Positions 1 through 54,756 of a DNA stretch of 54,756 bases are shown here, one piece after another. Below the pieces are notes generated by a model. That model was given only the letters and a program-made list of their open reading frames with translations. It ran no database searches and had not been told where the DNA came from. The stretch is taken from positions 1 to 54,756 of IMG/VR virus record IMGVR_UViG_3300020173_000001; one strand, given 5' to 3'. The position numbers were made by a program, and so were the translations under genes. This DNA comes from a virus. Numbering within the stretch: the first letter of the stretch is position 1; each line of letters opens with the position of its first letter.

Positions 1-127
1 ATACGGAGACCCCCCGGATGGCCCATGCCCCCGGCCTCTAAGGAGGCTATGCGTGTCTGAATCCGTAGGATTATGAGCTACTTACAATGCTAAAGCATTG
101 TTATCTATTGTTTTTTAAAACAATAAG
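1..127. repeat. Terminal direct repeat, left copy
   Basis: These 127 bases are identical to 54630-54756. The length matches a common maximum assembler k-mer, so the repeat most likely marks a circular contig rather than physical terminal redundancy. It contains hairpins at 84-101 (7-bp stem, 4-nt loop) and 106-125, and the GC-rich start of the divergent control region. Confidence 0.95.
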
Positions 128-300
128 GGATTCTTGTCCTCTAAAATACAAGTATTTTAAGGGGAATTTTTGGGAGTAACCCCAAGGGGTTAGGTTATGG
201 TCAACCCTAAAGGGTCAAGGCGCAGAGGCATACCCCTAGCTTTTCCTTGCGCATAATGCTCACCAAAAGATCAGAAAGTTTCCCCTAAAGGGGAAGTCAA

Positions 301-319
301 TCACGGAAATTCCGAGAAT
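301..319. promoter_or_regulatory. 19-bp dyad, copy 1
   Basis: TCACGGAAATTCCGAGAAT. The arms TCaCGGAA and TTCCGaGA surround one central base. This copy lies in the leader 110 bp upstream of the first gene, between two C/G-run hairpins. Confidence 0.8.
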
Positions 320-410
320 AGCCAACCCCCTAAAGGGGTTGACAATGGGATCGAATTAGGGTTACTTTGTAAGGGCTTCATCGGCAAATCGATGAGGCAG
401 CAACCTTAAC

Positions 411-427
411 TTAATTCGGAGAATTAA
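411..427 (+). promoter_or_regulatory. Hairpin carrying the ribosome-binding site of the first gene
   Basis: Inverted repeat with 7-bp arms (411-417 and 421-427) and a GGA loop. The Shine-Dalgarno GGAG is 418-421, at the apex of the hairpin, which ends one base before ATG 429. The same architecture precedes the second gene. Confidence 0.75.
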
Positions 428-428
428 C

Positions 429-1043
429 ATGACAAAATCAGCTACTTTACCTACGGTAACCTTGGACAGCAAATTCACTGTAGGTCGTAAGACCTATACT
501 TTGACTGATGGAATCAGTCATGCCGTAGCTTGTTATGACAAGCTTTACCTGATCCAAGAGGATCAGTTAGCTCTCTACAGAGAGCTTGGAAACATCTTGC
601 TTCAGATTGAAAATCTGTTCGGTGGTGACAAGAAAGCCTACGGCTCCTTTATCAGTAAAACTGATATGTCGAATGAGAACATCAGCTCTGCTGATAAGTA
701 TGATGCCAAATGGATTGCCACTCACTGGACTAAAGTCCAGAAGTTAAACAAAGCTGGTAAGCTTTCAGCACTTGGCGTATCTTCGATACGGAAGATTGTT
801 CTGGAAGCTCATCCTGAGCTTCGTAAGAAGCCTAAAGCTTCTTCGGCTGGTAACACCTCGAAGGGCAAGCCGAAGGCTTCTGAACAGCCTAGTAAGGCTG
901 AGGAGATCATCAAGAACACTGTCTTTGAGACAGTGGTAGCCAAGAACGAAAAGGAACTTGCAGAGCAAGTTTATGAAGCTCTTGAAGCCGGAGGCTTTAA
1001 CAGATCCACATTTGCAAAAGAGCTTGCAAAGCTCTTCAAGTAA
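429..1043 (+). CDS. Unknown early protein encoded by a hairpin-saturated frame
   Basis: First gene of the left arm, 204 residues. I do not recognise a family. The N-terminal 130 residues look globular, with a helical stretch near residues 42-65 reading LALYRELGNILLQIENLF. A Lys/Ser/Pro-rich linker (about 131-157) follows, then a short charged helical tail. The ATG at 429 is fixed by GGAG at 418-421 in a hairpin loop. About 20 perfect short hairpins fill the frame, so codon choice seems constrained by structure. A C(TTCG)G hairpin follows the stop. Position suggests an early host-takeover or regulatory protein, but nothing in the sequence proves that. Confidence 0.8.
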   Translation: MTKSATLPTVTLDSKFTVGRKTYTLTDGISHAVACYDKLYLIQEDQLALYRELGNILLQIENLFGGDKKAYGSFISKTDMSNENISSADKYDAKWIATHWTKVQKLNKAGKLSALGVSSIRKIVLEAHPELRKKPKASSAGNTSKGKPKASEQPSKAEEIIKNTVFETVVAKNEKELAEQVYEALEAGGFNRSTFAKELAKLFK

Positions 1044-1050
1044 ATCATTT

Positions 1051-1068
1051 AGCCCCCTTCGGGGGGCT
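1051..1068 (+). terminator. UUCG-loop hairpin after the first gene
   Basis: Seven-bp GC stem (1051-1057 with 1062-1068) around a TTCG loop, eight bases after the stop. There is no T-run after it, so it may be a weak terminator or a 3' stabilising/processing hairpin. Confidence 0.55.
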
Positions 1069-1074
1069 ATTCAA

Positions 1075-1093
1075 TCTCGGAAATTCCGAGAAT
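1075..1093. promoter_or_regulatory. 19-bp dyad, copy 2 (perfect arms)
   Basis: TCTCGGAAATTCCGAGAAT. The two 8-bp arms are exact inverse complements around a central A. The site lies between the hairpin after the first gene and the ribosome-binding hairpin of the second. Confidence 0.85.
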
Positions 1094-1096
1094 AAC

Positions 1097-1115
1097 TTTA
1101 AATCGGAGATTTAAA
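1097..1115 (+). promoter_or_regulatory. Hairpin carrying the ribosome-binding site of the second gene
   Basis: Arms of 8 bp (1097-1104 and 1108-1115) with a GGA loop. GGAG is 1105-1108 and the ATG at 1116 abuts the hairpin. This copies the design before the first gene with different arm sequences, so the structure rather than the sequence is conserved. Confidence 0.75.
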
Positions 1116-1301
1116 ATGGAATATTGTGGGGTTCAAATCTTGGAGTATTCAGATACTGAATACTGTTTTTGCTATCAAGGTCGTTTAATAAACGACAGAC
1201 ATAGTTTACCAGTTCTCCTTAAAAAGGAGAGTGACCATTGGGTTAACAAACATAAAGCCGAAGGCTTTATAGATTGTTTGATTGCTCTTGGTGAAATATA
1301 A
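1116..1301 (+). CDS. Unknown small early protein
   Basis: 61 residues, no family recognised; rich in aromatic residues and Cys in the first 25 residues. The start is set by the hairpin-borne GGAG. Four perfect hairpins with 7-8 bp stems occupy nearly half of the frame (1144-1164, 1180-1196, 1214-1230, 1252-1270), as in the preceding gene. Dyad copy 2 lies upstream and an intrinsic terminator follows, so the gene is probably transcribed as its own unit or closes the first one. Confidence 0.75.
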   Translation: MEYCGVQILEYSDTEYCFCYQGRLINDRHSLPVLLKKESDHWVNKHKAEGFIDCLIALGEI

Positions 1302-1304
1302 AAG

Positions 1305-1330
1305 AAGCTCCCTTCGGGGAGCTTTTTTTT
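1305..1330 (+). terminator. Intrinsic terminator after the second gene
   Basis: Eight-bp stem (1305-1312 with 1317-1324), TTCG tetraloop closed by C-G, and an eight-T run (1323-1330). This is a textbook rho-independent terminator. Another hairpin (1334-1352) and dyad copy 3 follow directly. Confidence 0.9.
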
Positions 1331-1357
1331 GTTTATACTTCTTTGAAGTATAGTCGA

Positions 1358-1376
1358 TCACGGAAATTCCGTGATT
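1358..1376. promoter_or_regulatory. 19-bp dyad, copy 3 (symmetrised variant)
   Basis: TCACGGAAATTCCGTGATT. Together with A1357 it gives perfect 9-bp arms at 1357-1375. It lies after the terminator of the second gene and is the only copy whose right arm ends in GTGATT. Confidence 0.8.
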
Positions 1377-1449
1377 GATTTTTTTTCTTTTGTATGTGTG
1401 TAGCTAATTACATGCCGACAAAAGTCTATCAAGAATAGGAGTACATGCC

Positions 1450-1605
1450 GTGAACTTTATATTATTTTTTGCTTGGTTATTAATACTTGTATCTACTTCA
1501 AGTATATTATTAATAGTAGCTTATACTACTATTAATCCTATAATATTATTATCATTACTACCTGTAGTAATGTTACTTTCTGTTTTAGCTTTTGATCGGG
1601 GGTGA
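1450..1605 (+). CDS. Small two-helix membrane protein, GTG start
   Basis: 51 residues, almost entirely hydrophobic, with two predicted membrane helices (about residues 2-25 and 30-46) and a short charged tail ending DRG. AGGAG at 1437-1441 is spaced 8 bases from GTG 1450. The frame carries the 11-bp and 9-bp hairpins at 1509-1536 and 1553-1572. No family is recognised. A small early inner-membrane protein could act in superinfection exclusion or host takeover, but that is only a guess. Confidence 0.65.
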   Translation: MNFILFFAWLLILVSTSSILLIVAYTTINPIILLSLLPVVMLLSVLAFDRG

Positions 1606-1691
1606 TCATGCGTGTATGTTTCTATGATGATGAGGGGTTTATGTTTTCTTATCTTACCTGTCGTGACATGCGTCAAGTATCTAAGATACTT
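1483..1691. repeat. Further AT-rich hairpins
   Basis: The array continues with larger AT-rich inverted repeats: 1483-1505 (7-bp stem), 1509-1536 (11-bp stem, 6-nt loop), 1553-1572 (9-bp stem, 2-nt gap) and 1675-1691 (8-bp arms around one base). They lie inside two small reading frames (1450-1605 and 1608-1757). Isolated strong hairpins occur later, at 2275-2293, 2770-2790 and 2934-2950, and the density then falls. Confidence 0.75.
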
Positions 1692-1757
1692 AAACGTTTC
1701 CCTAGTAATGCAAAACTAATCACGGAAAATCCGAGAATGAAAAGGAGAATAAAATGA
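1608..1757 (+). CDS. Small basic protein overlapping dyad copy 4
   Basis: 49 residues starting MRVCFYDDEG and ending in a basic run (RMKRRIK). A G-run at 1598-1602 may serve as ribosome-binding site. The stop TGA overlaps the next ATG (ATGA), suggesting coupling. The last third of the frame is written across dyad copy 4, so the tail sequence may simply reflect the element. Unknown function; moderate confidence that it is translated. Confidence 0.5.
   Translation: MRVCFYDDEGFMFSYLTCRDMRQVSKILKRFPSNAKLITENPRMKRRIK
1720..1738. promoter_or_regulatory. 19-bp dyad, copy 4
   Basis: TCACGGAAAATCCGAGAAT, one base off consensus in the right arm. It lies inside the 3' end of the small frame 1608-1757 and just before the AAAAGGAG ribosome-binding site of the next gene. 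Confidence 0.75.
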
Positions 1758-1918
1758 ATTATGCTATACTTGTTTTGAATAAAGATGGTGAAGTTATCTT
1801 TGATAGTGGGCCATATGATGGCGACTGTGAGGTAGCTGGGCGAGCTATGAAACGTGCCGCCAATAGGTGGGAAAAGCGTGGCTACGAAGTAGAATTTCGT
1901 GAAAGAAAAGGAGAATAA
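1754..1918 (+). CDS. Unknown small protein
   Basis: 54 residues beginning MNYAILVLNKDG; a short beta-hairpin start and a helical charged second half. AAAAGGAG at 1739-1746 fixes the ATG at 1754. The ATG overlaps the upstream stop by ATGA. The next gene starts two bases after this stop. No family recognised. Confidence 0.65.
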   Translation: MNYAILVLNKDGEVIFDSGPYDGDCEVAGRAMKRAANRWEKRGYEVEFRERKGE

Positions 1919-1919
1919 C

Positions 1920-2156
1920 ATGAGTAACGTACCTTTAGATTTAGGTAATGGATATACCTTATCCATTGTTGCCGATACTGGCGGCTTAGTAGAGGTAGCA
2001 CTAATACATGATGATCATGGATTTATTAATACAAGTTTGTGGTTTTATGATTTGACTAAGGCATCAGATTTTTATGATGATGTAGTGAGACACATGAATG
2101 CCGATCAATTAATAATTGCTTTGGTAAAAGCAAAAGCATATGCAAAAGGAGAATGA
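1920..2156 (+). CDS. Unknown small acidic protein
   Basis: 78 residues, no family recognised. AAGGAG at 1907-1912 sets the start at 1920; an in-frame ATG at 1899 lacks such a site. The protein alternates beta-like stretches with an acidic patch (residues 30-60). It is part of a tightly spaced string of small genes. Confidence 0.7.
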   Translation: MSNVPLDLGNGYTLSIVADTGGLVEVALIHDDHGFINTSLWFYDLTKASDFYDDVVRHMNADQLIIALVKAKAYAKGE

Positions 2157-2157
2157 C

Positions 2158-2391
2158 ATGCATATAGAACACATTGCAGAGAACAAGGTTGTTGTTCACA
2201 AGAAGTCTATGGTATCAGGTAGGCTAAACTCTATGCTTTTACCTACGACTCAAGGTAAGATAGAGTACTGGATTGAATCAGGTAAACTGATTCAGGATGT
2301 CATGCCTGATTTAAATGATAATCAACGTGAGTTCTTGATGTCAGGTATTACACCTCGTGAATGGAATGATATGTTTGGTGAGGAGGATTAA
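2158..2391 (+). CDS. Conserved small phage protein ending in an EWNDMF-type motif
   Basis: 77 residues. AAGGAG at 2146-2151 selects ATG 2158. The C-terminal half (NDNQREFLMSGITPREWND) is a pattern I know from many small podovirus proteins of unknown role, where the segment before the end reads roughly REF..GIT..EW. A 7-bp hairpin lies at 2275-2293. No enzymatic motif is visible. Confidence 0.75.
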   Translation: MHIEHIAENKVVVHKKSMVSGRLNSMLLPTTQGKIEYWIESGKLIQDVMPDLNDNQREFLMSGITPREWNDMFGEED

Positions 2392-2394
2392 ACT

Positions 2395-2526
2395 ATGCCT
2401 AAGTGTGAAAACTGTGGTGACGAAGAAGAAGTTCTGTATTATACAGAATGGGGGTATGAGTGCGGTGATCTATGTGAAGTGTGCTCAGAAATGTTTCTAA
2501 ATATGGAGGATGAAGATGCAGATTAA
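2395..2526 (+). CDS. Putative small zinc-binding protein
   Basis: 43 residues with CENC near the N-terminus (C4, C7) and a second Cys group (C23, C27, C30), then an acidic tail. The spacing is that of a small zinc ribbon. GAGGAG before the ATG supports translation. The stop lies within the next gene's start region, so the two overlap slightly. Function unknown; nucleic-acid or protein binding is likely for such ribbons. Confidence 0.65.
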   Translation: MPKCENCGDEEEVLYYTEWGYECGDLCEVCSEMFLNMEDEDAD

Positions 2527-2722
2527 CAAACGTGACAGGTCTGCCCTACGTGCCGACAAATATTGGCGGTCTATATGGCATCGACAGATGCTGTTTAAAA
2601 CAAAACCCTTGACATCTGTTTCATCCTGTGACAGAACTAAGGAAATTAATGGCAACAAGGAGTTAAGCCAATGTCCAGATCCTACCTCGTCTATCAGTTC
2701 AGACCAGAAGTCTATGACATAA
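2516..2722 (+). CDS. Unknown small basic protein
   Basis: 68 residues, basic N-terminal half (RDRSALRADKYWRSIWHR), polar Ser-rich tail. GGAGG at 2505-2509 sits six bases before ATG 2516; an ATG at 2510 is too close to it. It overlaps the next gene by 52 bases in another frame, so the tail may be poorly constrained. Confidence 0.5.
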   Translation: MQINKRDRSALRADKYWRSIWHRQMLFKTKPLTSVSSCDRTKEINGNKELSQCPDPTSSISSDQKSMT

Positions 2723-3069
2723 TTAATGAGAACCCTCAATCAGAGATAGCAAGGATTGCTTTTGATCTAAGACTTCTTAATGAGAAGTCTGCAGAGCAGA
2801 GTGTCAATGATGCCTTGTTTCATAACATGTATTACCCAACCAAGTTCCTGCATCTAGGTGTGCTATCTGAATCTGTTGACCCACTAGAGGCTGTCTTTGA
2901 TGCAGGGAATGGCTATGGTAAAGCTAAGGTTACCACCCTTGCTAAGGGTGACACTAGCCTATCTGTAGGTAATATAATTGTACACTTGCAGCAGAACAAG
3001 GTATATCTATGTATGCCTACTGGATGGCATGAGCTTTCACGAGAGCTAGACTTTTGCCTTAAATTGTAA
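2671..3069 (+). CDS. Unknown early protein
   Basis: 132 residues, mixed alpha/beta, no family recognised. AAGGAG precedes ATG 2671. The stop TAA is fused to dyad copy 5. Two strong hairpins (2770-2790, 8-bp stem; 2934-2950, 7-bp stem) show the left-end structural habit persisting at lower density. Confidence 0.75.
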   Translation: MSRSYLVYQFRPEVYDIINENPQSEIARIAFDLRLLNEKSAEQSVNDALFHNMYYPTKFLHLGVLSESVDPLEAVFDAGNGYGKAKVTTLAKGDTSLSVGNIIVHLQQNKVYLCMPTGWHELSRELDFCLKL

Positions 3070-3088
3070 TCACGGAAATTCCGAGAAT
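3070..3088. promoter_or_regulatory. 19-bp dyad, copy 5
   Basis: Consensus TCACGGAAATTCCGAGAAT, fused to the TAA stop of the gene ending at 3069 and followed at once by the GGAG ribosome-binding site of the next gene. Confidence 0.85.
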
Positions 3089-3098
3089 GGAGAATCAA

Positions 3099-3491
3099 AT
3101 GAAAACCGAAATATATTATAACCTACATAAGCATGTCTTTTCTGTAAGGAAAAGAAACGGTAAGGTTCAATGGCATACTAATAGTATCATAGCACATAAG
3201 CCTGTTTTTGCAGTGCAACCTGCAGGGTGGGCAAAGACTCAGGATGAGCAGGTCAAGAATGTACATGCGTTTGTTAGACCTCAAAGCATTGAGGTGGATG
3301 CTGATCTATGGTTTCAAGACCCGGACTATGCCCATGATCCTGACATAGACAGGCTTGAGCGTGTCAGGTATAACCCATATCATGCGAACACATTTGTAGA
3401 TGAGCACGATGAGCCGATCTACCATGCTGAGGTTGCTTATTTGTATATTGACAAACAAAATAAACCTGTCATAAAGGTGTTCAGAACTTAA
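3099..3491 (+). CDS. Unknown early protein
   Basis: 130 residues, rich in His, Trp and Asp; no family recognised. The start is taken at ATG 3099 with GGAG at 3089-3092. The ATG at 3087 lies within dyad copy 5 and has no site. Beta-like N-terminal half (HKHVFSVRKRNGKVQWH) and an acidic middle. The gene lies between dyad copies 5 and 6. Confidence 0.75.
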   Translation: MKTEIYYNLHKHVFSVRKRNGKVQWHTNSIIAHKPVFAVQPAGWAKTQDEQVKNVHAFVRPQSIEVDADLWFQDPDYAHDPDIDRLERVRYNPYHANTFVDEHDEPIYHAEVAYLYIDKQNKPVIKVFRT

Positions 3492-3503
3492 ACGAAAATC
3501 TAA

Positions 3504-3522
3504 TCACGGAGATTCCGAGAAT
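3504..3522. promoter_or_regulatory. 19-bp dyad, copy 6, doubling as ribosome-binding site
   Basis: TCACGGAGATTCCGAGAAT. The A-to-G change at 3511 creates GGAG (3508-3511), nine bases before an ATG at 3521 that begins inside the motif. In this copy the element itself appears to serve as the translation start region. Confidence 0.8.
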
Positions 3523-3667
3523 GCTTTACTACATAGAAAATCAAGAAGGTTTATGGTGGTCTAACACAGATGGTTGGTGTAATAATACACGATCTTTATT
3601 TAACCAAAATGAAAAAGAGATTTTTAATCTACCCATAGGTGGTGAATGGAAGGAGTTAATACAATGA
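3521..3667 (+). CDS. Small protein starting inside dyad copy 6
   Basis: 48 residues beginning MLYYIENQEGLWWSNTDGW. The ATG overlaps the last bases of the dyad, and the GGAG made by the variant dyad lies nine bases upstream. The stop overlaps the next gene's ATG (ATGA). Aromatic-rich; unknown function. The coupling and the changed dyad base argue that it is real. Confidence 0.65.
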   Translation: MLYYIENQEGLWWSNTDGWCNNTRSLFNQNEKEIFNLPIGGEWKELIQ

Positions 3668-4362
3668 CTTTATCCACACAAGAAATGAATGATCTACTTA
3701 AATATAACTCAGACATAGGCATGGCTGCATCTGCTAGGCCAATTAACGAGACTGAAAATCACGATGGTTCTTGTGACTACAGAACAGATTACTGTGATGA
3801 GACTTGTTATAATGTTAAGTTATATAGGATTTATCCAGACATGGCTAAACGTGATGACAGATGCGAGACTATCTGGCAGAAACTAAACAAGTCTAACTCT
3901 GACTTCACTAAATTCTTTAGTCGTAAACGGTACGATACTAGTCGTGTTCGTCACATGACCAGAGGCGAAGCCTTCAAAGATGTAATTGATGTGTATCGTG
4001 TCAAGACTATGTGCCTACTTAACCCGGATACTACATGGTGGATTCCTACCAGAGCATGGCGTAATCCACGCCTCAAAGCTCTGATTGAGAAAGAGCTTAT
4101 GCCTCTACCTAACTGTGCCATTAATGCATCACTCGACCCATCCAACAGCAAAGCTGAATGGAAAATGTTGATTGATGACGATTGGAATATCATGTTCTAT
4201 GGTGATGATGACTTGACATCTGATCCTGTTTATGGAACAAGAATGTTCCTATGCCCTAAGACCCACAAGGATCTCAAGGGTCACTGCAAGGACTGCAAGG
4301 CAGGTTGCTTTGCACAAAAGACTATTAACCGCACACAGATTGTGCATCTATCAGAACACTAA
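3664..4362 (+). CDS. Cys-rich protein resembling the phage 'gene product 88' family
   Basis: 232 residues. The start at 3664 follows AAGGAG at 3650-3655; an upstream ATG at 3646 would precede that site. An N-terminal Cys cluster (CDYRTDYCDETCYNVKLYR) and a C-terminal cluster (CPKTHKDLKGHCKDCKAGC) bracket a Trp-rich middle. This layout recalls the gp88-type domain found in phages, thought to be a metal or Fe-S binding protein of unknown activity. The family call is from memory of the pattern and is moderate. Confidence 0.65.
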   Translation: MTLSTQEMNDLLKYNSDIGMAASARPINETENHDGSCDYRTDYCDETCYNVKLYRIYPDMAKRDDRCETIWQKLNKSNSDFTKFFSRKRYDTSRVRHMTRGEAFKDVIDVYRVKTMCLLNPDTTWWIPTRAWRNPRLKALIEKELMPLPNCAINASLDPSNSKAEWKMLIDDDWNIMFYGDDDLTSDPVYGTRMFLCPKTHKDLKGHCKDCKAGCFAQKTINRTQIVHLSEH

Positions 4363-4381
4363 TCACGGAATTTCCGAGAAT
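4363..4381. promoter_or_regulatory. 19-bp dyad, copy 7
   Basis: TCACGGAATTTCCGAGAAT, fused to the TAA stop at 4360-4362 and followed by AAAGGAG for the gene at 4395. Confidence 0.85.
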
Positions 4382-4394
4382 GAAAGGAGTCGAT

Positions 4395-4559
4395 ATGGGT
4401 ATCGAAAATAAACTTGAAGAAGCTATAACTAAATGGACAGACAGTTTAGAGATAGATCAGTTAATTAATTACGTCCAAGAAGATCTCTGGGTGTATTACA
4501 CTGAAAGCGCAGATGAAGAAGAAGCTTTAGAATTTATAACTGAAATGGAAGTAGGATAA
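4395..4559 (+). CDS. Small acidic protein
   Basis: 54 residues, strongly acidic (tail DEEEALEFITEMEVG), helical. AAAGGAG precedes ATG 4395, and dyad copy 7 lies directly upstream. Small acidic early proteins can mimic DNA or bind host factors, but there is no motif to support a specific role. Confidence 0.65.
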   Translation: MGIENKLEEAITKWTDSLEIDQLINYVQEDLWVYYTESADEEEALEFITEMEVG

Positions 4560-4572
4560 AAGGAGAAGACTA

Positions 4573-5412
4573 ATGCCATTTGATACAACAACATCATTCG
4601 TACCAGAGCACTTGGACTTTGAAGTAGAGTTCGAGGAAACTAAATTCAAAGACAAGAAGTATGTAATCAATGCTAATACAGGTGAATACCTTGGTATTGT
4701 GGGCAAGGACTTTACTTGTGCCAATCATGGTGACTTCTTTCGTAATGTCGTAGACACTGCGACTCAGGAGTTACAAGAAGGTGATTTACATAATGCAGAG
4801 TTTAACTTCAGGACTGCTCGTGGTGGTGCTTGGGCTATGCTCGACATCACATTACCTAGCATGAAGACTGTAATAGAAACTGATCGACATGAAACTGAGA
4901 TAGGTAATCGTATTATATCATTACATGGTATTGATGGGTCATGCTCTAATCAGGTATTCTTTGGTGCTATTGATTTCTTTTGCACTAATGGATGTATACG
5001 TGGTGATCACGATAAGATTCGCAGGAAGAACACTTCTAATTTCTCACTTAGTTCATTCATAAATGAGCTATCTAATTTGCGGTCTGACTTTTATGAACAG
5101 TCTATCAAGATGAAAACATGGGCGCAGACTAGTCTCAAAGATGTAGATGTAGAAGCATTGCTAGAAGCAATGATACCATCAGAACGTAAAGCTAAAAAGA
5201 TGTATCAGCTATACCGTTCAGAAGCATTTACTCGTGGAGAAAACAAGTGGGCCTTGTACTCTGCCTTCACTAACTATGCATCTTATGCAGATAATCGTAA
5301 TGGTTTTAATCTGCGTAATACAGGTAATGACACACAAGCTACCTCAATGTGGGGTAGAGAACAGGAGGTATCTAAGTGGGTTAGCGATGATCGCTTTTTA
5401 CTAGCAGCTTAA
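4573..5412 (+). CDS. DUF932-like phage protein
   Basis: 279 residues. It resembles the DUF932/TIGR03299 phage- and plasmid-borne family, including the central segment IDFFCTNGCIRGDHDKIRRK and the C-terminal WALYSAFTNYASYA, where family members carry a conserved W.L..A.T pattern. The biochemical function is unknown; members are common among early genes of phages and on plasmids. AAGGAG lies upstream of ATG 4573. The stop is fused to dyad copy 8. Confidence 0.8.
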   Translation: MPFDTTTSFVPEHLDFEVEFEETKFKDKKYVINANTGEYLGIVGKDFTCANHGDFFRNVVDTATQELQEGDLHNAEFNFRTARGGAWAMLDITLPSMKTVIETDRHETEIGNRIISLHGIDGSCSNQVFFGAIDFFCTNGCIRGDHDKIRRKNTSNFSLSSFINELSNLRSDFYEQSIKMKTWAQTSLKDVDVEALLEAMIPSERKAKKMYQLYRSEAFTRGENKWALYSAFTNYASYADNRNGFNLRNTGNDTQATSMWGREQEVSKWVSDDRFLLAA

Positions 5413-5431
5413 TCACGGAATTTCCGAGAAT
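5413..5431. promoter_or_regulatory. 19-bp dyad, copy 8
   Basis: TCACGGAATTTCCGAGAAT, fused to the TAA stop at 5410-5412 of the DUF932-like gene and followed by AAAGGA for the gene at 5446. This is the last clear copy. None was seen in the rest of the left arm or in the right arm. Confidence 0.85.
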
Positions 5432-5445
5432 AGAAAGGAACTACA

Positions 5446-5718
5446 ATGACTATGACACCAGAAGAAATCGCAAAGAACCATCAAGAGTGGGCAGACAAAC
5501 GAGAAGCACGTAGGATAGAGCTTGAAGAAAAATGCAGTAACTTAACAGAGGAACAAATAACTGCAATTAAATTTGCCTATGAAACAATACAAGAAGCGGA
5601 AGGCAATCTTAGCGAAATGTTTGACATTACGATAGATGATGCTAGAAGTATATCTAAAGCAGAAAGTAAGTTAAGAATGTCTTTTCCTCATTTATGTAAG
5701 CACCCTTATTATTCTTAA
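5446..5718 (+). CDS. Unknown helical protein
   Basis: 90 residues, largely helical and charged, no family recognised. AAAGGAA precedes ATG 5446, directly after dyad copy 8. It is the last gene preceded by the dyad. Confidence 0.7.
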   Translation: MTMTPEEIAKNHQEWADKREARRIELEEKCSNLTEEQITAIKFAYETIQEAEGNLSEMFDITIDDARSISKAESKLRMSFPHLCKHPYYS

Positions 5719-5740
5719 TACAAACACAAAGGAGTTAAAC

Positions 5741-5959
5741 ATGTTTGTACTTGTAGCAACTAAACCACTCAATGACGGAACAAAAGGGTTTCGTTTCAAC
5801 CTCTTAGGTAAGAAAGGATTGTACCGTAAACGTAATCGTGACTCTCGTGGTTGGTTTAAATATGAACCACTTAGTACTATGAACGCCTATCACTTTGGCA
5901 AACGTAGTTTGTATATTGAACATGCTTATGGACGTAAGCTGTATCACTTTGCAGGGTAA
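5741..5959 (+). CDS. Unknown small basic protein
   Basis: 72 residues, rich in Arg, Lys, Tyr and Phe, beta-like. AAAGGAG precedes the ATG. Three bases separate its stop from the next start. Unrecognised. Confidence 0.65.
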   Translation: MFVLVATKPLNDGTKGFRFNLLGKKGLYRKRNRDSRGWFKYEPLSTMNAYHFGKRSLYIEHAYGRKLYHFAG

Positions 5960-5962
5960 CAC

Positions 5963-6223
5963 ATGGATTACTACGTAGTAGAAATGTATGTTGACGAATT
6001 GGAAGAGTGCCTCATTATGAGGTGCTCGACTATCGAAAGTGCTAGTCTTATCTGTGAAAAACTAGAAGAAGCATTTCCTAATGCTGTCTTTGACATCATG
6101 GATACTGAACCTGTAATAAAAATGAGAGACTATAACTTGGAAAGGTATGAAGAATTGCGAAGTGTTTTGACATCTAAACCAAGAAGTCCACAACTAATTG
6201 TGATAGAAGGGGGTAAGCGTTAG
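5963..6223 (+). CDS. Unknown small protein
   Basis: 86 residues, alternating beta and helical stretches, no family recognised. It lies in the tight string of small genes before the integrase; spacing suggests co-translation with its upstream neighbour. Confidence 0.65.
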   Translation: MDYYVVEMYVDELEECLIMRCSTIESASLICEKLEEAFPNAVFDIMDTEPVIKMRDYNLERYEELRSVLTSKPRSPQLIVIEGGKR

Positions 6224-6227
6224 TGTT

Positions 6228-6428
6228 ATGTACTATGTAGAAGTTATCCATAAGGATGAAAAAGTAGCTGGATCTTATCAAGATCTTCTTTCGGATAGTG
6301 TTGATGTAGCAAATAAACTTTCGTTTGCAGATTGCACTGTAACTATATACGAATGTGTTAAGACATTATGTAGCATTGATAAAATCAATAAGGTTTTATC
6401 TTGGAAAGATGACGGTTACAGAACATAA
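6228..6428 (+). CDS. Unknown small protein
   Basis: 66 residues beginning MYYVEVIHKDEKV, a short beta/helix fold with three Cys. No family recognised. It is the last gene before the integrase hairpin. Confidence 0.6.
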   Translation: MYYVEVIHKDEKVAGSYQDLLSDSVDVANKLSFADCTVTIYECVKTLCSIDKINKVLSWKDDGYRT

Positions 6429-6433
6429 ACTTT

Positions 6434-6462
6434 AGTGGGGTATTGCATTGCAGTACCCTACT
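6434..6462 (+). terminator. Long stem-loop before the integrase
   Basis: Nine-bp stem with one G-T pair (6434-6442 with 6454-6462), a 1x1 internal loop and an inner 3-bp stem (TGC/GCA). There is no T-run, so it may instead be a factor-dependent terminator, an attenuator for the integrase or part of an attachment site. It occupies most of the gap between 6428 and the integrase. Confidence 0.45.
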
Positions 6463-6507
6463 ATGCTACTCTTAATTTAAAGTATTACTATGAGGATTAT
6501 AAATACT

Positions 6508-7593
6508 ATGTATAAATATACTAAAAAAGTAACCTTAAAGAGTGGTACTGCATGGAAATTTGTACCACCTCAAGATGCTATTGATTCTGGTGTCGTACAG
6601 AGACAGACCTTTCGTGATGGTAGGGCTGCACGATATGAGATACCTAGACTAGTAGAAAAGGTGGAAGCCTTTAGACGTGGTGATATTGTCGCAGGAAATA
6701 TTGGGCCTAACTCTACGATATTACAGATTTATAAATACTATGTAACAACTACACACTTTAGAGAGTTAGCATATAACTCACAAAGAACTTACGATAGCAC
6801 TATGGATGCAATTGCTAATACAAGTATTAATAATAAAAAATTAGGTGCTATTAAAATAAAAGATCTTACTGCTATGCATTGTACAGAAGCTTATGAAGAG
6901 TGGTGTGAAAGTGTTAGTGTGTCTAAAGGGAATCAGTGTGCAAGAATCTTTTCATTATTAATAAATTTTTGTATATCTATTGATTTAATTATGTATAACC
7001 CTATGTCCAAAGTTCGTAAAAGAAAACATGAAACAAGGAATACAACATGGACACAGGAACAAGTAGAAAAGTTTCTTGATACTGCATTCACTGATTTTGA
7101 TTGGCGTAATGTAGGATTAATTGTTTTGATGTGCTATGAGTGGGCACAAAGACCTACTGATATAAGATTATTAAAGTGGTCTTCAATTAATTTTAAAGAT
7201 AAAAGAGTTAAAATAAAACAAACTAAACGTGGTGCAGAAGTAGAGCTACCAATCTCTGATGAGATTATGGAGATGCTCACTCAGCAGAAAAAAGATTGGG
7301 ACTTCCAAGACTATGTAGTACCACACCAGAGGCCATCAGATGGTGCTTACAGTCCGTTAAACATTGCTCAGGTATCGGTACTCGCTAACCAAGTTAAAGA
7401 AGCTGCAGGACTGCCATCTGATTTGCGTGTTGGAGATTTAAGGAAGAGTGCCATTGTGGAAATGATCGACTCAGAGGTAGATCATCTAGCTATTATGTCA
7501 GTGACAGGACACCAGAATATCTCGTCACTTAATCCATACCATAAGCATACCTATGCTGCAGCTAAGTCTGCATTAGAAAGGAGAAAGAAATGA
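6508..7593 (+). CDS. int: Tyrosine recombinase / integrase
   Basis: About 361 residues from ATG 6508 (GAGG at 6492-6495); an in-frame ATG at 6490 would add six residues. Counting from 6490, an Arm/core-binding region spans about 70-180 and a catalytic domain 185-360. Active-site residues are Arg221 (AQRPTDIRLLKW), Lys in KQTKRG (244-246), Arg318 in GDLRKS, His341 in TGHQN and nucleophile Tyr350, nine residues after that His as is usual. The normal His of HxxR is Gly315, a variant. The enzyme would integrate the phage at a host att site, implying temperate ability. The next gene overlaps by ATGA. Confidence 0.93.
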   Translation: MYKYTKKVTLKSGTAWKFVPPQDAIDSGVVQRQTFRDGRAARYEIPRLVEKVEAFRRGDIVAGNIGPNSTILQIYKYYVTTTHFRELAYNSQRTYDSTMDAIANTSINNKKLGAIKIKDLTAMHCTEAYEEWCESVSVSKGNQCARIFSLLINFCISIDLIMYNPMSKVRKRKHETRNTTWTQEQVEKFLDTAFTDFDWRNVGLIVLMCYEWAQRPTDIRLLKWSSINFKDKRVKIKQTKRGAEVELPISDEIMEMLTQQKKDWDFQDYVVPHQRPSDGAYSPLNIAQVSVLANQVKEAAGLPSDLRVGDLRKSAIVEMIDSEVDHLAIMSVTGHQNISSLNPYHKHTYAAAKSALERRKK

Positions 7594-7775
7594 AAAGACT
7601 AGTACCACCAGAGGTGTTTGAGCATTGGGCTACATGTTTCCAAGAGGGTAAACTGTCTGATGAATACGGAAAAGAATTAGCTGAGGTATTATTTTTACTT
7701 GCAAATAATGCAAGATTTGAAATAGAATACGCACAAAGATATCATGGTGATCAGTATGACAACACGATACATTAA
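7590..7775 (+). CDS. Unknown small acidic protein coupled to the integrase
   Basis: 61 residues, helical, acidic; the ATG overlaps the integrase stop. Not recognised. An excisionase would be attractive by position, but it lacks the basic winged-helix look, so I do not assign that. Confidence 0.6.
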   Translation: MKRLVPPEVFEHWATCFQEGKLSDEYGKELAEVLFLLANNARFEIEYAQRYHGDQYDNTIH

Positions 7776-7884
7776 AAATCCTATGGCTAAAGATCTTAGA
7801 CAACCTAAGTATAAACAACAGGTAATACCTAATAAGAAAAAACCTGTACCTAAACGAAAAGAAAAACACAAAGGAAAGGATTAA
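7756..7884 (+). CDS. Small basic podovirus protein (KNPMAKDLRQPKYKQQ type)
   Basis: 42 residues, very basic (MTTRYIKNPMAKDLRQPKYK, then Lys/Pro-rich). Similar tiny proteins with an NP.AK.LR.PKY.Q.V pattern occur in many T7-like and other marine podoviruses; function unknown. It overlaps the previous gene by 20 bases and ends directly before thyX. Confidence 0.65.
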   Translation: MTTRYIKNPMAKDLRQPKYKQQVIPNKKKPVPKRKEKHKGKD

Positions 7885-8556
7885 ATGTTACAAACATTTT
7901 ATATAGATCACATGGGTACTGACCTGTCAGTAGTTAATGCTGCAAGGGTCAGCTTTAATAAAAAAAGCACATGGGCTGGTCAAGAAGATGGACTACATGA
8001 TGGCGAAGGTGGTATGGGTGTGCTAAATACTGCTGATTCAAAACTAATACGCTACTTAGCCAAGCATAAACACATGTCACCCTTTGGACATTGCTTTGCA
8101 TCCTTCCATGTTAAAGCCCCTGTCTTTGTGGCACGTCAGCTAGTCAAGCATAAGTTCCTACGGTGGAATGAGATTAGCCGTAGATATGTTGACAGTGAGC
8201 CTGAGTTTTATGTACCTACAGATTGGCGTGGACGTAGTGAAGATAAAAAGCAGGGGTCTGAAGGTACTATAACAATATCAAATGATATTGTAGAGGATGT
8301 ATACGATGAAGTTATTGGACGGTATAGACTTCTGTTAGACATAGGCGTATGCCCTGAGCAAGCACGTATGGTACTGCCACAGTCTATGATCACTGAGTGG
8401 TACTGGTCAGGTAGCTTAGATGCATTTGCTGACATGTGTAACCTACGTTGTAAGCCTGACACACAGTACGAGACACAGGTTGTAGCTGGACACATTGACA
8501 CAGAGATGTCTAAGTTGTTCCCTGTGTCGTGGAAAGCATTAAGGGAGAATGAATGA
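7885..8556 (+). CDS. thyX: Flavin-dependent thymidylate synthase ThyX
   Basis: 223 residues. ThyX makes dTMP from dUMP using FAD, NADPH and methylene-tetrahydrofolate, feeding phage DNA synthesis. The signature usually written RHRxxSxNExSxR appears here as K88-H-K-F-L-R-W-N95-E96-I-S98-R-R100, with conservative Lys-for-Arg changes. Further conserved stretches include SPFGHCFASFHVKAP (65-79) and the C-terminal region with ARMVLPQSMIT. AAGGA precedes ATG 7885. It clusters with replication genes and pairs with the reductase at 15655. Confidence 0.93.
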   Translation: MLQTFYIDHMGTDLSVVNAARVSFNKKSTWAGQEDGLHDGEGGMGVLNTADSKLIRYLAKHKHMSPFGHCFASFHVKAPVFVARQLVKHKFLRWNEISRRYVDSEPEFYVPTDWRGRSEDKKQGSEGTITISNDIVEDVYDEVIGRYRLLLDIGVCPEQARMVLPQSMITEWYWSGSLDAFADMCNLRCKPDTQYETQVVAGHIDTEMSKLFPVSWKALRENE

Positions 8557-8708
8557 TGAGAGGTAACATTGACGGTGCAATCAAGGCGTCTGCTATTGTA
8601 GCTTTACTGATAGCTGCGCCACCTGTGTTGATAGCTATGACGTATGACGAATACCCAAAGTACTGTAAGCTGTCGATATTATTGCCATGTATAGGAGTAG
8701 AGAAATGA
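8553..8708 (+). CDS. Small single-pass membrane protein
   Basis: 51 residues; one membrane helix (about 10-29, KASAIVALLIAAPPVLIAM) followed by a short Cys-containing tail. The ATG overlaps the thyX stop by ATGA, and its own stop overlaps the next ATG. Unknown. Confidence 0.6.
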   Translation: MMRGNIDGAIKASAIVALLIAAPPVLIAMTYDEYPKYCKLSILLPCIGVEK

Positions 8709-8914
8709 TGTTAGCAAACATAACACTTAAAAATAACGAAGGTAAACGAGTAGCCTACCTGACCATAGATTCATCTGGGTATTATGATTTTACTTGTGAA
8801 GGTTTTGTAGAAAATGCTTGGTCTATGGCAGATCAAATGGCTGCAAATTTATCAGCGGATCAAGGATATCTAATTGACATGAATATACAGTTAGATTTAA
8901 GAGATTTAGGATGA
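8705..8914 (+). CDS. Unknown small protein
   Basis: 69 residues from ATG 8705 with GGAG at 8694-8697; the ATG at 8687 has no site. Beta-rich start, acidic; ends DLRDLG. Overlaps both neighbours by four bases, so it is coupled to them. Unrecognised. Confidence 0.6.
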   Translation: MMLANITLKNNEGKRVAYLTIDSSGYYDFTCEGFVENAWSMADQMAANLSADQGYLIDMNIQLDLRDLG

Positions 8915-9096
8915 ATAAACAGATGAGTGACATAATCAAAGTAACAGATATAGAAGAACACGAGGATGGTAGTGCTACACTTCAAGTAGAGTGTGACCCT
9001 GAGATATTCGCAGCTATCTTTAACGTAGGGTTTATTGAGTTAGTAAAGCGAGGTTTAGAATCAGAAAGGAGTGAAGATGTACGCAGTTCAGATTGA
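8911..9096 (+). CDS. Unknown small acidic protein
   Basis: 61 residues, acidic, beta-strand pattern then a hydrophobic helix (AAIFNVGFIELVKRGL). ATGA overlap with the upstream gene. Similar small acidic proteins occur in marine phages; no function known to me. Confidence 0.6.
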   Translation: MNKQMSDIIKVTDIEEHEDGSATLQVECDPEIFAAIFNVGFIELVKRGLESERSEDVRSSD

Positions 9097-9310
9097 GATA
9101 GAAAAAGGTGAGTACACTTTAGTACGAAAGGAAAATCCTTGGACTTATGATTCAGAAGTTCTTTTATTTGAAACAAAAGAAGAAGCAGAAGCTGAATCAA
9201 CAAGATGGAATACAGGTATTGTAGTAGACTACAAACGATACATAAGACCTATGACTAAGGAAGAACGTACTAGATCTATTCAAAGGAATAGAACCTTTGT
9301 TAGTAAGTGA
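9077..9310 (+). CDS. Unknown small protein
   Basis: 77 residues from ATG 9077, AAGGAG at 9066-9071; overlaps the previous gene by 20 bases. Charged helical segment KEEAEAESTRWNTG in the middle. Unrecognised. Confidence 0.6.
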   Translation: MYAVQIEIEKGEYTLVRKENPWTYDSEVLLFETKEEAEAESTRWNTGIVVDYKRYIRPMTKEERTRSIQRNRTFVSK

Positions 9311-9437
9311 GTATATACCGTACATAATTTCCTTATCTGTTGTCGTAGGTAGTATTGCATTCATACCTCTTTGGCTGCTATACTTCGGTTTCAGAAATTT
9401 AAAAACCTTTATCAAAGGAAAAACAAATGTCAGATAA
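9297..9437 (+). CDS. Small membrane protein with TTG start (candidate)
   Basis: 46 residues with one long hydrophobic stretch (SLSVVVGSIAFIPLWLLYFG) and a basic tail. AAGGA ends about nine bases before TTG 9297. It overlaps the genes on both sides. The coding case rests on the ribosome-binding site, the membrane helix and the otherwise empty 110-base gap. Confidence 0.45.
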   Translation: MLVSEYIPYIISLSVVVGSIAFIPLWLLYFGFRNLKTFIKGKTNVR

Positions 9438-11025
9438 TCCACATTCACCCTGCCCTTATGAAGACTGTAGCTCTTCAGATGCATTCAATTGGAATGATGA
9501 TGGTTACGGTCACTGTCACTCATGCAGTAGGGCATACCCAATGAAAAACATGCCCACTACATTTGATTGGGTTAAGCAGGAGTACCCCTTGAAAGAACGT
9601 ATTCAACCACAAAACATACAAGTCACTGGTGTGAAGTATGATGGCATCAGAGGTATTGATCCTGATGTATGCAAGCTATATGGTATACAAATACAGACTG
9701 GCCCGAACGGTGAGGATGTACGCTATGCATATAAGTACCCACATACAATTAAATATCGTATGTGTAATGACAAATCAAAGTCATGGGTCAAAGATCGTGG
9801 CTTAGGTATGAACCACCTGTTTGGCCCTGAGTTCAATGCTGGTACAGGTAAACGTATCTATCTTACAGAAGGTGAGTTTGATGCAGCTAGTTTGTATCAG
9901 ATCCTTGGCAAAACATTTCCTGTTAAGTCTTTACCTTCTGCATCTATTGGTGAGAAGTTCATCAAGCACAATCTAAAATACCTAACATCATTCAAAGAAA
10001 TTGTGTATGCAGGTGAGCTTGATGATGCAGGACGTAGGGCTGCAGATAAATTGTATCAGGCATTCCCTGAGAAGTTTTATTATGTACCTATGACTGAGTG
10101 CAAGGATGCTAATGAGTTTCTTGAGACAGGTAAGCATGAGAAACTTATGTGGGCTGCACGATCACCACAACGTTATACACCAGAGAATTTCTTTTGTTCT
10201 GATGCTGATGTAGAAGCAGCAATCAAGAATGAAAATCCATATGAGTATGTACCAACAGGTCACACTGGCTTGGATGAAAAGATACGTGGTATGGTTAAGG
10301 GTGGGCTTACGTTTATCAAAGCCCCTCGTGGTACTGGTAAGACTGAGGTGATCAGATACTTTGAGACAGGGTTACTTAACAATGGTGATACATCAGTAGC
10401 AATGCTGCACATGGAAGAAATGAAGTCTACTACCTACCGTGCTATGGCTACATATCATCTAGGTGTAAACGTTAGAACTAAAGAAGATGCTGCCAACAAC
10501 AACGTGTCAGAGCAAAACGTTATTGAAGCGGCTAAGATTGCAACCAAAGGTGAAAGGACAATTATCTTTGAGATGATGTCACACGATGACCCACTCAAGC
10601 TGCTAGATTATGTACGTCTAGCTGTTACAGTCTATGGTGCTGGCTATATATTTATTGACCATGTACAACGTCTAGCCTACCTATCTAACTCAGGTGTAGA
10701 TGGTGCTACTAGTACATTGACTACACTAGGCTCACGTATGGCTCAGTTAGCTAAGGAGCTAAACATTGGTGTAATCTTTATCTCTCAAGTCAATGATGAT
10801 GGACGTACTAAGTATGCTGCATCACTTGAGGAAGAGGCAATCATTTGTATTAAGCTGGAACGTACAGCAGAAAGTGAGGACGAGGTAGAGCAGAATACAA
10901 CAACCTTTATCGTAGATAAGAACAGACCCTTTGCTAAGTTAGGTAGGGCTGGATCAGTATACTATGATCCATCAACAACCATACTAAGAGAGGATTTGTT
11001 TACACAAGAATCACAGGTGGCGTAA
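9427..11025 (+). CDS. Primase-helicase, T7 gp4-like
   Basis: 532 residues. An N-terminal zinc ribbon (C9, C14, C30, C33) is followed by a TOPRIM primase region with LTEGEFD (E148, E150, D152) and GELDDAG (197-202). A RecA-type replicative helicase follows with Walker A APRGTGKT (299-306), Walker B YIFIDH (D411) and a motif-3-like FISQ (451-454). It would prime and unwind DNA at the phage fork with the polymerase next door. The first TOPRIM Asp of DxD is Glu197. The stop overlaps the polymerase ATG by one base (TAATG). Confidence 0.93.
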   Translation: MSDNPHSPCPYEDCSSSDAFNWNDDGYGHCHSCSRAYPMKNMPTTFDWVKQEYPLKERIQPQNIQVTGVKYDGIRGIDPDVCKLYGIQIQTGPNGEDVRYAYKYPHTIKYRMCNDKSKSWVKDRGLGMNHLFGPEFNAGTGKRIYLTEGEFDAASLYQILGKTFPVKSLPSASIGEKFIKHNLKYLTSFKEIVYAGELDDAGRRAADKLYQAFPEKFYYVPMTECKDANEFLETGKHEKLMWAARSPQRYTPENFFCSDADVEAAIKNENPYEYVPTGHTGLDEKIRGMVKGGLTFIKAPRGTGKTEVIRYFETGLLNNGDTSVAMLHMEEMKSTTYRAMATYHLGVNVRTKEDAANNNVSEQNVIEAAKIATKGERTIIFEMMSHDDPLKLLDYVRLAVTVYGAGYIFIDHVQRLAYLSNSGVDGATSTLTTLGSRMAQLAKELNIGVIFISQVNDDGRTKYAASLEEEAIICIKLERTAESEDEVEQNTTTFIVDKNRPFAKLGRAGSVYYDPSTTILREDLFTQESQVA

Positions 11026-12854
11026 TGATATTTGATGTAGAAGCTGATGGCCTCTTAGATGATGCCACTAAGATACATTGCATGTCGTTTACTAGGGATG
11101 GCTTTCCTATGTGTTCGACAAGTGATTATGGTGCAATGAGAAACATATTACTTAATCAAAAAGTTTTGATAGGTCATAACATTGTACGTTACGATGTACC
11201 ATTACTAGAAAAAATCTTAGGTATTAAGATCAAAGCTAAGTTGTATGATACATTACCTATGTCATGGGTAATTAATACTGATAGACCTAAGCACAGTCTT
11301 GAGTCTTTTGGTGAAGACTTTGGTGTACCAAAGCCTGAGATAAATGATTGGGTAAACTTATCTCAAGAAGAGTACATACATAGGTGTCAAGAAGATGTTA
11401 AGATAACTAAAAGACTTTGGGAAAATCTTATCCAAAGATTCATGATGGTTTACAAAGATAAATCTAACCTTGATAGATTCTTTCAGTACCTTACATTCAA
11501 AATGAAATGTGCTTATGCTGCAGAAGAAAGTGGCTGGAAGCTTGACGTTGATTTAGCTAAAGATTGTGTAGCTAAACTTAAAGCTGAACAGGACGAAAAG
11601 ATTACTGAGTTAAAAACAGTAATGCCTATGCGTACTTTGTTTAGAAAGAAGTCAAAGCCAAAGGTAATGCATAAGAAAGATGGTTCTCTATCTAAACAGG
11701 GTGCTGAATGGAATGCTTTACTTCTAGAGCATATGCATCCCTCTGACTATATCGGTGAAATAGAAATAGTAAAAGGAGTTGAAGAGCCTAACCCTAAGTC
11801 AAGTGATCAAGTAAAGGCATGGCTGTTTGATCTAGGTTGGAAGCCCTGTACATTTAAGTTTGTTGAGGATCGTAAGATACCACAAGTACGAAAGAATGGT
11901 GAGCTTACTAACTCAGTTAAATTATTAATTGATGCCAACCCTACCGTTGGTGTACTTGATGGCCTTACCGTTATTCAACACAGGCTTGGAATCTTTAAAG
12001 GTATGTTAGAGTGTGAAGTTGATGGTTATGTTAAGGCAGAGATTGAAGGTCTTACTAATACACTAAGATTCAAACACAAAAAGCCTTTAGTAAATCTTCC
12101 GGGTATAGATAAGCCTTGGGGTAAAGAAATACGTGGTTGTCTTGTAGCACCAGAAGGTTATGTATTATGTGGTGCAGATATGACATCACTTGAAGATACA
12201 ACTAAGCGTCACTATATGAAACCATATGACCCTAAGTATGTAGAAGAAATGTCTCAGGATGGATTTGATCCACACTTAGACTTAGCTAAACATGCTGGTG
12301 CGGTGACACAAGAAGATATCGACAAGCATAATGCAGGTCAAATTAATTTAAAGTCACTACGAAAAAACTATAAGGTTGTTAATTACTCAGCTACCTATGG
12401 TGTTGGTGCAGCAAAACTATCCAGAGAAACTGGTATGACAGAACAAGAAGCTAAAAAACTTTTGAATGCATACTGGGAACGTAACTGGTCTGTCGCAGAG
12501 TTTGCTGCAGACAACCTAAAGAAAGTAAAGCTTATCAATGGACAAATGTGGGTACAAAATCCTGTCAGTAAGTTCTGGCATACTCTTCGATATGAGAAGG
12601 ATGTATTCTCTACACTCAATCAATCTACAGGTGCTTACTGTTTTGATAAGTGGGTAGCTTACTATCGTATGGCAAGACCAAATATTGTAGGTCAGTTCCA
12701 CGATGAATCAATTAACCTTGTTAAAAAAGGTGACGAACAACAACACAAACTTAAACTTGTGTCTGCTATTAATAAATTAAATAAGGAGTTAAAACTTAAT
12801 GTTGATCTAGGTATAGATGTACAGTTCGGAAATAAATATTCCGAGATACATTAA
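11025..12854 (+). CDS. polA: A-family DNA polymerase with 3'-5' exonuclease
   Basis: 609 residues. The exonuclease domain has DVE (D4, E6), Exo II (HNIVRYD, D57) and Exo III Asp124, where the usual Tyr position holds Arg120. The polymerase domain has motif A Asp385 (ADMTSLE), motif B R446-K450-Y454-Y458 and motif C HDE (559-561). The residue equivalent to E. coli Phe762 is Tyr454, as in T7. There is no CxxCxGxG DnaJ zinc motif, unlike HMO-2011. The 3' end holds a degenerate relative of the dyad (about 12829-12850). Confidence 0.94.
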   Translation: MIFDVEADGLLDDATKIHCMSFTRDGFPMCSTSDYGAMRNILLNQKVLIGHNIVRYDVPLLEKILGIKIKAKLYDTLPMSWVINTDRPKHSLESFGEDFGVPKPEINDWVNLSQEEYIHRCQEDVKITKRLWENLIQRFMMVYKDKSNLDRFFQYLTFKMKCAYAAEESGWKLDVDLAKDCVAKLKAEQDEKITELKTVMPMRTLFRKKSKPKVMHKKDGSLSKQGAEWNALLLEHMHPSDYIGEIEIVKGVEEPNPKSSDQVKAWLFDLGWKPCTFKFVEDRKIPQVRKNGELTNSVKLLIDANPTVGVLDGLTVIQHRLGIFKGMLECEVDGYVKAEIEGLTNTLRFKHKKPLVNLPGIDKPWGKEIRGCLVAPEGYVLCGADMTSLEDTTKRHYMKPYDPKYVEEMSQDGFDPHLDLAKHAGAVTQEDIDKHNAGQINLKSLRKNYKVVNYSATYGVGAAKLSRETGMTEQEAKKLLNAYWERNWSVAEFAADNLKKVKLINGQMWVQNPVSKFWHTLRYEKDVFSTLNQSTGAYCFDKWVAYYRMARPNIVGQFHDESINLVKKGDEQQHKLKLVSAINKLNKELKLNVDLGIDVQFGNKYSEIH

Positions 12855-12862
12855 AAAAGTTC

Positions 12863-12892
12863 TTGCATGTTCTTTTTAATACATGCTACAAT
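12863..12892 (+). promoter_or_regulatory. Candidate promoter for the SSB-like gene
   Basis: TTGCAT (12863-12868), 18-bp spacer, TACAAT (12887-12892). The spacer region carries an inverted repeat (12865-12870 with 12881-12886) that could bind a regulator. It lies in one of the few real gaps of the left arm. Confidence 0.55.
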
Positions 12893-12921
12893 TCAATTCT
12901 AGTCTTTAAAGGAGTTAGCAA

Positions 12922-13461
12922 ATGGCTAAAATAACAGTAACAGGTATTGCTCAATGGGCAAAAGTATTTGAACAAAACCGTGATCTTGAGGGTTATCAAG
13001 GGCAGTGGCGTGACACTGATGGACGCTGTACGATTGAGATGATTCTTGACGAGGACAATACAGCACGTATCAAAGCTGCTGGCTGCATGTCATCAGGTAA
13101 GGATGATCCAGAAGGACGAGGACGTGCCTTTAAGTTTACACGTAAGTTTGATACCCCCAATGATTGGGATGGTGGAGCACCTGCAGTGTACAAACCAGAT
13201 GGTACTGTCTGGGATTTTGAAGCTGATGGGCCTATCGGCAATGGTTCTGAAGTTCTGGTAGAACTAGATGTCTACAAGAACAAACAGTACAGCACTGTTA
13301 CTACACGACTTGAACGTGTTAAGGTAATGAAGCATGTATCATACGATGGTTCATCAGGTATGTCTGGCCCAGATCCTTTTACTAAAGATATTACGTCAGG
13401 TAGTGTAGTCGCTGCACAAACTAATAATGTTGAGCTTGCATCAGAAGAAATCCCATTTTAA
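12922..13461 (+). CDS. Single-stranded DNA-binding protein (gp2.5-like)
   Basis: 179 residues. Beta-rich body and a short acidic/aromatic tail ending ELASEEIPF, the kind of C-terminus SSB proteins use to recruit partners. Position right after the polymerase and before two nucleases supports the call. AAAGGAG precedes ATG 12922. I cannot confirm the OB fold by eye. Confidence 0.75.
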   Translation: MAKITVTGIAQWAKVFEQNRDLEGYQGQWRDTDGRCTIEMILDEDNTARIKAAGCMSSGKDDPEGRGRAFKFTRKFDTPNDWDGGAPAVYKPDGTVWDFEADGPIGNGSEVLVELDVYKNKQYSTVTTRLERVKVMKHVSYDGSSGMSGPDPFTKDITSGSVVAAQTNNVELASEEIPF

Positions 13462-13471
13462 GGAGTAGGTT

Positions 13472-14326
13472 ATGCCTAATATAAATACGTTAGTCGAAGA
13501 TATTTATTCTGTAATTGAAGGAAAGGGTGGGTGGGATAGAACAATTACGGAATACTTAGCACGTAATATAGCTGATGTTGCACACGATAGGTTTAAGGAA
13601 CCTCAGAAACCCAGAGGATATTTAAGTTTATCCTCTGTGGGTTCACCCTGTAAAAGAAAGACTTGGTATAGAATAAATAAAACAGAAGAAGCTGCACCAT
13701 TAAAGCCTCAGTTACTCGGTCTTTTCTTTTACGGGGATCTTTTAGAAACTCTACTGCTTGCCTTAGCCAAGGCAGCAGGACATGATGTTCAAGGTGAGCA
13801 GGATCGTTTGTCTGTTCACGGTATCAAAGGTCACAGGGATGCGGTCATTGATGGTGTGACAGTAGATGTTAAGTCTGCGTCACGTTATGGAATGCAGAAA
13901 TTTAAAAATCATGTACTACGTGATGACGATCCCTATGGTTACATCAGTCAGTTAAGTTCATATGTATATGCAGGTAAAGATGATCCACTTGTAACAGATA
14001 AAAAACGTGGTGCTTTCCTTGTCGTACAGAAAGATAACTTTGAACTTTGTTTAGATACATACGACTTTACTGAAGAGTTAAAAAACAAAGAACAAGAAGT
14101 TAAAAAAGTAAAAGAGGTTGTGTCTGGAGATATACCAGAGGAACGAATAGCACCTATACCTCAGTCAGACACATCTGAAAATACTAAATTATCTTTTGCT
14201 TGTTCTGGTTGTGAATACCGTAAGACATGTTGGCCTGAAGCAAGAGTGTTTCAATATGCTGGTGGACGTAAGGAGTACTTGATTGATGTGGTTAAAAAAC
14301 CAAAAGTACCTGAGTTAATAGATTGA
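13472..14326 (+). CDS. Cas4/RecB-like exonuclease with Fe-S cluster
   Basis: 284 residues. The PD-(D/E)XK core shows GHRD (D123), DVK (D132, K134) and QLSSY (Q160, Y164). Four cysteines are set as in AddB/Cas4 nucleases: C60, then C244-x2-C247-x5-C253, which would hold a 4Fe-4S cluster. It likely acts as a 5' or single-strand exonuclease in host DNA breakdown or recombination. In podoviruses an exonuclease sits in this place. AAGGAG precedes ATG 13472. The stop overlaps the next start. Confidence 0.85.
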   Translation: MPNINTLVEDIYSVIEGKGGWDRTITEYLARNIADVAHDRFKEPQKPRGYLSLSSVGSPCKRKTWYRINKTEEAAPLKPQLLGLFFYGDLLETLLLALAKAAGHDVQGEQDRLSVHGIKGHRDAVIDGVTVDVKSASRYGMQKFKNHVLRDDDPYGYISQLSSYVYAGKDDPLVTDKKRGAFLVVQKDNFELCLDTYDFTEELKNKEQEVKKVKEVVSGDIPEERIAPIPQSDTSENTKLSFACSGCEYRKTCWPEARVFQYAGGRKEYLIDVVKKPKVPELID

Positions 14327-14673
14327 GTAAACAAGGTAAGCAGAAAGGCAGGTTAGGCCAGCAAGAAATCAGGGATGCTTTACTAAAAGCATTTCCTGAA
14401 CTTGAGCCTGATGATATAAAGTCAACTGTCATGGGTGATACTGGTGCAGATATACAATTGTCACCAGCAGCACGTAAGTTAATACCTATATCAATAGAAG
14501 TTAAAAGGAGAAAGTCAGCACTTAAAACAGTCTATGCTTGGATGTCACAAGCAGACAATCACACAGATAATCCACCTGTAGTTTTCTATCGTTCAGATAG
14601 ACAGAAATGGTTAGTAGTAACTGAGCTAGATCACTACATAAAATTGCTTAGGAATAAAGATGGTAAACAGTGA
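14323..14673 (+). CDS. PD-(D/E)XK endonuclease / resolvase-like, TTG start
   Basis: 116 residues. E15 in GQQEIRD, D43 in TGADIQLS and E59-x-K61 in IEVK give an E...D...ExK layout typical of Holliday-junction resolvase-like phage endonucleases such as the T7 gp3 role. The start is TTG at 14323, overlapping the exonuclease TGA, so translation is probably coupled. The ExK motif is convincing; the exact activity is inferred. Confidence 0.75.
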   Translation: MSKQGKQKGRLGQQEIRDALLKAFPELEPDDIKSTVMGDTGADIQLSPAARKLIPISIEVKRRKSALKTVYAWMSQADNHTDNPPVVFYRSDRQKWLVVTELDHYIKLLRNKDGKQ

Positions 14674-14893
14674 TCTTAGAGATAAGCCAGTTAAAATTTG
14701 GGATGTCATATCAGGTCCATATCCCTTAGAGCATCCTGATTTAGATGATGTACATTACAACCTATGTAAGGTAGAGGTAGATGGTAAGGTAGAAGATATA
14801 GAATATTTCTTTGATAGCTTTAACGATGCTTATGAAATGGTAAAATATTTTTCAAAAAATATTGAACCTATAGAAATTAAAATGGAAGATTGA
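14660..14893 (+). CDS. Unknown small acidic protein
   Basis: 77 residues, acidic, mixed alpha/beta; overlaps the endonuclease gene by 14 bases. No family recognised. Confidence 0.6.
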   Translation: MVNSDLRDKPVKIWDVISGPYPLEHPDLDDVHYNLCKVEVDGKVEDIEYFFDSFNDAYEMVKYFSKNIEPIEIKMED

Positions 14894-14906
14894 CATGGGG
14901 TTTTAG

Positions 14907-15089
14907 ATGAGTATAACTAGGGGTTTCCGATATGAGGTTACTGTCAATATAAAGGTAGAACCAGATGCAAACTTTTTTGAGTCAGATCCAAGATATAATC
15001 TGAATGTGATTCAAGAACTAATACAGGATGTCCTGTATGACTTAGACGATATAACTGTAACAAACTGTGAGGTAAAAACAGATGACTAA
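14907..15089 (+). CDS. Unknown small acidic protein
   Basis: 60 residues with an N-terminal beta pair and a helix; acidic. Its end overlaps the next gene by eight bases. No family recognised. Confidence 0.6.
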   Translation: MSITRGFRYEVTVNIKVEPDANFFESDPRYNLNVIQELIQDVLYDLDDITVTNCEVKTDD

Positions 15090-15288
15090 ACTAACATTAG
15101 ACGATAAAGAATATGAAATCGAAGACATGAATGATGAACAGAAAGAGATTTTAAATATTTTAAATCTAGGTTCTAACTCCGCAAATCTTTTGAACCACAT
15201 GATCCAATGTGTAAATGCAATTCAACAGATGAAAACAAATGAATTGAAACAATCATTGGAAGGTGATGAGGATGATAAATCGGAGTGA
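15082..15288 (+). CDS. DUF6447-like small phage protein
   Basis: 68 residues starting MTKLTLDDKEYEIEDMND. The opening beta-hairpin followed by a helix is the pattern of small DUF6447-type phage proteins of unknown role. It ends inside the mazG start. Confidence 0.55.
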   Translation: MTKLTLDDKEYEIEDMNDEQKEILNILNLGSNSANLLNHMIQCVNAIQQMKTNELKQSLEGDEDDKSE

Positions 15289-15658
15289 TCTAGAAGCGTT
15301 TGGATATTTTGACATGTTTCAAAATAGTCCAGACTATGAGAAAGATCCTGTTCGTTTTTATAGCCAGTTTGTAGAGGACAAGATATTAACTAAAGGGCGT
15401 GATCGTCTAATAGAAAATACTCTTGGCCTCGCTGGTGAAGCAGGTGAGGTATCTGAAAAGATAAAGAAACTCTTTCGAGACAAGAATAAATTTAGTGATG
15501 AAGATATATTGAAAGAGTTAGGTGATGTGTTGTTTTACACAGTGGCTTTGGCAAATATCTTCGGTGGTAATCTACGTAAAGTTATGGAGATGAACATGGC
15601 AAAGCTAGATGACAGAGAGCAACGTGGTGTATTAAAGGGAAGCGGAGATAATAGATGA
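15272..15658 (+). CDS. mazG: MazG-like nucleotide pyrophosphohydrolase
   Basis: 128 residues from ATG 15272, with GGAAGG eight bases upstream; closer starts at 15263 and 15266 are possible. The helical EAGEVSEK and ELGDVLF segments give the ExxE...ExxD metal-binding pattern of all-alpha NTP pyrophosphatases. Marine phage MazG proteins are thought to hydrolyse non-canonical or particular NTPs. It overlaps the reductase gene by four bases, consistent with a nucleotide-metabolism unit. Confidence 0.85.
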   Translation: MINRSDLEAFGYFDMFQNSPDYEKDPVRFYSQFVEDKILTKGRDRLIENTLGLAGEAGEVSEKIKKLFRDKNKFSDEDILKELGDVLFYTVALANIFGGNLRKVMEMNMAKLDDREQRGVLKGSGDNR

Positions 15659-17562
15659 GTAACTACCTACCAACAGACTATCAATCATTTATCCATACAT
15701 CACGATATGCACGATGGCTTGAAGACGAAGGACGAAGGGAGTCTTGGGATGAAACAGTATCTCGTTATGTAGATAATATTGTTGGGCCAGTTATTAATGA
15801 TGACAACCCACATACTGCAGAAGAAATAGAACAAGCTATTCTTGGTCTAGAGGTTATGCCTTCTATGAGAGCTATGATGACCGCTGGTCCTGCTGCTAAT
15901 CGTGATAATACTTGTATGTATAACTGTAGTTACTTACCCGTAGATGACCCTAAGTCCTTCGATGAGGCTATGTTTGTCCTCTTGTGTGGTACTGGTGTCG
16001 GGTTCAGTGTTGAGAGGCAGTTCATCAGTAAGCTTCCAGAAATTCCTGAGTTGTTCGACAGTGAGACTACTGTTGTTGTTGGTGACTCCAAGGAAGCTTG
16101 GGCTAAGGGTCTTCGACAATTAATCGCACTCCTTTATAGTGGTGAGATTCCTAAGTGGGATGTATCTAAAGTTAGACCTGCTGGTGCTAAACTAAAGACG
16201 TTTGGTGGTAGAGCCTCTGGCCCAGCACCTTTAGTGGATCTATTTAACTTTGTAATTAATACTTTTAAATCTGCACAAGGACGTAAGCTATCTAGCATTG
16301 AGTGCCATGACATTATGTGTAAAATCGGTGAGGTAGTTGTAGTAGGTGGTGTACGTAGGTCAGCTATGATCTCTTTAAGTAATCTCAGTGATGATCGTAT
16401 GCGTCATGCTAAGTCAGGTGCATGGTGGGAGAATGATCCACAACGTGCCTTAGCTAATAACTCTGTGAGCTACACAGAGAAGCCAGATGCTGTATCCTTT
16501 ATGCGAGAGTGGATGGCATTAGTAGAATCAGGAAGTGGAGAACGTGGTGTATTCAATCGTCAAGCAAGTAAAGTCCAAGCTGCTAAAAATGGTAGACGTA
16601 ATCCAGACTACGAGTTCGGAACTAATCCTTGCAGTGAAATTATCCTTCGTCCATATCAGTTCTGTAATCTTACAGAGGTTGTTGTCCGTGCCACAGACAG
16701 TGTGGAGGATCTTGAACGAAAGGTCCGTCTGGCAACAATTTTGGGAACTGTCCAATCTACATACACTAAGTTCCCCTACTTGCGAAAGGTGTGGTCTAGA
16801 AATACAGAAGAAGAACGACTGCTTGGTGTGTCACTCACAGGGATAATGGACAACCCTTTGATGACTCTAAGTAACAAAGGATTGGAGAAGACTCTTGAAC
16901 ACCTTCGTGGGATTTGTGTATCTACTAATGCTGAATGGGCTGACCGTCTTGGTATACCTGTTGCTGCTGCAATTACATGCGTCAAGCCTTCGGGCACGGT
17001 CTCACAATTGGTGGATAGTGCCAGTGGCATACATGCTCGTCACAGTCCCTATTATATCCGTACTGTCCGTGGTGATAATAAAGATCCACTAACACAGTTT
17101 ATGATAGATCAAGGCATTCCCAGTGAGCCTTGTGTTATGAAGCCAGATCAAACAACAGTGTTTAGTTTCCCACAAAAATCACCTGTCAGTGCTGTCGTTA
17201 CAGAAGAAGTATCAGCCATTGAGCAGCTTGAAACTTGGTTGGCTTATCAACGTTCATGGTGCGAACATAAACCTAGCGTAACAATAAATGTACGTAAGGA
17301 TGAGTGGTTTGAAGTAGGTGCGTTTGTTTATAAACACTTTGATGAAATGTCGGGTGTGTCATTTCTACCATACAATGAGCATACCTATCAGCAAGCACCT
17401 TATCAAGAGGTTGACAGTAATACTTACAACAATGTACTATTGACTATGCCTAAATCTATTGATTGGTCAAAGCTTTCAGAGTACGAAAAAGAAGATAACA
17501 CGGTATCAATGCAAACAATGGCCTGTACAGGTGATGTTTGTGAAATGGTAGACATAACATAA
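15655..17562 (+). CDS. nrdJ: Adenosylcobalamin-dependent (class II) ribonucleotide reductase
   Basis: 635 residues, the size of monomeric class II enzymes. It reduces ribonucleoside triphosphates using a B12-derived radical. Visible motifs are NPCSE (324-328) with FCNLTE (336-341), the early redox cysteines in TCMYNCSY (C87, C91), the conserved PSGT loop, and a C-terminal cysteine pair (C624, C629). A B12-dependent enzyme without a separate radical subunit fits a phage of an aerobic marine host able to obtain cobalamin. It works with ThyX and MazG on dNTP supply. Confidence 0.93.
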   Translation: MSNYLPTDYQSFIHTSRYARWLEDEGRRESWDETVSRYVDNIVGPVINDDNPHTAEEIEQAILGLEVMPSMRAMMTAGPAANRDNTCMYNCSYLPVDDPKSFDEAMFVLLCGTGVGFSVERQFISKLPEIPELFDSETTVVVGDSKEAWAKGLRQLIALLYSGEIPKWDVSKVRPAGAKLKTFGGRASGPAPLVDLFNFVINTFKSAQGRKLSSIECHDIMCKIGEVVVVGGVRRSAMISLSNLSDDRMRHAKSGAWWENDPQRALANNSVSYTEKPDAVSFMREWMALVESGSGERGVFNRQASKVQAAKNGRRNPDYEFGTNPCSEIILRPYQFCNLTEVVVRATDSVEDLERKVRLATILGTVQSTYTKFPYLRKVWSRNTEEERLLGVSLTGIMDNPLMTLSNKGLEKTLEHLRGICVSTNAEWADRLGIPVAAAITCVKPSGTVSQLVDSASGIHARHSPYYIRTVRGDNKDPLTQFMIDQGIPSEPCVMKPDQTTVFSFPQKSPVSAVVTEEVSAIEQLETWLAYQRSWCEHKPSVTINVRKDEWFEVGAFVYKHFDEMSGVSFLPYNEHTYQQAPYQEVDSNTYNNVLLTMPKSIDWSKLSEYEKEDNTVSMQTMACTGDVCEMVDIT

Positions 17563-17572
17563 GGAGAAAAAT

Positions 17573-17665
17573 ATGTTTGAAGTTATAACAGCAATAGCAG
17601 GTGTAGTAGTGTTAGCAGACTTTGTTATCCCACTGGTAGTGGATACAGTCTCAGGTTTGTTCTAG
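17573..17665 (+). CDS. 30-residue membrane peptide
   Basis: MFEVITAIAGVVVLADFVIP and ten more residues: one hydrophobic helix. AAGGAG precedes ATG 17573 with normal spacing, and the stop overlaps the next GTG (TAGTG). Very short but well placed. Unknown function. Confidence 0.55.
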   Translation: MFEVITAIAGVVVLADFVIPLVVDTVSGLF

Positions 17666-17853
17666 TGTATGTTTTAGTACTCATCATGAGCTTTCAAGGT
17701 AACATGAAAGTTCAAGCTTTTCACTCACTATTTACTGATTACAATACATGTATGAAAGTAGCAATAGCAATGGAAGAAAGATTGGTGAGTACTAAACCAT
17801 CACCAGATGCGACTGCAAATACCTATTGCTTCGAAATACCAAAGAGTATATAA
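17665..17853 (+). CDS. Unknown small protein with hydrophobic N-terminus
   Basis: 62 residues from GTG 17665 coupled to the upstream stop, or 55 from ATG 17686. The first 12 residues are hydrophobic, like a signal anchor; the rest contains two Cys, one near each end of the mature part. Unrecognised. Confidence 0.55.
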   Translation: MYVLVLIMSFQGNMKVQAFHSLFTDYNTCMKVAIAMEERLVSTKPSPDATANTYCFEIPKSI

Positions 17854-17881
17854 TTTAAATCTCACTACAAAGGAGTACATC

Positions 17882-18337
17882 ATGGATGTATATGTAAGAC
17901 CTTTCAGAAAAAAAGTCTATGACAAAGTTGACACACCATCTAAAGAAGCACTTATCAAGTACTTAGAAGCTGAAGGTCACACTATCCTTAGCTCTACTGA
18001 AGATTACTATGCAGATGTTAAGTCAGAAAAAGATGGGGTTACTTACTACCATGAAGCTGAACGTAAGGCACAATGGAATGGTGATTGGCCTACCCATTGG
18101 GCAGAGGTTAGAATACCCGGACGTAAACGAAGACTAGTAGAAAAGTATAAAGATAATTTAAACAACTTGAATTTCTTTGTATTCAATAGGAGTTATAATA
18201 AAGCATGGAAAATTAATGGTACTCAAATGACAGATGCTTGCATTCAAAAACCAAAAGGTCCAAACTATAGAATGCCAGAGCATGAAACATTCTATCATAT
18301 CCCTTACACAGAAGCAGAGCTAGTGGAAATCAAATGA
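17882..18337 (+). CDS. Unknown protein
   Basis: 151 residues. AAAGGAG before ATG 17882 decides the start; upstream in-frame codons overlap the previous gene and lack a site. Basic and aromatic-rich, alpha/beta. No family recognised. ATGA overlap with the next gene. Confidence 0.7.
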   Translation: MDVYVRPFRKKVYDKVDTPSKEALIKYLEAEGHTILSSTEDYYADVKSEKDGVTYYHEAERKAQWNGDWPTHWAEVRIPGRKRRLVEKYKDNLNNLNFFVFNRSYNKAWKINGTQMTDACIQKPKGPNYRMPEHETFYHIPYTEAELVEIK

Positions 18338-18567
18338 GTAATGATCCAGTAAACAATCCAGCGCATTATAAGTTAGGCAATGGAGTGGAGTGTATTGATT
18401 ACATCAAACAGGTTTTAACACCAGAAGAGTTTAAAGGTTACTGTCATGGTAACTTAATTAAATATCAACATCGACATGGATATAAAGGTAATCCTGTTGA
18501 GGATATGGAAAAAGCTGAATGGTACTTACGAAAAATGTTGGAAACTATGAAGGAGATTCATAAATGA
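18334..18567 (+). CDS. DUF3310 family protein
   Basis: 77 residues. The family pattern is clear: NPAHYK near the start, ECIDYIKQ, then GNLIKYQHRHGYKGNPVEDM and KAEWYLRKM. DUF3310 proteins are small phage proteins of unknown activity, often annotated SaV-like or nucleotide-kinase related. Coupled to both neighbours by ATGA. Confidence 0.85.
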   Translation: MSNDPVNNPAHYKLGNGVECIDYIKQVLTPEEFKGYCHGNLIKYQHRHGYKGNPVEDMEKAEWYLRKMLETMKEIHK

Positions 18568-18740
18568 AACCGTATGATGAAGGTATGAGAGCTTTTAAAA
18601 CTGGTAAGTTGGGTAATCCTTACTCTAAAAATACAAAACAAAACAGGGATTGGGAGATGGGCTTTAATAAAGCCTATTTCTATAACCTTGAAAAGGTAAA
18701 ACTAAATGAGCAGAAAATTAAAACTAGAAGAGGAAGCTAA
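18564..18740 (+). CDS. Ribosome modulation factor (RMF)-like small protein
   Basis: 58 residues. The pattern G.RAFKTGKLGNPY followed by W..GFNKAY matches small Rmf-like proteins, in which a G..A...G...NPY...W..G core is conserved. Host RMF dimerises and silences ribosomes; a phage version might bind ribosomes or merely share the fold. AGGAG nine bases before the ATG. Overlaps the next gene by 35 bases. Confidence 0.6.
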   Translation: MKPYDEGMRAFKTGKLGNPYSKNTKQNRDWEMGFNKAYFYNLEKVKLNEQKIKTRRGS

Positions 18741-18924
18741 AAAATACAGACAACAAAATAGAAAACCGCCAACTAAAACCAAGCCACTAACTGCACGTAG
18801 ATTTATGGCTGGTCAAGCAATGGCGGCATTGTTGTCTAGATCTCCGGGTCATGTACATAAAGCTGATATAAAACGTGAAGCATATGATTGGGCAGACTAT
18901 ATGCTAGACGATGATGTAGAATAG
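18706..18924 (+). CDS. Conserved small phage protein
   Basis: 72 residues; Lys/Arg-rich start, then RFMAGQAMAALLSRSPG and ADYMLDDDVE, a pattern seen in short phage proteins of unknown role. Last gene of the left arm, ending two bases before the terminator. Confidence 0.65.
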   Translation: MSRKLKLEEEAKKYRQQNRKPPTKTKPLTARRFMAGQAMAALLSRSPGHVHKADIKREAYDWADYMLDDDVE

Positions 18925-18927
18925 ATA

Positions 18928-18947
18928 AAGGGGGCTTTTGCCCCCTT
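18928..18947. terminator. Bidirectional terminator between convergent arms
   Basis: Eight-bp GC stem (18928-18935 with 18940-18947) with a TTTT loop and an AT-rich flank on both sides. It sits in the 25-bp gap between the two converging arms and can end both. Confidence 0.9.
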
Positions 18948-18949
18948 AT

Positions 18950-21900
18950 TTATTCTGTCATCTTTTGGAATCTTGATAGATCTCTTAGTGACTTTTCAGT
19001 ATTTAAATACTGTTGTAAAATAAATAACTCGTTTTGTTCTAAGTCTTCTACTTCACCTAAGCCTAATTCTTTTACTGCCTTTTGAATACCCTTCTTAGGA
19101 TACTTAGATGTTATGTCGTATTGCAGTGAAATCACTTCTTCAGGACCAGAGTACTGCATTCTTAAAAATGTTTTAGCTAAATCTTTTACTCTTGGTACAA
19201 CATCACCATTCCAATGATCTAGTTTTTGTTGTTGAGTTAATTTATTAAACCAATTACTTTCTAATAGTAGGCTAGACTCAGCTTCCATAATATCAAACAC
19301 AATACCATTAAGAGCATTAGCTGCTTTAGGTGCTTGATCTCTTATCTTCTTAGCAGTATTTAAATCAAAATCTCTAAGACCCATTTTATTCATCACACGT
19401 TGTGTGTCAGTAAGTCTAATGATTCTAGCACCTAATACTTTAGTTGATTGTATATCAGCCCTACCACCTGCTGCAGTCTCTCTAGGATCTGCTAGTGGTT
19501 TACCTGTAAACAGAGGAATGATATTATCTACATAACGAAATGCATTATTAATTAATTTATTATTTTGAACCCTGTCAATTGGTGCTGCATTTTCACCTCT
19601 TGCAACACCAGCTAAAATATTCAATGGTTCTAGCGGCCTGATCAAAGGATTAACATATTGAGTTGCTAATGTAGTGCCAACTATTTCCATACCTTTAACT
19701 ACATCTCTTCTTTCAGGATCAGCCATAAATTTAATAGCTTCTAATGTATCACGTTGTGTTTTATCTAAGTTTCTAAGTAACCCTGAAAGTCCAAAATCTT
19801 GAGTAAACTGACCAAAAGCTTTTATTGCTTGCTGGTATTCACCCATTAAACTAAGTGCCATTATTCTTGCTGCACCTTTGTATGCTGAAACAGGGAAGTC
19901 ATATTGTTGACTAAAGACCTCACCTGTTAAAGGATCTTGAGCCGCATACATAGGCAAACCCTGCTTTACATTTTCTATCTCTTGTTGTGCTAGTGTGTAA
20001 ATAATACCAGCACTAACTAATGACCTAGATATAGCTTCTTCGTAAGACATATCTTCATACTTACCTGCAGCTTTTAAAATAACGTTTACACCTGTAGTGT
20101 TTTTACCTAAAAAACCTATAGTGTTATTAAAGAATCTTCCAAAAGGAACTATCATACCAAGACCCGGCATATTTCTAGCGTCCTCTAACATACCAGCAAG
20201 TTTACCTATGCCATCACTAGACTTGTAAGACTTAGAAAATATAGCTTCTATTGTATCATCAACAGCACTAGTTTCTATATCACGATATTCTTTTGAGGCC
20301 ATAAATTTTTGAAGTGTCATGTCTCCAATATTTTGTGACCGATAAAAATCATTCCAACCTTTACCTGTAGCAATCCTAAGTTTTTTATCCATTTGAAATA
20401 AAAACTCTTGCGATTTAGTAAATGCATCTTGTGCTTGTACTAAAGATAGTCTTTGAATTAAGTCAATTTTTTCATCGATAGCTAATCCAACAAGTTTTTG
20501 ATCTGGGGTAAATTTGCCACCAGTTAAAAGTTGATTAGTGTTTTCTACACCACCGGGAAGTACGCTGTTTAATTTTTCCAATGCCTCAGAATTTCTTTGC
20601 AGCGCTGATTCAAAAGCAGTGTAAGTCATGTCAGCATCTAATAAAAATCTTACTCTTTGGGCATTGGATTCAATAAGTGCTTTAGCTATTCTTTGTGTAT
20701 TAGCACCTTCTTCTGTCATTCCTATAAGCTTTTGCAGAGTACCTTTACCTGCATAAATTAATGCTACAGACATATCTGATGCACTTTGTAATGCGGAGTT
20801 CGCACCCCAACCAATTACATTTAAAGCACTGGTAGAAGGGTGTGAAACTAATAATCTTATTAATCTATTTTGAACTTTAGCAGTACCTTCCATAAACTTA
20901 CTAGGTTCTTTAGGTTTCTTTTTAGTGTCCTTTACAAACCCACCATCTAAAGCAGAGTCATACAAATCTTTAAGTTGTTTATCACTAATAGACATACCTA
21001 GTTGTCTAGCTGAGTTACCTGCTGCACCAAGTGCAGTACCTGCTTGAGATATTTTATACGCAAAAATGTCACCTATATCACGACCAGTAACCTTAGATCT
21101 AGGTATTACTTTTCCATCTTCACCTTTAACTTTAATTTTATTACCAGTTGCTTTTTCTATAGAACGTAATAGTCCTTGAGCTTCTTTATCACTTACTTCA
21201 GCAATTAGGTCTGCCATCCAGTTACTAAACTTATCATCTTCAAATCGTTTAGCCCATACGAATCCACGTTCATATGCAACCTGAGTCATACCTTTTAATA
21301 TAACATTGCCTTCTTTATCAGCATGACCAAACAATAAGTTTTGTACAAACTCTACACCAAAATCTTTACTATCTTTAGATAGTACTGCACCACCTTTTAA
21401 TTTTGTTTTCCAATCTCTACCAACATTAACTTTATCTTGATTTACATATGCACCTATAGTTTCAGAAACCTCAGAAACAAAACCCTCAGTTTTTGGTTCA
21501 GGCATTACTATACTAGGCAGTGCTGTATCTGACACACCCCTTCTAGCAACTAATCCTGCTTGCAATCCACCAAGAAGAATACCACCAAGTGCAGCAACAC
21601 CTACTGATAAATAACTAATATCTTCTTGTGCTTCTACATCTACCATACCCTCTTGATACAGGTACTCCATACCTGAGCCAACCATAGCATCAACACTAGT
21701 TACAACACCTATCTCTGTAATAGCTGCCTTAGTAGCTAGTCTTTGTGCTGCAGTTTTACCTAATACATTCTGTGAGTATGCAGCTATCTTAGTTTTAGAT
21801 CCAGTACGAGCAGCTTTTACTCCATCAGTAAATACTTTAGTACCTACTTTTTTAGCAGCTTCTTCTGTACCTTCTTTTTTCATTGCCTCAAGAGCAACCC

Positions 21901-22465
21901 TTTGTGCTCCTTTAGTTCCTACACGAAGAGATCCACCAGCAACAGCTTTACCAATTAAACCACCAACAAGGTTTACTGGATCAAGTACTACACTTCTACT
22001 AAAGTCCATTAGTCCTTCAGCTTTTTCAGCAATAGATGTTTCTTTACTAAAAATACCAGCCATATTCTCATACAACTGGTACGCTTTGGCAGCCCTAGCC
22101 TTTTTATCTGCATCATCTTTTATGTCGTTAATGTAGTCCATCTCAGCTAAACCCCTTACGGAGTTTCCTGATACTACACCTCTACGATTATTTAAAAAAC
22201 TATCAACAACAGATTCTTTGGTTTCATCTTTTATAGATTCATCACCATATCTGTCACGCATATACCCCTCTACAATAGAGTAGGCATAGTCATTTTCTAC
22301 TATATCATCTTGAGTATATGTGCCAGCTTCTGGTAGTGCAGGAGAAGAATCTACTTTAATATCTTCTGTTATATATTTATCAAAGTAGTTTTCACGATCT
22401 TTTTTTTCTTCTTCTTCAGTATCTACAGGCTCTGTTTCAAGATACTTATCAAAGTAATTTGTCAT
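18950..22465 (-). CDS. Large internal virion / ejection protein
   Basis: 1171 residues, last gene of the right arm. The N-terminus carries a duplicated NYFDKY box (residues 3-8 and 27-32). Glycine-rich hydrophobic patches occur around 155-180 and 285-310 and could insert in membranes; the rest is helical. Size and place after the tail genes match gp16-like proteins that leave the capsid with the DNA. No lytic-transglycosylase motif seen; a separate lysozyme is encoded three genes upstream. Start overlaps the preceding stop by one base (TAATG). Confidence 0.7.
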   Translation of the reverse strand: MTNYFDKYLETEPVDTEEEEKKDRENYFDKYITEDIKVDSSPALPEAGTYTQDDIVENDYAYSIVEGYMRDRYGDESIKDETKESVVDSFLNNRRGVVSGNSVRGLAEMDYINDIKDDADKKARAAKAYQLYENMAGIFSKETSIAEKAEGLMDFSRSVVLDPVNLVGGLIGKAVAGGSLRVGTKGAQRVALEAMKKEGTEEAAKKVGTKVFTDGVKAARTGSKTKIAAYSQNVLGKTAAQRLATKAAITEIGVVTSVDAMVGSGMEYLYQEGMVDVEAQEDISYLSVGVAALGGILLGGLQAGLVARRGVSDTALPSIVMPEPKTEGFVSEVSETIGAYVNQDKVNVGRDWKTKLKGGAVLSKDSKDFGVEFVQNLLFGHADKEGNVILKGMTQVAYERGFVWAKRFEDDKFSNWMADLIAEVSDKEAQGLLRSIEKATGNKIKVKGEDGKVIPRSKVTGRDIGDIFAYKISQAGTALGAAGNSARQLGMSISDKQLKDLYDSALDGGFVKDTKKKPKEPSKFMEGTAKVQNRLIRLLVSHPSTSALNVIGWGANSALQSASDMSVALIYAGKGTLQKLIGMTEEGANTQRIAKALIESNAQRVRFLLDADMTYTAFESALQRNSEALEKLNSVLPGGVENTNQLLTGGKFTPDQKLVGLAIDEKIDLIQRLSLVQAQDAFTKSQEFLFQMDKKLRIATGKGWNDFYRSQNIGDMTLQKFMASKEYRDIETSAVDDTIEAIFSKSYKSSDGIGKLAGMLEDARNMPGLGMIVPFGRFFNNTIGFLGKNTTGVNVILKAAGKYEDMSYEEAISRSLVSAGIIYTLAQQEIENVKQGLPMYAAQDPLTGEVFSQQYDFPVSAYKGAARIMALSLMGEYQQAIKAFGQFTQDFGLSGLLRNLDKTQRDTLEAIKFMADPERRDVVKGMEIVGTTLATQYVNPLIRPLEPLNILAGVARGENAAPIDRVQNNKLINNAFRYVDNIIPLFTGKPLADPRETAAGGRADIQSTKVLGARIIRLTDTQRVMNKMGLRDFDLNTAKKIRDQAPKAANALNGIVFDIMEAESSLLLESNWFNKLTQQQKLDHWNGDVVPRVKDLAKTFLRMQYSGPEEVISLQYDITSKYPKKGIQKAVKELGLGEVEDLEQNELFILQQYLNTEKSLRDLSRFQKMTE

Positions 22466-23478
22466 TATCGCTCTCGTGTTCTTTGTCTTATATATTCTTC
22501 TGCTGAAGTCCCTAAGTGACCGAAGACATCATTAAAGTCTTTTATAAATTGTGGGTTAGTTCTATTTTGAATTAAATCATTTATAGCTTCTTCAGGCACT
22601 GAGGTTGCTTTTGGTTTTGGTGCAGGTGTTTCAGTAGGTTCTGATCCAGCTTTCAACGAAGGTGGTAAGTAATAGTTTTTCTCCCAACCTTTAAACGCTT
22701 CAGGGTGATTCTCTAAAAAGTCTTCTTTAAAGTTTTCAGGAGTTAAGTATACTTCCATTAGTATATCTCTACCAACCTGAATAGAATCTTTATTACCAGT
22801 ATTGATTAAATTAATAGCTCTTTGTGTATCAACAACCTGTTGGTTGGTAGTATCGTAGTTCTTATCTTTAACAAACTGTTTAGCATTTCTTAATAGATTA
22901 CCAGAAACAATACCTAACTGTCTTTCAAAAAGTTCTTCTTGAGTTTTTGGTATAACCCTAGCTTCAGGTTTAACATCAGTAAGAATTGTACGACCCGGAG
23001 TAGTAGTAATATTAGTTAGCTGTGTAGCTAGTTCATAGTATTTACTTTTATCAGAAAGATCAGCACCAGTAATTAAACTCATGTAATCTATCTTTTCTTC
23101 TTCAGGGATATTAGATTGAACAATATTCATCATTGATCTGACATCTGATAGTGGAATAGGTGTTCCTGTAACATCAACATTAGTATCTAAGAAGTTAAGA
23201 ACCTCTTCTGCAGCAAATGGATCATCAATAATATTATTAAAGAAAGCTACATCTTCTTCACTAAGATCTGCACCACTAACTCTTTTTTGCAGTTTCATTG
23301 CAGACTGTGCAGCAGTAGTGTACTTGTCACTAGTTCTAGCTGTTGTTTGTTTTTCTAATTTAGTAAGATATAAACCTAGTAGACTTTTTTCACGTTCATC
23401 CTCTAGTTCTTTTTCTTTTAGTCTTTTAGCTTGTATTTTATCCATGCCACTTAAAGCACCTGCCCAACTCCATCCCAT
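22465..23478 (-). CDS. Probable internal virion protein
   Basis: 337 residues, helical and charged, opening MGWSWAGALSGMDKIQAKRL. Between a structural protein and the large ejection protein, all coupled by start/stop overlaps, so a core or ejection role (gp15-like position) is likely. No family motif recognised. Confidence 0.6.
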   Translation of the reverse strand: MGWSWAGALSGMDKIQAKRLKEKELEDEREKSLLGLYLTKLEKQTTARTSDKYTTAAQSAMKLQKRVSGADLSEEDVAFFNNIIDDPFAAEEVLNFLDTNVDVTGTPIPLSDVRSMMNIVQSNIPEEEKIDYMSLITGADLSDKSKYYELATQLTNITTTPGRTILTDVKPEARVIPKTQEELFERQLGIVSGNLLRNAKQFVKDKNYDTTNQQVVDTQRAINLINTGNKDSIQVGRDILMEVYLTPENFKEDFLENHPEAFKGWEKNYYLPPSLKAGSEPTETPAPKPKATSVPEEAINDLIQNRTNPQFIKDFNDVFGHLGTSAEEYIRQRTRER

Positions 23479-24024
23479 CTATTGTCTCCTTGCCATCAAG
23501 CCTTGAGGGGCTGGTTGCTCAACCTCTGCTTTTGGTTCTTCCATCATAGGTTCTTCTTCAGTTTTTTCTGGAGCAACATCACTTGAAATTTTTTCAGGAA
23601 ACTCTCCAGTTTCTTCACGAAGTTTATTTAACATATCTCTAGCACGAGAACGGTCTCTTTCGTAGGTAAGAGCTTTCTTAGTTTCTTCGTTATCAAACCC
23701 TTCGTCAAACTCTACATCAGCTTCAAGAGCTAAACCTTTAATATACTCATGTAGTACTGGTGCAATAATAAGACTTACATCTATACTGTGTAAGCCCTCC
23801 ATAACAGCACTCCTAAGAACACCTTCAACTAAAGCAGTAAGTGTTAAACCTTGTTCAAGAAAATAAAAAGCATCTTCTAATGCTTCTGTTCTAGTTATAT
23901 TTTCAATATGCAGATCTAAAGCCTCAATAGGATCAACTATTTTAGGTGGTCTTTCAAAAGGTAAACCTTTAGGTTCTGTAGTAAGTGATTGACCGGGAAT
24001 AGGTGCTGCGAATATAATACTCAT
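23479..24024 (-). CDS. Conserved virion-associated protein with APIPGQSLT-EPK motif
   Basis: 181 residues. The opening SIIFAAPIPGQSLTTEPKG is a motif I associate with structural proteins of many marine phages, both podo- and myoviruses. A helical middle and an acidic Pro/Glu-rich tail follow. It is one base from the genes on either side. Role unknown, probably part of the particle. Confidence 0.7.
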   Translation of the reverse strand: MSIIFAAPIPGQSLTTEPKGLPFERPPKIVDPIEALDLHIENITRTEALEDAFYFLEQGLTLTALVEGVLRSAVMEGLHSIDVSLIIAPVLHEYIKGLALEADVEFDEGFDNEETKKALTYERDRSRARDMLNKLREETGEFPEKISSDVAPEKTEEEPMMEEPKAEVEQPAPQGLMARRQ

Positions 24025-24788
24025 TAGTTACCCTCATTAAATAGTTCGTATTCTTTTTGTCTTCTTTTAACTAAACCGGGAAGTTTCTTTTTACCAGCGT
24101 ATACGTACTCAAGAAGCATGTCACCTATTTCATCAATACCTCTAGTTCCATTGTCCGATAATTTATTTAAGTTCCCTTTACCTGCATTGTATCTAAAAGA
24201 CATCAGTGCTTTAAATTGAGAGTCAGTAAACTTTTCATCATAACCTTTTTCTAATTCTCTTACATCTTTTTCAACAATTTTTAATTCGTCATTAAGACGT
24301 TCAAGAGCTTCTTCTTCTGTTATAGTTTCATTCTCACTCTTAGCTTTAGTTCCATAGCCAATAGTATATTGCTTAACATCCCAATAAGCTTTTTCTTTAA
24401 AACCTTCTATGTCTTTAATAAAGTCAACAATATTTGTACCTTTACTTGGTCTAGACATTAAACTATCAGATGAAGATACAACATCTTTTGTTTGAGAAGT
24501 ATCTTTAGTTAAGTCTTTTTGTTTATTTATTTTAGCTATCATTGCCTCCCTAGCTGTAGAGGCATTGTCGCTATACTTTTTATATTGTTTAAATCTAGCT
24601 GCCAACTCTGGTGCAGGGTTTAAACCTAAAGAAGGATCATCTATATCTAAAGAACTAGCTTCAGTAACCATATTTTTTCTTGCGGCTAAACCAGACTTCT
24701 GTATTCTATCACTAGATAGAGAAGGTAAAAGCTCTGGATTGTCCATAAGTTTAGACATATCAGCATAAGATTTAGAATACATACTCAT
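24024..24788 (-). CDS. Virion-associated GH24 lysozyme
   Basis: 254 residues. Residues 117-254 are a T4/P22-type lysozyme: catalytic Glu128 (DIEGF), Asp137 and Thr142 (YTIGYGT), in the E-x8-D-x4-T arrangement, then FTDSQFKALMSFRYNAG. The N-terminal 115 residues are a polar extension. Lying among ejection-protein genes rather than with the holin, it is probably carried in the particle to open the peptidoglycan during DNA entry. The separate GH108 enzyme serves lysis. Confidence 0.88.
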   Translation of the reverse strand: MSMYSKSYADMSKLMDNPELLPSLSSDRIQKSGLAARKNMVTEASSLDIDDPSLGLNPAPELAARFKQYKKYSDNASTAREAMIAKINKQKDLTKDTSQTKDVVSSSDSLMSRPSKGTNIVDFIKDIEGFKEKAYWDVKQYTIGYGTKAKSENETITEEEALERLNDELKIVEKDVRELEKGYDEKFTDSQFKALMSFRYNAGKGNLNKLSDNGTRGIDEIGDMLLEYVYAGKKKLPGLVKRRQKEYELFNEGN

Positions 24789-24800
24789 TTATTTTTCCTA

Positions 24801-27776
24801 TTATCCGAATATCCCACCGAAGTCACCAAACAAAAACCTAGTAATAAACTCTGTTTTTGCAGAATCTTCTGCGTAGCCTATTTTTTCTTTTAATGCTTCT
24901 AATGTTTGCTCACCTAAAAGAATTTGCATAGCTCTGTCTTTAGCTGATTCAGCTGAAGTAAAGTTATAACTCATTAGATCACGTTCACGTTGCCAAACTG
25001 CGTCAATATTTTTAGAAGTCATAGCATTAATAGTAGCAGCAAACTCTCTATTACTTTCATTTTGAGCAGCAGTATTTAAAGTTGCAATATTCTGTCTCCA
25101 CTGAGCATTAGCTTGAGCTACTACTAAACTATTTGTAGCATTAAATGTATCACGTTGTTGTTGCAAGTTAGAGTTAAACTCACGAATAGCATTAATAGAG
25201 TTTACATTAAATTGATTAATTGCATTAGTTTGTGAGGCATTGAACTGTGAAGTTTGTGCAGACAAAGATGAAAAGAATTGTCTGGTTTGATTTTCATTAG
25301 CAGCATTAAATTGTGCTGCAGCATTTTCAGCAGCTTGATCTGTAAACAAAGCTTGAATGTTTTGTTGCGTTCTAAATATTGCAGATTGTTGTTTTCTATC
25401 AAGATTAGCCATATCCATAGCTAAGAAGTTCTGAGCATTCTGTACTGCAGCTTGTTGTCTATTACTTAAATTAGCCATATCAAGTTGCGACAATGCAGCG
25501 GCTTCTGCCATTACCATAGCTTGACGATTATTTAAGTTTGACAAGCGCATAGTATTTACTGCACGAGAATTTTCAAGAGCTATGTTTTGCTCTGCAGTAA
25601 AGTTCATATTAGCAATATCACCAATACGTGCTGAGTTCTGAACACGAGCTTGGAATGCTTGGTCAAACTCTTGACCCATAAACTGAGCACGTTGTTGTGC
25701 CGCAAGCATAGCACGTTGTTGACGGTTTGACAAGTTCTGAGCTTCAAAAGATGCAACTGTTTGTGCATCAGCTTGAGCAATAGGTAAAGCAGATTCCATT
25801 GCAGCTTGCACAACAGCTTGACCAGCAAGACTACTAGCACCTAATCCACGAGCAGCCATAGCACCCATAGCATTACGCATTGCACCAGCAGCCCATGCAG
25901 GTGTATCACCACCTTCAAACTGTTGCATAAGACCCTCTAATTGGCCTTGTACAGTGGCTTGTTTGCTTGGGGTAGCTTGAGCAGCCTCAATCTGTTCAGT
26001 AAACTTAGCGGCTTTAGCAGCGTCTGCCACACCACTAATTAATTCACCATCTTGCAACTCCCGTTGTGTAGGATTCTGCATAGTAAAAGCTGCACCTTGA
26101 GCAGCTTCAAGATCTGATACTGCAGATTTGTTTTGTTGGGCTGCATCTATTTGTGCTCCGGGGCGAATTGTTCCATAGACATTAGGCATAGCTGCAGTTT
26201 GTGCTTGAACATAAGGACTAACTGTACCCGCTTGATAAGTAGAAGCTGGAACATATGTAGGTGCTTGAGCTTGAGATACTTGTCCTACCGTTGCAGCTGT
26301 AGTAGTTGGTGCTTGACCATACACTTGACCTGCATAAGGAGATATAAATTGACCATCTGTTGGTCTAATATAAGATACAGGAGCTTGCATAGGTTGAAAT
26401 GTTTGTCTTAAAGCTGAAGAAAACATTGGAATCACACCACTTGTGTAACTAATATTATCACCACCCTCTTGCAAACCACGAACCATACCACCTTTTGCCA
26501 TAGCTTGTTCATACATACCCATACGAGCAGCTACTGCGGGATTAGATTTAGCAAAGTCATTAAGTCCAGCTTCAGTTTTTGGGCCTTTGTAACCTAAAAA
26601 CTTAGTTGCTAGTTTATACTTAGCATCTAAATTAGTGTCTCCACCTTCAGCATAACCAACTGATCCACCCTGTGCCATACTCATTTTAGAGTATCCCGGT
26701 GGTACGTATGTTACAGCTTTACCATCAATTTCTGTAACAGGTATTTGTTGTCCTAATTCGTTTGAATACATAACTGTTTGACTCATTCCTGTTGTTGTAT
26801 CTGAAGGAAGTGATACCGTTTGTGGTACAGCGCCTTGAATATATTGAGGAGAAAATACTTGTGAAGGTATATCTGCAGTGCTTGAAGAAGCACTTGTAGG
26901 TCCAGATAAAGGGGCAGCTTCACCAACTTCATATCCGGGAGGGTCATAAGTAGAAGCAGCTTCACCTGAGTAAGGAGTATACGTTTCTGGTCTACGACCT
27001 TCTATTCTATCTTGAGCAACTTTTTGTGCTTCTGCAGTACGTCTAGTTTTTTCTGCAGCTATTCTAGCATCTTCAGCTTCTTTAGCTCTACGAGCTTCTT
27101 CAGCTTTACGTGTTTCTTCTTCAAGTCTAAGACGTTCAGTCTCTGCTTTAGCTTCTTCTTCTGCTTTTAGTTTAGCCTCTTCTTCAAGTCTAAGACGTTC
27201 AGCCTCTGCTTGGGCTGCTTCTTCGGCTTCTAAACGAAGTCTTTCAGCCTCAGCTTCTGCTTCAATTCTAGCCTTTTCCTCTGCTTCAATTCTAGCTTTT
27301 TCTTCCGCTTCTAATCTAGCTTCTTCTTCAGCTTTAGCTTTTTCAGCTGCTGTTTCTAAACCTTTAATATAAGCAGCTAATTCTGTTTGATAAGTGGCTT
27401 CATCTTCATTGTATTTTTCTATATCTTTTTCATATTGCTCAGAGGCTGAAACATAGTTATTATAAGCATCGTACTTATTCGATAAAGATTTCCAAGCTTT
27501 GTAAGGTTCATTAAGCTTTGCACCAAATTCATTGCCTTCTTTATGAAGTAAGTTTTTTTGGATCTGACCTTTGTCATTACGAATATCACGAAAAGGAGTC
27601 TTTTTAAATTCTCCTGTAACCATATTTTTCCAAACAGCGGCTTGCATATGTGGACGATCATTATAATATTCATTCCACACCCAACTCCAATTACCGGGAT
27701 TATTTCCTAACTCTTGTTCAGGTTTAGCTACCGCAGCAGGTTCAGTTGGTTTTATAGGTTTTATTGGTTTAGCCAT
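24801..27776 (-). CDS. Giant coiled-coil virion protein with GG boxes
   Basis: 991 residues. Residues 105-260 are a Glu/Ala/Arg-rich coiled coil; at the DNA level it holds direct repeats (for example near 27118 and 27178). A Pro/Thr/Gln-rich centre carries short GG boxes (MAQGGSVGYAEGG, MAKGGMVRG). The C-terminal 350 residues contain repeated NLSNRQQ-type helices. Probably an internal core or tail-associated protein, given its place between fibre and lysozyme genes. No known domain recognised. Confidence 0.65.
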   Translation of the reverse strand: MAKPIKPIKPTEPAAVAKPEQELGNNPGNWSWVWNEYYNDRPHMQAAVWKNMVTGEFKKTPFRDIRNDKGQIQKNLLHKEGNEFGAKLNEPYKAWKSLSNKYDAYNNYVSASEQYEKDIEKYNEDEATYQTELAAYIKGLETAAEKAKAEEEARLEAEEKARIEAEEKARIEAEAEAERLRLEAEEAAQAEAERLRLEEEAKLKAEEEAKAETERLRLEEETRKAEEARRAKEAEDARIAAEKTRRTAEAQKVAQDRIEGRRPETYTPYSGEAASTYDPPGYEVGEAAPLSGPTSASSSTADIPSQVFSPQYIQGAVPQTVSLPSDTTTGMSQTVMYSNELGQQIPVTEIDGKAVTYVPPGYSKMSMAQGGSVGYAEGGDTNLDAKYKLATKFLGYKGPKTEAGLNDFAKSNPAVAARMGMYEQAMAKGGMVRGLQEGGDNISYTSGVIPMFSSALRQTFQPMQAPVSYIRPTDGQFISPYAGQVYGQAPTTTAATVGQVSQAQAPTYVPASTYQAGTVSPYVQAQTAAMPNVYGTIRPGAQIDAAQQNKSAVSDLEAAQGAAFTMQNPTQRELQDGELISGVADAAKAAKFTEQIEAAQATPSKQATVQGQLEGLMQQFEGGDTPAWAAGAMRNAMGAMAARGLGASSLAGQAVVQAAMESALPIAQADAQTVASFEAQNLSNRQQRAMLAAQQRAQFMGQEFDQAFQARVQNSARIGDIANMNFTAEQNIALENSRAVNTMRLSNLNNRQAMVMAEAAALSQLDMANLSNRQQAAVQNAQNFLAMDMANLDRKQQSAIFRTQQNIQALFTDQAAENAAAQFNAANENQTRQFFSSLSAQTSQFNASQTNAINQFNVNSINAIREFNSNLQQQRDTFNATNSLVVAQANAQWRQNIATLNTAAQNESNREFAATINAMTSKNIDAVWQRERDLMSYNFTSAESAKDRAMQILLGEQTLEALKEKIGYAEDSAKTEFITRFLFGDFGGIFG

Positions 27777-27781
27777 ATTTA

Positions 27782-28249
27782 TTATCCGTTTACTACTTCG
27801 TTAAGACCCCAGATCATTGCACCTGTACCACCTAAAAATAATATTACACCTATTGTTAAAGATATACCCCAGAACAATCTGTCTCTTGCTTTAGCTTGTG
27901 CCTCTAGTGCTTCTTTTTGTCTAACCCTAGCAGCAGCTTGTTCTTTCACAACAAGATCCCACATTCCCGGTGGTCCATATAGTCTACACACTTCACGTAA
28001 TTCGTTCTGTGCTTCTTTATGTTTCATCTTGGCTTGTGCAATTGCAAAGCCTTCTTCTTCAGACGAACTTAACCTACCTAGTGGGCCTTTATGTCTACCC
28101 TGTTCAGCTAAACTAATGTCAGCTTCAAGTTTTGCAAGCTTACCAAAGTGGGGTAGTAAGTCTGCTATATCACTACCAGCTTTAACTGCAGAGCTAACTG
28201 CACCAGCTATTTTAGTAACTGCACCTGCTAAAGCTAATACTTCTATCAT
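27782..28249 (-). CDS. Conserved phage protein with C-terminal membrane helix
   Basis: 155 residues: hydrophobic N-terminal helix (ALAGAVTKIAGAVSSAV), charged helical middle (LLPHFGKLAKLEADISLAEQ), and a C-terminal membrane span (LFWGISLTIGVILFLGGTGAMI). I have seen this arrangement near tail genes of marine podoviruses. Possibly a membrane-interacting entry factor; unproven. Confidence 0.65.
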   Translation of the reverse strand: MIEVLALAGAVTKIAGAVSSAVKAGSDIADLLPHFGKLAKLEADISLAEQGRHKGPLGRLSSSEEEGFAIAQAKMKHKEAQNELREVCRLYGPPGMWDLVVKEQAAARVRQKEALEAQAKARDRLFWGISLTIGVILFLGGTGAMIWGLNEVVNG

Positions 28250-28266
28250 TGTGGCAAATCCTATTA

Positions 28267-28527
28267 TTATTCATTTGCCATCTTTTCTACTGATGATCTT
28301 ATTGCTTTTATGTTTTCGTCAATACGTGCTAGTGATATTGCTTGTTCATGTACCGAAGTTTCTATACGGGCCATGCGTTGTTGTAAGGACATGATGTCAT
28401 CTCTGTTAGTTTCTATGTCAGACATCATCATACTAACTGTCCATACGATAGCTGCCCCTTGAACAAGTAAGCCAAAGATCAGTGTAATCGGTACAGACTT
28501 GCTAAGGTGCCAGCTATCCTCAGACAT
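28267..28527 (-). CDS. Membrane-anchored coiled-coil protein
   Basis: 86 residues: membrane helix near 13-33 (PITLIFGLLVQGAAIVWTV) then a coiled coil to the end. This resembles XhlA-like or spanin-like lysis accessories, but it lies far from the holin/endolysin cluster. Start overlaps the upstream stop (TAATG). Confidence 0.6.
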   Translation of the reverse strand: MSEDSWHLSKSVPITLIFGLLVQGAAIVWTVSMMMSDIETNRDDIMSLQQRMARIETSVHEQAISLARIDENIKAIRSSVEKMANE

Positions 28528-28748
28528 TATGTGTTGCTTGCAATAGCTGCATTAGCAGCAGTCATATCTTCTGTTGTCCAGAAGTCTTTAGCCACCATTA
28601 GCTGTAGATGCTCTACGTTGCGAGACACAGTGTCAGCCCAATCGGCATCTTCCATGTCCTCTGGTTGTCCAGCGTTTAGCAAGTCAACAGAGTGACCCAT
28701 TGCTGTGTAGTGTTGTGCGATTTCTTCCGCAGTTGGTGTATCAGTCAT
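28527..28748 (-). CDS. Small acidic tail-fibre-linked protein
   Basis: 73 residues, acidic, helical, with TAEEIAQHYTAMGHSVDLL. It lies two genes downstream of the fibre. Could be a fibre-assembly helper by position only. Confidence 0.55.
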   Translation of the reverse strand: MTDTPTAEEIAQHYTAMGHSVDLLNAGQPEDMEDADWADTVSRNVEHLQLMVAKDFWTTEDMTAANAAIASNT

Positions 28749-28777
28749 GTCTTTCTCCTTTTCTAACTGGTTACGGG

Positions 28778-29050
28778 TTATGCGTTTTCAGCGTCACGCT
28801 CAGTGCGTGTTACATAGTCTTCCCGTGCAGTAACCAGTGCCACAAAGTCTGCTTGGTTAGACGGGATTGGATCAGTGAAGCTGTCATCATTCATCAGCTT
28901 GGTAGTCCACTCTTGCTGCATACGCTTCCAGCAGTTGTTCTTCTTGCCATTCATTGCAGCCTGTAGCCAATCGTCTATGCTCAACAGATCGTTAAGCAAG
29001 ATGGCTTGCTCCGTGTCTGTGATTTCGACTGTTAATGTTATTGTTGCCAT
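28778..29050 (-). CDS. Conserved small protein after the tail fibre
   Basis: 90 residues; the middle (DWLQAAMNGKKNNCWKRMQ) is a pattern repeated in phage tail-region genes. First gene after the fibre, with GGAGG before its start. Possibly a fibre chaperone; not demonstrated. Confidence 0.6.
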   Translation of the reverse strand: MATITLTVEITDTEQAILLNDLLSIDDWLQAAMNGKKNNCWKRMQQEWTTKLMNDDSFTDPIPSNQADFVALVTAREDYVTRTERDAENA

Positions 29051-29090
29051 TGTTTTGCCTCCTTTAAGACAGGGTTATTTCGCCCGATTG

Positions 29091-32000
29091 TTATGCTACT
29101 AGGTAGCCGCTGAATCTAGCTTGAGTAGTTATATCTGTTTGCACACTACCAGCACCTTGTAGCAGGAATATATACGCAGTATCATTTGCATCCATATCTG
29201 CTAAAATAGAAAGTGTTTCAGTCCAATACACTGGATCACTGGCAAGAACTCCGGGGTCTATGACGTTTTGGTATGTTCTATTAGAAGTTTTAAGACCTAG
29301 GGTGTAATAGTCTGCGGCTGTGTCCAAATTATTAACATATAAAGACACATTAAGTTGGTACTTTCCTGTTACTGGTGCGGTAAATTGAGAGCCTCCAAAG
29401 TCTGCACCTTGGTCAAATACCTCTGTTCCAAAAGCAACCAAAACTTCAGAATTAATAGCAATGTTAAGCTGGGAAACGCTAGGTACAGCTTGAAACGCTG
29501 GCTGTGCTGGCTTGGTGACTGCACCATTGCTGTCCACAATAACCCTAGGATTTCCATCCCCATCAGACAACACGATGTTGTTGCTTGAGGTGCGGATGTC
29601 CAAGCCGCCTTGGTTGCCGTTGTATGAGCCAAGAATGGTGTTTTTACTTCCACTAGTCATACCTATACCCGCAGCATGACCTATGAATGTGTTTTGATTA
29701 CCAGATGAACTTTCGCCAGACTTATATCCGAAAAAAGAATTATAGTATCCGTTTGTTGATACCCCAGCTCTGTGTCCTACGGCAGTATTTGATCCAGTTG
29801 ATGCTGTGGTTTGTGAGTAAAGAGCCTGATAGCCAATAGCTACGTTTTCAGTAGAAGTAGTGTTAGAGTAAAGAGCCTGATACCCAACCGCTGTGTTGTT
29901 GCTGGCGGTAGTGTTAGAGTAGAGAGAACCTTGTCCCAACGCAGTGTTGTTGCTGCCAGTTGTGTTGCTATACATCGTTATACCACCAAAGGCAGCATTG
30001 TTTGTGCCTGTGGAGTTTGAATACATAGTAACATGACCAAAGGCACTGTTGTAGTTTGCTGTTGTATTTGCTCTCAATGCTTGAGTACCAAAGGCATTGT
30101 TGCCAGTACCAGTAGTATTACTATACCCAGCCTGATACCCAACGGCATTATTGTCATTGGCGGTGGTGTTGGATTGGAGTGCAGAACGTCCAATAGCAGT
30201 ATTATACTGACCTGTAGTCGTGCTGTAGGCCGCACTCATACCCACAGCCGTGTTCTCATTAGCCGTTGTCATAGAGTACAAGGCTCTTGCGCCAATCGCT
30301 ACAGCATTCCCACCTGTTGTATTAGAATAAAGAGCAGTGTCGCCAAATGCTGCGTTGTTGCCAGCAGTTGTGGTGTTGTATGCAGCCTGATAACCGACTG
30401 CCGTGTTGTTGTCTGCGGTGGTGTTGTTTGCTAAAGCATCACGACCAATCGCTACGTTAAGACTGCCCGTGGTATTATCAAGCAATGTGTTTGCGCCAAC
30501 GGAAACGTTACTTGAACCTGTTGTTGCTGAACGCTGTGCCAGTCTACCAATAGCCGTGTTTGCATAAGCTGTAGTAGCCGCATCAAGGGATTGATATCCA
30601 ACAGCAGTATTCTCATAACCTGTAGTATTAGCATAAAGCGACTGATACCCCACAGCCGTGTTTTGGCTGGCGGTGGTGTTGGAGTTAAGGCTCTCATAGC
30701 CAACAGATACGTTGTAATTACCTGTGGTATTGGTAAGCATAGCCTGATAGCCAATGCCTGTATTATGATTACCTGTAGTGTTGTTTGTTAAAGCCTCTCT
30801 GCCAACTGCTGTAATTCTTATACCAGTGGAGTTGTCTTTAAGTGCAGCCGCACCAACAGCTACGTTAGCAGTACCAGTAGTATTACTATACGCTGCCTGA
30901 TAACCAACAGCGGTGTTGTTGCTGGCGGTGGTGTTGGATCTTAATGCTTCGTGTCCGACTGATACGTTACTGCCGCCAGTAGTATTTGAGTATAAAGCGC
31001 CATAGCCACTCGCAAAGTTATTACTTGCGGTAGTGTTAGAATAAAGAGCCTGTCTTCCAAAAGCGTTGTTAAACTGGCCTGTTGTGTTGCTATATAAAGC
31101 CTCATAACCCGTGGCAGTATTAGCAGCACCAGCACCTGTGTTGCTATACAAGGCTCTGTAACCGATAGCCGTTATTTGTAAGCCCGTAGTATTACTATAA
31201 GCCGACTGATACCCAACCGCAGTGTTGTTGCTGGCGGTGGTGTTTTCGTACATAGCCTCATACCCAAAGGCTGAGTTGCTTCCACCAGTAGTATTTTTAT
31301 GCAAGGAGCGATAACCACTAGCTACATTATTAGCGCCAGTTGTGCTGAACTTTATACTTTCAAACCCAACCGCAGTGTTGTAGCTTGCGGTGGTGTTTTG
31401 CTGTAGTGCGTCTTGTCCTACAGCAACGTTGTTTGTGCCTGTTGTATTTAGCGTTAACGCATTATAACCAATAGCCGTATGTCCTGACCCAGTATTTGAA
31501 TATAAAGCTTTACGACCAACTGCAACAAGGGCAGACCCAGTACTGTTTGTGTATGCAGCCTGATACCCCACAGCAGTGTTGTTGTCTGCGGTGGTGTTGG
31601 ATACCAAACTATCACGACCAACAGCCACGTTGTAGCTACCTGTAGTGTTTGAAGCCAATGCACCAGAACCTACAGCAACACCTTCTCCACCTGTGGTGTT
31701 TGTGGTATATGCGTTTCTTCCAAGTGCAGTGTTGTGTGAAGCAGTCGTGTTGTTTGCCAAGGCAAGCCGACCCACGGCAGTATTTTCTGCACCAGACGTA
31801 TTATCATAAAGGGACTGATAGCCAACCGCAGTGTTGTTGTTGGCGGTTGTGTTGGAGAATAGTGCTTCTGCGCCCACCGCCACATTATTGTCGCCTGTTG
31901 TATTAGCTTTCATAGTGTCTGAGCCAAAAGCTGCGTTTAACGTGCCACCATCAGTAGCCGTCATGCTCTGTTTCCCAACCGCAGTGTTATTATTATCAGA

Positions 32001-33137
32001 CGTAGATGCCGCTAACGCTTCTTCGCCAACAGCTGTATTGTTTCTCCCATCCGTTGTTGCAGTAAGAGCAGATGCCCCAATCGCAACGTTTTGATCCCCA
32101 GTTGTCACACTATCAAAAGCCGCATTACCCAACGCCACGTTGTTTGTACCAGTAGGATAATTCCCATCCAGCTTGATCGTGCCGCCATCGACTGACAGGT
32201 TGCCAGCGACTGTAACACCGTCCGTGACTGCCGTACCCGTGATGTCTACGCCTGTGCTGGTGGTGGCGAGTTTTTGTGAGTTGTCGTAGTAAAGATTGAC
32301 TGCGCCATTAACCACGAATTGAGCATATGTTTCGGTGGCATCTGCCTTTAACATAGTAATACTATTACCAGTTAAGCGTAAATCGCCTGTGCCATTCTCA
32401 CCAACATAACTATTAGACCCATCATGGTAAATCTGTAGGTCAGACCCTGCGCCAAAGATGGCTTTGCGATTATCTAAGAAATGTAAATCACCTGCACTTG
32501 TTAGACGCATACGTTCTGTAGCTGCACCAGTAGTATTAGTTTTAAATACAAGGGCAGTAGAGTTAGTAGAACTATCAAATGTAGCTTCTGCTAATGCCTC
32601 AATAGATGCACCAACAAGTATAGCATCTGTACCACTAGCTTCATCAGGAGCACTAAACTCAATCTTACCTAATACATTAGTTGCTTCAATGGTAGTGTCT
32701 GATGTTTGCAACGAAAGCACATAACCAGAGCCTGTCTTACCAATGGTGTTTTGTGAGAAGGAAACAACACCACCAGAAGAAATAGCAATAGCATCACCAT
32801 CTGATGCAGAACCAATTGTACCTGCATTATCAATCTTAATACTACCAAGTGTAGCTACACCATCTAAATACATATCCTTAAACAAAAGACTATTTGTACC
32901 AATATCAAGTGTATTGGTAGTCTTAGGTTTAATTTCAGTGGCACTTGCTACAAAGTCTTGGACAGGGCCAAGCACAGTAATAGGACCACCTTCTGCAGAT
33001 GTTCCATCATGTGTATGTCCACTTGTACCAAAGGCACTTTCAATTGCGTCAAATTCACCATCTAAGTCTGCAGCATTGATAATGTTACCATCAGCAATGT
33101 TATTAGATGTATCATTTCTAGTGTAACCTGTTCCCAT
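29091..33137 (-). CDS. Giant tail fibre with about 50 YadA-like repeats and a C1q-like tip
   Basis: 1348 residues. Residues 1-60 (SGHTHDGTSAEGGP) resemble virion-attachment ends of marine phage fibres. Residues 60-330 are beta-rich, with DLQIYHDGSNSYVGENG. From residue 333 to about 1183 come about 50 copies of a 17-residue unit, typically NTAVGYQALYSNTTASN, akin to YadA/trimeric adhesin head repeats, which fold as a left-handed beta-roll. The last 140 residues (FTAPVTGKYQLNVSLYV to FSGYLVA) look like a C1q/TNF jelly roll, probably the receptor-binding tip. It should form a long trimeric fibre. Confidence 0.88.
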   Translation of the reverse strand: MGTGYTRNDTSNNIADGNIINAADLDGEFDAIESAFGTSGHTHDGTSAEGGPITVLGPVQDFVASATEIKPKTTNTLDIGTNSLLFKDMYLDGVATLGSIKIDNAGTIGSASDGDAIAISSGGVVSFSQNTIGKTGSGYVLSLQTSDTTIEATNVLGKIEFSAPDEASGTDAILVGASIEALAEATFDSSTNSTALVFKTNTTGAATERMRLTSAGDLHFLDNRKAIFGAGSDLQIYHDGSNSYVGENGTGDLRLTGNSITMLKADATETYAQFVVNGAVNLYYDNSQKLATTSTGVDITGTAVTDGVTVAGNLSVDGGTIKLDGNYPTGTNNVALGNAAFDSVTTGDQNVAIGASALTATTDGRNNTAVGEEALAASTSDNNNTAVGKQSMTATDGGTLNAAFGSDTMKANTTGDNNVAVGAEALFSNTTANNNTAVGYQSLYDNTSGAENTAVGRLALANNTTASHNTALGRNAYTTNTTGGEGVAVGSGALASNTTGSYNVAVGRDSLVSNTTADNNTAVGYQAAYTNSTGSALVAVGRKALYSNTGSGHTAIGYNALTLNTTGTNNVAVGQDALQQNTTASYNTAVGFESIKFSTTGANNVASGYRSLHKNTTGGSNSAFGYEAMYENTTASNNTAVGYQSAYSNTTGLQITAIGYRALYSNTGAGAANTATGYEALYSNTTGQFNNAFGRQALYSNTTASNNFASGYGALYSNTTGGSNVSVGHEALRSNTTASNNTAVGYQAAYSNTTGTANVAVGAAALKDNSTGIRITAVGREALTNNTTGNHNTGIGYQAMLTNTTGNYNVSVGYESLNSNTTASQNTAVGYQSLYANTTGYENTAVGYQSLDAATTAYANTAIGRLAQRSATTGSSNVSVGANTLLDNTTGSLNVAIGRDALANNTTADNNTAVGYQAAYNTTTAGNNAAFGDTALYSNTTGGNAVAIGARALYSMTTANENTAVGMSAAYSTTTGQYNTAIGRSALQSNTTANDNNAVGYQAGYSNTTGTGNNAFGTQALRANTTANYNSAFGHVTMYSNSTGTNNAAFGGITMYSNTTGSNNTALGQGSLYSNTTASNNTAVGYQALYSNTTSTENVAIGYQALYSQTTASTGSNTAVGHRAGVSTNGYYNSFFGYKSGESSSGNQNTFIGHAAGIGMTSGSKNTILGSYNGNQGGLDIRTSSNNIVLSDGDGNPRVIVDSNGAVTKPAQPAFQAVPSVSQLNIAINSEVLVAFGTEVFDQGADFGGSQFTAPVTGKYQLNVSLYVNNLDTAADYYTLGLKTSNRTYQNVIDPGVLASDPVYWTETLSILADMDANDTAYIFLLQGAGSVQTDITTQARFSGYLVA
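29592..32141 (-). repeat. 51-bp coding repeat array in the tail fibre
   Basis: About 50 tandem, diverged 51-bp units encode 17-residue repeats. Units 13, 20 and 46-49 differ by one or two codons. DNA copies are similar enough to allow recombination that changes fibre length. Confidence 0.9.
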
Positions 33138-33143
33138 TTTGGT

Positions 33144-35126
33144 TTACCTTCTCGTGTTTGTACCAAATTCTATTGTAATTGCATCAAGAGAAAATGGCGG
33201 GTCTGTGCTATCTGATTCAAATTGTATAGATGCTGTAAAGCCTGATCCTATTAGTTGTGTTTCAAAAAGAGTTACTAGCTTATTACTATATACTGCAGAA
33301 GACCCAAATACTGCAGAGCCATAAAAAGCAACCTCACCTGTGTCGTTATCAAAATTTACCTGTGTAGGCTGTATACTATTACGTTGATCAAAGTCTAGTT
33401 TAAGACTCATATCAAATGAAACACTACCTTGTGGATCTGTATAAAGAAATGCTTTATAAAAAGTCTTACGTACTCTTGGATCATTAATAGGCATAAACGG
33501 TGTAGCAAATGTAGTTTGTATATTTAAACTATCAAAACTATTACCATCTTCCATTTGATACAAATAACCATCATCATTAGCAAAGACAATTGTTTCTGTA
33601 TTTTGATAGAACCTACTGTCAGCTACGTAAGCTCTAATGCCACGTAGCTCACCCCAAGCCATTCCTTCACCACCTTGACCAGAAAACTGTGTACCAAGAA
33701 TACCTTGAGCATTTTCTTGTGTAATGTTTGTATTATACCCTAGTATTCTATACTGAGATTTATTACGAATAACTACACTGGCAAAAGAAGTATTGGAAGT
33801 AATAAAGCTTGTTACTTCTTTTTGTATTGCTTTAGATACGACACCAAGACCAAAGTCACCGATACGATCTGTACCGCTTAATAATCTAAGCCCATCTGGA
33901 CCTAAAAACATTATATCACCACCCACTTCTTGGATAGTGTCTGTATCTACACAACCAATATCTATAGTAACTGGTTGTAACTGAAAGTCTGCTATTGTAT
34001 TACCGACTAGTTGGAATATGGAAGACTCAGTAAAAATAATTAATTGCTGTCTAAAAACAATCAGTCCTGTAATCACGGCTCCTAAAGAGATTGTACCAGA
34101 ACCTGCAGCTGCTGTAAAGTTATTATCTGTATATGGAGCAGTAAAAGTTAATAAGTTACTTTTACCAAAGAATAGTTGGTTTTTAAAGTTTACTACAAAA
34201 CTTGCACCATTAACATCTGTAGGAGCATCATTAAGTGCAGTAAAAGTGTTGTTGTCATATAGTGCAGGAACATTAGTACCATCTACTATGGCTATTTTTT
34301 CTGTTCCTGTATAGTTATATCGTGCAAATCTAGTTTTACCAGCACTTTCTCTTGACACACTTAAAAAAGTTATTGCAGCATTATCCGCTGGAGAACTATC
34401 TAATGCTGGGTTAATTGCTAATGTAGCACCACCAGAACTTACGCTTGCATCTGCAGTTATAGTATAAACAAGATCTATACCAGCAATCTTAAATACATCA
34501 CCCGCTTGAGGGGCTGCAGTTAAACCATCAACAATAAGACTTGTACCAGTTTGTGATCCACCATTAACAAGTACAGTACCATAGTTAGGTACGTTAATAT
34601 GTTCTATTGTACTGGAAGATATTTTAAAAAGATCATCATTTTTCGCAACAATAACCCTATCTAAAAATACACCACAACCAAGTGCAAGATAGTTACTTGT
34701 CGTTGTAGTAAATGTAACTGCGGCTGCATTTGCAGGAGAGCTATCAAGAGCGCCAGTAAGTGTTAGTGTAGCTCTATTATTTGTAGCGTCATATGATACA
34801 CCTCCAGATGCAATGGTATATGTACCTGTAACCCCCTCTATTGTAAGTGTGTCACCTGCCTCTGGTGTCTGATGTATATTACCAATAATAAGACTAGTAC
34901 CAGACTGACTAGCACCATGTACAACAGGAGCACCATAAGGTGGAATAATATTATTATTATATTTGGTATAACCTAAGATACGTCTGTAGCCACCTTCAAT
35001 AGATGGCTCAAAGTTTCTAAGAGTTCTTGCAGATCCCGGTGCATTAATACCTTGTTGCAAAGGACTCATATTAGTAACAAGCCCACCCTTAAATTCTATA
35101 GGGTATGTTTGACGGGTTGATGGCAT
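33144..35126 (-). CDS. Tail nozzle / hub protein (T7 gp12-like role)
   Basis: 660 residues, beta-rich throughout. Two copies of an inserted domain are evident at residues 66-141 and 184-255; both contain SQxGTSLI... and end LDSSPA...AA(V/I)TF. The remainder (NQLFFGKSNLLTFTAPYTDNNF, MFLGPDGLRLLSG) reads like the propeller of podovirus nozzle proteins. Directly after the adaptor gene, as expected for the tube's distal end. Confidence 0.75.
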   Translation of the reverse strand: MPSTRQTYPIEFKGGLVTNMSPLQQGINAPGSARTLRNFEPSIEGGYRRILGYTKYNNNIIPPYGAPVVHGASQSGTSLIIGNIHQTPEAGDTLTIEGVTGTYTIASGGVSYDATNNRATLTLTGALDSSPANAAAVTFTTTTSNYLALGCGVFLDRVIVAKNDDLFKISSSTIEHINVPNYGTVLVNGGSQTGTSLIVDGLTAAPQAGDVFKIAGIDLVYTITADASVSSGGATLAINPALDSSPADNAAITFLSVSRESAGKTRFARYNYTGTEKIAIVDGTNVPALYDNNTFTALNDAPTDVNGASFVVNFKNQLFFGKSNLLTFTAPYTDNNFTAAAGSGTISLGAVITGLIVFRQQLIIFTESSIFQLVGNTIADFQLQPVTIDIGCVDTDTIQEVGGDIMFLGPDGLRLLSGTDRIGDFGLGVVSKAIQKEVTSFITSNTSFASVVIRNKSQYRILGYNTNITQENAQGILGTQFSGQGGEGMAWGELRGIRAYVADSRFYQNTETIVFANDDGYLYQMEDGNSFDSLNIQTTFATPFMPINDPRVRKTFYKAFLYTDPQGSVSFDMSLKLDFDQRNSIQPTQVNFDNDTGEVAFYGSAVFGSSAVYSNKLVTLFETQLIGSGFTASIQFESDSTDPPFSLDAITIEFGTNTRR

Positions 35127-35129
35127 GTA

Positions 35130-35852
35130 TTAAGAAACCCTAATAGTGTTATAAGAAGAGTTTGTTTGATTTATTACAGTCGATCTTAAATAGTCATAAC
35201 GATTAATATAAAGACTGCGAAGTTGTTTGATTTCAGAATCAAAACGTTGTTGAATCATTGCAGCTTCTTGACCTTCACCTCTAAACATATAAGCAAAGTG
35301 CATTGCACCATTAGTAATCATGTATCTAAATTGTTCTGGTATTGATGGTACGTCTGTAGCATTAATAAGATCTACAGGTAATCTATAGTACTCATAAACT
35401 AATTCGTAGGCATTGTCTGGGGGAGATACCACACCAAACTCTTGGTCAGGTGTTCTAAAAACATATTCAGGAAGTCTTCTAATGCTTGTGTCAGTATCAT
35501 ACTCATAGTCAATATACTTATCTAAATACTCTTCATAAGAAATTAAACGCAATCTTTTAGTTGAATTGTTAAAACTAGTATTACGTTTAATACGAAAGCT
35601 ATCCATATCAAGTGTTTTAGCATCTGAAGGATAAGCATAACGTATTGTACCAGCAGTTAATGTTTCTTCTGCTTCTACATGATTAAAAGGCCATTCGTAT
35701 TCATGTTGATTAATATAACGAATAGCAGAGTTTACTGCATCTTTAATCATACTGTATTCACCAGTAGCATTAGCAAAGTTACTTGAGGTAAGCTCAACTT
35801 CATTAAGCCTTCGGTTTACGTCATTTACTAGACCAAGATAATCATAAGCCAT
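35130..35852 (-). CDS. Head-tail adaptor / tail tubular protein A-like
   Basis: 240 residues, helical N-terminus (YLGLVNDVNRRLNEV), then EWPFNH and a helical C-terminus. Size, sequence style and place before the nozzle gene match the T7 gp11-type adaptor that docks to the portal. Confidence 0.8.
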   Translation of the reverse strand: MAYDYLGLVNDVNRRLNEVELTSSNFANATGEYSMIKDAVNSAIRYINQHEYEWPFNHVEAEETLTAGTIRYAYPSDAKTLDMDSFRIKRNTSFNNSTKRLRLISYEEYLDKYIDYEYDTDTSIRRLPEYVFRTPDQEFGVVSPPDNAYELVYEYYRLPVDLINATDVPSIPEQFRYMITNGAMHFAYMFRGEGQEAAMIQQRFDSEIKQLRSLYINRYDYLRSTVINQTNSSYNTIRVS

Positions 35853-36200
35853 TTAACGTTCCTTTACCCGTAACTTAATACTGCGTTCTGCTTGACTACC
35901 TGTGCTATCAATCATATTACAGAAAAAAGTATATTCAATGTTATTTGTACCACCACCAATATTAATAGTAGCTACAGTATTAGTATTTGTTTGTGACACG
36001 TTTTGTATATCATCAGTAGTTGCAGAACTAGAAGCAACAGTAAGTGTTTGTCCTGCACCTAGTGTAGTCTTAGTATTATAAGCAGTACTTTTTACAGACC
36101 ATGTAACAGTACTAATAGTAGCACTACCAAGAAAACGTGACCAATCTACACTGTAATCTAGTTGTTCATCAGGGTCTTTATTAGGCCAACGAAAACTCAT
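35853..36200 (-). CDS. Ig-like / fibre-associated structural protein
   Basis: 115 residues. The opening RWPNKDPDEQLDYSVDWS and the beta-sandwich pattern match small phage proteins with an immunoglobulin-like fold found near tail genes. Probably a decoration or fibre-base protein. Confidence 0.65.
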   Translation of the reverse strand: MSFRWPNKDPDEQLDYSVDWSRFLGSATISTVTWSVKSTAYNTKTTLGAGQTLTVASSSATTDDIQNVSQTNTNTVATINIGGGTNNIEYTFFCNMIDSTGSQAERSIKLRVKER

Positions 36201-36202
36201 GT

Positions 36203-36373
36203 TTAATCCTCAGTTGCATATACAGTTCGTTCTGCAGATGTTGCTTGCCGTTCTACAAAAACTATTCTATTTTCTTGTGGTATTCTTACTGTCCTATTTG
36301 TGTCAAAAGCAGGAATAAACACCAATCTATTCTCATCGGGTATACGTACAGTTCTGGATGCTGAAGTAGACAT
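36203..36373 (-). CDS. Small RTV-repeat protein
   Basis: 56 residues. Two copies of RTVRIPxENRxVF (residues 7-19 and 26-38) are followed by RTVYATED. The longer upstream neighbour ends with a related RTVYIAEAA. Its ATG overlaps that gene's stop (TAATG). Beta-strand repeat; probably structural, but unrecognised. Confidence 0.7.
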   Translation of the reverse strand: MSTSASRTVRIPDENRLVFIPAFDTNRTVRIPQENRIVFVERQATSAERTVYATED

Positions 36374-37206
36374 TACGCTGCCTCTGCTATATATACTGTA
36401 CGTCTACGGCTATACTGTTCTCTTACAGCTTGGAAGTCAAATACTACTGCAGTTGTAGTTATTGTACCTAATGAACTTGTAGCTGGTACTGCAGTTAAAG
36501 GCTGTAGTACATGTACAGTTATACCAGTCACTGCACCTGTAGCACTTACACCAGTAATGTCTTCTGTTGTTTGTGCTTCTATCTCGCCAAGTGTTGTAGT
36601 ACCTTGAACACCAACTAAACTTACAGAAAAACTAATAATTGGCTGTATTGTACCAATAGATACTGTAGCACTTACACCAGTAATATCTTCTTGGATATTT
36701 ACAGATACAGAACCTATTGCACCCGTTGCTGATACACTAGTTAATGCTTCATCTACTTTTTCTTCTAGTGTATTTACTGTACCTGTAGCAGATACCCCAG
36801 ATATTTTTACAGTAATCTTAGGTTCAACAGTACCTACAAAACTTGTAGCACTTACACTATTAAGAACTTCTGTAGGTTTTTCTTCTACAGTATTTACTGC
36901 ACCTGTAGCTTCAACACCTGTTAGTGTTACAGTGTTACTAATAGCTACAGTATTAATTGTACCTGTAGCTGACACACTGTTTAGTAACTCTAGTATATTA
37001 ACCGTAACAGTGTTTATTGTGCCTGTAGCAGATACACTATTAAGTCTTTCGGATACATCAATTTCAAAACCACCAGCACTTACAGACTCAATAGTACCAG
37101 TGGCAGAAACTCCTACTAATGCGACATTAGGTTGTACAATCCCATATCTAGCAGAACCGTATGTACCACTGCCAAAGATTGCATCAGAGGAGTCATAAAA
37201 AGACAT
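36373..37206 (-). CDS. Structural protein made of eleven 20-residue SVSATG repeats
   Basis: 277 residues. After FGSGTYGSARYGIVQP come eleven units starting at residues 30, 55, 75, 95, 115, 135, 155, 175, 197, 217 and 237, each like LNSVSATGTINTV plus a variable strand. The C-terminus REQYSRRRTVYIAEAA matches the end of the next small protein. The regular 20-residue period suggests a beta-solenoid or stacked beta fibre on the virion. No named family known to me. Confidence 0.75.
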   Translation of the reverse strand: MSFYDSSDAIFGSGTYGSARYGIVQPNVALVGVSATGTIESVSAGGFEIDVSERLNSVSATGTINTVTVNILELLNSVSATGTINTVAISNTVTLTGVEATGAVNTVEEKPTEVLNSVSATSFVGTVEPKITVKISGVSATGTVNTLEEKVDEALTSVSATGAIGSVSVNIQEDITGVSATVSIGTIQPIISFSVSLVGVQGTTTLGEIEAQTTEDITGVSATGAVTGITVHVLQPLTAVPATSSLGTITTTAVVFDFQAVREQYSRRRTVYIAEAA

Positions 37207-37208
37207 AC

Positions 37209-37646
37209 CTATGCGATACGAATAACCGCATTAGAAGCATCTGCAGCAGGAAACTCAATAGTAAGATCACCTGCAGTAGCACTTACTGTGCCACCAAAAT
37301 CAATTACAGCAATAGCTTTATTTGACTGACCTGCATTATAGATAATACAACCGTCTGCTGAGGTTGTAACATTTGCAAATACTTCATCCGCAAAATCTAC
37401 AATAGCTGTAGATCCAGATAAACTAATTGTTGCAGAGTCTAATACTTGACCACCTGCGCTGTAGTTTGTTCCTGATGCTTCGTCAGAGTTACCTGTAACA
37501 TCTGAATAGTTAGTTGTAGAAGCATTATATGTTCCCGAAGGAGATGCTTTAATTAGTGCAAGTTTAATACTATCGGTATCTAAGTCATGGATACCACCAA
37601 GTAACTCTTGTTTAAAACTGTTGCACATTGCAGTTGTAATAGCCAT
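37209..37646 (-). CDS. Probable virion decoration or fibre protein
   Basis: 145 residues; SFKQELLGGIHDL followed by SIKLALIKASPSGTYNAST and a beta-rich Gly/Ser body. Similar proteins occur beside capsid genes in many marine phages. Role likely structural. Confidence 0.65.
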   Translation of the reverse strand: MAITTAMCNSFKQELLGGIHDLDTDSIKLALIKASPSGTYNASTTNYSDVTGNSDEASGTNYSAGGQVLDSATISLSGSTAIVDFADEVFANVTTSADGCIIYNAGQSNKAIAVIDFGGTVSATAGDLTIEFPAADASNAVIRIA

Positions 37647-37659
37647 GATTTGGTTCCTC

Positions 37660-38052
37660 TTAAAAGTCTACACAGTATTCCATTTGTGTTATACTCAATA
37701 CTGTGTCTTTGTCTTGCCATTTAGAAACATATACACATTCTATAGCAGTGTAATTATTTTCTTTAGCATAGTTAAATCTGTTATTCCCTATAGCACAACG
37801 ATATTTTAAATCTGTTTTTACTGCTTTATTAGGGTCTTGTCTTTGTGGTTGTTCTTCATAGTAAGTTAAAAATGTATCTTGACTCCACACTATTGGGGGC
37901 CAAAGCATCCCATTATCATCTATAGATTTTTTAATGGCAGCTAAAAATTTTCTATCTAATAGTGCAGCTTCATCTATTTCTGAATACACTTCATTTAAAT
38001 TAAATAGTTTAGTGGCCCAACCATTAATTTTATTTTTAGCTTTGAGTATCAT
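37660..38052 (-). CDS. ParB/sulfiredoxin-fold-like protein in the structural operon
   Basis: 130 residues from ATG 38052; a GTG at 38073 would add seven residues but lies in a hairpin. The segments KKSIDDNGMLWPPIVW and CAIGNNRFNYAKENNYTAIE match the ParB-like nuclease/CTPase pattern (SIxxNGxxxP..., GNxRxxAxxxxG). Such domains in phages include adenylating or DNA-modifying enzymes. Its position between decoration genes is odd. Fold call moderate; activity unknown. Confidence 0.6.
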   Translation of the reverse strand: MILKAKNKINGWATKLFNLNEVYSEIDEAALLDRKFLAAIKKSIDDNGMLWPPIVWSQDTFLTYYEEQPQRQDPNKAVKTDLKYRCAIGNNRFNYAKENNYTAIECVYVSKWQDKDTVLSITQMEYCVDF

Positions 38053-38065
38053 TAGATAGCCTAAA

Positions 38066-38087
38066 GGGGCCACTTGAAAGCAGCCCC
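38066..38087 (-). terminator. Weak terminator-like hairpin
   Basis: On the minus strand GGGGC (38087-38083), 12-nt loop, GCCCC (38070-38066) and a TTT run. It separates the capsid/decoration pair from the ParB-like gene and could lower downstream expression. Confidence 0.4.
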
Positions 38088-38096
38088 TAAAGTTAT

Positions 38097-38510
38097 TTAT
38101 GCAAGCAGATCACGATCTACTTCTGCAGCAGCACCTGTAGCGCCCATTGGGGCATATACTACAAAGAACTGGAAAGAACCTGCTGATGGAGCATTTGAAC
38201 CTGCAAGCAATGCAGTAATAGTCGTGTCAGCAGTTGTGACATTTGTAATGCCGTTTACTGTGGTAGTAGTGGCACCTAATGTTTTAGCACCATTAATATC
38301 AGCAGTACCAAGCATATCAACGTCACCGCCTGTTACACCAAAACTTACTGCATTAGCACCACCAATAGTGGCTGCAGCAGTACACTCAGCGCCAGCAGCA
38401 AGAACCACACAATTGTTTGGAACTGTACCGATATCGTGAGTTGAGCTAGTGGTAAGATCACCGTGAGCAATCACGGCAGTCTCAATACGAACTGGAGATT
38501 GTAAAGCCAT
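38097..38510 (-). CDS. Probable head decoration protein
   Basis: 137 residues, beta-rich and Ala/Gly/Thr-rich, immediately after the capsid gene. Opens MALQSPVRIETAVIAHGDLT. Placement and composition suggest a capsid-stabilising protein; family not recognised. Confidence 0.65.
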   Translation of the reverse strand: MALQSPVRIETAVIAHGDLTTSSTHDIGTVPNNCVVLAAGAECTAAATIGGANAVSFGVTGGDVDMLGTADINGAKTLGATTTTVNGITNVTTADTTITALLAGSNAPSAGSFQFFVVYAPMGATGAAAEVDRDLLA

Positions 38511-38524
38511 TGTTTAGTCCTCCC

Positions 38525-39598
38525 TTATGCCAAGTTATATTTGGCGTTGACAAGAGCTTCTGGACGAAGAATCTTGCGACCGTATAGATGCATACCACGA
38601 ACAATGTCAGCGAAGCTGTCAGGGTCACGATAAGTTTCAGTCTTATTGATTTGCTCCGCAGTTGCGACAGCAGAATCATGACCAGCTACGATAACACCGT
38701 AGTTAGTGTTTTGGTTTGCAGTACCTGTAGTACCTGAACCAGTACCAACTGAAGGCAGGTTGCTTGAAGTATATACACGGAAACCGTGGAAGTTATTCAA
38801 GACCAGACCATTGCGTAGTCCACCTGATTCACCGAAGTCTGCGTTAAAGAGGCGTGAATCCTCGTCACGAAGTACTTCCATAAATACTGGATCAACTACC
38901 AGCCAGCGTCCTTGAGTATCAACTTGCTGTTGATCCAAGAGGCGAGCCATACGAGCAACAACCATTGCTGGTGAAGCTGTAGCAGTTGGAAGGGCAGTGG
39001 CACCGGGCAAACGAGCAGCTACTGGAATTGAGTGATCACCAGCTGAAGTCGTTGTAATGTTGCCAAAGTCACCTTTTTTCAGTTTCATGCTTGAAAGCAA
39101 TTCATCTGAACCAGCAGTGGCTACTGCTTTAGTACCGTTTACTTGATCATTAACAGTATCGGCATCTGTGTGCAAAGCTGACTGCTTGTAACCAGCAAGG
39201 TAGCCAAGAACTTCTTGGTCATGCTGATCAGCCAAACGATAAGCTGCACGGTTAGTTGCAAGATCCATAAAGTTCACATGTGAGTGAGCTTCTTCGATAT
39301 CATCAATTTTAAAGGCAAAGTAATTAGCTTTGTCTACAACCAATGAAAAATCTTCATCGTCAAGATCTTGTGCTGAGATATTAGTACCACGAGCATAGCT
39401 GCTCACAGAAATCTCAGGCTCTTTGATAATTTTAACTGTATCACCTTGGGCAGCAATCTCCCCAAAATAATCAGAGTTGGTGATATCACCACATACAGTT
39501 GCTTTACGAAAAGCAAGCTGTACTTTTTTGGAGTAGATTACGGAACTAAAGTTACCGTTAGGTAAGTTACCGTATCCCCCTGCAGTTGTAAAAGCCAT
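38525..39598 (-). CDS. Major capsid protein
   Basis: 357 residues. The sequence (AFTTAGGYGNLPNGNF, DYFGEIAAQGDTVKIIKEPE, ANYFAFKIDDIEEAHSH) is that of the coat protein family of HMO-2011-like and related marine podoviruses, with an HK97 fold expected. It follows the scaffold gene and has its own upstream promoter and GGAGG site. Confidence 0.92.
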   Translation of the reverse strand: MAFTTAGGYGNLPNGNFSSVIYSKKVQLAFRKATVCGDITNSDYFGEIAAQGDTVKIIKEPEISVSSYARGTNISAQDLDDEDFSLVVDKANYFAFKIDDIEEAHSHVNFMDLATNRAAYRLADQHDQEVLGYLAGYKQSALHTDADTVNDQVNGTKAVATAGSDELLSSMKLKKGDFGNITTTSAGDHSIPVAARLPGATALPTATASPAMVVARMARLLDQQQVDTQGRWLVVDPVFMEVLRDEDSRLFNADFGESGGLRNGLVLNNFHGFRVYTSSNLPSVGTGSGTTGTANQNTNYGVIVAGHDSAVATAEQINKTETYRDPDSFADIVRGMHLYGRKILRPEALVNAKYNLA

Positions 39599-39836
39599 GA
39601 TAAATCCTCCTGATAGTTGGCTTACTTAAAAGCTAATACCAATAAGAGGCTGATCGTTTTCTAGGGTGCGTAATACTAACAGTCGGCCAACCGTTAGATA
39701 TACGGGCCTATACTTGAACAGGTAGTTCTTTATAGTTTAGACTTTATTGGAAATTGAGTTAAAACAAAAGGTAGTCATAAGAGGCTTTTGTTTCATACTC
39801 CCTAGTTATACTATTGATTTTTTATTTGTCAATAGT
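39599..39836 (-). other. Capsid 5' leader
   Basis: 238 bp without a gene, the longest gap in the right arm. It holds a promoter (39805-39832), a 9-bp stem hairpin (39762-39770 with 39785-39793) just inside the transcript, a smaller dyad near 39677-39698, and GGAGG before the capsid start. Confidence 0.75.
39805..39832 (-). promoter_or_regulatory. Capsid promoter
   Basis: On the minus strand TTGACA (39832-39827), 16-bp spacer, TATAAC (39810-39805). This is the same spacing as the two promoters at the right-arm head. It lies at the end of the scaffold frame and would boost capsid mRNA over the read-through level. Confidence 0.8.
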
Positions 39837-40733
39837 TTATCTGGCATTACCAGATACGTCATAGACGAATTTACCATTGCGCATTGCTTTGTTAATTTCG
39901 TCTGCACGTTCTTCAAACTCTTTATCAGACATTCTAGCAACATCTGACTCACGAATCATTTCATTAGCATCAGCTACATCTACTTGTGTTTTACTACGTT
40001 TAGTAACAGTTGATGCTGCTGCTTTTTTGTTTGCTTTTTTAGCTTCTTTAGTAAGACCTTTATCTGATTTATAAAGATCAATAACACGTACTACTGAAGC
40101 TGGATCATCTGCATTTTCATATAGCGCATCTTTAACCCATTTAGGTTGTGCGTCAGCCCAATCATGAAAATCATCTGACTCACGTAACTCATCAAAATCT
40201 GAATGTGATTTACGGATTTCATTTTCAGATTTAATTCGATGAGCTTCTGCATGAGCTTCATCAAGTTGTTTAAGTCGAGTATCAGCTTTATCAAACATTT
40301 CCTGTGCTTTTTTAGTAGCAATAGTTTCTACTATACCAGCTACATCAGGATATTGTTTAGCCCACTCTTCAATATCTTCATCAGACTTAGGTGGTGTAAG
40401 ACTTCCTTTAGCAGATTGTAAACTTTCTAGTTTTTCATCCCACTCTTTTTCTTTTTGTTGCATATGGCGTCTTAGATCACCATAGCGTTTTTTAAAAGAT
40501 TTTTCTTCTGCAGATAACGTTTCTTCTTTAACTTCTGTATCGGCCTCTGCTTCTTGAGTAGTTTCTTCAACTTCTTCGTTTTCATCTACTGGGGTTTCTC
40601 CCCTTGCTTCAGCTTCAAGTTTTTCTATCTCCTTAGCTTCTTCTTCCATTCGTTGCTTACGTTTAGCGTGATTGTATCCACGATCAACGAATCCTGCAGT
40701 TTTTGGTGTTTCCATTTCTGCTAGTTCAGGCAT
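39837..40733 (-). CDS. Scaffolding protein
   Basis: 298 residues, highly charged, acidic, coiled-coil prone (KRKQRMEEEAKEIEKLEAEA), with a Lys-rich patch near residue 235. Typical of podovirus assembly scaffolds and located directly before the capsid gene. Confidence 0.85.
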   Translation of the reverse strand: MPELAEMETPKTAGFVDRGYNHAKRKQRMEEEAKEIEKLEAEARGETPVDENEEVEETTQEAEADTEVKEETLSAEEKSFKKRYGDLRRHMQQKEKEWDEKLESLQSAKGSLTPPKSDEDIEEWAKQYPDVAGIVETIATKKAQEMFDKADTRLKQLDEAHAEAHRIKSENEIRKSHSDFDELRESDDFHDWADAQPKWVKDALYENADDPASVVRVIDLYKSDKGLTKEAKKANKKAAASTVTKRSKTQVDVADANEMIRESDVARMSDKEFEERADEINKAMRNGKFVYDVSGNAR

Positions 40734-40778
40734 GTTATTTCTCCTTATGTTGGGGTCAGCCGTAGCTGAGTAGCCTTA

Positions 40779-43700
40779 TTATTTATTTTTTGGTCTTGAT
40801 ACTAGTCCACCCGTAGCTCTACCACCTGTAGCTTTACCGTATTTTTTTTCAGCTTTTTTAGATCTTTCTCTAGCAGCACTAGTATCTCTAGCAATTCTTT
40901 CAGCTGCACTTTCTCTACGATCTCTTTCTTTTCTAGATGGCTTTAAAATTTCTTCTGTAGATTTAGATCCTTCTAAAGCTTTTTTAACTCTTTCACTAGC
41001 TTCTTTTTGTTTTTCTGTTGGACCTTCTTTTTTAGTTTTTTCTATAATTTTTTTAGCTTCCTCTAAACCACCACCAGTAACATCTCTACCAGTAGAACGT
41101 TTAATTTGTTCAGCGGTTGGAGTTCTATAAGAAGCACCCACATTAAATAGGCTAGTAGGATCTGCTTTTAAAATACCTTTAGCTCCAGCTGCAAGTTGAT
41201 CCCCATCAATCATAAAACTAGGTATCCATTCAAGATTATTTTGTGTTATATACCCATTTAATTGCTCTTGAAGATTTGAAGCAAGTTCAGTAGAACCTTG
41301 AGATTCAAGTATTTTTATATTAGCCGCAATCTGAGCTGCAGTTCCAGCTTTACCTAAAGTTCCAAGAACTGTTCCACCAAAAACTTTATTTACTAAAGCC
41401 TCAATGCTGCCAATTTTTGGACTTTCTAGTGCAGATATAGAACTAGCATATAAGCTTTGATCACTACTATAATTGTAATCTTTTATCCAAGCATTAGGAT
41501 CTGCAGGTTTATCTTGTTCATCACTAATGCTAGGTCCAGTGTCATCTCTTGTAGGTGAAACAGTTGGTAAAGGTACTTCACACATTTTAGTATCGGGATT
41601 ATAAACTAAACCTCTAGCTTTACAAGTCTCTTCACTTTCTACTGGAACTTCAGATTCCGTAGTGCCAATAGCAGTACCACCTGCAGGAGTTTCCCAACTA
41701 AAGTTTGGACTGTAAACATTAGGAGTACTTATAGCTTCTTTAGCTGACATTCCGGGTGGGTTGTAAAAACTAAAATTACTATTGTAAGGAGACATATCTG
41801 TTCCATTAGCTGCACCTGCTGCCATAGGTTGTTGATATTGTGTTTGTTGTTGTTGATATGGATCTGTTGGAACCATACCACCCTGTGCCATCATAATAGA
41901 ATTAATCTCTTGCATTTCTTCTGGAGAAAGATCACCACCCATAGCCATCTGTTGGGGTTGAGGAGGTGTAGGTGCTGGACTGTATGGTGTAGGAGCTTGA
42001 GGCATAGGGGGTTGCATCTGTTGTTGCATCATAGGGGCAGCTTTAGGTCCACCAACAGGAACAGGCTCACCACCGATTCTACCATTAGCCTCCATACTTT
42101 GCAAGCCTTCTTTTGCTTTATTACGTAAATCTTCAAAATGTTTTACACCAAGGTATCTTACGACATCAGCAGGTACAACATATTCACCCTCGGATAGTTG
42201 AGCAGGAATATCATCTCGCACCTCTTTAGCCATAGAGCCATTAGGAATAGGATTACCTGATACTGGGTCTTGTTTCATCCCATCGTCTTTTAGTCCACCT
42301 TGCTGCATAAATGCCATTTCCATTTGTCCATCCATAGTCATTCCACCTTTGTTATAGCTACCCTGTAAATTTAAAGCATAATCTTCATGTTCTTCTGGCA
42401 AAAAAGTTTTAAATATAGGATCAGAGTCTTTATGACTTTGTGCTATTTTATATGCATCACCATCATAAGTAATTCTTCTAATTCCTGCAACATTACTTAT
42501 ATTATAGAGGTGTGGCCTTTCCTCACCTCTAACTATAGTAACACCAACACCGCCTCTTTCAAGATCCCTTTGATTACCACCTACAACATTTATGTAACCT
42601 TCTGCAGCAGTATCTTCTATTCTACCACCAGCATAAAAAGCTACATGGTCAATAGTACCATGACCCTTTTCCCCCGGTTTTTGAAAGTCAAAAAGTACTA
42701 TATCACCTTCTTGTGCACTTTCTAAATCTACAGGTTTACCATAGTTTTTATATTCATTAGCTCTAATTTTATTATATTTAGTTTTTTGTCCTAAAGTATC
42801 TGCGCCCATTTCTGTAAGAATATGATTTACAAAAGCAGCACACCAACTTACTTCTTCACTTGATACATCAAGGCCGTGATTCTCTCCTAAAGCAGTATCT
42901 AAAAAACCTTGTATAGCTTTTAAATCTGTTTGTTGATTTAGTCCAGATATAATTTTAGTTGGCTCTCTAGCACCGCCTTGCTTGCCTCTAATAAGATAAC
43001 CTAACTCTAATATTTTATCTATTGGAGTTCTAGTTTCATAAACATTAGGTAAGCCTTCAGGTCTTAATTTAGGTCTAAGAATTTCTTCAGCTTCTTCTTG
43101 AATATTTTCTGGAAGTTTTAATGTATTAAATTCTTCTTTAGCTTCTGCTTGACGAGTTATTTCTTCTTGCTGTCGCATAGATGCTGCAGGACTATAAGGT
43201 TGTCCTGTTGTTGGATCTATAATAGCAGGATCACCTGCGGTAGGCATACCCATCATTTGTTCTGTTTGAGTTGCAGCTAATCCACCTCTGTTAAATCTAA
43301 ACTGTGGATTATCTGGTAAATCAAAATCTGTAATATCTATTTCTATTCCTACTGAATCTTTATCTTCATAATAAGATATACCCTCTGGATTTTTATTTTT
43401 AAATTTTATTTTACCATTCGTTTCATTATTAAGTGTCCTTAAAACTTTTCTAACCCCATCACTATAAGTATTCTTAGCAGCCTCTAAACTTAAATCATGA
43501 GCTTTAGATATAACTTTAGGAGTAGGAATATATATTTTATTTACCCCGTTATTTTTAGATTCTTTAATTACAGCAAGTAAAGACATCCTAATTGTATCAG
43601 ATAATTTAGCTGGAACTAAATCTTTTTCTATACCAGTATTAATATTTATACCTTTAAAGATGTTTATTAAATCTTCTTTAAATTCATTATCATTTTCTTT

Positions 43701-45356
43701 ATTAAATTTTCTTACAGCAGTTTTTCCAAAAACATAATCACCTAAAACATTTGCAAAGATATTGTCAACTTCATCTAATTCTTGTATGCTTCTTCTTGTA
43801 ATTGATCTTTCTTTTAAACCGTATTTCTGACTTAATTGAGATACAATTGCATCTTTACTAGTATTACCATCTAAAAAACGACTTTTTAACTTTGCCATAT
43901 CATCTATAATATTAGATAAACCCAACTGTGTTGCTTGCTCTGCAGTGTCTTGATCTCCTATAGATCTAAAATTGTAATTATAACTATCTATATCTTTTAC
44001 AAATTTATCTGTAAACTCAAGACCTCCCATATGATAAGGAAAAATCATATCATTAAATTCTGTTTGATAGTGAAGACCTATATCACCTAAAGTTGGTTTA
44101 GATGTTTCTTGTTCTTTAATTTTTTTAGCAATTGCTTTATCTGCTACCGTATGTTGTTGTACAGCATCACTTTGTAATTCTTCGACAAGAAAAAACTTTT
44201 CTTTTACTGGAAGATCTGGATGATTATTATCTACGATAGCTCCTCTTACGTGAGCTAAAATATTAGTATCTGGTTCAAATACACCAGCAAAATGACTTGC
44301 ACCATATTCAGTTCCTTTAGTGTTTTGATTTGTAATAAGTATTTCTTTGTAATTATCTAAAGGTTCTACCATAAACCCATTAATATTAAGAGCTACTCTT
44401 TGTACATCAGAGTATCTTGTTTGTAGTCCATCAAGAACTTCTATGTGTGTATATGGTACATTTCTATCTGCAAGATTTTTTAATTCTTGTTTAGAATATT
44501 TTTTATTATCATCTAAGTTCTCTAAAAGACCTGACCAATATAATTCTGTTTTATTTATTTTTGGTGCTCTTTTTTCTAAAAACTTTTTAATTTGAAAACC
44601 AGACATACCATCTTTACCAATGGCAAGATTGTCTAAAGAACCTAAAACAGAACTACGAAAATCTGCTAAATCTGCTTGAACCTCTACATTACTAGCGTTT
44701 ACACTTCTAACTAAAGGATTTGTTTGTTTTTTAGATTTAGTAGGTGTTACTTCTGAATCCATATAATCAGTAATATCATCAAGACTTACATCATCTTGAC
44801 CAACTACTTCTGCACCAACACCTACAGTACCAGAACGTTCTGTTGGTGTACCTTTTAAAAACTCCATGTCACCACCAAAGACTGCTTTGGTTTGACCTAC
44901 TATATCAGCTTTAACTCCACTAGGTATAGCAGAACTTGCTGCTTTTGCAGTAACTGTTGCTGCTTTAGCTGCAGGAATTAACTCCAGTGCAGTCATAGCA
45001 TCACCAATAACAGCTTCTCTTGCAGCAGTTACTTGTTGATCTGTAGCTTGATCGTATGATACACCGTACATACTTTGTAATCTTGTATCTAAATCTTCAC
45101 TACCAAGTCTTTGTACACTGTCTTTAATATCTGTAATAACTTCTTTAGTTGTTTCTATTGGACTAGTAACAAACTCTTTAGCCCCCTCATAGATACCAAC
45201 AGCAGCATCTTTGAGGAATCCTATTTCATCCTCATTAATTGCTTTACCTAGTTTTTCACCAAATGATTCGTATTCGTTATCTAAACCAAGTATATTATCT
45301 ACAATTAGCTCACCATAACCCATACCTTTTTTCATCTGTTCATTAAGACTAGTCAT
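40779..45356 (-). CDS. Multidomain virion protein with cysteine peptidase-like domain
   Basis: 1525 residues. Residues about 330-400 (NYKEILITN, HFAGVFEPDTNILAHVRG, FFLVEELQSD) resemble a domain of large phage polyvalent proteins ending in an E-QSD motif. Residues about 800-960 look like a TIGR02594/NlpC-P60-type hydrolase: Cys839 in SWCAAFVNHIL, His904 in TIDHVAFYAGG and Asn928 in VVGGNQRD. Residues 1028-1085 carry the marine-phage segment DDIPAQLSEGEYVVPADVV. GG boxes and Pro/Gln-rich stretches follow, then a basic tail. Probably packaged and possibly ejected, with wall-cleaving ability. Confidence 0.75.
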   Translation of the reverse strand: MTSLNEQMKKGMGYGELIVDNILGLDNEYESFGEKLGKAINEDEIGFLKDAAVGIYEGAKEFVTSPIETTKEVITDIKDSVQRLGSEDLDTRLQSMYGVSYDQATDQQVTAAREAVIGDAMTALELIPAAKAATVTAKAASSAIPSGVKADIVGQTKAVFGGDMEFLKGTPTERSGTVGVGAEVVGQDDVSLDDITDYMDSEVTPTKSKKQTNPLVRSVNASNVEVQADLADFRSSVLGSLDNLAIGKDGMSGFQIKKFLEKRAPKINKTELYWSGLLENLDDNKKYSKQELKNLADRNVPYTHIEVLDGLQTRYSDVQRVALNINGFMVEPLDNYKEILITNQNTKGTEYGASHFAGVFEPDTNILAHVRGAIVDNNHPDLPVKEKFFLVEELQSDAVQQHTVADKAIAKKIKEQETSKPTLGDIGLHYQTEFNDMIFPYHMGGLEFTDKFVKDIDSYNYNFRSIGDQDTAEQATQLGLSNIIDDMAKLKSRFLDGNTSKDAIVSQLSQKYGLKERSITRRSIQELDEVDNIFANVLGDYVFGKTAVRKFNKENDNEFKEDLINIFKGININTGIEKDLVPAKLSDTIRMSLLAVIKESKNNGVNKIYIPTPKVISKAHDLSLEAAKNTYSDGVRKVLRTLNNETNGKIKFKNKNPEGISYYEDKDSVGIEIDITDFDLPDNPQFRFNRGGLAATQTEQMMGMPTAGDPAIIDPTTGQPYSPAASMRQQEEITRQAEAKEEFNTLKLPENIQEEAEEILRPKLRPEGLPNVYETRTPIDKILELGYLIRGKQGGAREPTKIISGLNQQTDLKAIQGFLDTALGENHGLDVSSEEVSWCAAFVNHILTEMGADTLGQKTKYNKIRANEYKNYGKPVDLESAQEGDIVLFDFQKPGEKGHGTIDHVAFYAGGRIEDTAAEGYINVVGGNQRDLERGGVGVTIVRGEERPHLYNISNVAGIRRITYDGDAYKIAQSHKDSDPIFKTFLPEEHEDYALNLQGSYNKGGMTMDGQMEMAFMQQGGLKDDGMKQDPVSGNPIPNGSMAKEVRDDIPAQLSEGEYVVPADVVRYLGVKHFEDLRNKAKEGLQSMEANGRIGGEPVPVGGPKAAPMMQQQMQPPMPQAPTPYSPAPTPPQPQQMAMGGDLSPEEMQEINSIMMAQGGMVPTDPYQQQQTQYQQPMAAGAANGTDMSPYNSNFSFYNPPGMSAKEAISTPNVYSPNFSWETPAGGTAIGTTESEVPVESEETCKARGLVYNPDTKMCEVPLPTVSPTRDDTGPSISDEQDKPADPNAWIKDYNYSSDQSLYASSISALESPKIGSIEALVNKVFGGTVLGTLGKAGTAAQIAANIKILESQGSTELASNLQEQLNGYITQNNLEWIPSFMIDGDQLAAGAKGILKADPTSLFNVGASYRTPTAEQIKRSTGRDVTGGGLEEAKKIIEKTKKEGPTEKQKEASERVKKALEGSKSTEEILKPSRKERDRRESAAERIARDTSAARERSKKAEKKYGKATGGRATGGLVSRPKNK

Positions 45357-45543
45357 TATTTACTTTATCCCTAAGTTTAGTTAAAGATCTTAATGCACGT
45401 ATTTCACCCTGCAGTCTGTAAATTTCTGCAGGATCATCATACTGTTCCATTTGTTTATGTGCGAATGAAATACGAAAGTAAATTTCTTCCAGCATTGCAT
45501 CCCACTGAGGTTTGTTATTTACGACTAGTTTTAACTGGCTCAC
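45349..45543 (-). CDS. Small portal-linked protein, GTG start
   Basis: 64 residues, helical. Its GTG overlaps the portal TGA (GTGA), so it is coupled to the portal. A small protein of this kind, with AEIYRLQGEIRALRSL, is usual between portal and downstream genes in related phages. Function unknown. Confidence 0.7.
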   Translation of the reverse strand: MSQLKLVVNNKPQWDAMLEEIYFRISFAHKQMEQYDDPAEIYRLQGEIRALRSLTKLRDKVNND

Positions 45544-47645
45544 TGTACAGGTGCTCCACCAGTATTACCTGAGAAGCCCTGTTCTCCCGGCTGAGGGGCT
45601 GTACCAGTTCCTATATTGCCACCCCCACTACCTTGGGTATCCTGAACCTGAACACCCGCAGGTGCTCCCTGTGGGCCACTTTGTGGTGGTACACCCGGTT
45701 GTGGTTCAGGTGCTGGTGGTGGGTTTGCTTCTTGAAACTTTTTAAGGACTTCAGCTTGCACCGCTGCCTGTTGCATATTGTTGCCTACCTTATCAGGATC
45801 AAGATCCATAGACTTAGCAATCTCACGTACAATATAATCCATACGTGCAAATGGTGCTAGTGCAGGATTTTGTACAACTTGTAAGAACTGCAGTAAACGT
45901 TGACTACGTACTTCATTAGCCATCAAACTTTCAGTACCACGAGCTTTTACTTCAAGATCACCTTTAATATCTGACTCAAAGTTAAACTGCATATTAAAAT
46001 TAAAGAAAGCTTTACCTAATGGTGCTAGCAAATAATCATCAATATTTTTAACTACATTGCGAATAGAACCGTTGGCAGCAGACATAAGCATAGAGATACC
46101 AGAAGCAGTACGACCAACACCCGTAACCCCTGTTTGACCATGTGCGAAAGATGGAAATCCAGTTGATTCATCAGATAGTACCCTTGCTTTATCAAACATC
46201 TGCATGTTTTCATTAGATACGTTGGGAAATTTAGTACCAAAAATGGCTTGTCCGGGTGCTCCACCTTGTCTGCGGAACACTTTTCCGGGGTACACAGACA
46301 AGTCCTGCCCCGGTACTAGATTAGTTTCATCAATCTCAATAAGTAAATTACCTGATAATGCAGCATTATCTACTGCCATACGCATAAACCCATTCATTAA
46401 GGTTTGTGTATCGTCCATGTTTTCAGCAATACCTACACCAAAAATACTGTAAGGATTCATTTCATATGGTGCTGCAAAATATGGAATGTACGCAGGAGTA
46501 AATGGATTCATTACTAAACGTAACACCTGTCCATTACAGATCCAAGCATTTACGCTTAATTGCTCTGCATCTTTTAGGTCATCAGGGATATCAATATCCT
46601 GTTCAATTAGTAACTCAGTATCTACAAAACCCCAGAACTCTAAAACTTCAAAGCGTTGTGCTTGATCTTGCTCTGAATTATCTTCCATTACATGTTCCCA
46701 CCACTCTTTGTTGTAGGACTCACCTAAACGTAATGCATTATTAATTGCATTCTCACGAAAGTATGGACGATTTTTTAAACCACGTAATTGTGAACGAGAC
46801 ATTTTGTGACGCTCTACAATATACTCTGCTTCTTCCATAGTAGCAGCATCTGGGTCTGGATAAAAATTCCATATAGATACAGAGCTAGTTTGTGGGATAG
46901 TTTTAAACATAGGAGAGTAATTACCCTCTTCATCCCAATTAGCATATTCTTTATCTACAGCAAATGGACCTTTCATAATACCAGTACCAAACAATGCTGC
47001 TTCAAAAGCTGCAGCACGAAGATGTTTCTTTGCGTGAGACTCTTCTAGTTGATCATGGATTTTCTTTTCCATTTTCTTTGCTGCAACTTCAGCAGGATGA
47101 AACTGTGGTGATGTGGGAGTTTTAGCAGGTCCGGGTTCTAAGTAATCCATAACTGGATCTAAGCTTGCTTTCATACCAGAAAGACGCTCTCTAAAATCTT
47201 CATATGTTTCACCGGGAAGTAAATCTGGTAAGTCTTCATTAGCTTTACGTTGATCTGCATTAGTTTCAAAACTTACTGTTTCTTCTACACCATCAGGAAG
47301 AACAGTGGGATCAATAGTAATGGGAAATTTATTACCACCAAATAATACTTCTGCAATCTGACCATATGCAGCTAGTACTTTTGTTTTAGTTACTTTAACA
47401 AATACTTGTGATTTTTCTGTAGAACTAAATTGTACATCAGGACCATAAATACCACGATAGTTACGATAAGCTTGAATCCAACGTTGCTCATCAAGTTCTC
47501 GTGCAGTTTCTGCTTTAGAATATTTATCTTTAACAAATTGAACAATTTGTCCTGTTGCTGGATCAGAATAATCTTCTTCCTTAACATCTTCTACGGATGA
47601 AGTTTCCTCCATGTCCATCATCATATCTTCAAATTCTTCTTCCAT
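45540..47645 (-). CDS. Portal protein
   Basis: 701 residues. Acidic start, then an alpha/beta portal body (LDEQRWIQAYRNYRGIYG, YVFGKTA-free core, DEQRW region, NPFTPAYIPYFAAPYEMNP, GMAENMDD-like segment GIAENMDDTQ) and a Pro/Gly/Gln-rich flexible tail (last 60 residues). Upstream lies the large terminase, downstream the scaffold and capsid, as expected for the dodecameric DNA-entry ring. Confidence 0.88.
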   Translation of the reverse strand: MEEEFEDMMMDMEETSSVEDVKEEDYSDPATGQIVQFVKDKYSKAETARELDEQRWIQAYRNYRGIYGPDVQFSSTEKSQVFVKVTKTKVLAAYGQIAEVLFGGNKFPITIDPTVLPDGVEETVSFETNADQRKANEDLPDLLPGETYEDFRERLSGMKASLDPVMDYLEPGPAKTPTSPQFHPAEVAAKKMEKKIHDQLEESHAKKHLRAAAFEAALFGTGIMKGPFAVDKEYANWDEEGNYSPMFKTIPQTSSVSIWNFYPDPDAATMEEAEYIVERHKMSRSQLRGLKNRPYFRENAINNALRLGESYNKEWWEHVMEDNSEQDQAQRFEVLEFWGFVDTELLIEQDIDIPDDLKDAEQLSVNAWICNGQVLRLVMNPFTPAYIPYFAAPYEMNPYSIFGVGIAENMDDTQTLMNGFMRMAVDNAALSGNLLIEIDETNLVPGQDLSVYPGKVFRRQGGAPGQAIFGTKFPNVSNENMQMFDKARVLSDESTGFPSFAHGQTGVTGVGRTASGISMLMSAANGSIRNVVKNIDDYLLAPLGKAFFNFNMQFNFESDIKGDLEVKARGTESLMANEVRSQRLLQFLQVVQNPALAPFARMDYIVREIAKSMDLDPDKVGNNMQQAAVQAEVLKKFQEANPPPAPEPQPGVPPQSGPQGAPAGVQVQDTQGSGGGNIGTGTAPQPGEQGFSGNTGGAPVQ

Positions 47646-47654
47646 ATTCTATCC

Positions 47655-49100
47655 TTAATATCCAAATTTTGCGTCTGAAACTTGAAACCCTGTACGATGA
47701 TTATTTGCATCAAAGTCAAATAGGTTGCTACGTGGTCTGGTCATTACACCATATCTTAAGGCATCGTATAAGTGATCTTCCGCATTTGTATCTACATCTT
47801 CTGGATTATTTTTATCCAAAGGTAAGGCAGGTAGCTGAGAAATGGTATTAGTACAATTGTTAAAAAATACCAATCTAGGTTCTTCTGTAAATTCGTCAAC
47901 TTGTAATCTTCTATGTAATTCATTTTTACCTGCTACACGAGAGCCTCTAGATCTATCGGAAGGACGCCACCGACAACCTTTCATAATCATCTGTTCAGCC
48001 AATGATGGCCCAGTATCACCACGATTATGCCATAAACTAGAATCCAAAACACCATAGCGTATTTTTTCACCATCTTCTGCTTCTAGTATCATATCCGCTA
48101 AATCTGTAGCAGTAACCTTAGATACATACATTTCCCTATATACAACTAATTGTTCTGCTGGAGTTACTGCAATCCAAACAACACCTGTGTGGGAACCATA
48201 CCCATAGTCACATGCTCTAAACTTAGCCCAACTATTAGGTATATCGTAAGGTTCTATTACATGTTGTCTACGATTAAACTCTGGAAAGGCTGCACCTTCG
48301 TTAATATCCCAGTCACCTTCTAGTAGCTGTCTTCGCTGATGCTCAGGTAACGACAAAAGATTAGCTTCATACATACCATCTTCTGCTAAATAAGGATTAT
48401 CGAATAAGGTAGCAGGGATAAACCTACGTCTAAATAAGGGCTGACCTTCTTTACTGTGTCCTTTAGGCCAACAAATAATTTCACCACTATCTGCATCCGT
48501 AGCCCAAAAAGCTTTATTAGGAGTATTAGGGTCAATAAAAGTTTTCTTTACCCATTGATGGCCCGGACCTCCGGGGTTGCTTGTTGCCCTCATATATAAG
48601 GGTAGTCCACTGGCTTTGGTTGTCCGAAGTCGTGACCTCATATAGTTCCAAGGATAGGGTGTAGGCCATTGCGTTAATTCGTCAAAACCGATCCAGTTGA
48701 ACGCCTGACCTTGATACCTCATAACATCATCATCACGATCAAGGTAAGACATCCAGAGTGTTGCTCCACTCGGAGCTACCCAAGTCTTATCTCTTTCCAT
48801 AAACTTAATACCGGGAATTGCTTTGGGGTATAGTTGTTTAGATACAGAGATAAGTTCTCTTAGTTCTTCAGTACTTCTACGTACTAAAAGCATTCTAGCG
48901 TTAGGGTTATTTAAATAACGTACAGGATCAGCAACTAAACTATAAGATTTACCACCACCTGCTGATCCACCGTATAGTACTTCTTGTTCAGTAGAAGCTA
49001 AAAACTCTGTCTGTGGACCGGGGTTAGGTTCAAATATAACTTCTCTGGTATTAAATTCTTCTACTTGCTCAACTTGAAGAGACTCTGGTTTCTTTTCCAC
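47655..49100 (-). CDS. terL: Terminase large subunit
   Basis: About 481 residues from GTG 49100; a TTG at 49202 would add 34 Lys-rich residues but overlaps the upstream gene by 134 bases. Counting from that TTG, Walker A is GGSAGGGKS (78-86), Walker B ends FDE (D174, E175), the coupling motif is ATSNPGG (206-212), and the RNase H-like nuclease acids are Asp332, Asp387 and Asp476/480. It packages DNA into the prohead. The start is uncertain. Confidence 0.92.
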   Translation of the reverse strand: MEKKPESLQVEQVEEFNTREVIFEPNPGPQTEFLASTEQEVLYGGSAGGGKSYSLVADPVRYLNNPNARMLLVRRSTEELRELISVSKQLYPKAIPGIKFMERDKTWVAPSGATLWMSYLDRDDDVMRYQGQAFNWIGFDELTQWPTPYPWNYMRSRLRTTKASGLPLYMRATSNPGGPGHQWVKKTFIDPNTPNKAFWATDADSGEIICWPKGHSKEGQPLFRRRFIPATLFDNPYLAEDGMYEANLLSLPEHQRRQLLEGDWDINEGAAFPEFNRRQHVIEPYDIPNSWAKFRACDYGYGSHTGVVWIAVTPAEQLVVYREMYVSKVTATDLADMILEAEDGEKIRYGVLDSSLWHNRGDTGPSLAEQMIMKGCRWRPSDRSRGSRVAGKNELHRRLQVDEFTEEPRLVFFNNCTNTISQLPALPLDKNNPEDVDTNAEDHLYDALRYGVMTRPRSNLFDFDANNHRTGFQVSDAKFGY

Positions 49101-49479
49101 CGAGTCTTTCTTCTTCGAGCTTCTTCGCCTTTTCGAGGGCTTTTTTGTATTTTTCAGCAAGCTGGCGTTGGTTTGCAGCTTCTCTCTGACGCTTTCGTTC
49201 AATTTGAACTCTCTTCATTAAACCTACGTGAGATATATACCTACCTGATTCTTCACTTAACCAAGCAGCTACATCTCTGTAGCTATATTGTTTTAGGTAT
49301 TTCTTACCTTCCTCTAAAAGATCTAACTCTTCTGGAATAGGTAATAGTATATCACAATCGTCAGGATCTTGTCTATAGCCAAATGGAACTAGCCTACCTA
49401 CTCTTACAACTTTTCTCCACTCAAACTTTTCGTTTGGCTTTGGAGCAGGTAGTGTCCAAACTTTATTAATCTTCTTCAT
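49069..49479 (-). CDS. Conserved protein between terminase genes, HTH-like
   Basis: 136 residues. LKQYSYRDVAAWLSEESGRYISHVGLMKRV resembles a resolvase-like helix-turn-helix and the C-terminus is a Lys/Glu coiled coil. The same gene lies beside terL in other marine podoviruses. It overlaps the small terminase gene by 14 bases. It may be a second DNA-recognition component of packaging; unproven. Confidence 0.7.
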   Translation of the reverse strand: MKKINKVWTLPAPKPNEKFEWRKVVRVGRLVPFGYRQDPDDCDILLPIPEELDLLEEGKKYLKQYSYRDVAAWLSEESGRYISHVGLMKRVQIERKRQREAANQRQLAEKYKKALEKAKKLEEERLGGKETRVSSS

Positions 49480-49831
49480 TTTTAGGTGGTAAAATAAACA
49501 AAGGGCTTGCTGCAGTTACTTCTACTTTATCTGATGCTTTAAATCCGCTACGATCTAATACATCTTTAGCTGCTGCCATTTTCTCTTTATTACCTAAATC
49601 AGTTGGACTATCCATAATTTGTTTCATAGAATAAGCAGCTTTAGTTGCACTAGCAGCAATAAAACGTTTAGTACGATCTGCAATTTCATCTTGCAAAGAA
49701 TTTACAATAGCTGAGGTTGCGACAGTCTCAGCATACCCAGCTAATTTTCTTGCTTGAGATAAATTACCTTGAGCTTCTTCAAAAAGAACATCAAGAAACT
49801 TTTGTTGTTTTTCTGTTAAATTACGGCTCAT
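49466..49831 (-). CDS. terS: Probable terminase small subunit
   Basis: 121 residues. LTEKQQKFLDVLFEEAQGNLSQARKLAGY is the N-terminal helical DNA-binding pattern of small terminases, and the C-terminus VLDRSGFKASDKVEV...LFILPPK is typical as well. Upstream of terL with one gene between. Confidence 0.8.
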   Translation of the reverse strand: MSRNLTEKQQKFLDVLFEEAQGNLSQARKLAGYAETVATSAIVNSLQDEIADRTKRFIAASATKAAYSMKQIMDSPTDLGNKEKMAAAKDVLDRSGFKASDKVEVTAASPLFILPPKNEED

Positions 49832-50088
49832 GTGATTTTCCTGTGCGGTTTTACTTTGGCTCTAACTTTTTTAGGTTGAGCCACAAACTGCTTACCCGCC
49901 TTAGTGCCTTTTCGTTTTGCTCGTGTTGTAGCGGCATACTCAGAAGTACTAAGAGACTTAATAGCCTTTTCAGGTAGATACCTTTCGCCTGTAGCCTTTG
50001 GACCTTGCGTTGATGGTTTACCACTTTTGGTTCTCCATTTTTGTTTGGTCCAAGACTTCAGGCTTTTTTGTGATTTAGAGAGGGCCAT
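49828..50088 (-). CDS. Basic DUF5872-like protein
   Basis: 86 residues, very basic. WTKQKWRTKSGKPS, ERYLPEKAIKSLS and EYAATTRAKRKG follow the DUF5872-like pattern seen in phages and large viruses. Function unknown; DNA binding is plausible. Coupled to terS by ATGA. Confidence 0.7.
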   Translation of the reverse strand: MALSKSQKSLKSWTKQKWRTKSGKPSTQGPKATGERYLPEKAIKSLSTSEYAATTRAKRKGTKAGKQFVAQPKKVRAKVKPHRKIT

Positions 50089-50273
50089 TACTTATAGCCC
50101 CCGCCCTTTGCTTTGTATTGTTTTGCAACCATTTGTGCCTTCCTAGCTGACCACTGTCCGGGCTTTCCACCCTTGCTGCCAGCTTTAACGGATGCAACAA
50201 GACGCTTACGCATAGTAGGCTTAGTATAGTTACCCGCTGCATTTACCGTAGACTTTTTGGTAGACTTCACCAC
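50088..50273 (-). CDS. Small basic conserved phage protein, GTG start
   Basis: 61 residues; AGSKGGKPGQWSARKAQMVA followed by KQYKAKGGGYK is a strongly conserved phrase in marine phages. GTG start at 50273. It overlaps the upstream gene by 44 bases and the downstream one by a single base. Confidence 0.75.
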   Translation of the reverse strand: MVKSTKKSTVNAAGNYTKPTMRKRLVASVKAGSKGGKPGQWSARKAQMVAKQYKAKGGGYK

Positions 50274-50382
50274 GACTTATCCCCATATCATGCAGTTCTT
50301 TATTACTCATGTTCATGAGTACCCAATAATCTGCTCTTCGTTGTTGGTTCTCTTGGAACCGTTTTAATAAACGTTTAAACAT
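50230..50382 (-). CDS. DUF1127 (YjiS)-like small protein
   Basis: 50 residues. RRADYWVLMNMSNKELHDMG then ISRGEV matches the DUF1127 pattern (R..xL..MS..EL.DMGI.R..I), a family abundant in alphaproteobacteria and linked there to RNA turnover and phosphate or stress responses. AAGGAG precedes ATG 50382. First gene after the promoter at 50428-50456. It overlaps the next gene in another frame, so it is easily missed. Confidence 0.75.
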   Translation of the reverse strand: MFKRLLKRFQENQQRRADYWVLMNMSNKELHDMGISRGEVYQKVYGKCSG

Positions 50383-50427
50383 TGCACCACTCCTTTTATC
50401 TTGTGCAGGAGTAGTTTTACATATTTA

Positions 50428-50456
50428 GTTATATCATACTACAGACAAAATTGCAA
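50428..50456 (-). promoter_or_regulatory. Promoter before the terminase/portal block
   Basis: On the minus strand TTGCAA (50456-50451), 17-bp spacer, TATAAC (50433-50428), followed by TAAA. It lies in an 86-bp gap and should feed the DUF1127-like gene, terminase and portal. Confidence 0.7.
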
Positions 50457-50468
50457 CCCCGTTATGCA

Positions 50469-50828
50469 TTACCTGTTAGGGTTGTAGAATTGTCGTACAG
50501 AAATAAACATCTCTAAAGCACCACCACCATTAAATGCACTGATCTTGTCACCAGCATGGAGATGCATCCTATCAGAAGTAATTACATTATACACATCTTT
50601 ACCAGCAATAGATTTATCATTTACGATGTGATGGTACGTATTTGTGTCTGCGTGATACCATTGAATAGTTACGTTTTGTGTGGATGTTGAGCCGTTACTT
50701 ACGTGAAGAAAGTCTACTGTTGCATCGTGATTAGGTGGACACGTATAAATAGTATCAGCACTAGCACCGCCTGATGTAGCGGTGATAGTTATTGCTTCTG
50801 TATCTGTAGTGTAGTTACGATCTACCAC
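50469..50828 (-). CDS. Beta-rich structural protein, GTG start
   Basis: 119 residues; VDFLHVSNGSTSTQNVTIQW and MFISVRQFYN give a beta-sandwich look common in marine phage particle proteins. GTG start directly after the upstream TAA. Exact role unknown. Confidence 0.65.
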   Translation of the reverse strand: MVDRNYTTDTEAITITATSGGASADTIYTCPPNHDATVDFLHVSNGSTSTQNVTIQWYHADTNTYHHIVNDKSIAGKDVYNVITSDRMHLHAGDKISAFNGGGALEMFISVRQFYNPNR

Positions 50829-51296
50829 TTACTTTTTCTTTTGTTTATTAAAGGCTTTCATAGCCTCACGCATATTGTAGCCTTTAGTGTCTTCATTTTT
50901 AAACTTAGTTTTGTTCTTGTTAAAGAAAGCATTAAATTCTGCAGATTGACCTTTTAATCCGCTAGGAGATTTGGGATCTAACTTACGTTTAACTGATTCA
51001 CGTAAACCATCCCCACGTCCACCTTTAGTGTCACTAATTGTGCTAGTAATAATATTATTTTTCTTTGCTGCACCTAATGGTTTTTTCTTAGGTTTAATAG
51101 CAGCAAGAGGTTTTTTTAGATCTTCTGCATATACAGCAGCCATTACCTTACCACTTTTATCTGTATAATAAAGTGATCCAGCTTTCTTAGCGGCAGCAAT
51201 GCTTTTGTATTTACCTGCATTCTTTTTAGCTTGGGCAGCGGTCATACCCTTTGCCTTAAGTTGATTGTTTAAATATGTTCGTAATGTTACAGCCAT
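50829..51296 (-). CDS. Basic Lys-rich protein
   Basis: 155 residues, pI clearly high; Lys/Ala-rich with a phrase DTKGGRGDGLRESV in the middle. Possibly DNA-binding or structural; no family recognised. Confidence 0.6.
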   Translation of the reverse strand: MAVTLRTYLNNQLKAKGMTAAQAKKNAGKYKSIAAAKKAGSLYYTDKSGKVMAAVYAEDLKKPLAAIKPKKKPLGAAKKNNIITSTISDTKGGRGDGLRESVKRKLDPKSPSGLKGQSAEFNAFFNKNKTKFKNEDTKGYNMREAMKAFNKQKKK

Positions 51297-51306
51297 AATA
51301 TTTCTC

Positions 51307-51579
51307 CTACTTGTAAGTATTTTTAGGGTTGGCGATACCAGTATTCATAGTACCAGTAGATCTAACCATACCACCTTGATTATACATGGCTACTTTACCA
51401 CCCTTAGCGTATGCTTTCTTTTTCATCATAGCACCACCTTTAGCATAACCTTTCTTTTTAGCCATACCACCTTTATTCATAAAGCCCATTTTATTACGTA
51501 CATCTTTAGGTAAAGATGCTGCACCTTTATTTGGCGCTGGTTTTAAACCACCTTGGGCATATCCTTTTTTCTTCATCAT
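51307..51579 (-). CDS. Glycine/lysine repeat protein built of GG boxes
   Basis: 90 residues made of repeats such as KKKGYAKGGAMMKKKAYAKG and YNQGGMVRS. The same short hydrophobic-x-GG box occurs in the 991- and 1525-residue virion proteins. It may be a peptide that binds nucleic acid or virion partners. Low complexity, no fold expected. Confidence 0.65.
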   Translation of the reverse strand: MMKKKGYAQGGLKPAPNKGAASLPKDVRNKMGFMNKGGMAKKKGYAKGGAMMKKKAYAKGGKVAMYNQGGMVRSTGTMNTGIANPKNTYK

Positions 51580-51582
51580 AAT

Positions 51583-52257
51583 TTATTCCTCACTGTATAG
51601 ATTATTAAACACTCGTTGCGTATCCCATACGTAGTCTACGTTTTCTTTCGAGTTGTATGTATGTTGATTAGGTTTAAAGTCTGGAGCACCTTCTCCTACC
51701 TCAAACCATGCTGGATGAGTTACTCTCACTCTGTTATTGGGCAACGCAACAATGTTACCAGTATATTTACCTGCATCTAACAACTCCAATATATGAGACT
51801 GTTTATGTTGTGCAGGATCATCTGCTACTTCACTATCTGTATAGTCAACAGTAAAATAATACTTAGCTGGATAAAACTCCCCATCTATCTTTGCTATCCA
51901 AGGCGCTGGGCTTGCACGTTCTAGCTTATACACACTATGTGTATGCGACATACAATCCCAAGGTTGAGCTAAGTACGGAGGTAATTCTTCAGGCCATTCA
52001 GCCAAAGGGGTATCCGCAACCAACGCAGTAAGTGGCATCCTAGCCCACATCGCTCCACCATGAACGTTTTCTGATTCATCGAAGTCTGACTCACAACCTG
52101 TAAAGATAACTTGAAAGCTGAGTGTTCTGTTGGGGAGCGTAGTAACACCGATGACCATACAGTGAAGAAACTCTCCATGATATTCCTCTAGGTTCTTTGT
52201 GTACTCTCTACGTACCCATGCTTTAAAGTAAGGTATACTGCTAGTTAAATAAGACAT
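51583..52257 (-). CDS. Conserved hypothetical marine phage protein
   Basis: 224 residues, mixed fold, many Trp and acidic residues; WPEELPPYLAQPWDCMS and NNRVRVTHPAWFEVG are phrases I know from marine phage proteins without assigned function. Probably late and possibly structural. Confidence 0.65.
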   Translation of the reverse strand: MSYLTSSIPYFKAWVRREYTKNLEEYHGEFLHCMVIGVTTLPNRTLSFQVIFTGCESDFDESENVHGGAMWARMPLTALVADTPLAEWPEELPPYLAQPWDCMSHTHSVYKLERASPAPWIAKIDGEFYPAKYYFTVDYTDSEVADDPAQHKQSHILELLDAGKYTGNIVALPNNRVRVTHPAWFEVGEGAPDFKPNQHTYNSKENVDYVWDTQRVFNNLYSEE

Positions 52258-52260
52258 ACC

Positions 52261-52512
52261 TTATGCTATAATAAAATCTACTATTTGTCCAGTGGGTGTA
52301 CGTAATTTATTTGGATTAGGGTTGTAAGCATACATTTGATTAACTAGTTTAAGATCTTCTACTGGTGTATCAGGTGTAATCTTATTAGGTTGTTCTGGTT
52401 TATACTCTTCGTTATTCCTACTTGATCTATCCTTATCTACCTTTTCAAATATAATATTCTCATGTGTCTGAAAGGGCATACTAGGTAAAGGAAAGTGAGA
52501 AATAAGAGTCAT
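52261..52512 (-). CDS. Unknown small protein
   Basis: 83 residues from ATG 52512, which overlaps the upstream stop (TAATG). Polar, Pro/Asn-rich C-terminal half (NQMYAYNPNPNKLRTPTGQI). Unrecognised. Confidence 0.6.
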   Translation of the reverse strand: MTLISHFPLPSMPFQTHENIIFEKVDKDRSSRNNEEYKPEQPNKITPDTPVEDLKLVNQMYAYNPNPNKLRTPTGQIVDFIIA

Positions 52513-52805
52513 TACCACTTCACCTTATGTGACCAATATCTAGCTGATAACTTGCTGGGCTTAGAATCTTGAGCATCATGTCTAGCATAATAACTCTTCT
52601 TACGTGCTTTATCTTTTGCAGACTTAGGATTCTTACCAGCACCTTTTACACCCTGCTGACCGAAACGAATAAATTTATATGTGTCACCTTCTTTAGCCAT
52701 AACACAATGTGACTTCTTAGGATGATTAGGAGTTCTCTTAGGTTTGTTTACACCTTTAAGACCTTCTTCTTTCATTTTAGTTTTAACTCGTTCAGGTATA
52801 CTCAT
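52512..52805 (-). CDS. Conserved small basic protein (VMAKEGD family)
   Basis: 97 residues; VMAKEGDTYKFIRFGQQGV, KSAKDKARKKSYYARH and SARYWSHKVKW form a pattern widespread in phages and some large viruses, function unknown. TGATG overlap with the endolysin stop. Confidence 0.75.
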   Translation of the reverse strand: MSIPERVKTKMKEEGLKGVNKPKRTPNHPKKSHCVMAKEGDTYKFIRFGQQGVKGAGKNPKSAKDKARKKSYYARHDAQDSKPSKLSARYWSHKVKW

Positions 52806-53314
52806 CAGATCATACTCAATGCTTGGTCTAGTGTTTCTTTATTACGTCTGCTCCAGCCACGACCAAAAGTTTCAAATGTTTTTAAAGACTCATAAAAACT
52901 TTGACGTTGCTTATACACACTTTCAATAATCATTTTAGGTTCATGATTCATAACAGCTTGAATTGTCATAGGTCCAATAGCACCATCAACAGTTGCTCCT
53001 GCTGCACGTTGAATCGCTTTAGCTGGGCGACCAGAACCAGAGTTAACTGCCCAATCAAAAGCACACCAGTCTACGCCACTAGGAAGATCATCTCCCCGAA
53101 CTTTATCCCAATAATTTTTCTTATAGATAGGAGCTACATTAATAAATGTTAAGTCACGCATTTCTTGTTCAGTAGATTCACGACCAATCCACTTATCATA
53201 TACTGCTTTAGTAACACCGAGATTAGTCATGCCACCCGGATCTTTAGGATGATTTACAAATCCACCTTCGTGGTGTAATAACATTGATAAACATTTATCA
53301 AAATTCTTTTTCAT
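52805..53314 (-). CDS. GH108-type endolysin
   Basis: 169 residues. HHEGGFVNHPKDPGGMTNLGVT is the GH108 signature, with Glu16 as the catalytic acid. The C-terminal part (AKAIQRAAGATVDGAIGPMT) is the peptidoglycan-binding region. Muramidase for host lysis, coupled to the holin gene by TAATG. Confidence 0.93.
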   Translation of the reverse strand: MKKNFDKCLSMLLHHEGGFVNHPKDPGGMTNLGVTKAVYDKWIGRESTEQEMRDLTFINVAPIYKKNYWDKVRGDDLPSGVDWCAFDWAVNSGSGRPAKAIQRAAGATVDGAIGPMTIQAVMNHEPKMIIESVYKQRQSFYESLKTFETFGRGWSRRNKETLDQALSMI

Positions 53315-53700
53315 TACTTTCTCCCAAAAATCCTAGTAGCAGAACGTACACCAAAGCTTGCTGCTACAATTACACCAAGAGTATACTGATACCAATCAGG
53401 CATAGACTCCAGTGCTACAAAACCATTAGATACTACATTTCTACCCCAATCACCAGTAAACACTAAAATTAAAGGGATAGAAAAAAGAATAGTTAGCCAT
53501 TCGTCTTTCCACGAAGACTGACTACCTTGAGCCATAATCTTTTCCCAATCTGCCTCACTGGTTGCACGAGACAACATAATCTGCGCTTCAGCTTCAGCTT
53601 TGGCAACCTTAGCTTTAGTTTCTGCAGCTTTAGTTTCAACTTTTCCATTTAACCATGTTCCTGCTAAACTTGTTATCGGGCCTATTAACGCCTGTATCAT
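53314..53700 (-). CDS. Holin (3-TMH family-like)
   Basis: 128 residues: amphipathic/hydrophobic N-terminus, an Ala/Glu helix, then membrane spans at about 68-86 and 101-119. The pattern matches holins that precede GH108 endolysins in alphaproteobacterial phages. It forms the lysis hole that releases the endolysin. Confidence 0.82.
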   Translation of the reverse strand: MIQALIGPITSLAGTWLNGKVETKAAETKAKVAKAEAEAQIMLSRATSEADWEKIMAQGSQSSWKDEWLTILFSIPLILVFTGDWGRNVVSNGFVALESMPDWYQYTLGVIVAASFGVRSATRIFGRK

Positions 53701-53909
53701 TTCTCATGTCCTAACCAAACAGCAAAAGCACCTGTCATAGCACCAGTTACTGTAGCAGTAAGTGCTGTAGCCTGAGAAGTCATAGCCTCTGGGGGTAACG
53801 ACATAAACCAAAATAAAACTTCAATGTACATCCATGTCATTACTAGCATCATTAGTCTTGGCATTATCTTCCAAGCTAAAATACGTTCCATTGCTACAGT
53901 CATTCCCAT
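53697..53909 (-). CDS. Small two-span membrane protein, holin-like
   Basis: 70 residues, spans at about 16-38 and 44-66 (ATALTATVTGAMTGAFAVWL). ATGA overlap with the holin. Could be a second holin or antiholin. ATG 53909 or 53903. Confidence 0.65.
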   Translation of the reverse strand: MGMTVAMERILAWKIMPRLMMLVMTWMYIEVLFWFMSLPPEAMTSQATALTATVTGAMTGAFAVWLGHEK

Positions 53910-54145
53910 TCCCTTTTTCTTCTAGGTTCAAAAACATCACTGGCACTAAGAAATCCTTCTAGGTACATAGCTCTTTCAACTCTGTCTAGAGAATACTTAG
54001 TGCCAGTGTCTTGAAATATTTTTTCTCTTACATAAAAAACATCTGAACGTGGGATATGTACTCTACGGAGTCTACCCTCGTCTTCATCAGCTAGAGCTTT
54101 ATAAAATTCCTCTAGTACATTATCGGAAGAATACATTTTTGGCAA
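53900..54145 (-). CDS. First gene of the right arm, TTG start
   Basis: 81 residues, helical; LDRVERAMYLEGFLSASDVF is a recurring phrase in marine phages, function unknown. AAGGA lies seven bases before TTG 54145; an ATG at 54136 has poorer spacing. The nearer promoter would start mRNA just inside that Shine-Dalgarno. Confidence 0.7.
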   Translation of the reverse strand: MPKMYSSDNVLEEFYKALADEDEGRLRRVHIPRSDVFYVREKIFQDTGTKYSLDRVERAMYLEGFLSASDVFEPRRKREWE

Positions 54146-54158
54146 TTAATTGTCCTTA

Positions 54159-54186
54159 GTTATACTAGTTTAAAATGGGAAGTCAA
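54159..54186 (-). promoter_or_regulatory. Right-arm promoter, proximal
   Basis: Minus strand TTGACT (54186-54181), 16-bp spacer, TATAAC (54164-54159). The predicted start is near 54152, giving an almost leaderless first message. Confidence 0.75.
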
Positions 54187-54241
54187 CACCTTTTACCTAC
54201 GACAAAAGAAAAAATCGACACTATCCTTAAAGGATTACTAT

Positions 54242-54285
54242 AAATACTAATTACTAATTATAATTATTAATAGTATTTAGTATTT
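54242..54285. repeat. AT-rich cruciform in the right-arm leader
   Basis: Nine-bp arms (54242-54250 and 54277-54285) with further AT-rich inner pairing. It lies between the two right-arm promoters, so it would form in mRNA from the distal one only. Confidence 0.65.
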
Positions 54286-54315
54286 AAAGAGTACTCTAAG
54301 TATTACTTTAAGTAT

Positions 54316-54343
54316 ATTATACCGCACTTTGAATATTTGTCAA
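54316..54343 (-). promoter_or_regulatory. Right-arm promoter, distal (consensus)
   Basis: Minus strand TTGACA (54343-54338), 16-bp spacer, TATAAT (54321-54316): both hexamers perfect. Expected to be the main promoter of the 35-kb right arm. Confidence 0.85.
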
Positions 54344-54629
54344 TACTAAAAGTAAGAAATAATATTTAAATTAATTTAATTTTTCTTTACCACCTTTAAA
54401 TTTCTATAATAGGTCCAGATCCTATAAAGTATAAGTCCAGTTGATCACAAATTGTTACAGTCTTGAAATATACTACACATAATCCCCCATGTACCCTACA
54501 AAGACTTACACCTTTCGTACCAATTATAGGGTTAACCCCCTGTTTTTTATAGAAAATACTATATATGGGCTGGTATTTATTGTGGTTAACAGTTAAAAAA
54601 TACCCCCCGCTGTCATTGAGTGTATACGC

Positions 54630-54756
54630 ATACGGAGACCCCCCGGATGGCCCATGCCCCCGGCCTCTAAGGAGGCTATGCGTGTCTGAATCCGTAGGAT
54701 TATGAGCTACTTACAATGCTAAAGCATTGTTATCTATTGTTTTTTAAAACAATAAG
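54630..54756. repeat. Terminal direct repeat, right copy
   Basis: Exact copy of 1-127. Removing one copy gives a circular unit of about 54,629 bp in which the right-arm control region (54146-54629) runs directly into the left-arm leader. Confidence 0.95.

Follow-up and report, generated by a model that had tools for sequence, protein, structure and literature searches.

Eight symmetric sites in the early region of a marine phage related to HMO-2011 as a candidate dispersed operator array

Genes and sites of the early region

The window, by which we mean the whole stretch of DNA analysed, is a virus contig of 54,756 bases. Its early genes resemble those of the Roseobacter phages CRP-345 and CRP-1 and of Puniceispirillum phage HMO-2011, and its DUF932 protein is 58–70% identical to the counterparts in these three phages. 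Judged by these similarities, the window is a marine phage related to HMO-2011 and CRP-1/CRP-345. HMO-2011-type phages have been described as a dominant marine group (PMC9038755), and CRP-3, a member of the wider group, integrates (PMC6918029, PMC9038755). Behind the HMO-2011/CRP-1-like early genes lies a primase-helicase (9427–12854) like that of CRP-13 and CRP-9, which marks the phage, on gene similarity, as a mosaic that a strict HMO-2011-type definition, by a DNA polymerase with a partial DnaJ domain, might exclude. The window also holds very long minus-strand ORFs (18950–27776; 1171 and 991 amino acids), for which a PHROG match is absent or marginal.

The early region contains the following features.

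301–319, plus strand: site 1, upstream of the conserved putative early promoter and of gene 1
339–368, plus strand: putative early promoter, with an invariant TTGAC(A) at 339–344 and a -10-like TTACTT/TACTTT at 362–368 in the alignment
429–1043, plus strand: gene 1 (204 amino acids), between sites 1 and 2; candidate operator-binding protein
1051–1068, plus strand: GC hairpin AGCCCCCTTCGGGGGGCT between gene 1 and site 2; the same sequence precedes site 2 in relatives
1075–1093, plus strand: site 2, 31 bases past the gene 1 stop and directly after the hairpin; perfect 17-bp dyad
1300–1329, plus strand: intrinsic terminator-like hairpin with a T run, before site 3
1358–1376, plus strand: site 3, a perfect dyad followed by a T run
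1720–1738, plus strand: site 4, just before the ribosome binding site of the ORF at 1754
3070–3088, plus strand: site 5, fused to the TAA of ORF 2671–3069 and preceding the L5 gp82-like gene
3087–3491, plus strand: homologue of gp82 of mycobacteriophage L5 (PF25735, E 1.8e-20)
3504–3522, plus strand: site 6, starting 12 bases past a stop and abutting the ATG at 3521
3646–4362, plus strand: GP88-like gene (PF17338, E 1.6e-5)
4363–4381, plus strand: site 7, fused to the TAA of the GP88-like gene
4573–5412, plus strand: DUF932 gene
5413–5431, plus strand: site 8, fused to the TAA of the DUF932 gene
6490–7593, plus strand: tyrosine integrase

The initial annotation of this DNA had described eight copies of a 19-bp dyad between 301 and 5413. 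All eight are present, as dyads of 17–19 bp with zero to two mismatches each, and dinucleotide shuffles yield 0.00 such copies. The whole 54.7 kb contains no further intact copy, again as claimed, and a looser scan of the window allowing up to two mismatches to TCWCGGANNNTCCGWGA returned the identical eight. The dyad and its places therefore stand, but its length needed revision: the repeat unit is really about 21–23 bp, YAWTCWCGGANNNTCCGWGAWTR. Seven of the eight sites are entirely non-coding, compared with 13.9% of positions 1–5499 (P ~7e-6), and three, those at 3070, 4363 and 5413, are fused to a TAA stop that is in frame.

Several sites overlap or adjoin other signals. Site 1 lies about 110 bp before the start of gene 1, and site 4 falls inside small alternative ORFs or at their end (1602–1757 or 1612–1719). 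In this genome site 3 with its T run (1352–1380) also resembles a terminator. Because a GGAG stands about 10 bases before the ATG at 3521, a plausible Shine–Dalgarno sequence whose deviating G is shared by all 10 distinct orthologous contexts, site 6 probably doubles as a ribosome binding site.

Hairpins at 280–295, 1051–1068 and 1334–1352 directly precede sites 1–3 of the window, and hairpins also occur upstream of several sites in HMO-2011 and the CRP phages. The small ORFs 3521–3667 and 4380–4559, which adjoin sites 6 and 7, are missing in some relatives. A near-palindrome, GCATWATGC, is found at 251–259 of the window, near 1360 in locus L294 and near 54,270 in CRP-345; across lineages, 14 of 30 loci have it 50–240 bp upstream of site 1, and it is rare elsewhere in them. 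One possible role is that of a -10 box that can be read in both directions, placed between two diverging blocks of genes.

Conservation, symmetry and change of the sites

Relatives of the window phage, supplied by a scan of IMG/VR, carry six to eight copies each at syntenic places, and a search of the full records of seven of them placed the sites in the early region only in all seven. These copies support the link to the early region that had been proposed, and the random scatter in genes of relatives that was named as grounds for abandoning it is absent. The core CGGA-NNN-TCCG is unchanged across 70 distinct contexts, which stem from related phages and are not independent draws. In the same contexts each arm independently has A or T at positions ±6 and ±9. 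The combinations at ±6 in 67 exact copies are A/A (40), T/T (10), A/T (9) and T/A (8); pairing is broken at ±6 in 50 of these copies and at ±9 in 55, with all four combinations found.

Copies with unlike arms show an orientation bias of 40 to 10, and orthologues flip. Because several copies in loci L031 and L038 are reversed relative to the window, orientation is a bias, not a rule. The single orientation first reported is thus a weak claim, the more so as the sites at 1075 and 1358 are fully symmetric through 17 bp.

A de novo search for repeated dyads in related phages revealed arrays built on other words: GTCCAANNTTGGAC in CRP-1 and CRP-345, and AGTCCGN4CGGACT in HMO-2011. Across 156 related loci the CRP word has 293 distinct contexts. 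When full-length records are compared the three words are mutually exclusive, each being confined to its own lineage, with 6–8 sites and none of the other words in records of the window type, 3–7 sites in the CRP type and 5 in HMO-2011. CRP sites have AAACC as the left flank and ACTTT as the right flank in 88 cases, against 5 in reverse. Some CRP-type copies fall within gp01 itself, where the protein is predicted to be disordered. In locus L046, CRP dyads at 383–398 and 2131–2146 lie in coding sequence and yield the same peptide, KVSNVGQS, in two unrelated proteins, a DNA constraint made visible in protein.

The sites might instead act in RNA, each intergenic leader carrying a short hairpin for processing, termination or translation; the initial annotation had raised RNA cleavage. 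The CGGA and TCCG arms are able to pair in RNA, the sites lie near stops and ribosome binding sites, and both the Shine–Dalgarno sequence in site 6 and the terminator-like hairpin at site 3 are of this kind. An A to G switch on both arms, of the type described below, would preserve pairing. The mismatches at ±6 and ±9 nevertheless argue against such an element as the general case, as does the copy upstream of the early promoter. Moreover, 93 CRP-type sites carry CC or GT on each arm, and none of them has the fully pairing flanks CC/CC or GT/GT. A search of Rfam gave no hit. We regard an RNA-level role as very improbable. Because the core is invariant and A or T is taken independently on each arm at ±6, a symmetric DNA site fits better than an RNA stem, and from the sequences compared both the existence of the sites and this DNA-level reading appear well supported.

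Two sister phages differ in the word itself. The longer neighbouring genes of loci L322 and L327 are 95–99% identical and the bases around the sites are nearly identical, whereas L322 has GTCCG...CGGAC at all seven listed sites and L327 has GTCCA...TGGAC at all six listed. Gene 1 is 85% identical between the two, with the first 47 residues unchanged and fixed changes after residue 47; it is not the sole diverged gene, as small neighbouring ORFs are 72–94% identical. No residue tracks the A/G operator switch consistently across all genomes. If a DNA-binding protein had changed, both arms would be expected to change at every site together, as they do here. The earlier suggestion that the dyad serves a dimeric DNA-binding protein thus draws support from the relatives as well as from this concerted switch.

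The same observations bear on the idea that the dyads are linkers for recombination, or selfish repeats, placed at gene borders and aiding the movement of small gene cassettes. Site 7 and the ORF that follows are missing together in four loci (L052, L053, L055 and L058), as this idea would have it, but two others (L056 and L038) retain site 7 without the ORF. While the flanks drift, the core stays exact, and passive linkers would not be expected to switch to a new word in concert. We find this account barely credible.

The candidate binder and its mode of action

A promoter element, the other role first offered for the repeat, is not borne out. The conserved TTGACA of the alignment lies about 20–37 bp beyond site 1, and upstream of 121 CRP-type leader sites -10-like boxes are no more frequent than expected (34 seen against 34.4). 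Nor do the sites appear to have promoters of their own, sigma-70-like matches in 1–6500 being at chance (18 versus 18.5).

The protein encoded between the first two sites is in our judgement probably the one that binds them. CRP-345 gp01 and HMO-2011 gene 74 occupy the same place as gene 1 of the window, and the first CRP and HMO sites lie about 230–290 bp upstream of them. Gene 74, which stands between the first two HMO sites, is homologous to CRP gp01 (hhalign 98.4%, E 4e-15). Window gene 1 matches the CRP gp01-family profile (88%, E 3e-6) and matches HMO-2011 gene 74 poorly when compared directly (3.4%). Among 33 loci gathered solely by similarity to the first early protein, at least three dyads, counted as GTCC[A/G]NNNN[T/C]GGAC-type, were present in 28, and the five exceptions had about 2.1 kb or less in view. 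Neither gene 1 nor a comparable array was found in the early regions read of CRP-2, CRP-3, CRP-9, CRP-13, CRP-212 and CRP-738. Two gene-1 alleles that are about 45% identical share one operator word.

Two AlphaFold models of gene-1 proteins (mean pLDDT 78.5 and 72.3) are predicted to be helical, with a helix pair like that of a helix–turn–helix (HTH). Foldseek gave no match to either at E<=0.001, and VIA-align, with Z of at most 5.7, which is uninformative for helical proteins, pointed to no solved relative. Searches of Pfam, PHROG and PDB gave no relative that would mark gene 1 as a DNA-binding protein, and no HTH repressor family was recognised among the early proteins of the window that were scanned. 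Gene-1 prophages numbered 0 in the 394 genomes of a Rhodobacteraceae sample, which is without a positive control.

The array, its conservation and DNA-level symmetry, the lineage words, the association with gene 1 and the concerted change are supported by sequence evidence. From these we infer that gene 1 encodes the binder and that binding represses by blocking elongation. On balance we think it probable that the eight dyads together make up a single array of dispersed operators, bound by a DNA-binding protein of the phage that is probably encoded by gene 1 and has a stoperator-like action on the early operon. A phage-encoded, sequence-specific protein would bind YAWTCWCGGA-NNN-TCCGWGAWTR as a symmetric dimer. 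This binder would most likely be the product of gene 1 (429–1043), which comes first behind the conserved early promoter and has site 1 on one side and site 2 on the other. As the protein accumulates it would fill sites 2–8 inside the early operon and hinder transcription past each gene boundary; we favour an elongation block because these sites lie downstream of the TTGAC(A) promoter, at gene borders, and lack clear promoters of their own. With the regulator gene standing in front, expression of gene 1 could continue as that of the genes downstream of it is reduced. Site 1, further upstream, may block incoming transcription or support autoregulation. We have considered both lysogeny and early shut-off as the purpose that the candidate array could serve in this integrase-bearing phage.

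The same dispersed DNA operators could be bound by another phage protein or by a host factor, and binding could bring about activation or anti-termination, possibilities that we consider rather unlikely. Gene 1 belongs to no recognised DNA-binding family and several small early proteins are unassigned, which leaves room for another binder. The gene-1 family and the arrays, however, co-occur across divergent phages and are absent together, and the sites show no promoter enrichment. Host genomes hold background copies only. A host regulon was sought in a contig scan of 84,980 genomes, which gave 45 single-copy stretches only, and in the Rhodobacteraceae sample, where 10 of 394 genomes had single copies compared with 3 for the reversed control. 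Four matches in Leisingera aquimarina (L067, L076, L094 and L105) are due to chance and lie in copies of one IS110-type transposase gene.

An improbable alternative is that the dyads are partition or genome-organising sites, at which a protein bound near one phage end segregates, silences or organises the genome in the manner of parS or KorB sites instead of adjusting single genes. Several identical dyads are grouped in one region, which fits such a system, and the CRP-type copies within coding sequence indicate that placement is not strictly tied to leaders. Most window sites nonetheless lie exactly at gene boundaries, the phage has a tyrosine integrase instead of plasmid maintenance genes, and no ParA-type protein was seen among the proteins scanned.

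Extending the operator reading beyond the window, we put forward more tentatively that the first early gene of HMO-2011-related phages specifies a regulator of a class not described before, which governs the early operon via symmetric stoperators, and that word and regulator co-evolve. The outcome would be many mutually exclusive specificities, or immunity groups, in phages that are among the most abundant in the sea. If this is true, the shared first gene and the lineage-specific words would offer a direct handle on early-gene timing in HMO-2011-type phages, and whether and how these phages stay dormant, and which exclude one another, would be predictable from sequence alone. The genome papers on HMO-2011-type phages that were consulted never use the words promoter, palindrome or repressor.

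Comparison with known dispersed sites

The stoperators of Cluster A mycobacteriophages, bound by the L5 repressor Gp71, are asymmetric sites of 13–14 bp that are bound by a monomer, and 20–30 of them are spread genome-wide (PMC6550527, PMC9283540). Like the window array, they are many copies of a short site that lie for the most part in small gaps between genes, with a lineage-specific consensus that drifts with the phage. Stoperators are oriented with transcription; copies of the window type show a bias in orientation, and orthologues flip. Cluster A phages, like the window phage, carry an integrase, and the window has homologues of L5 gp82 and of GP88. In contrast, the window sites are dyads of about 21–23 bp whose symmetric core has interchangeable arms, and arrays of the window type comprise 6–8 copies in the early region only. 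The early proteins scanned included none recognisable as Gp71-like. The array would work like the L5 stoperators yet differ in two defining features, as its site is symmetric and its copies are few and early only.

In Cluster K, the SAS is a 13-bp asymmetric word beside start codons, and the ESAS contain inverted repeats with arms separated by a spacer and a consensus that differs between subclusters (PMC3203893). Here too repeats stand at the starts of small genes and the consensus varies by lineage or sublineage. The window site, however, is a compact dyad that also lies upstream of a promoter and, in relatives, inside genes, and placement at start codons in one orientation is not seen, since site 1 is about 110 bp before the start of gene 1 and the relatives' copies flip.

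KorB of the IncP plasmids is one protein that acts at many dispersed palindromic operators. The system proposed for the window would share this arrangement, although no relation in sequence or fold to KorB was found. We regard the array as a variant of dispersed phage operators whose candidate regulator matches no recognised DNA-binding family.

Follow-up and report, generated by a model that had tools for sequence, protein, structure and literature searches.

The genome-scale ordered RNA structure (GORS) of RNA viruses is a pervasive, genome-wide pairing in coding sequence that is detected by comparison with sequence-preserving shuffles, and the promoter hairpins of bacteriophage N4 have short stems with purine triloops. 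The nearest published phenomenon to the locus described here is the coding palindromes of Nematomorpha mitochondrial DNA, with perfect inverted repeats lying, as here, in conserved functional protein genes with both arms coding, being gained and lost between species, and with template switching discussed as their maintainer (PMC6649704). Template switching leaves arm homogenisation and spacer inversion as its marks (PMC8604942), with such events in yeast depending on transcription (PMC3820800). Here we describe a chain of short perfect hairpins at the left end of a marine phage genome, running through its first two genes and the spacers around them.

The window is the whole stretch of viral DNA that was analysed, 54,756 nucleotides of IMG/VR record IMGVR_UViG_3300020173_000001, with a 128-bp direct repeat at its ends (1-128 = 54629-54756) so that the map closes into a circle of 54,628 bp. 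Judged by its genes, the genome is that of an HMO-2011-type marine phage, from a group with SAR116 and Roseobacter hosts, circular and 54.6 kb in size. This placement follows from a terminase 66% identical to that of HMO-2011 and 84–85% identical to those of CRP-13 and CRP-9, a DUF932 protein 58–70% identical to those of HMO-2011, CRP-1, and CRP-345, and genes for a primase/helicase, a DNA polymerase, and a ribonucleotide reductase, with the replication and packaging modules shared by the group and its plan of ~54–56 kb both found in the genome. The gene layout is divergent from the left end, with early and replication genes running rightward and structural genes leftward, and a perfect sigma-70 consensus promoter (TTGACA-N16-TATAAT, 54316-54343, minus strand) points leftward from an AT-rich intergenic region. 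The minus strand also encodes a 1171-residue protein (18950-22465), for which Pfam and PHROG searches gave no match. A search for tRNA and tmRNA genes found none, and Rfam covariance models at gathering thresholds gave zero matches across the window.

Hairpins were defined as perfect inverted repeats with a stem of at least 6 bp and a loop of 2–8 nt, with non-overlapping ones counted. Positions 1-1400 hold 35 such hairpins on the + strand (84-1375), compared with 2.8 ± 1.4 in dinucleotide shuffles (maximum 7, n = 200), and 15 whose stems reach 8 bp or more, compared with 0.14. The hairpins start at 84, 106, 142, 177, 280, 323, 378, 411, 481, 502, 527, 549, 569, 603, 650, 681, 725, 750, 776, 804, 825, 885, 917, 955, 1018, 1050, 1075, 1097, 1144, 1180, 1214, 1252, 1305, 1334, and 1357, with arms of 6–11 bp, loops of 2–8 nt, and a spacing of one per 20–45 bp. 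Gene 1 (429-1043, + strand, 204 aa) contains 17 of them, compared with 1.2 ± 1.1 in dinucleotide shuffles (maximum 6, n = 300) and 2.0 ± 1.4 in shuffles keeping both protein and codon use (maximum 7, n = 300), and more than one third of its bases sit inside perfect stems. Stems of 8 bp or more number 5 in gene 1, compared with 0.07 (dinucleotide) and 0.16 (codon-preserving), whilst gene 2 (1116-1301, + strand, 61 aa) contains 4 hairpins compared with 0.3 and 0.7 respectively. Chance and composition are thus ruled out as the cause by both kinds of shuffle. A preliminary description of this DNA had counted 16 stems in 429-1043 with loops of 2–7 nt, where loops of 2–8 nt give the present 17, and the four 8-bp hairpins it singled out (502-520, 804-822, 917-935, 1252-1270) are all present exactly as described.

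Five hairpins (84-101, 106-125, 142-159, 177-192, 280-295) lie wholly upstream of the −35 box of a putative gene 1 promoter (339-368, + strand; TTGACA at 339-344, −10 region at ~362-368), with a sixth (323-341) overlapping the TTGACA, and the density over 1-337 is 14.8/kb, a 7.7-fold enrichment. TTGACA or TTGACT is kept at this position across the family, pointing to a promoter role, and an additional promoter may lie further upstream. The stretch 193-279 holds zero hairpins at the cut-off used, and contains a conserved, hairpin-free 30-bp element, CTTTTCCTTGCGCATAATGCTCACCAAAAG (240-269, + strand), present upstream of gene 1 in 25 IMG/VR contigs; the chain, earlier said to continue without a break through the flanking spacers, does extend into the spacers but is interrupted by this gap. 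The 30-bp element, possibly an operator or activator site, adjoins or lies upstream of TTGACA across very divergent phages, directly abutting it in loci L225, L231, and L232, with three stems intervening in the window. Its sequence (CTTTTCCTTGCGCATNATGCNCACCAAAAG) is kept in L225, L231, L232, L237, L238, and L243, and in both of the gene 1 families described below.

Immediately 5′ of the gene 1 ATG lies the hairpin TTAATTC-GGA-GAATTAA (411-427), and the hairpin TTTAAATC-GGA-GATTTAAA (1097-1115) occupies the same place before gene 2, with the Shine-Dalgarno GGAG of each gene falling in and beside the GGA loop, an arrangement kept in relatives. The spacer between the two genes also carries a hairpin with a TTCG loop (1050-1069). 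Gene 2 is replaceable, being swapped for other small genes in L003, L004, L007, and L142 with the flanking hairpins and terminators kept, and is followed by two intrinsic terminator-like sites, the first (1300-1329) with a TTCG loop and a T8 tail and the second at 1352-1380. A repeated palindrome around CGGAAATTCCG recurs 5′ of several genes (301-317, 1075-1091, 1357-1375, 1720-1736), whilst the repeated palindromes at comparable positions in other HMO-2011-type phages differ from it, being TGTCCAACGTTGGACA in CRP-1 and AGTCCG-N4-CGGACT in HMO-2011.

Hairpin density is 23.5/kb over 344-428, 27.6/kb in gene 1, 42/kb in the spacer between genes 1 and 2, 21.5/kb in gene 2, and 34/kb in the terminators, making 344-1390 the densest stretch at about 22–42/kb. 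The steepest fall is at the terminators, beyond which a thinner tail (1391-3500, 4.5–9 hairpins/kb, 3–5 times expectation) reaches to about 3.3–3.5 kb, with 9/kb over 1391-1610, where a small hydrophobic ORF lies (1450-1605, + strand), 7.6/kb over 1611-2400, and 4.5/kb over 2401-3500. Density is 2.0/kb over 3501-6000, 2.2/kb in the right arm, and 2–3/kb elsewhere, a background far below that of the left end, and the right-end intergenic region equals expectation. This profile bears on the reading in which the early mRNA is the acting form, with the transcript folding on itself against RNase E-type decay, Rho or R-loops, or an RNA-targeting defence, which we regard as possible, if on balance unlikely. 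The highest densities cover the leader, the two genes, and their terminators, with a drop to 9/kb directly after, and this drop is explained by an mRNA at least as well as by a DNA form; the Shine-Dalgarno sequences set in the GGA loops of two hairpins are likewise in keeping with a role in the message. However, the 7.7-fold enrichment 5′ of the putative promoter is not what an early mRNA starting there would lead one to expect.

The gene 1 protein has a predicted layout of an N-terminal six-helix part, a disordered linker, and a C-terminal helix pair, with nothing above cut-off in Pfam or PHROG and no match at E ≤ 0.001 in structure searches of the PDB and BFVD. Gene 1 is found in ten IMG/VR loci at 65–100% best-segment identity, all of which carry the chain, allowing for two loci that are cut off, and in L107, L142, and L112, located through the neighbouring DUF932 gene, a gene 1 of only ~43% identity has 16–17 hairpins, mostly different ones. 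The excess over codon shuffles recurs in these homologues (17 compared with 1.9 in L008, 16 with 1.9 in L107, and 17 with 2.9 in L112). At greater distance, phages such as the isolates CRP-1 and CRP-345 have another protein of 200 residues at the gene 1 position, and most members of this second family have 5–16 hairpins where 1–2 are expected, with codon-shuffle tests giving 11 compared with 2.1 in CRP-1, 10 with 1.5 in L201, 9 with 1.1 in L219, and 16 with 2.0 in L223; L209, L210, L211, and L216 are low, with merely 1–4. Using the leader element as a DNA query brought up further gene 1 homologues with 6–9 hairpins compared with 1.1–1.8. The two families are probably homologous, as suggested by profile comparison, where the match is weak (E = 3e-4, probability 40%), and by a shared predicted layout in which six helices are followed by a disordered linker and a final helix pair. 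Thus hairpin density is kept across relatives while single hairpins turn over.

A peptide-pattern search of GTDB genomes found no cellular homologue of the CRP-1-family protein. Members of this family (L198, L201-L209, L215-L222) have a conserved AT-rich leader ~100 bases 5′ of gene 1, apparently a nested stem-loop, with a predicted consensus inner stem of 13 pairs, of which 3 covary, pairs too few for this leader to act as an RNA control for G-U tolerance. The isolates CRP-1, HMO-2011, and CRP-9 (L184, L183, L192) show a weaker or graded excess over the first 1.5–4 kb, with weak to moderate enrichment in HMO-2011, CRP-9, and CRP-345, and in HMO-2011 and CRP-9 no gene 1 homologue was found despite this excess. 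The chain is not a general trait of HMO-2011-type phages, as CRP-2, CRP-13, CRP-207, and CRP-603 show no excess, and since these four have similar replication genes, phages of the group can replicate without it, a point against the reading preferred below.

Covariation was assessed by aligning seven relatives and taking the hairpins of the window as the structure, a choice of one aligned sequence that inflates the percentage paired (89.7% of alignment cells) and leaves double changes unaffected. Both-sided changes are seen at 46 of 255 pairs, compared with 22.8 ± 3.1 in shuffles (0 of 500 as high) and 7–15 in slid controls. The hairpin CACTGTCT-TTG-AGACAGTG (917-935) reads TACAGTCT-TTG-AGACTGTA in L007, with two compensated pairs and every change synonymous, and TGACTGAT-GGA-ATCAGTCA (502-520) has the counterpart TGACTAAT-GGT-ATTAGTCA in L010; other compensated stems are TAGGTCGTAAGACCTA to TAGGACGTAAGTCCTA, CACTGTCTTTGAGACAGTG to TACAGTCTTTGAGACTGTA, and ATCGGTGGAACCGAT to ATCAGTGGAACTGAT. 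At fourfold synonymous sites the difference rate is 0.378 in spacers and 0.399 in loops but lower, at 0.255, in arms, and of the 218 changes at fourfold sites that pair with a further third codon position, 127 are compensated, with both the rates and the compensation counts pooling related, non-independent sequences. That shuffles with the same protein and codon use fall far short of the hairpin number, and that stems covary in homologues keeping the protein, supports the preliminary claim of selection, or of a mutational process, acting at the level of nucleic acid.

The second of these possibilities, that polymerase template switching is elevated in this stretch, which is transcribed or replicating, and makes short inverted repeats perfect by quasi-palindrome correction with no function necessary, appears to us distinctly unlikely as the origin of the chain. 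Template switching does occur here, as evident from loops inverted between intact arms: the hairpin TATACTTC-TTT-GAAGTATA (1334-1352) has its loop inverted to AAA in L005 and L007, two other hairpins show the AAA/TTT exchange as well, and TAC/GTA and TTTA/TAAA inversions also occur, with about four distinct hairpins in which every base of a three-base loop differs. Where both partners of a pair are third codon positions, change is near the spacer rate (0.32 compared with 0.38) and mostly compensated, and pairing is strictly Watson-Crick, both in favour of this reading. However, in 210 cases of hairpin gain or loss the split of changes between the arms follows the binomial expectation (40/22/3 observed compared with 40.6/20.3/4.1 expected for those with five changes), with no excess of one-arm rewriting, which is therefore not the usual way in which hairpins arise. 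Furthermore, the chain is confined to one locus, related phages with similar polymerases lack it, and the leftward unit behind the consensus promoter at 54316-54343 has hairpins at background level. One-sided synonymous changes are also rarer in arms than in spacers, although homogenisation could lower these as well. Of the template-switch correction proposed earlier, the inverted loops speak for its action, and the distribution of changes across arms speaks against it as the maker of the hairpins.

The shape of the hairpins was compared between 357 unique array hairpins, codon shuffles, and hairpins elsewhere in these phages. The closing pair is 5′-pyrimidine/3′-purine in 78% of array hairpins and 86% of those within gene 1, compared with 60% in codon shuffles and 51% elsewhere, triloops make up 44% of array loops compared with 19% elsewhere, and G+C content peaks beside the loop and declines outward along the stem. 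Among coding triloops, 19 of 67 (28%) are GNA, compared with 7 of 115 (6%) in codon shuffles, with the mirror class TNC reaching 6 (9%, compared with 5%); GNA being enriched far beyond its mirror, the + strand is favoured, a bias that an acting mRNA would also produce. In DNA, a GNA triloop closed by C is exceptionally stable, but the coding GNA triloops here are mostly T-A-closed. The GCGAAGC mini-hairpin is treated in papers such as PMC4686876. The retained density, the covariation, the constraint on arms, and closing pairs and loops typical of stable hairpins together support real folding under selection.

Short stems with the purine triloops GGA and GAA resemble, by analogy, the promoter hairpins of N4, raising the prospect of hairpin promoters or protein-binding hairpins such as those of the N4 virion RNA polymerase. 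This is highly improbable here, with no RNA polymerase family found among the large proteins tested, the 1171-residue protein matching nothing, and the stems sharing no sequence and sitting inside genes rather than at gene starts. Copies of one mobile palindrome are rejected, the stems being unrelated apart from the CGGAAATTCCG motif and the gene 1 proteins aligning through the hairpins without matching insertions.

In structures selected as RNA, G-U pairs are expected to be far better accepted than A-C mismatches. Among stems of gene 1 with one mismatch, there are 14 G-U and 28 A-C, where chance gives 12.5 and 17.5, and hence no wobble signature, whilst whole arrays have 66 G-U and 51 A-C, a ratio near background. 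Lack of an excess of imperfect repeats is a mark of the Nematomorpha palindromes, and the one-mismatch stems of gene 1 stand at 1.1–1.7 times chance, by mismatch type. Conserved hairpins with one broken pair show a slight excess of G-U (76) over A-C (52; counts non-independent), which agrees with an acting mRNA. Survival of one-sided changes with the partner unchanged, relative to spacers and pooled by hand from related sequences, is 0.72 for A-T to G.T, 0.61 for A-T to A.C, 0.46 for G-C to G.T, and 0.34 for G-C to A.C, so that losses appear to follow the strength of the pair and wobble pairs are slightly better tolerated, G-U-making changes surviving little better than A-C-making ones (~0.57 compared with ~0.48 of the spacer rate, likewise pooled by hand). 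The folding energy, also raised as a point of comparison in the preliminary description, gives z-scores of −3 to −7 against codon shuffles, as an mRNA function would predict, but those of the minus strand are equally strong. Additionally, neither GNRA nor UUCG tetraloops are enriched inside gene 1, which again argues against RNA. The near-absent G-U advantage and the hairpins 5′ of the putative promoter weaken both of the RNA proposals made at the outset, an armoured mRNA and a structured RNA that also encodes protein; hairpins working in single-stranded DNA would be the best fit among those early readings. For the same two reasons, and despite the drop at the terminators, we place DNA slightly ahead of RNA.

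Our preferred reading, to which we assign a probability of roughly 0.4, is that the + strand chain is selected as nucleic acid and acts as single-stranded DNA near the early promoter and a probable origin. When single-stranded, the + strand of the left end of the early region would fold locally into short Watson-Crick hairpins, with selection keeping the density of hairpins and not any single one. Stems would gain and lose pairs through ordinary point mutations in both arms, with breaks disfavoured and compensating changes re-establishing pairing beneath a conserved protein. In the likeliest working form, the + strand DNA at this site would be left single-stranded through displacement, either by an R-loop or by the first leading strand, and the hairpins may block re-annealing of the displaced strand, protect it, or mark it for priming. 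Early mRNA with the same hairpins would be a close second as the acting form, and we infer the choice of DNA over RNA, an origin at the left end, and a benefit. Still more tentatively, the first early unit could bear a protein-independent ‘hairpin track’, its + strand selected as single-stranded DNA, as a new kind of cis-acting element laid over coding sequence, which might serve, for example, as an R-loop or displaced-strand origin.

Whichever form acts, the strand at this locus matters, as DNA or RNA, beyond coding for protein, and the locus is an extreme example from nature of one sequence bearing two messages, as it encodes a conserved protein and also makes the strand self-complementary. 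A chain acting in DNA would point to a phage origin or early-region element of a kind not yet described; one acting in RNA, to an mRNA design not previously known from DNA phages; and one of mutational origin, to a template-switching hotspot strong enough to shape a gene. The chain is carried by a very abundant marine phage group and by the cultured Roseobacter phage CRP-1, the latter making it directly testable.

A literature search combining HMO-2011 and hairpin found no published description of such a chain. The locus shares with GORS its pervasive pairing in coding sequence and its excess over sequence-preserving shuffles, but it spans ~1.3 kb plus a tail, with background density beyond approximately the first 3.5 kb and thus no genome-wide structure, and consists of discrete perfect hairpins without a G-U signature in a dsDNA phage. 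Small DNA hairpins, GNA-type triloops, and a position near early genes are shared with the N4 virion RNA polymerase promoters; those are a few defined consensus sites with a dedicated polymerase, whereas the stems here number in the dozens and are unrelated to one another, and the proteins tested include no polymerase of that family. As in quasi-palindrome correction, there are short perfect inverted repeats with short spacers and spacer inversions, yet those events are sporadic, whilst this locus is tiled and shows no one-arm rewriting (PMC8604942, PMC3820800). The Rickettsia palindromic elements also place palindromes within reading frames, but as copies of one inserted element (PMC6649704), in contrast to the differing stems here, through which the protein aligns. 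Finally, the palindromes of Nematomorpha have long arms (repeats of up to 284 bp) and occur in many mitochondrial genes, whereas the arms here are far shorter and the chain is confined to the first early unit and spacers of a dsDNA phage, its density kept across two gene 1 families.
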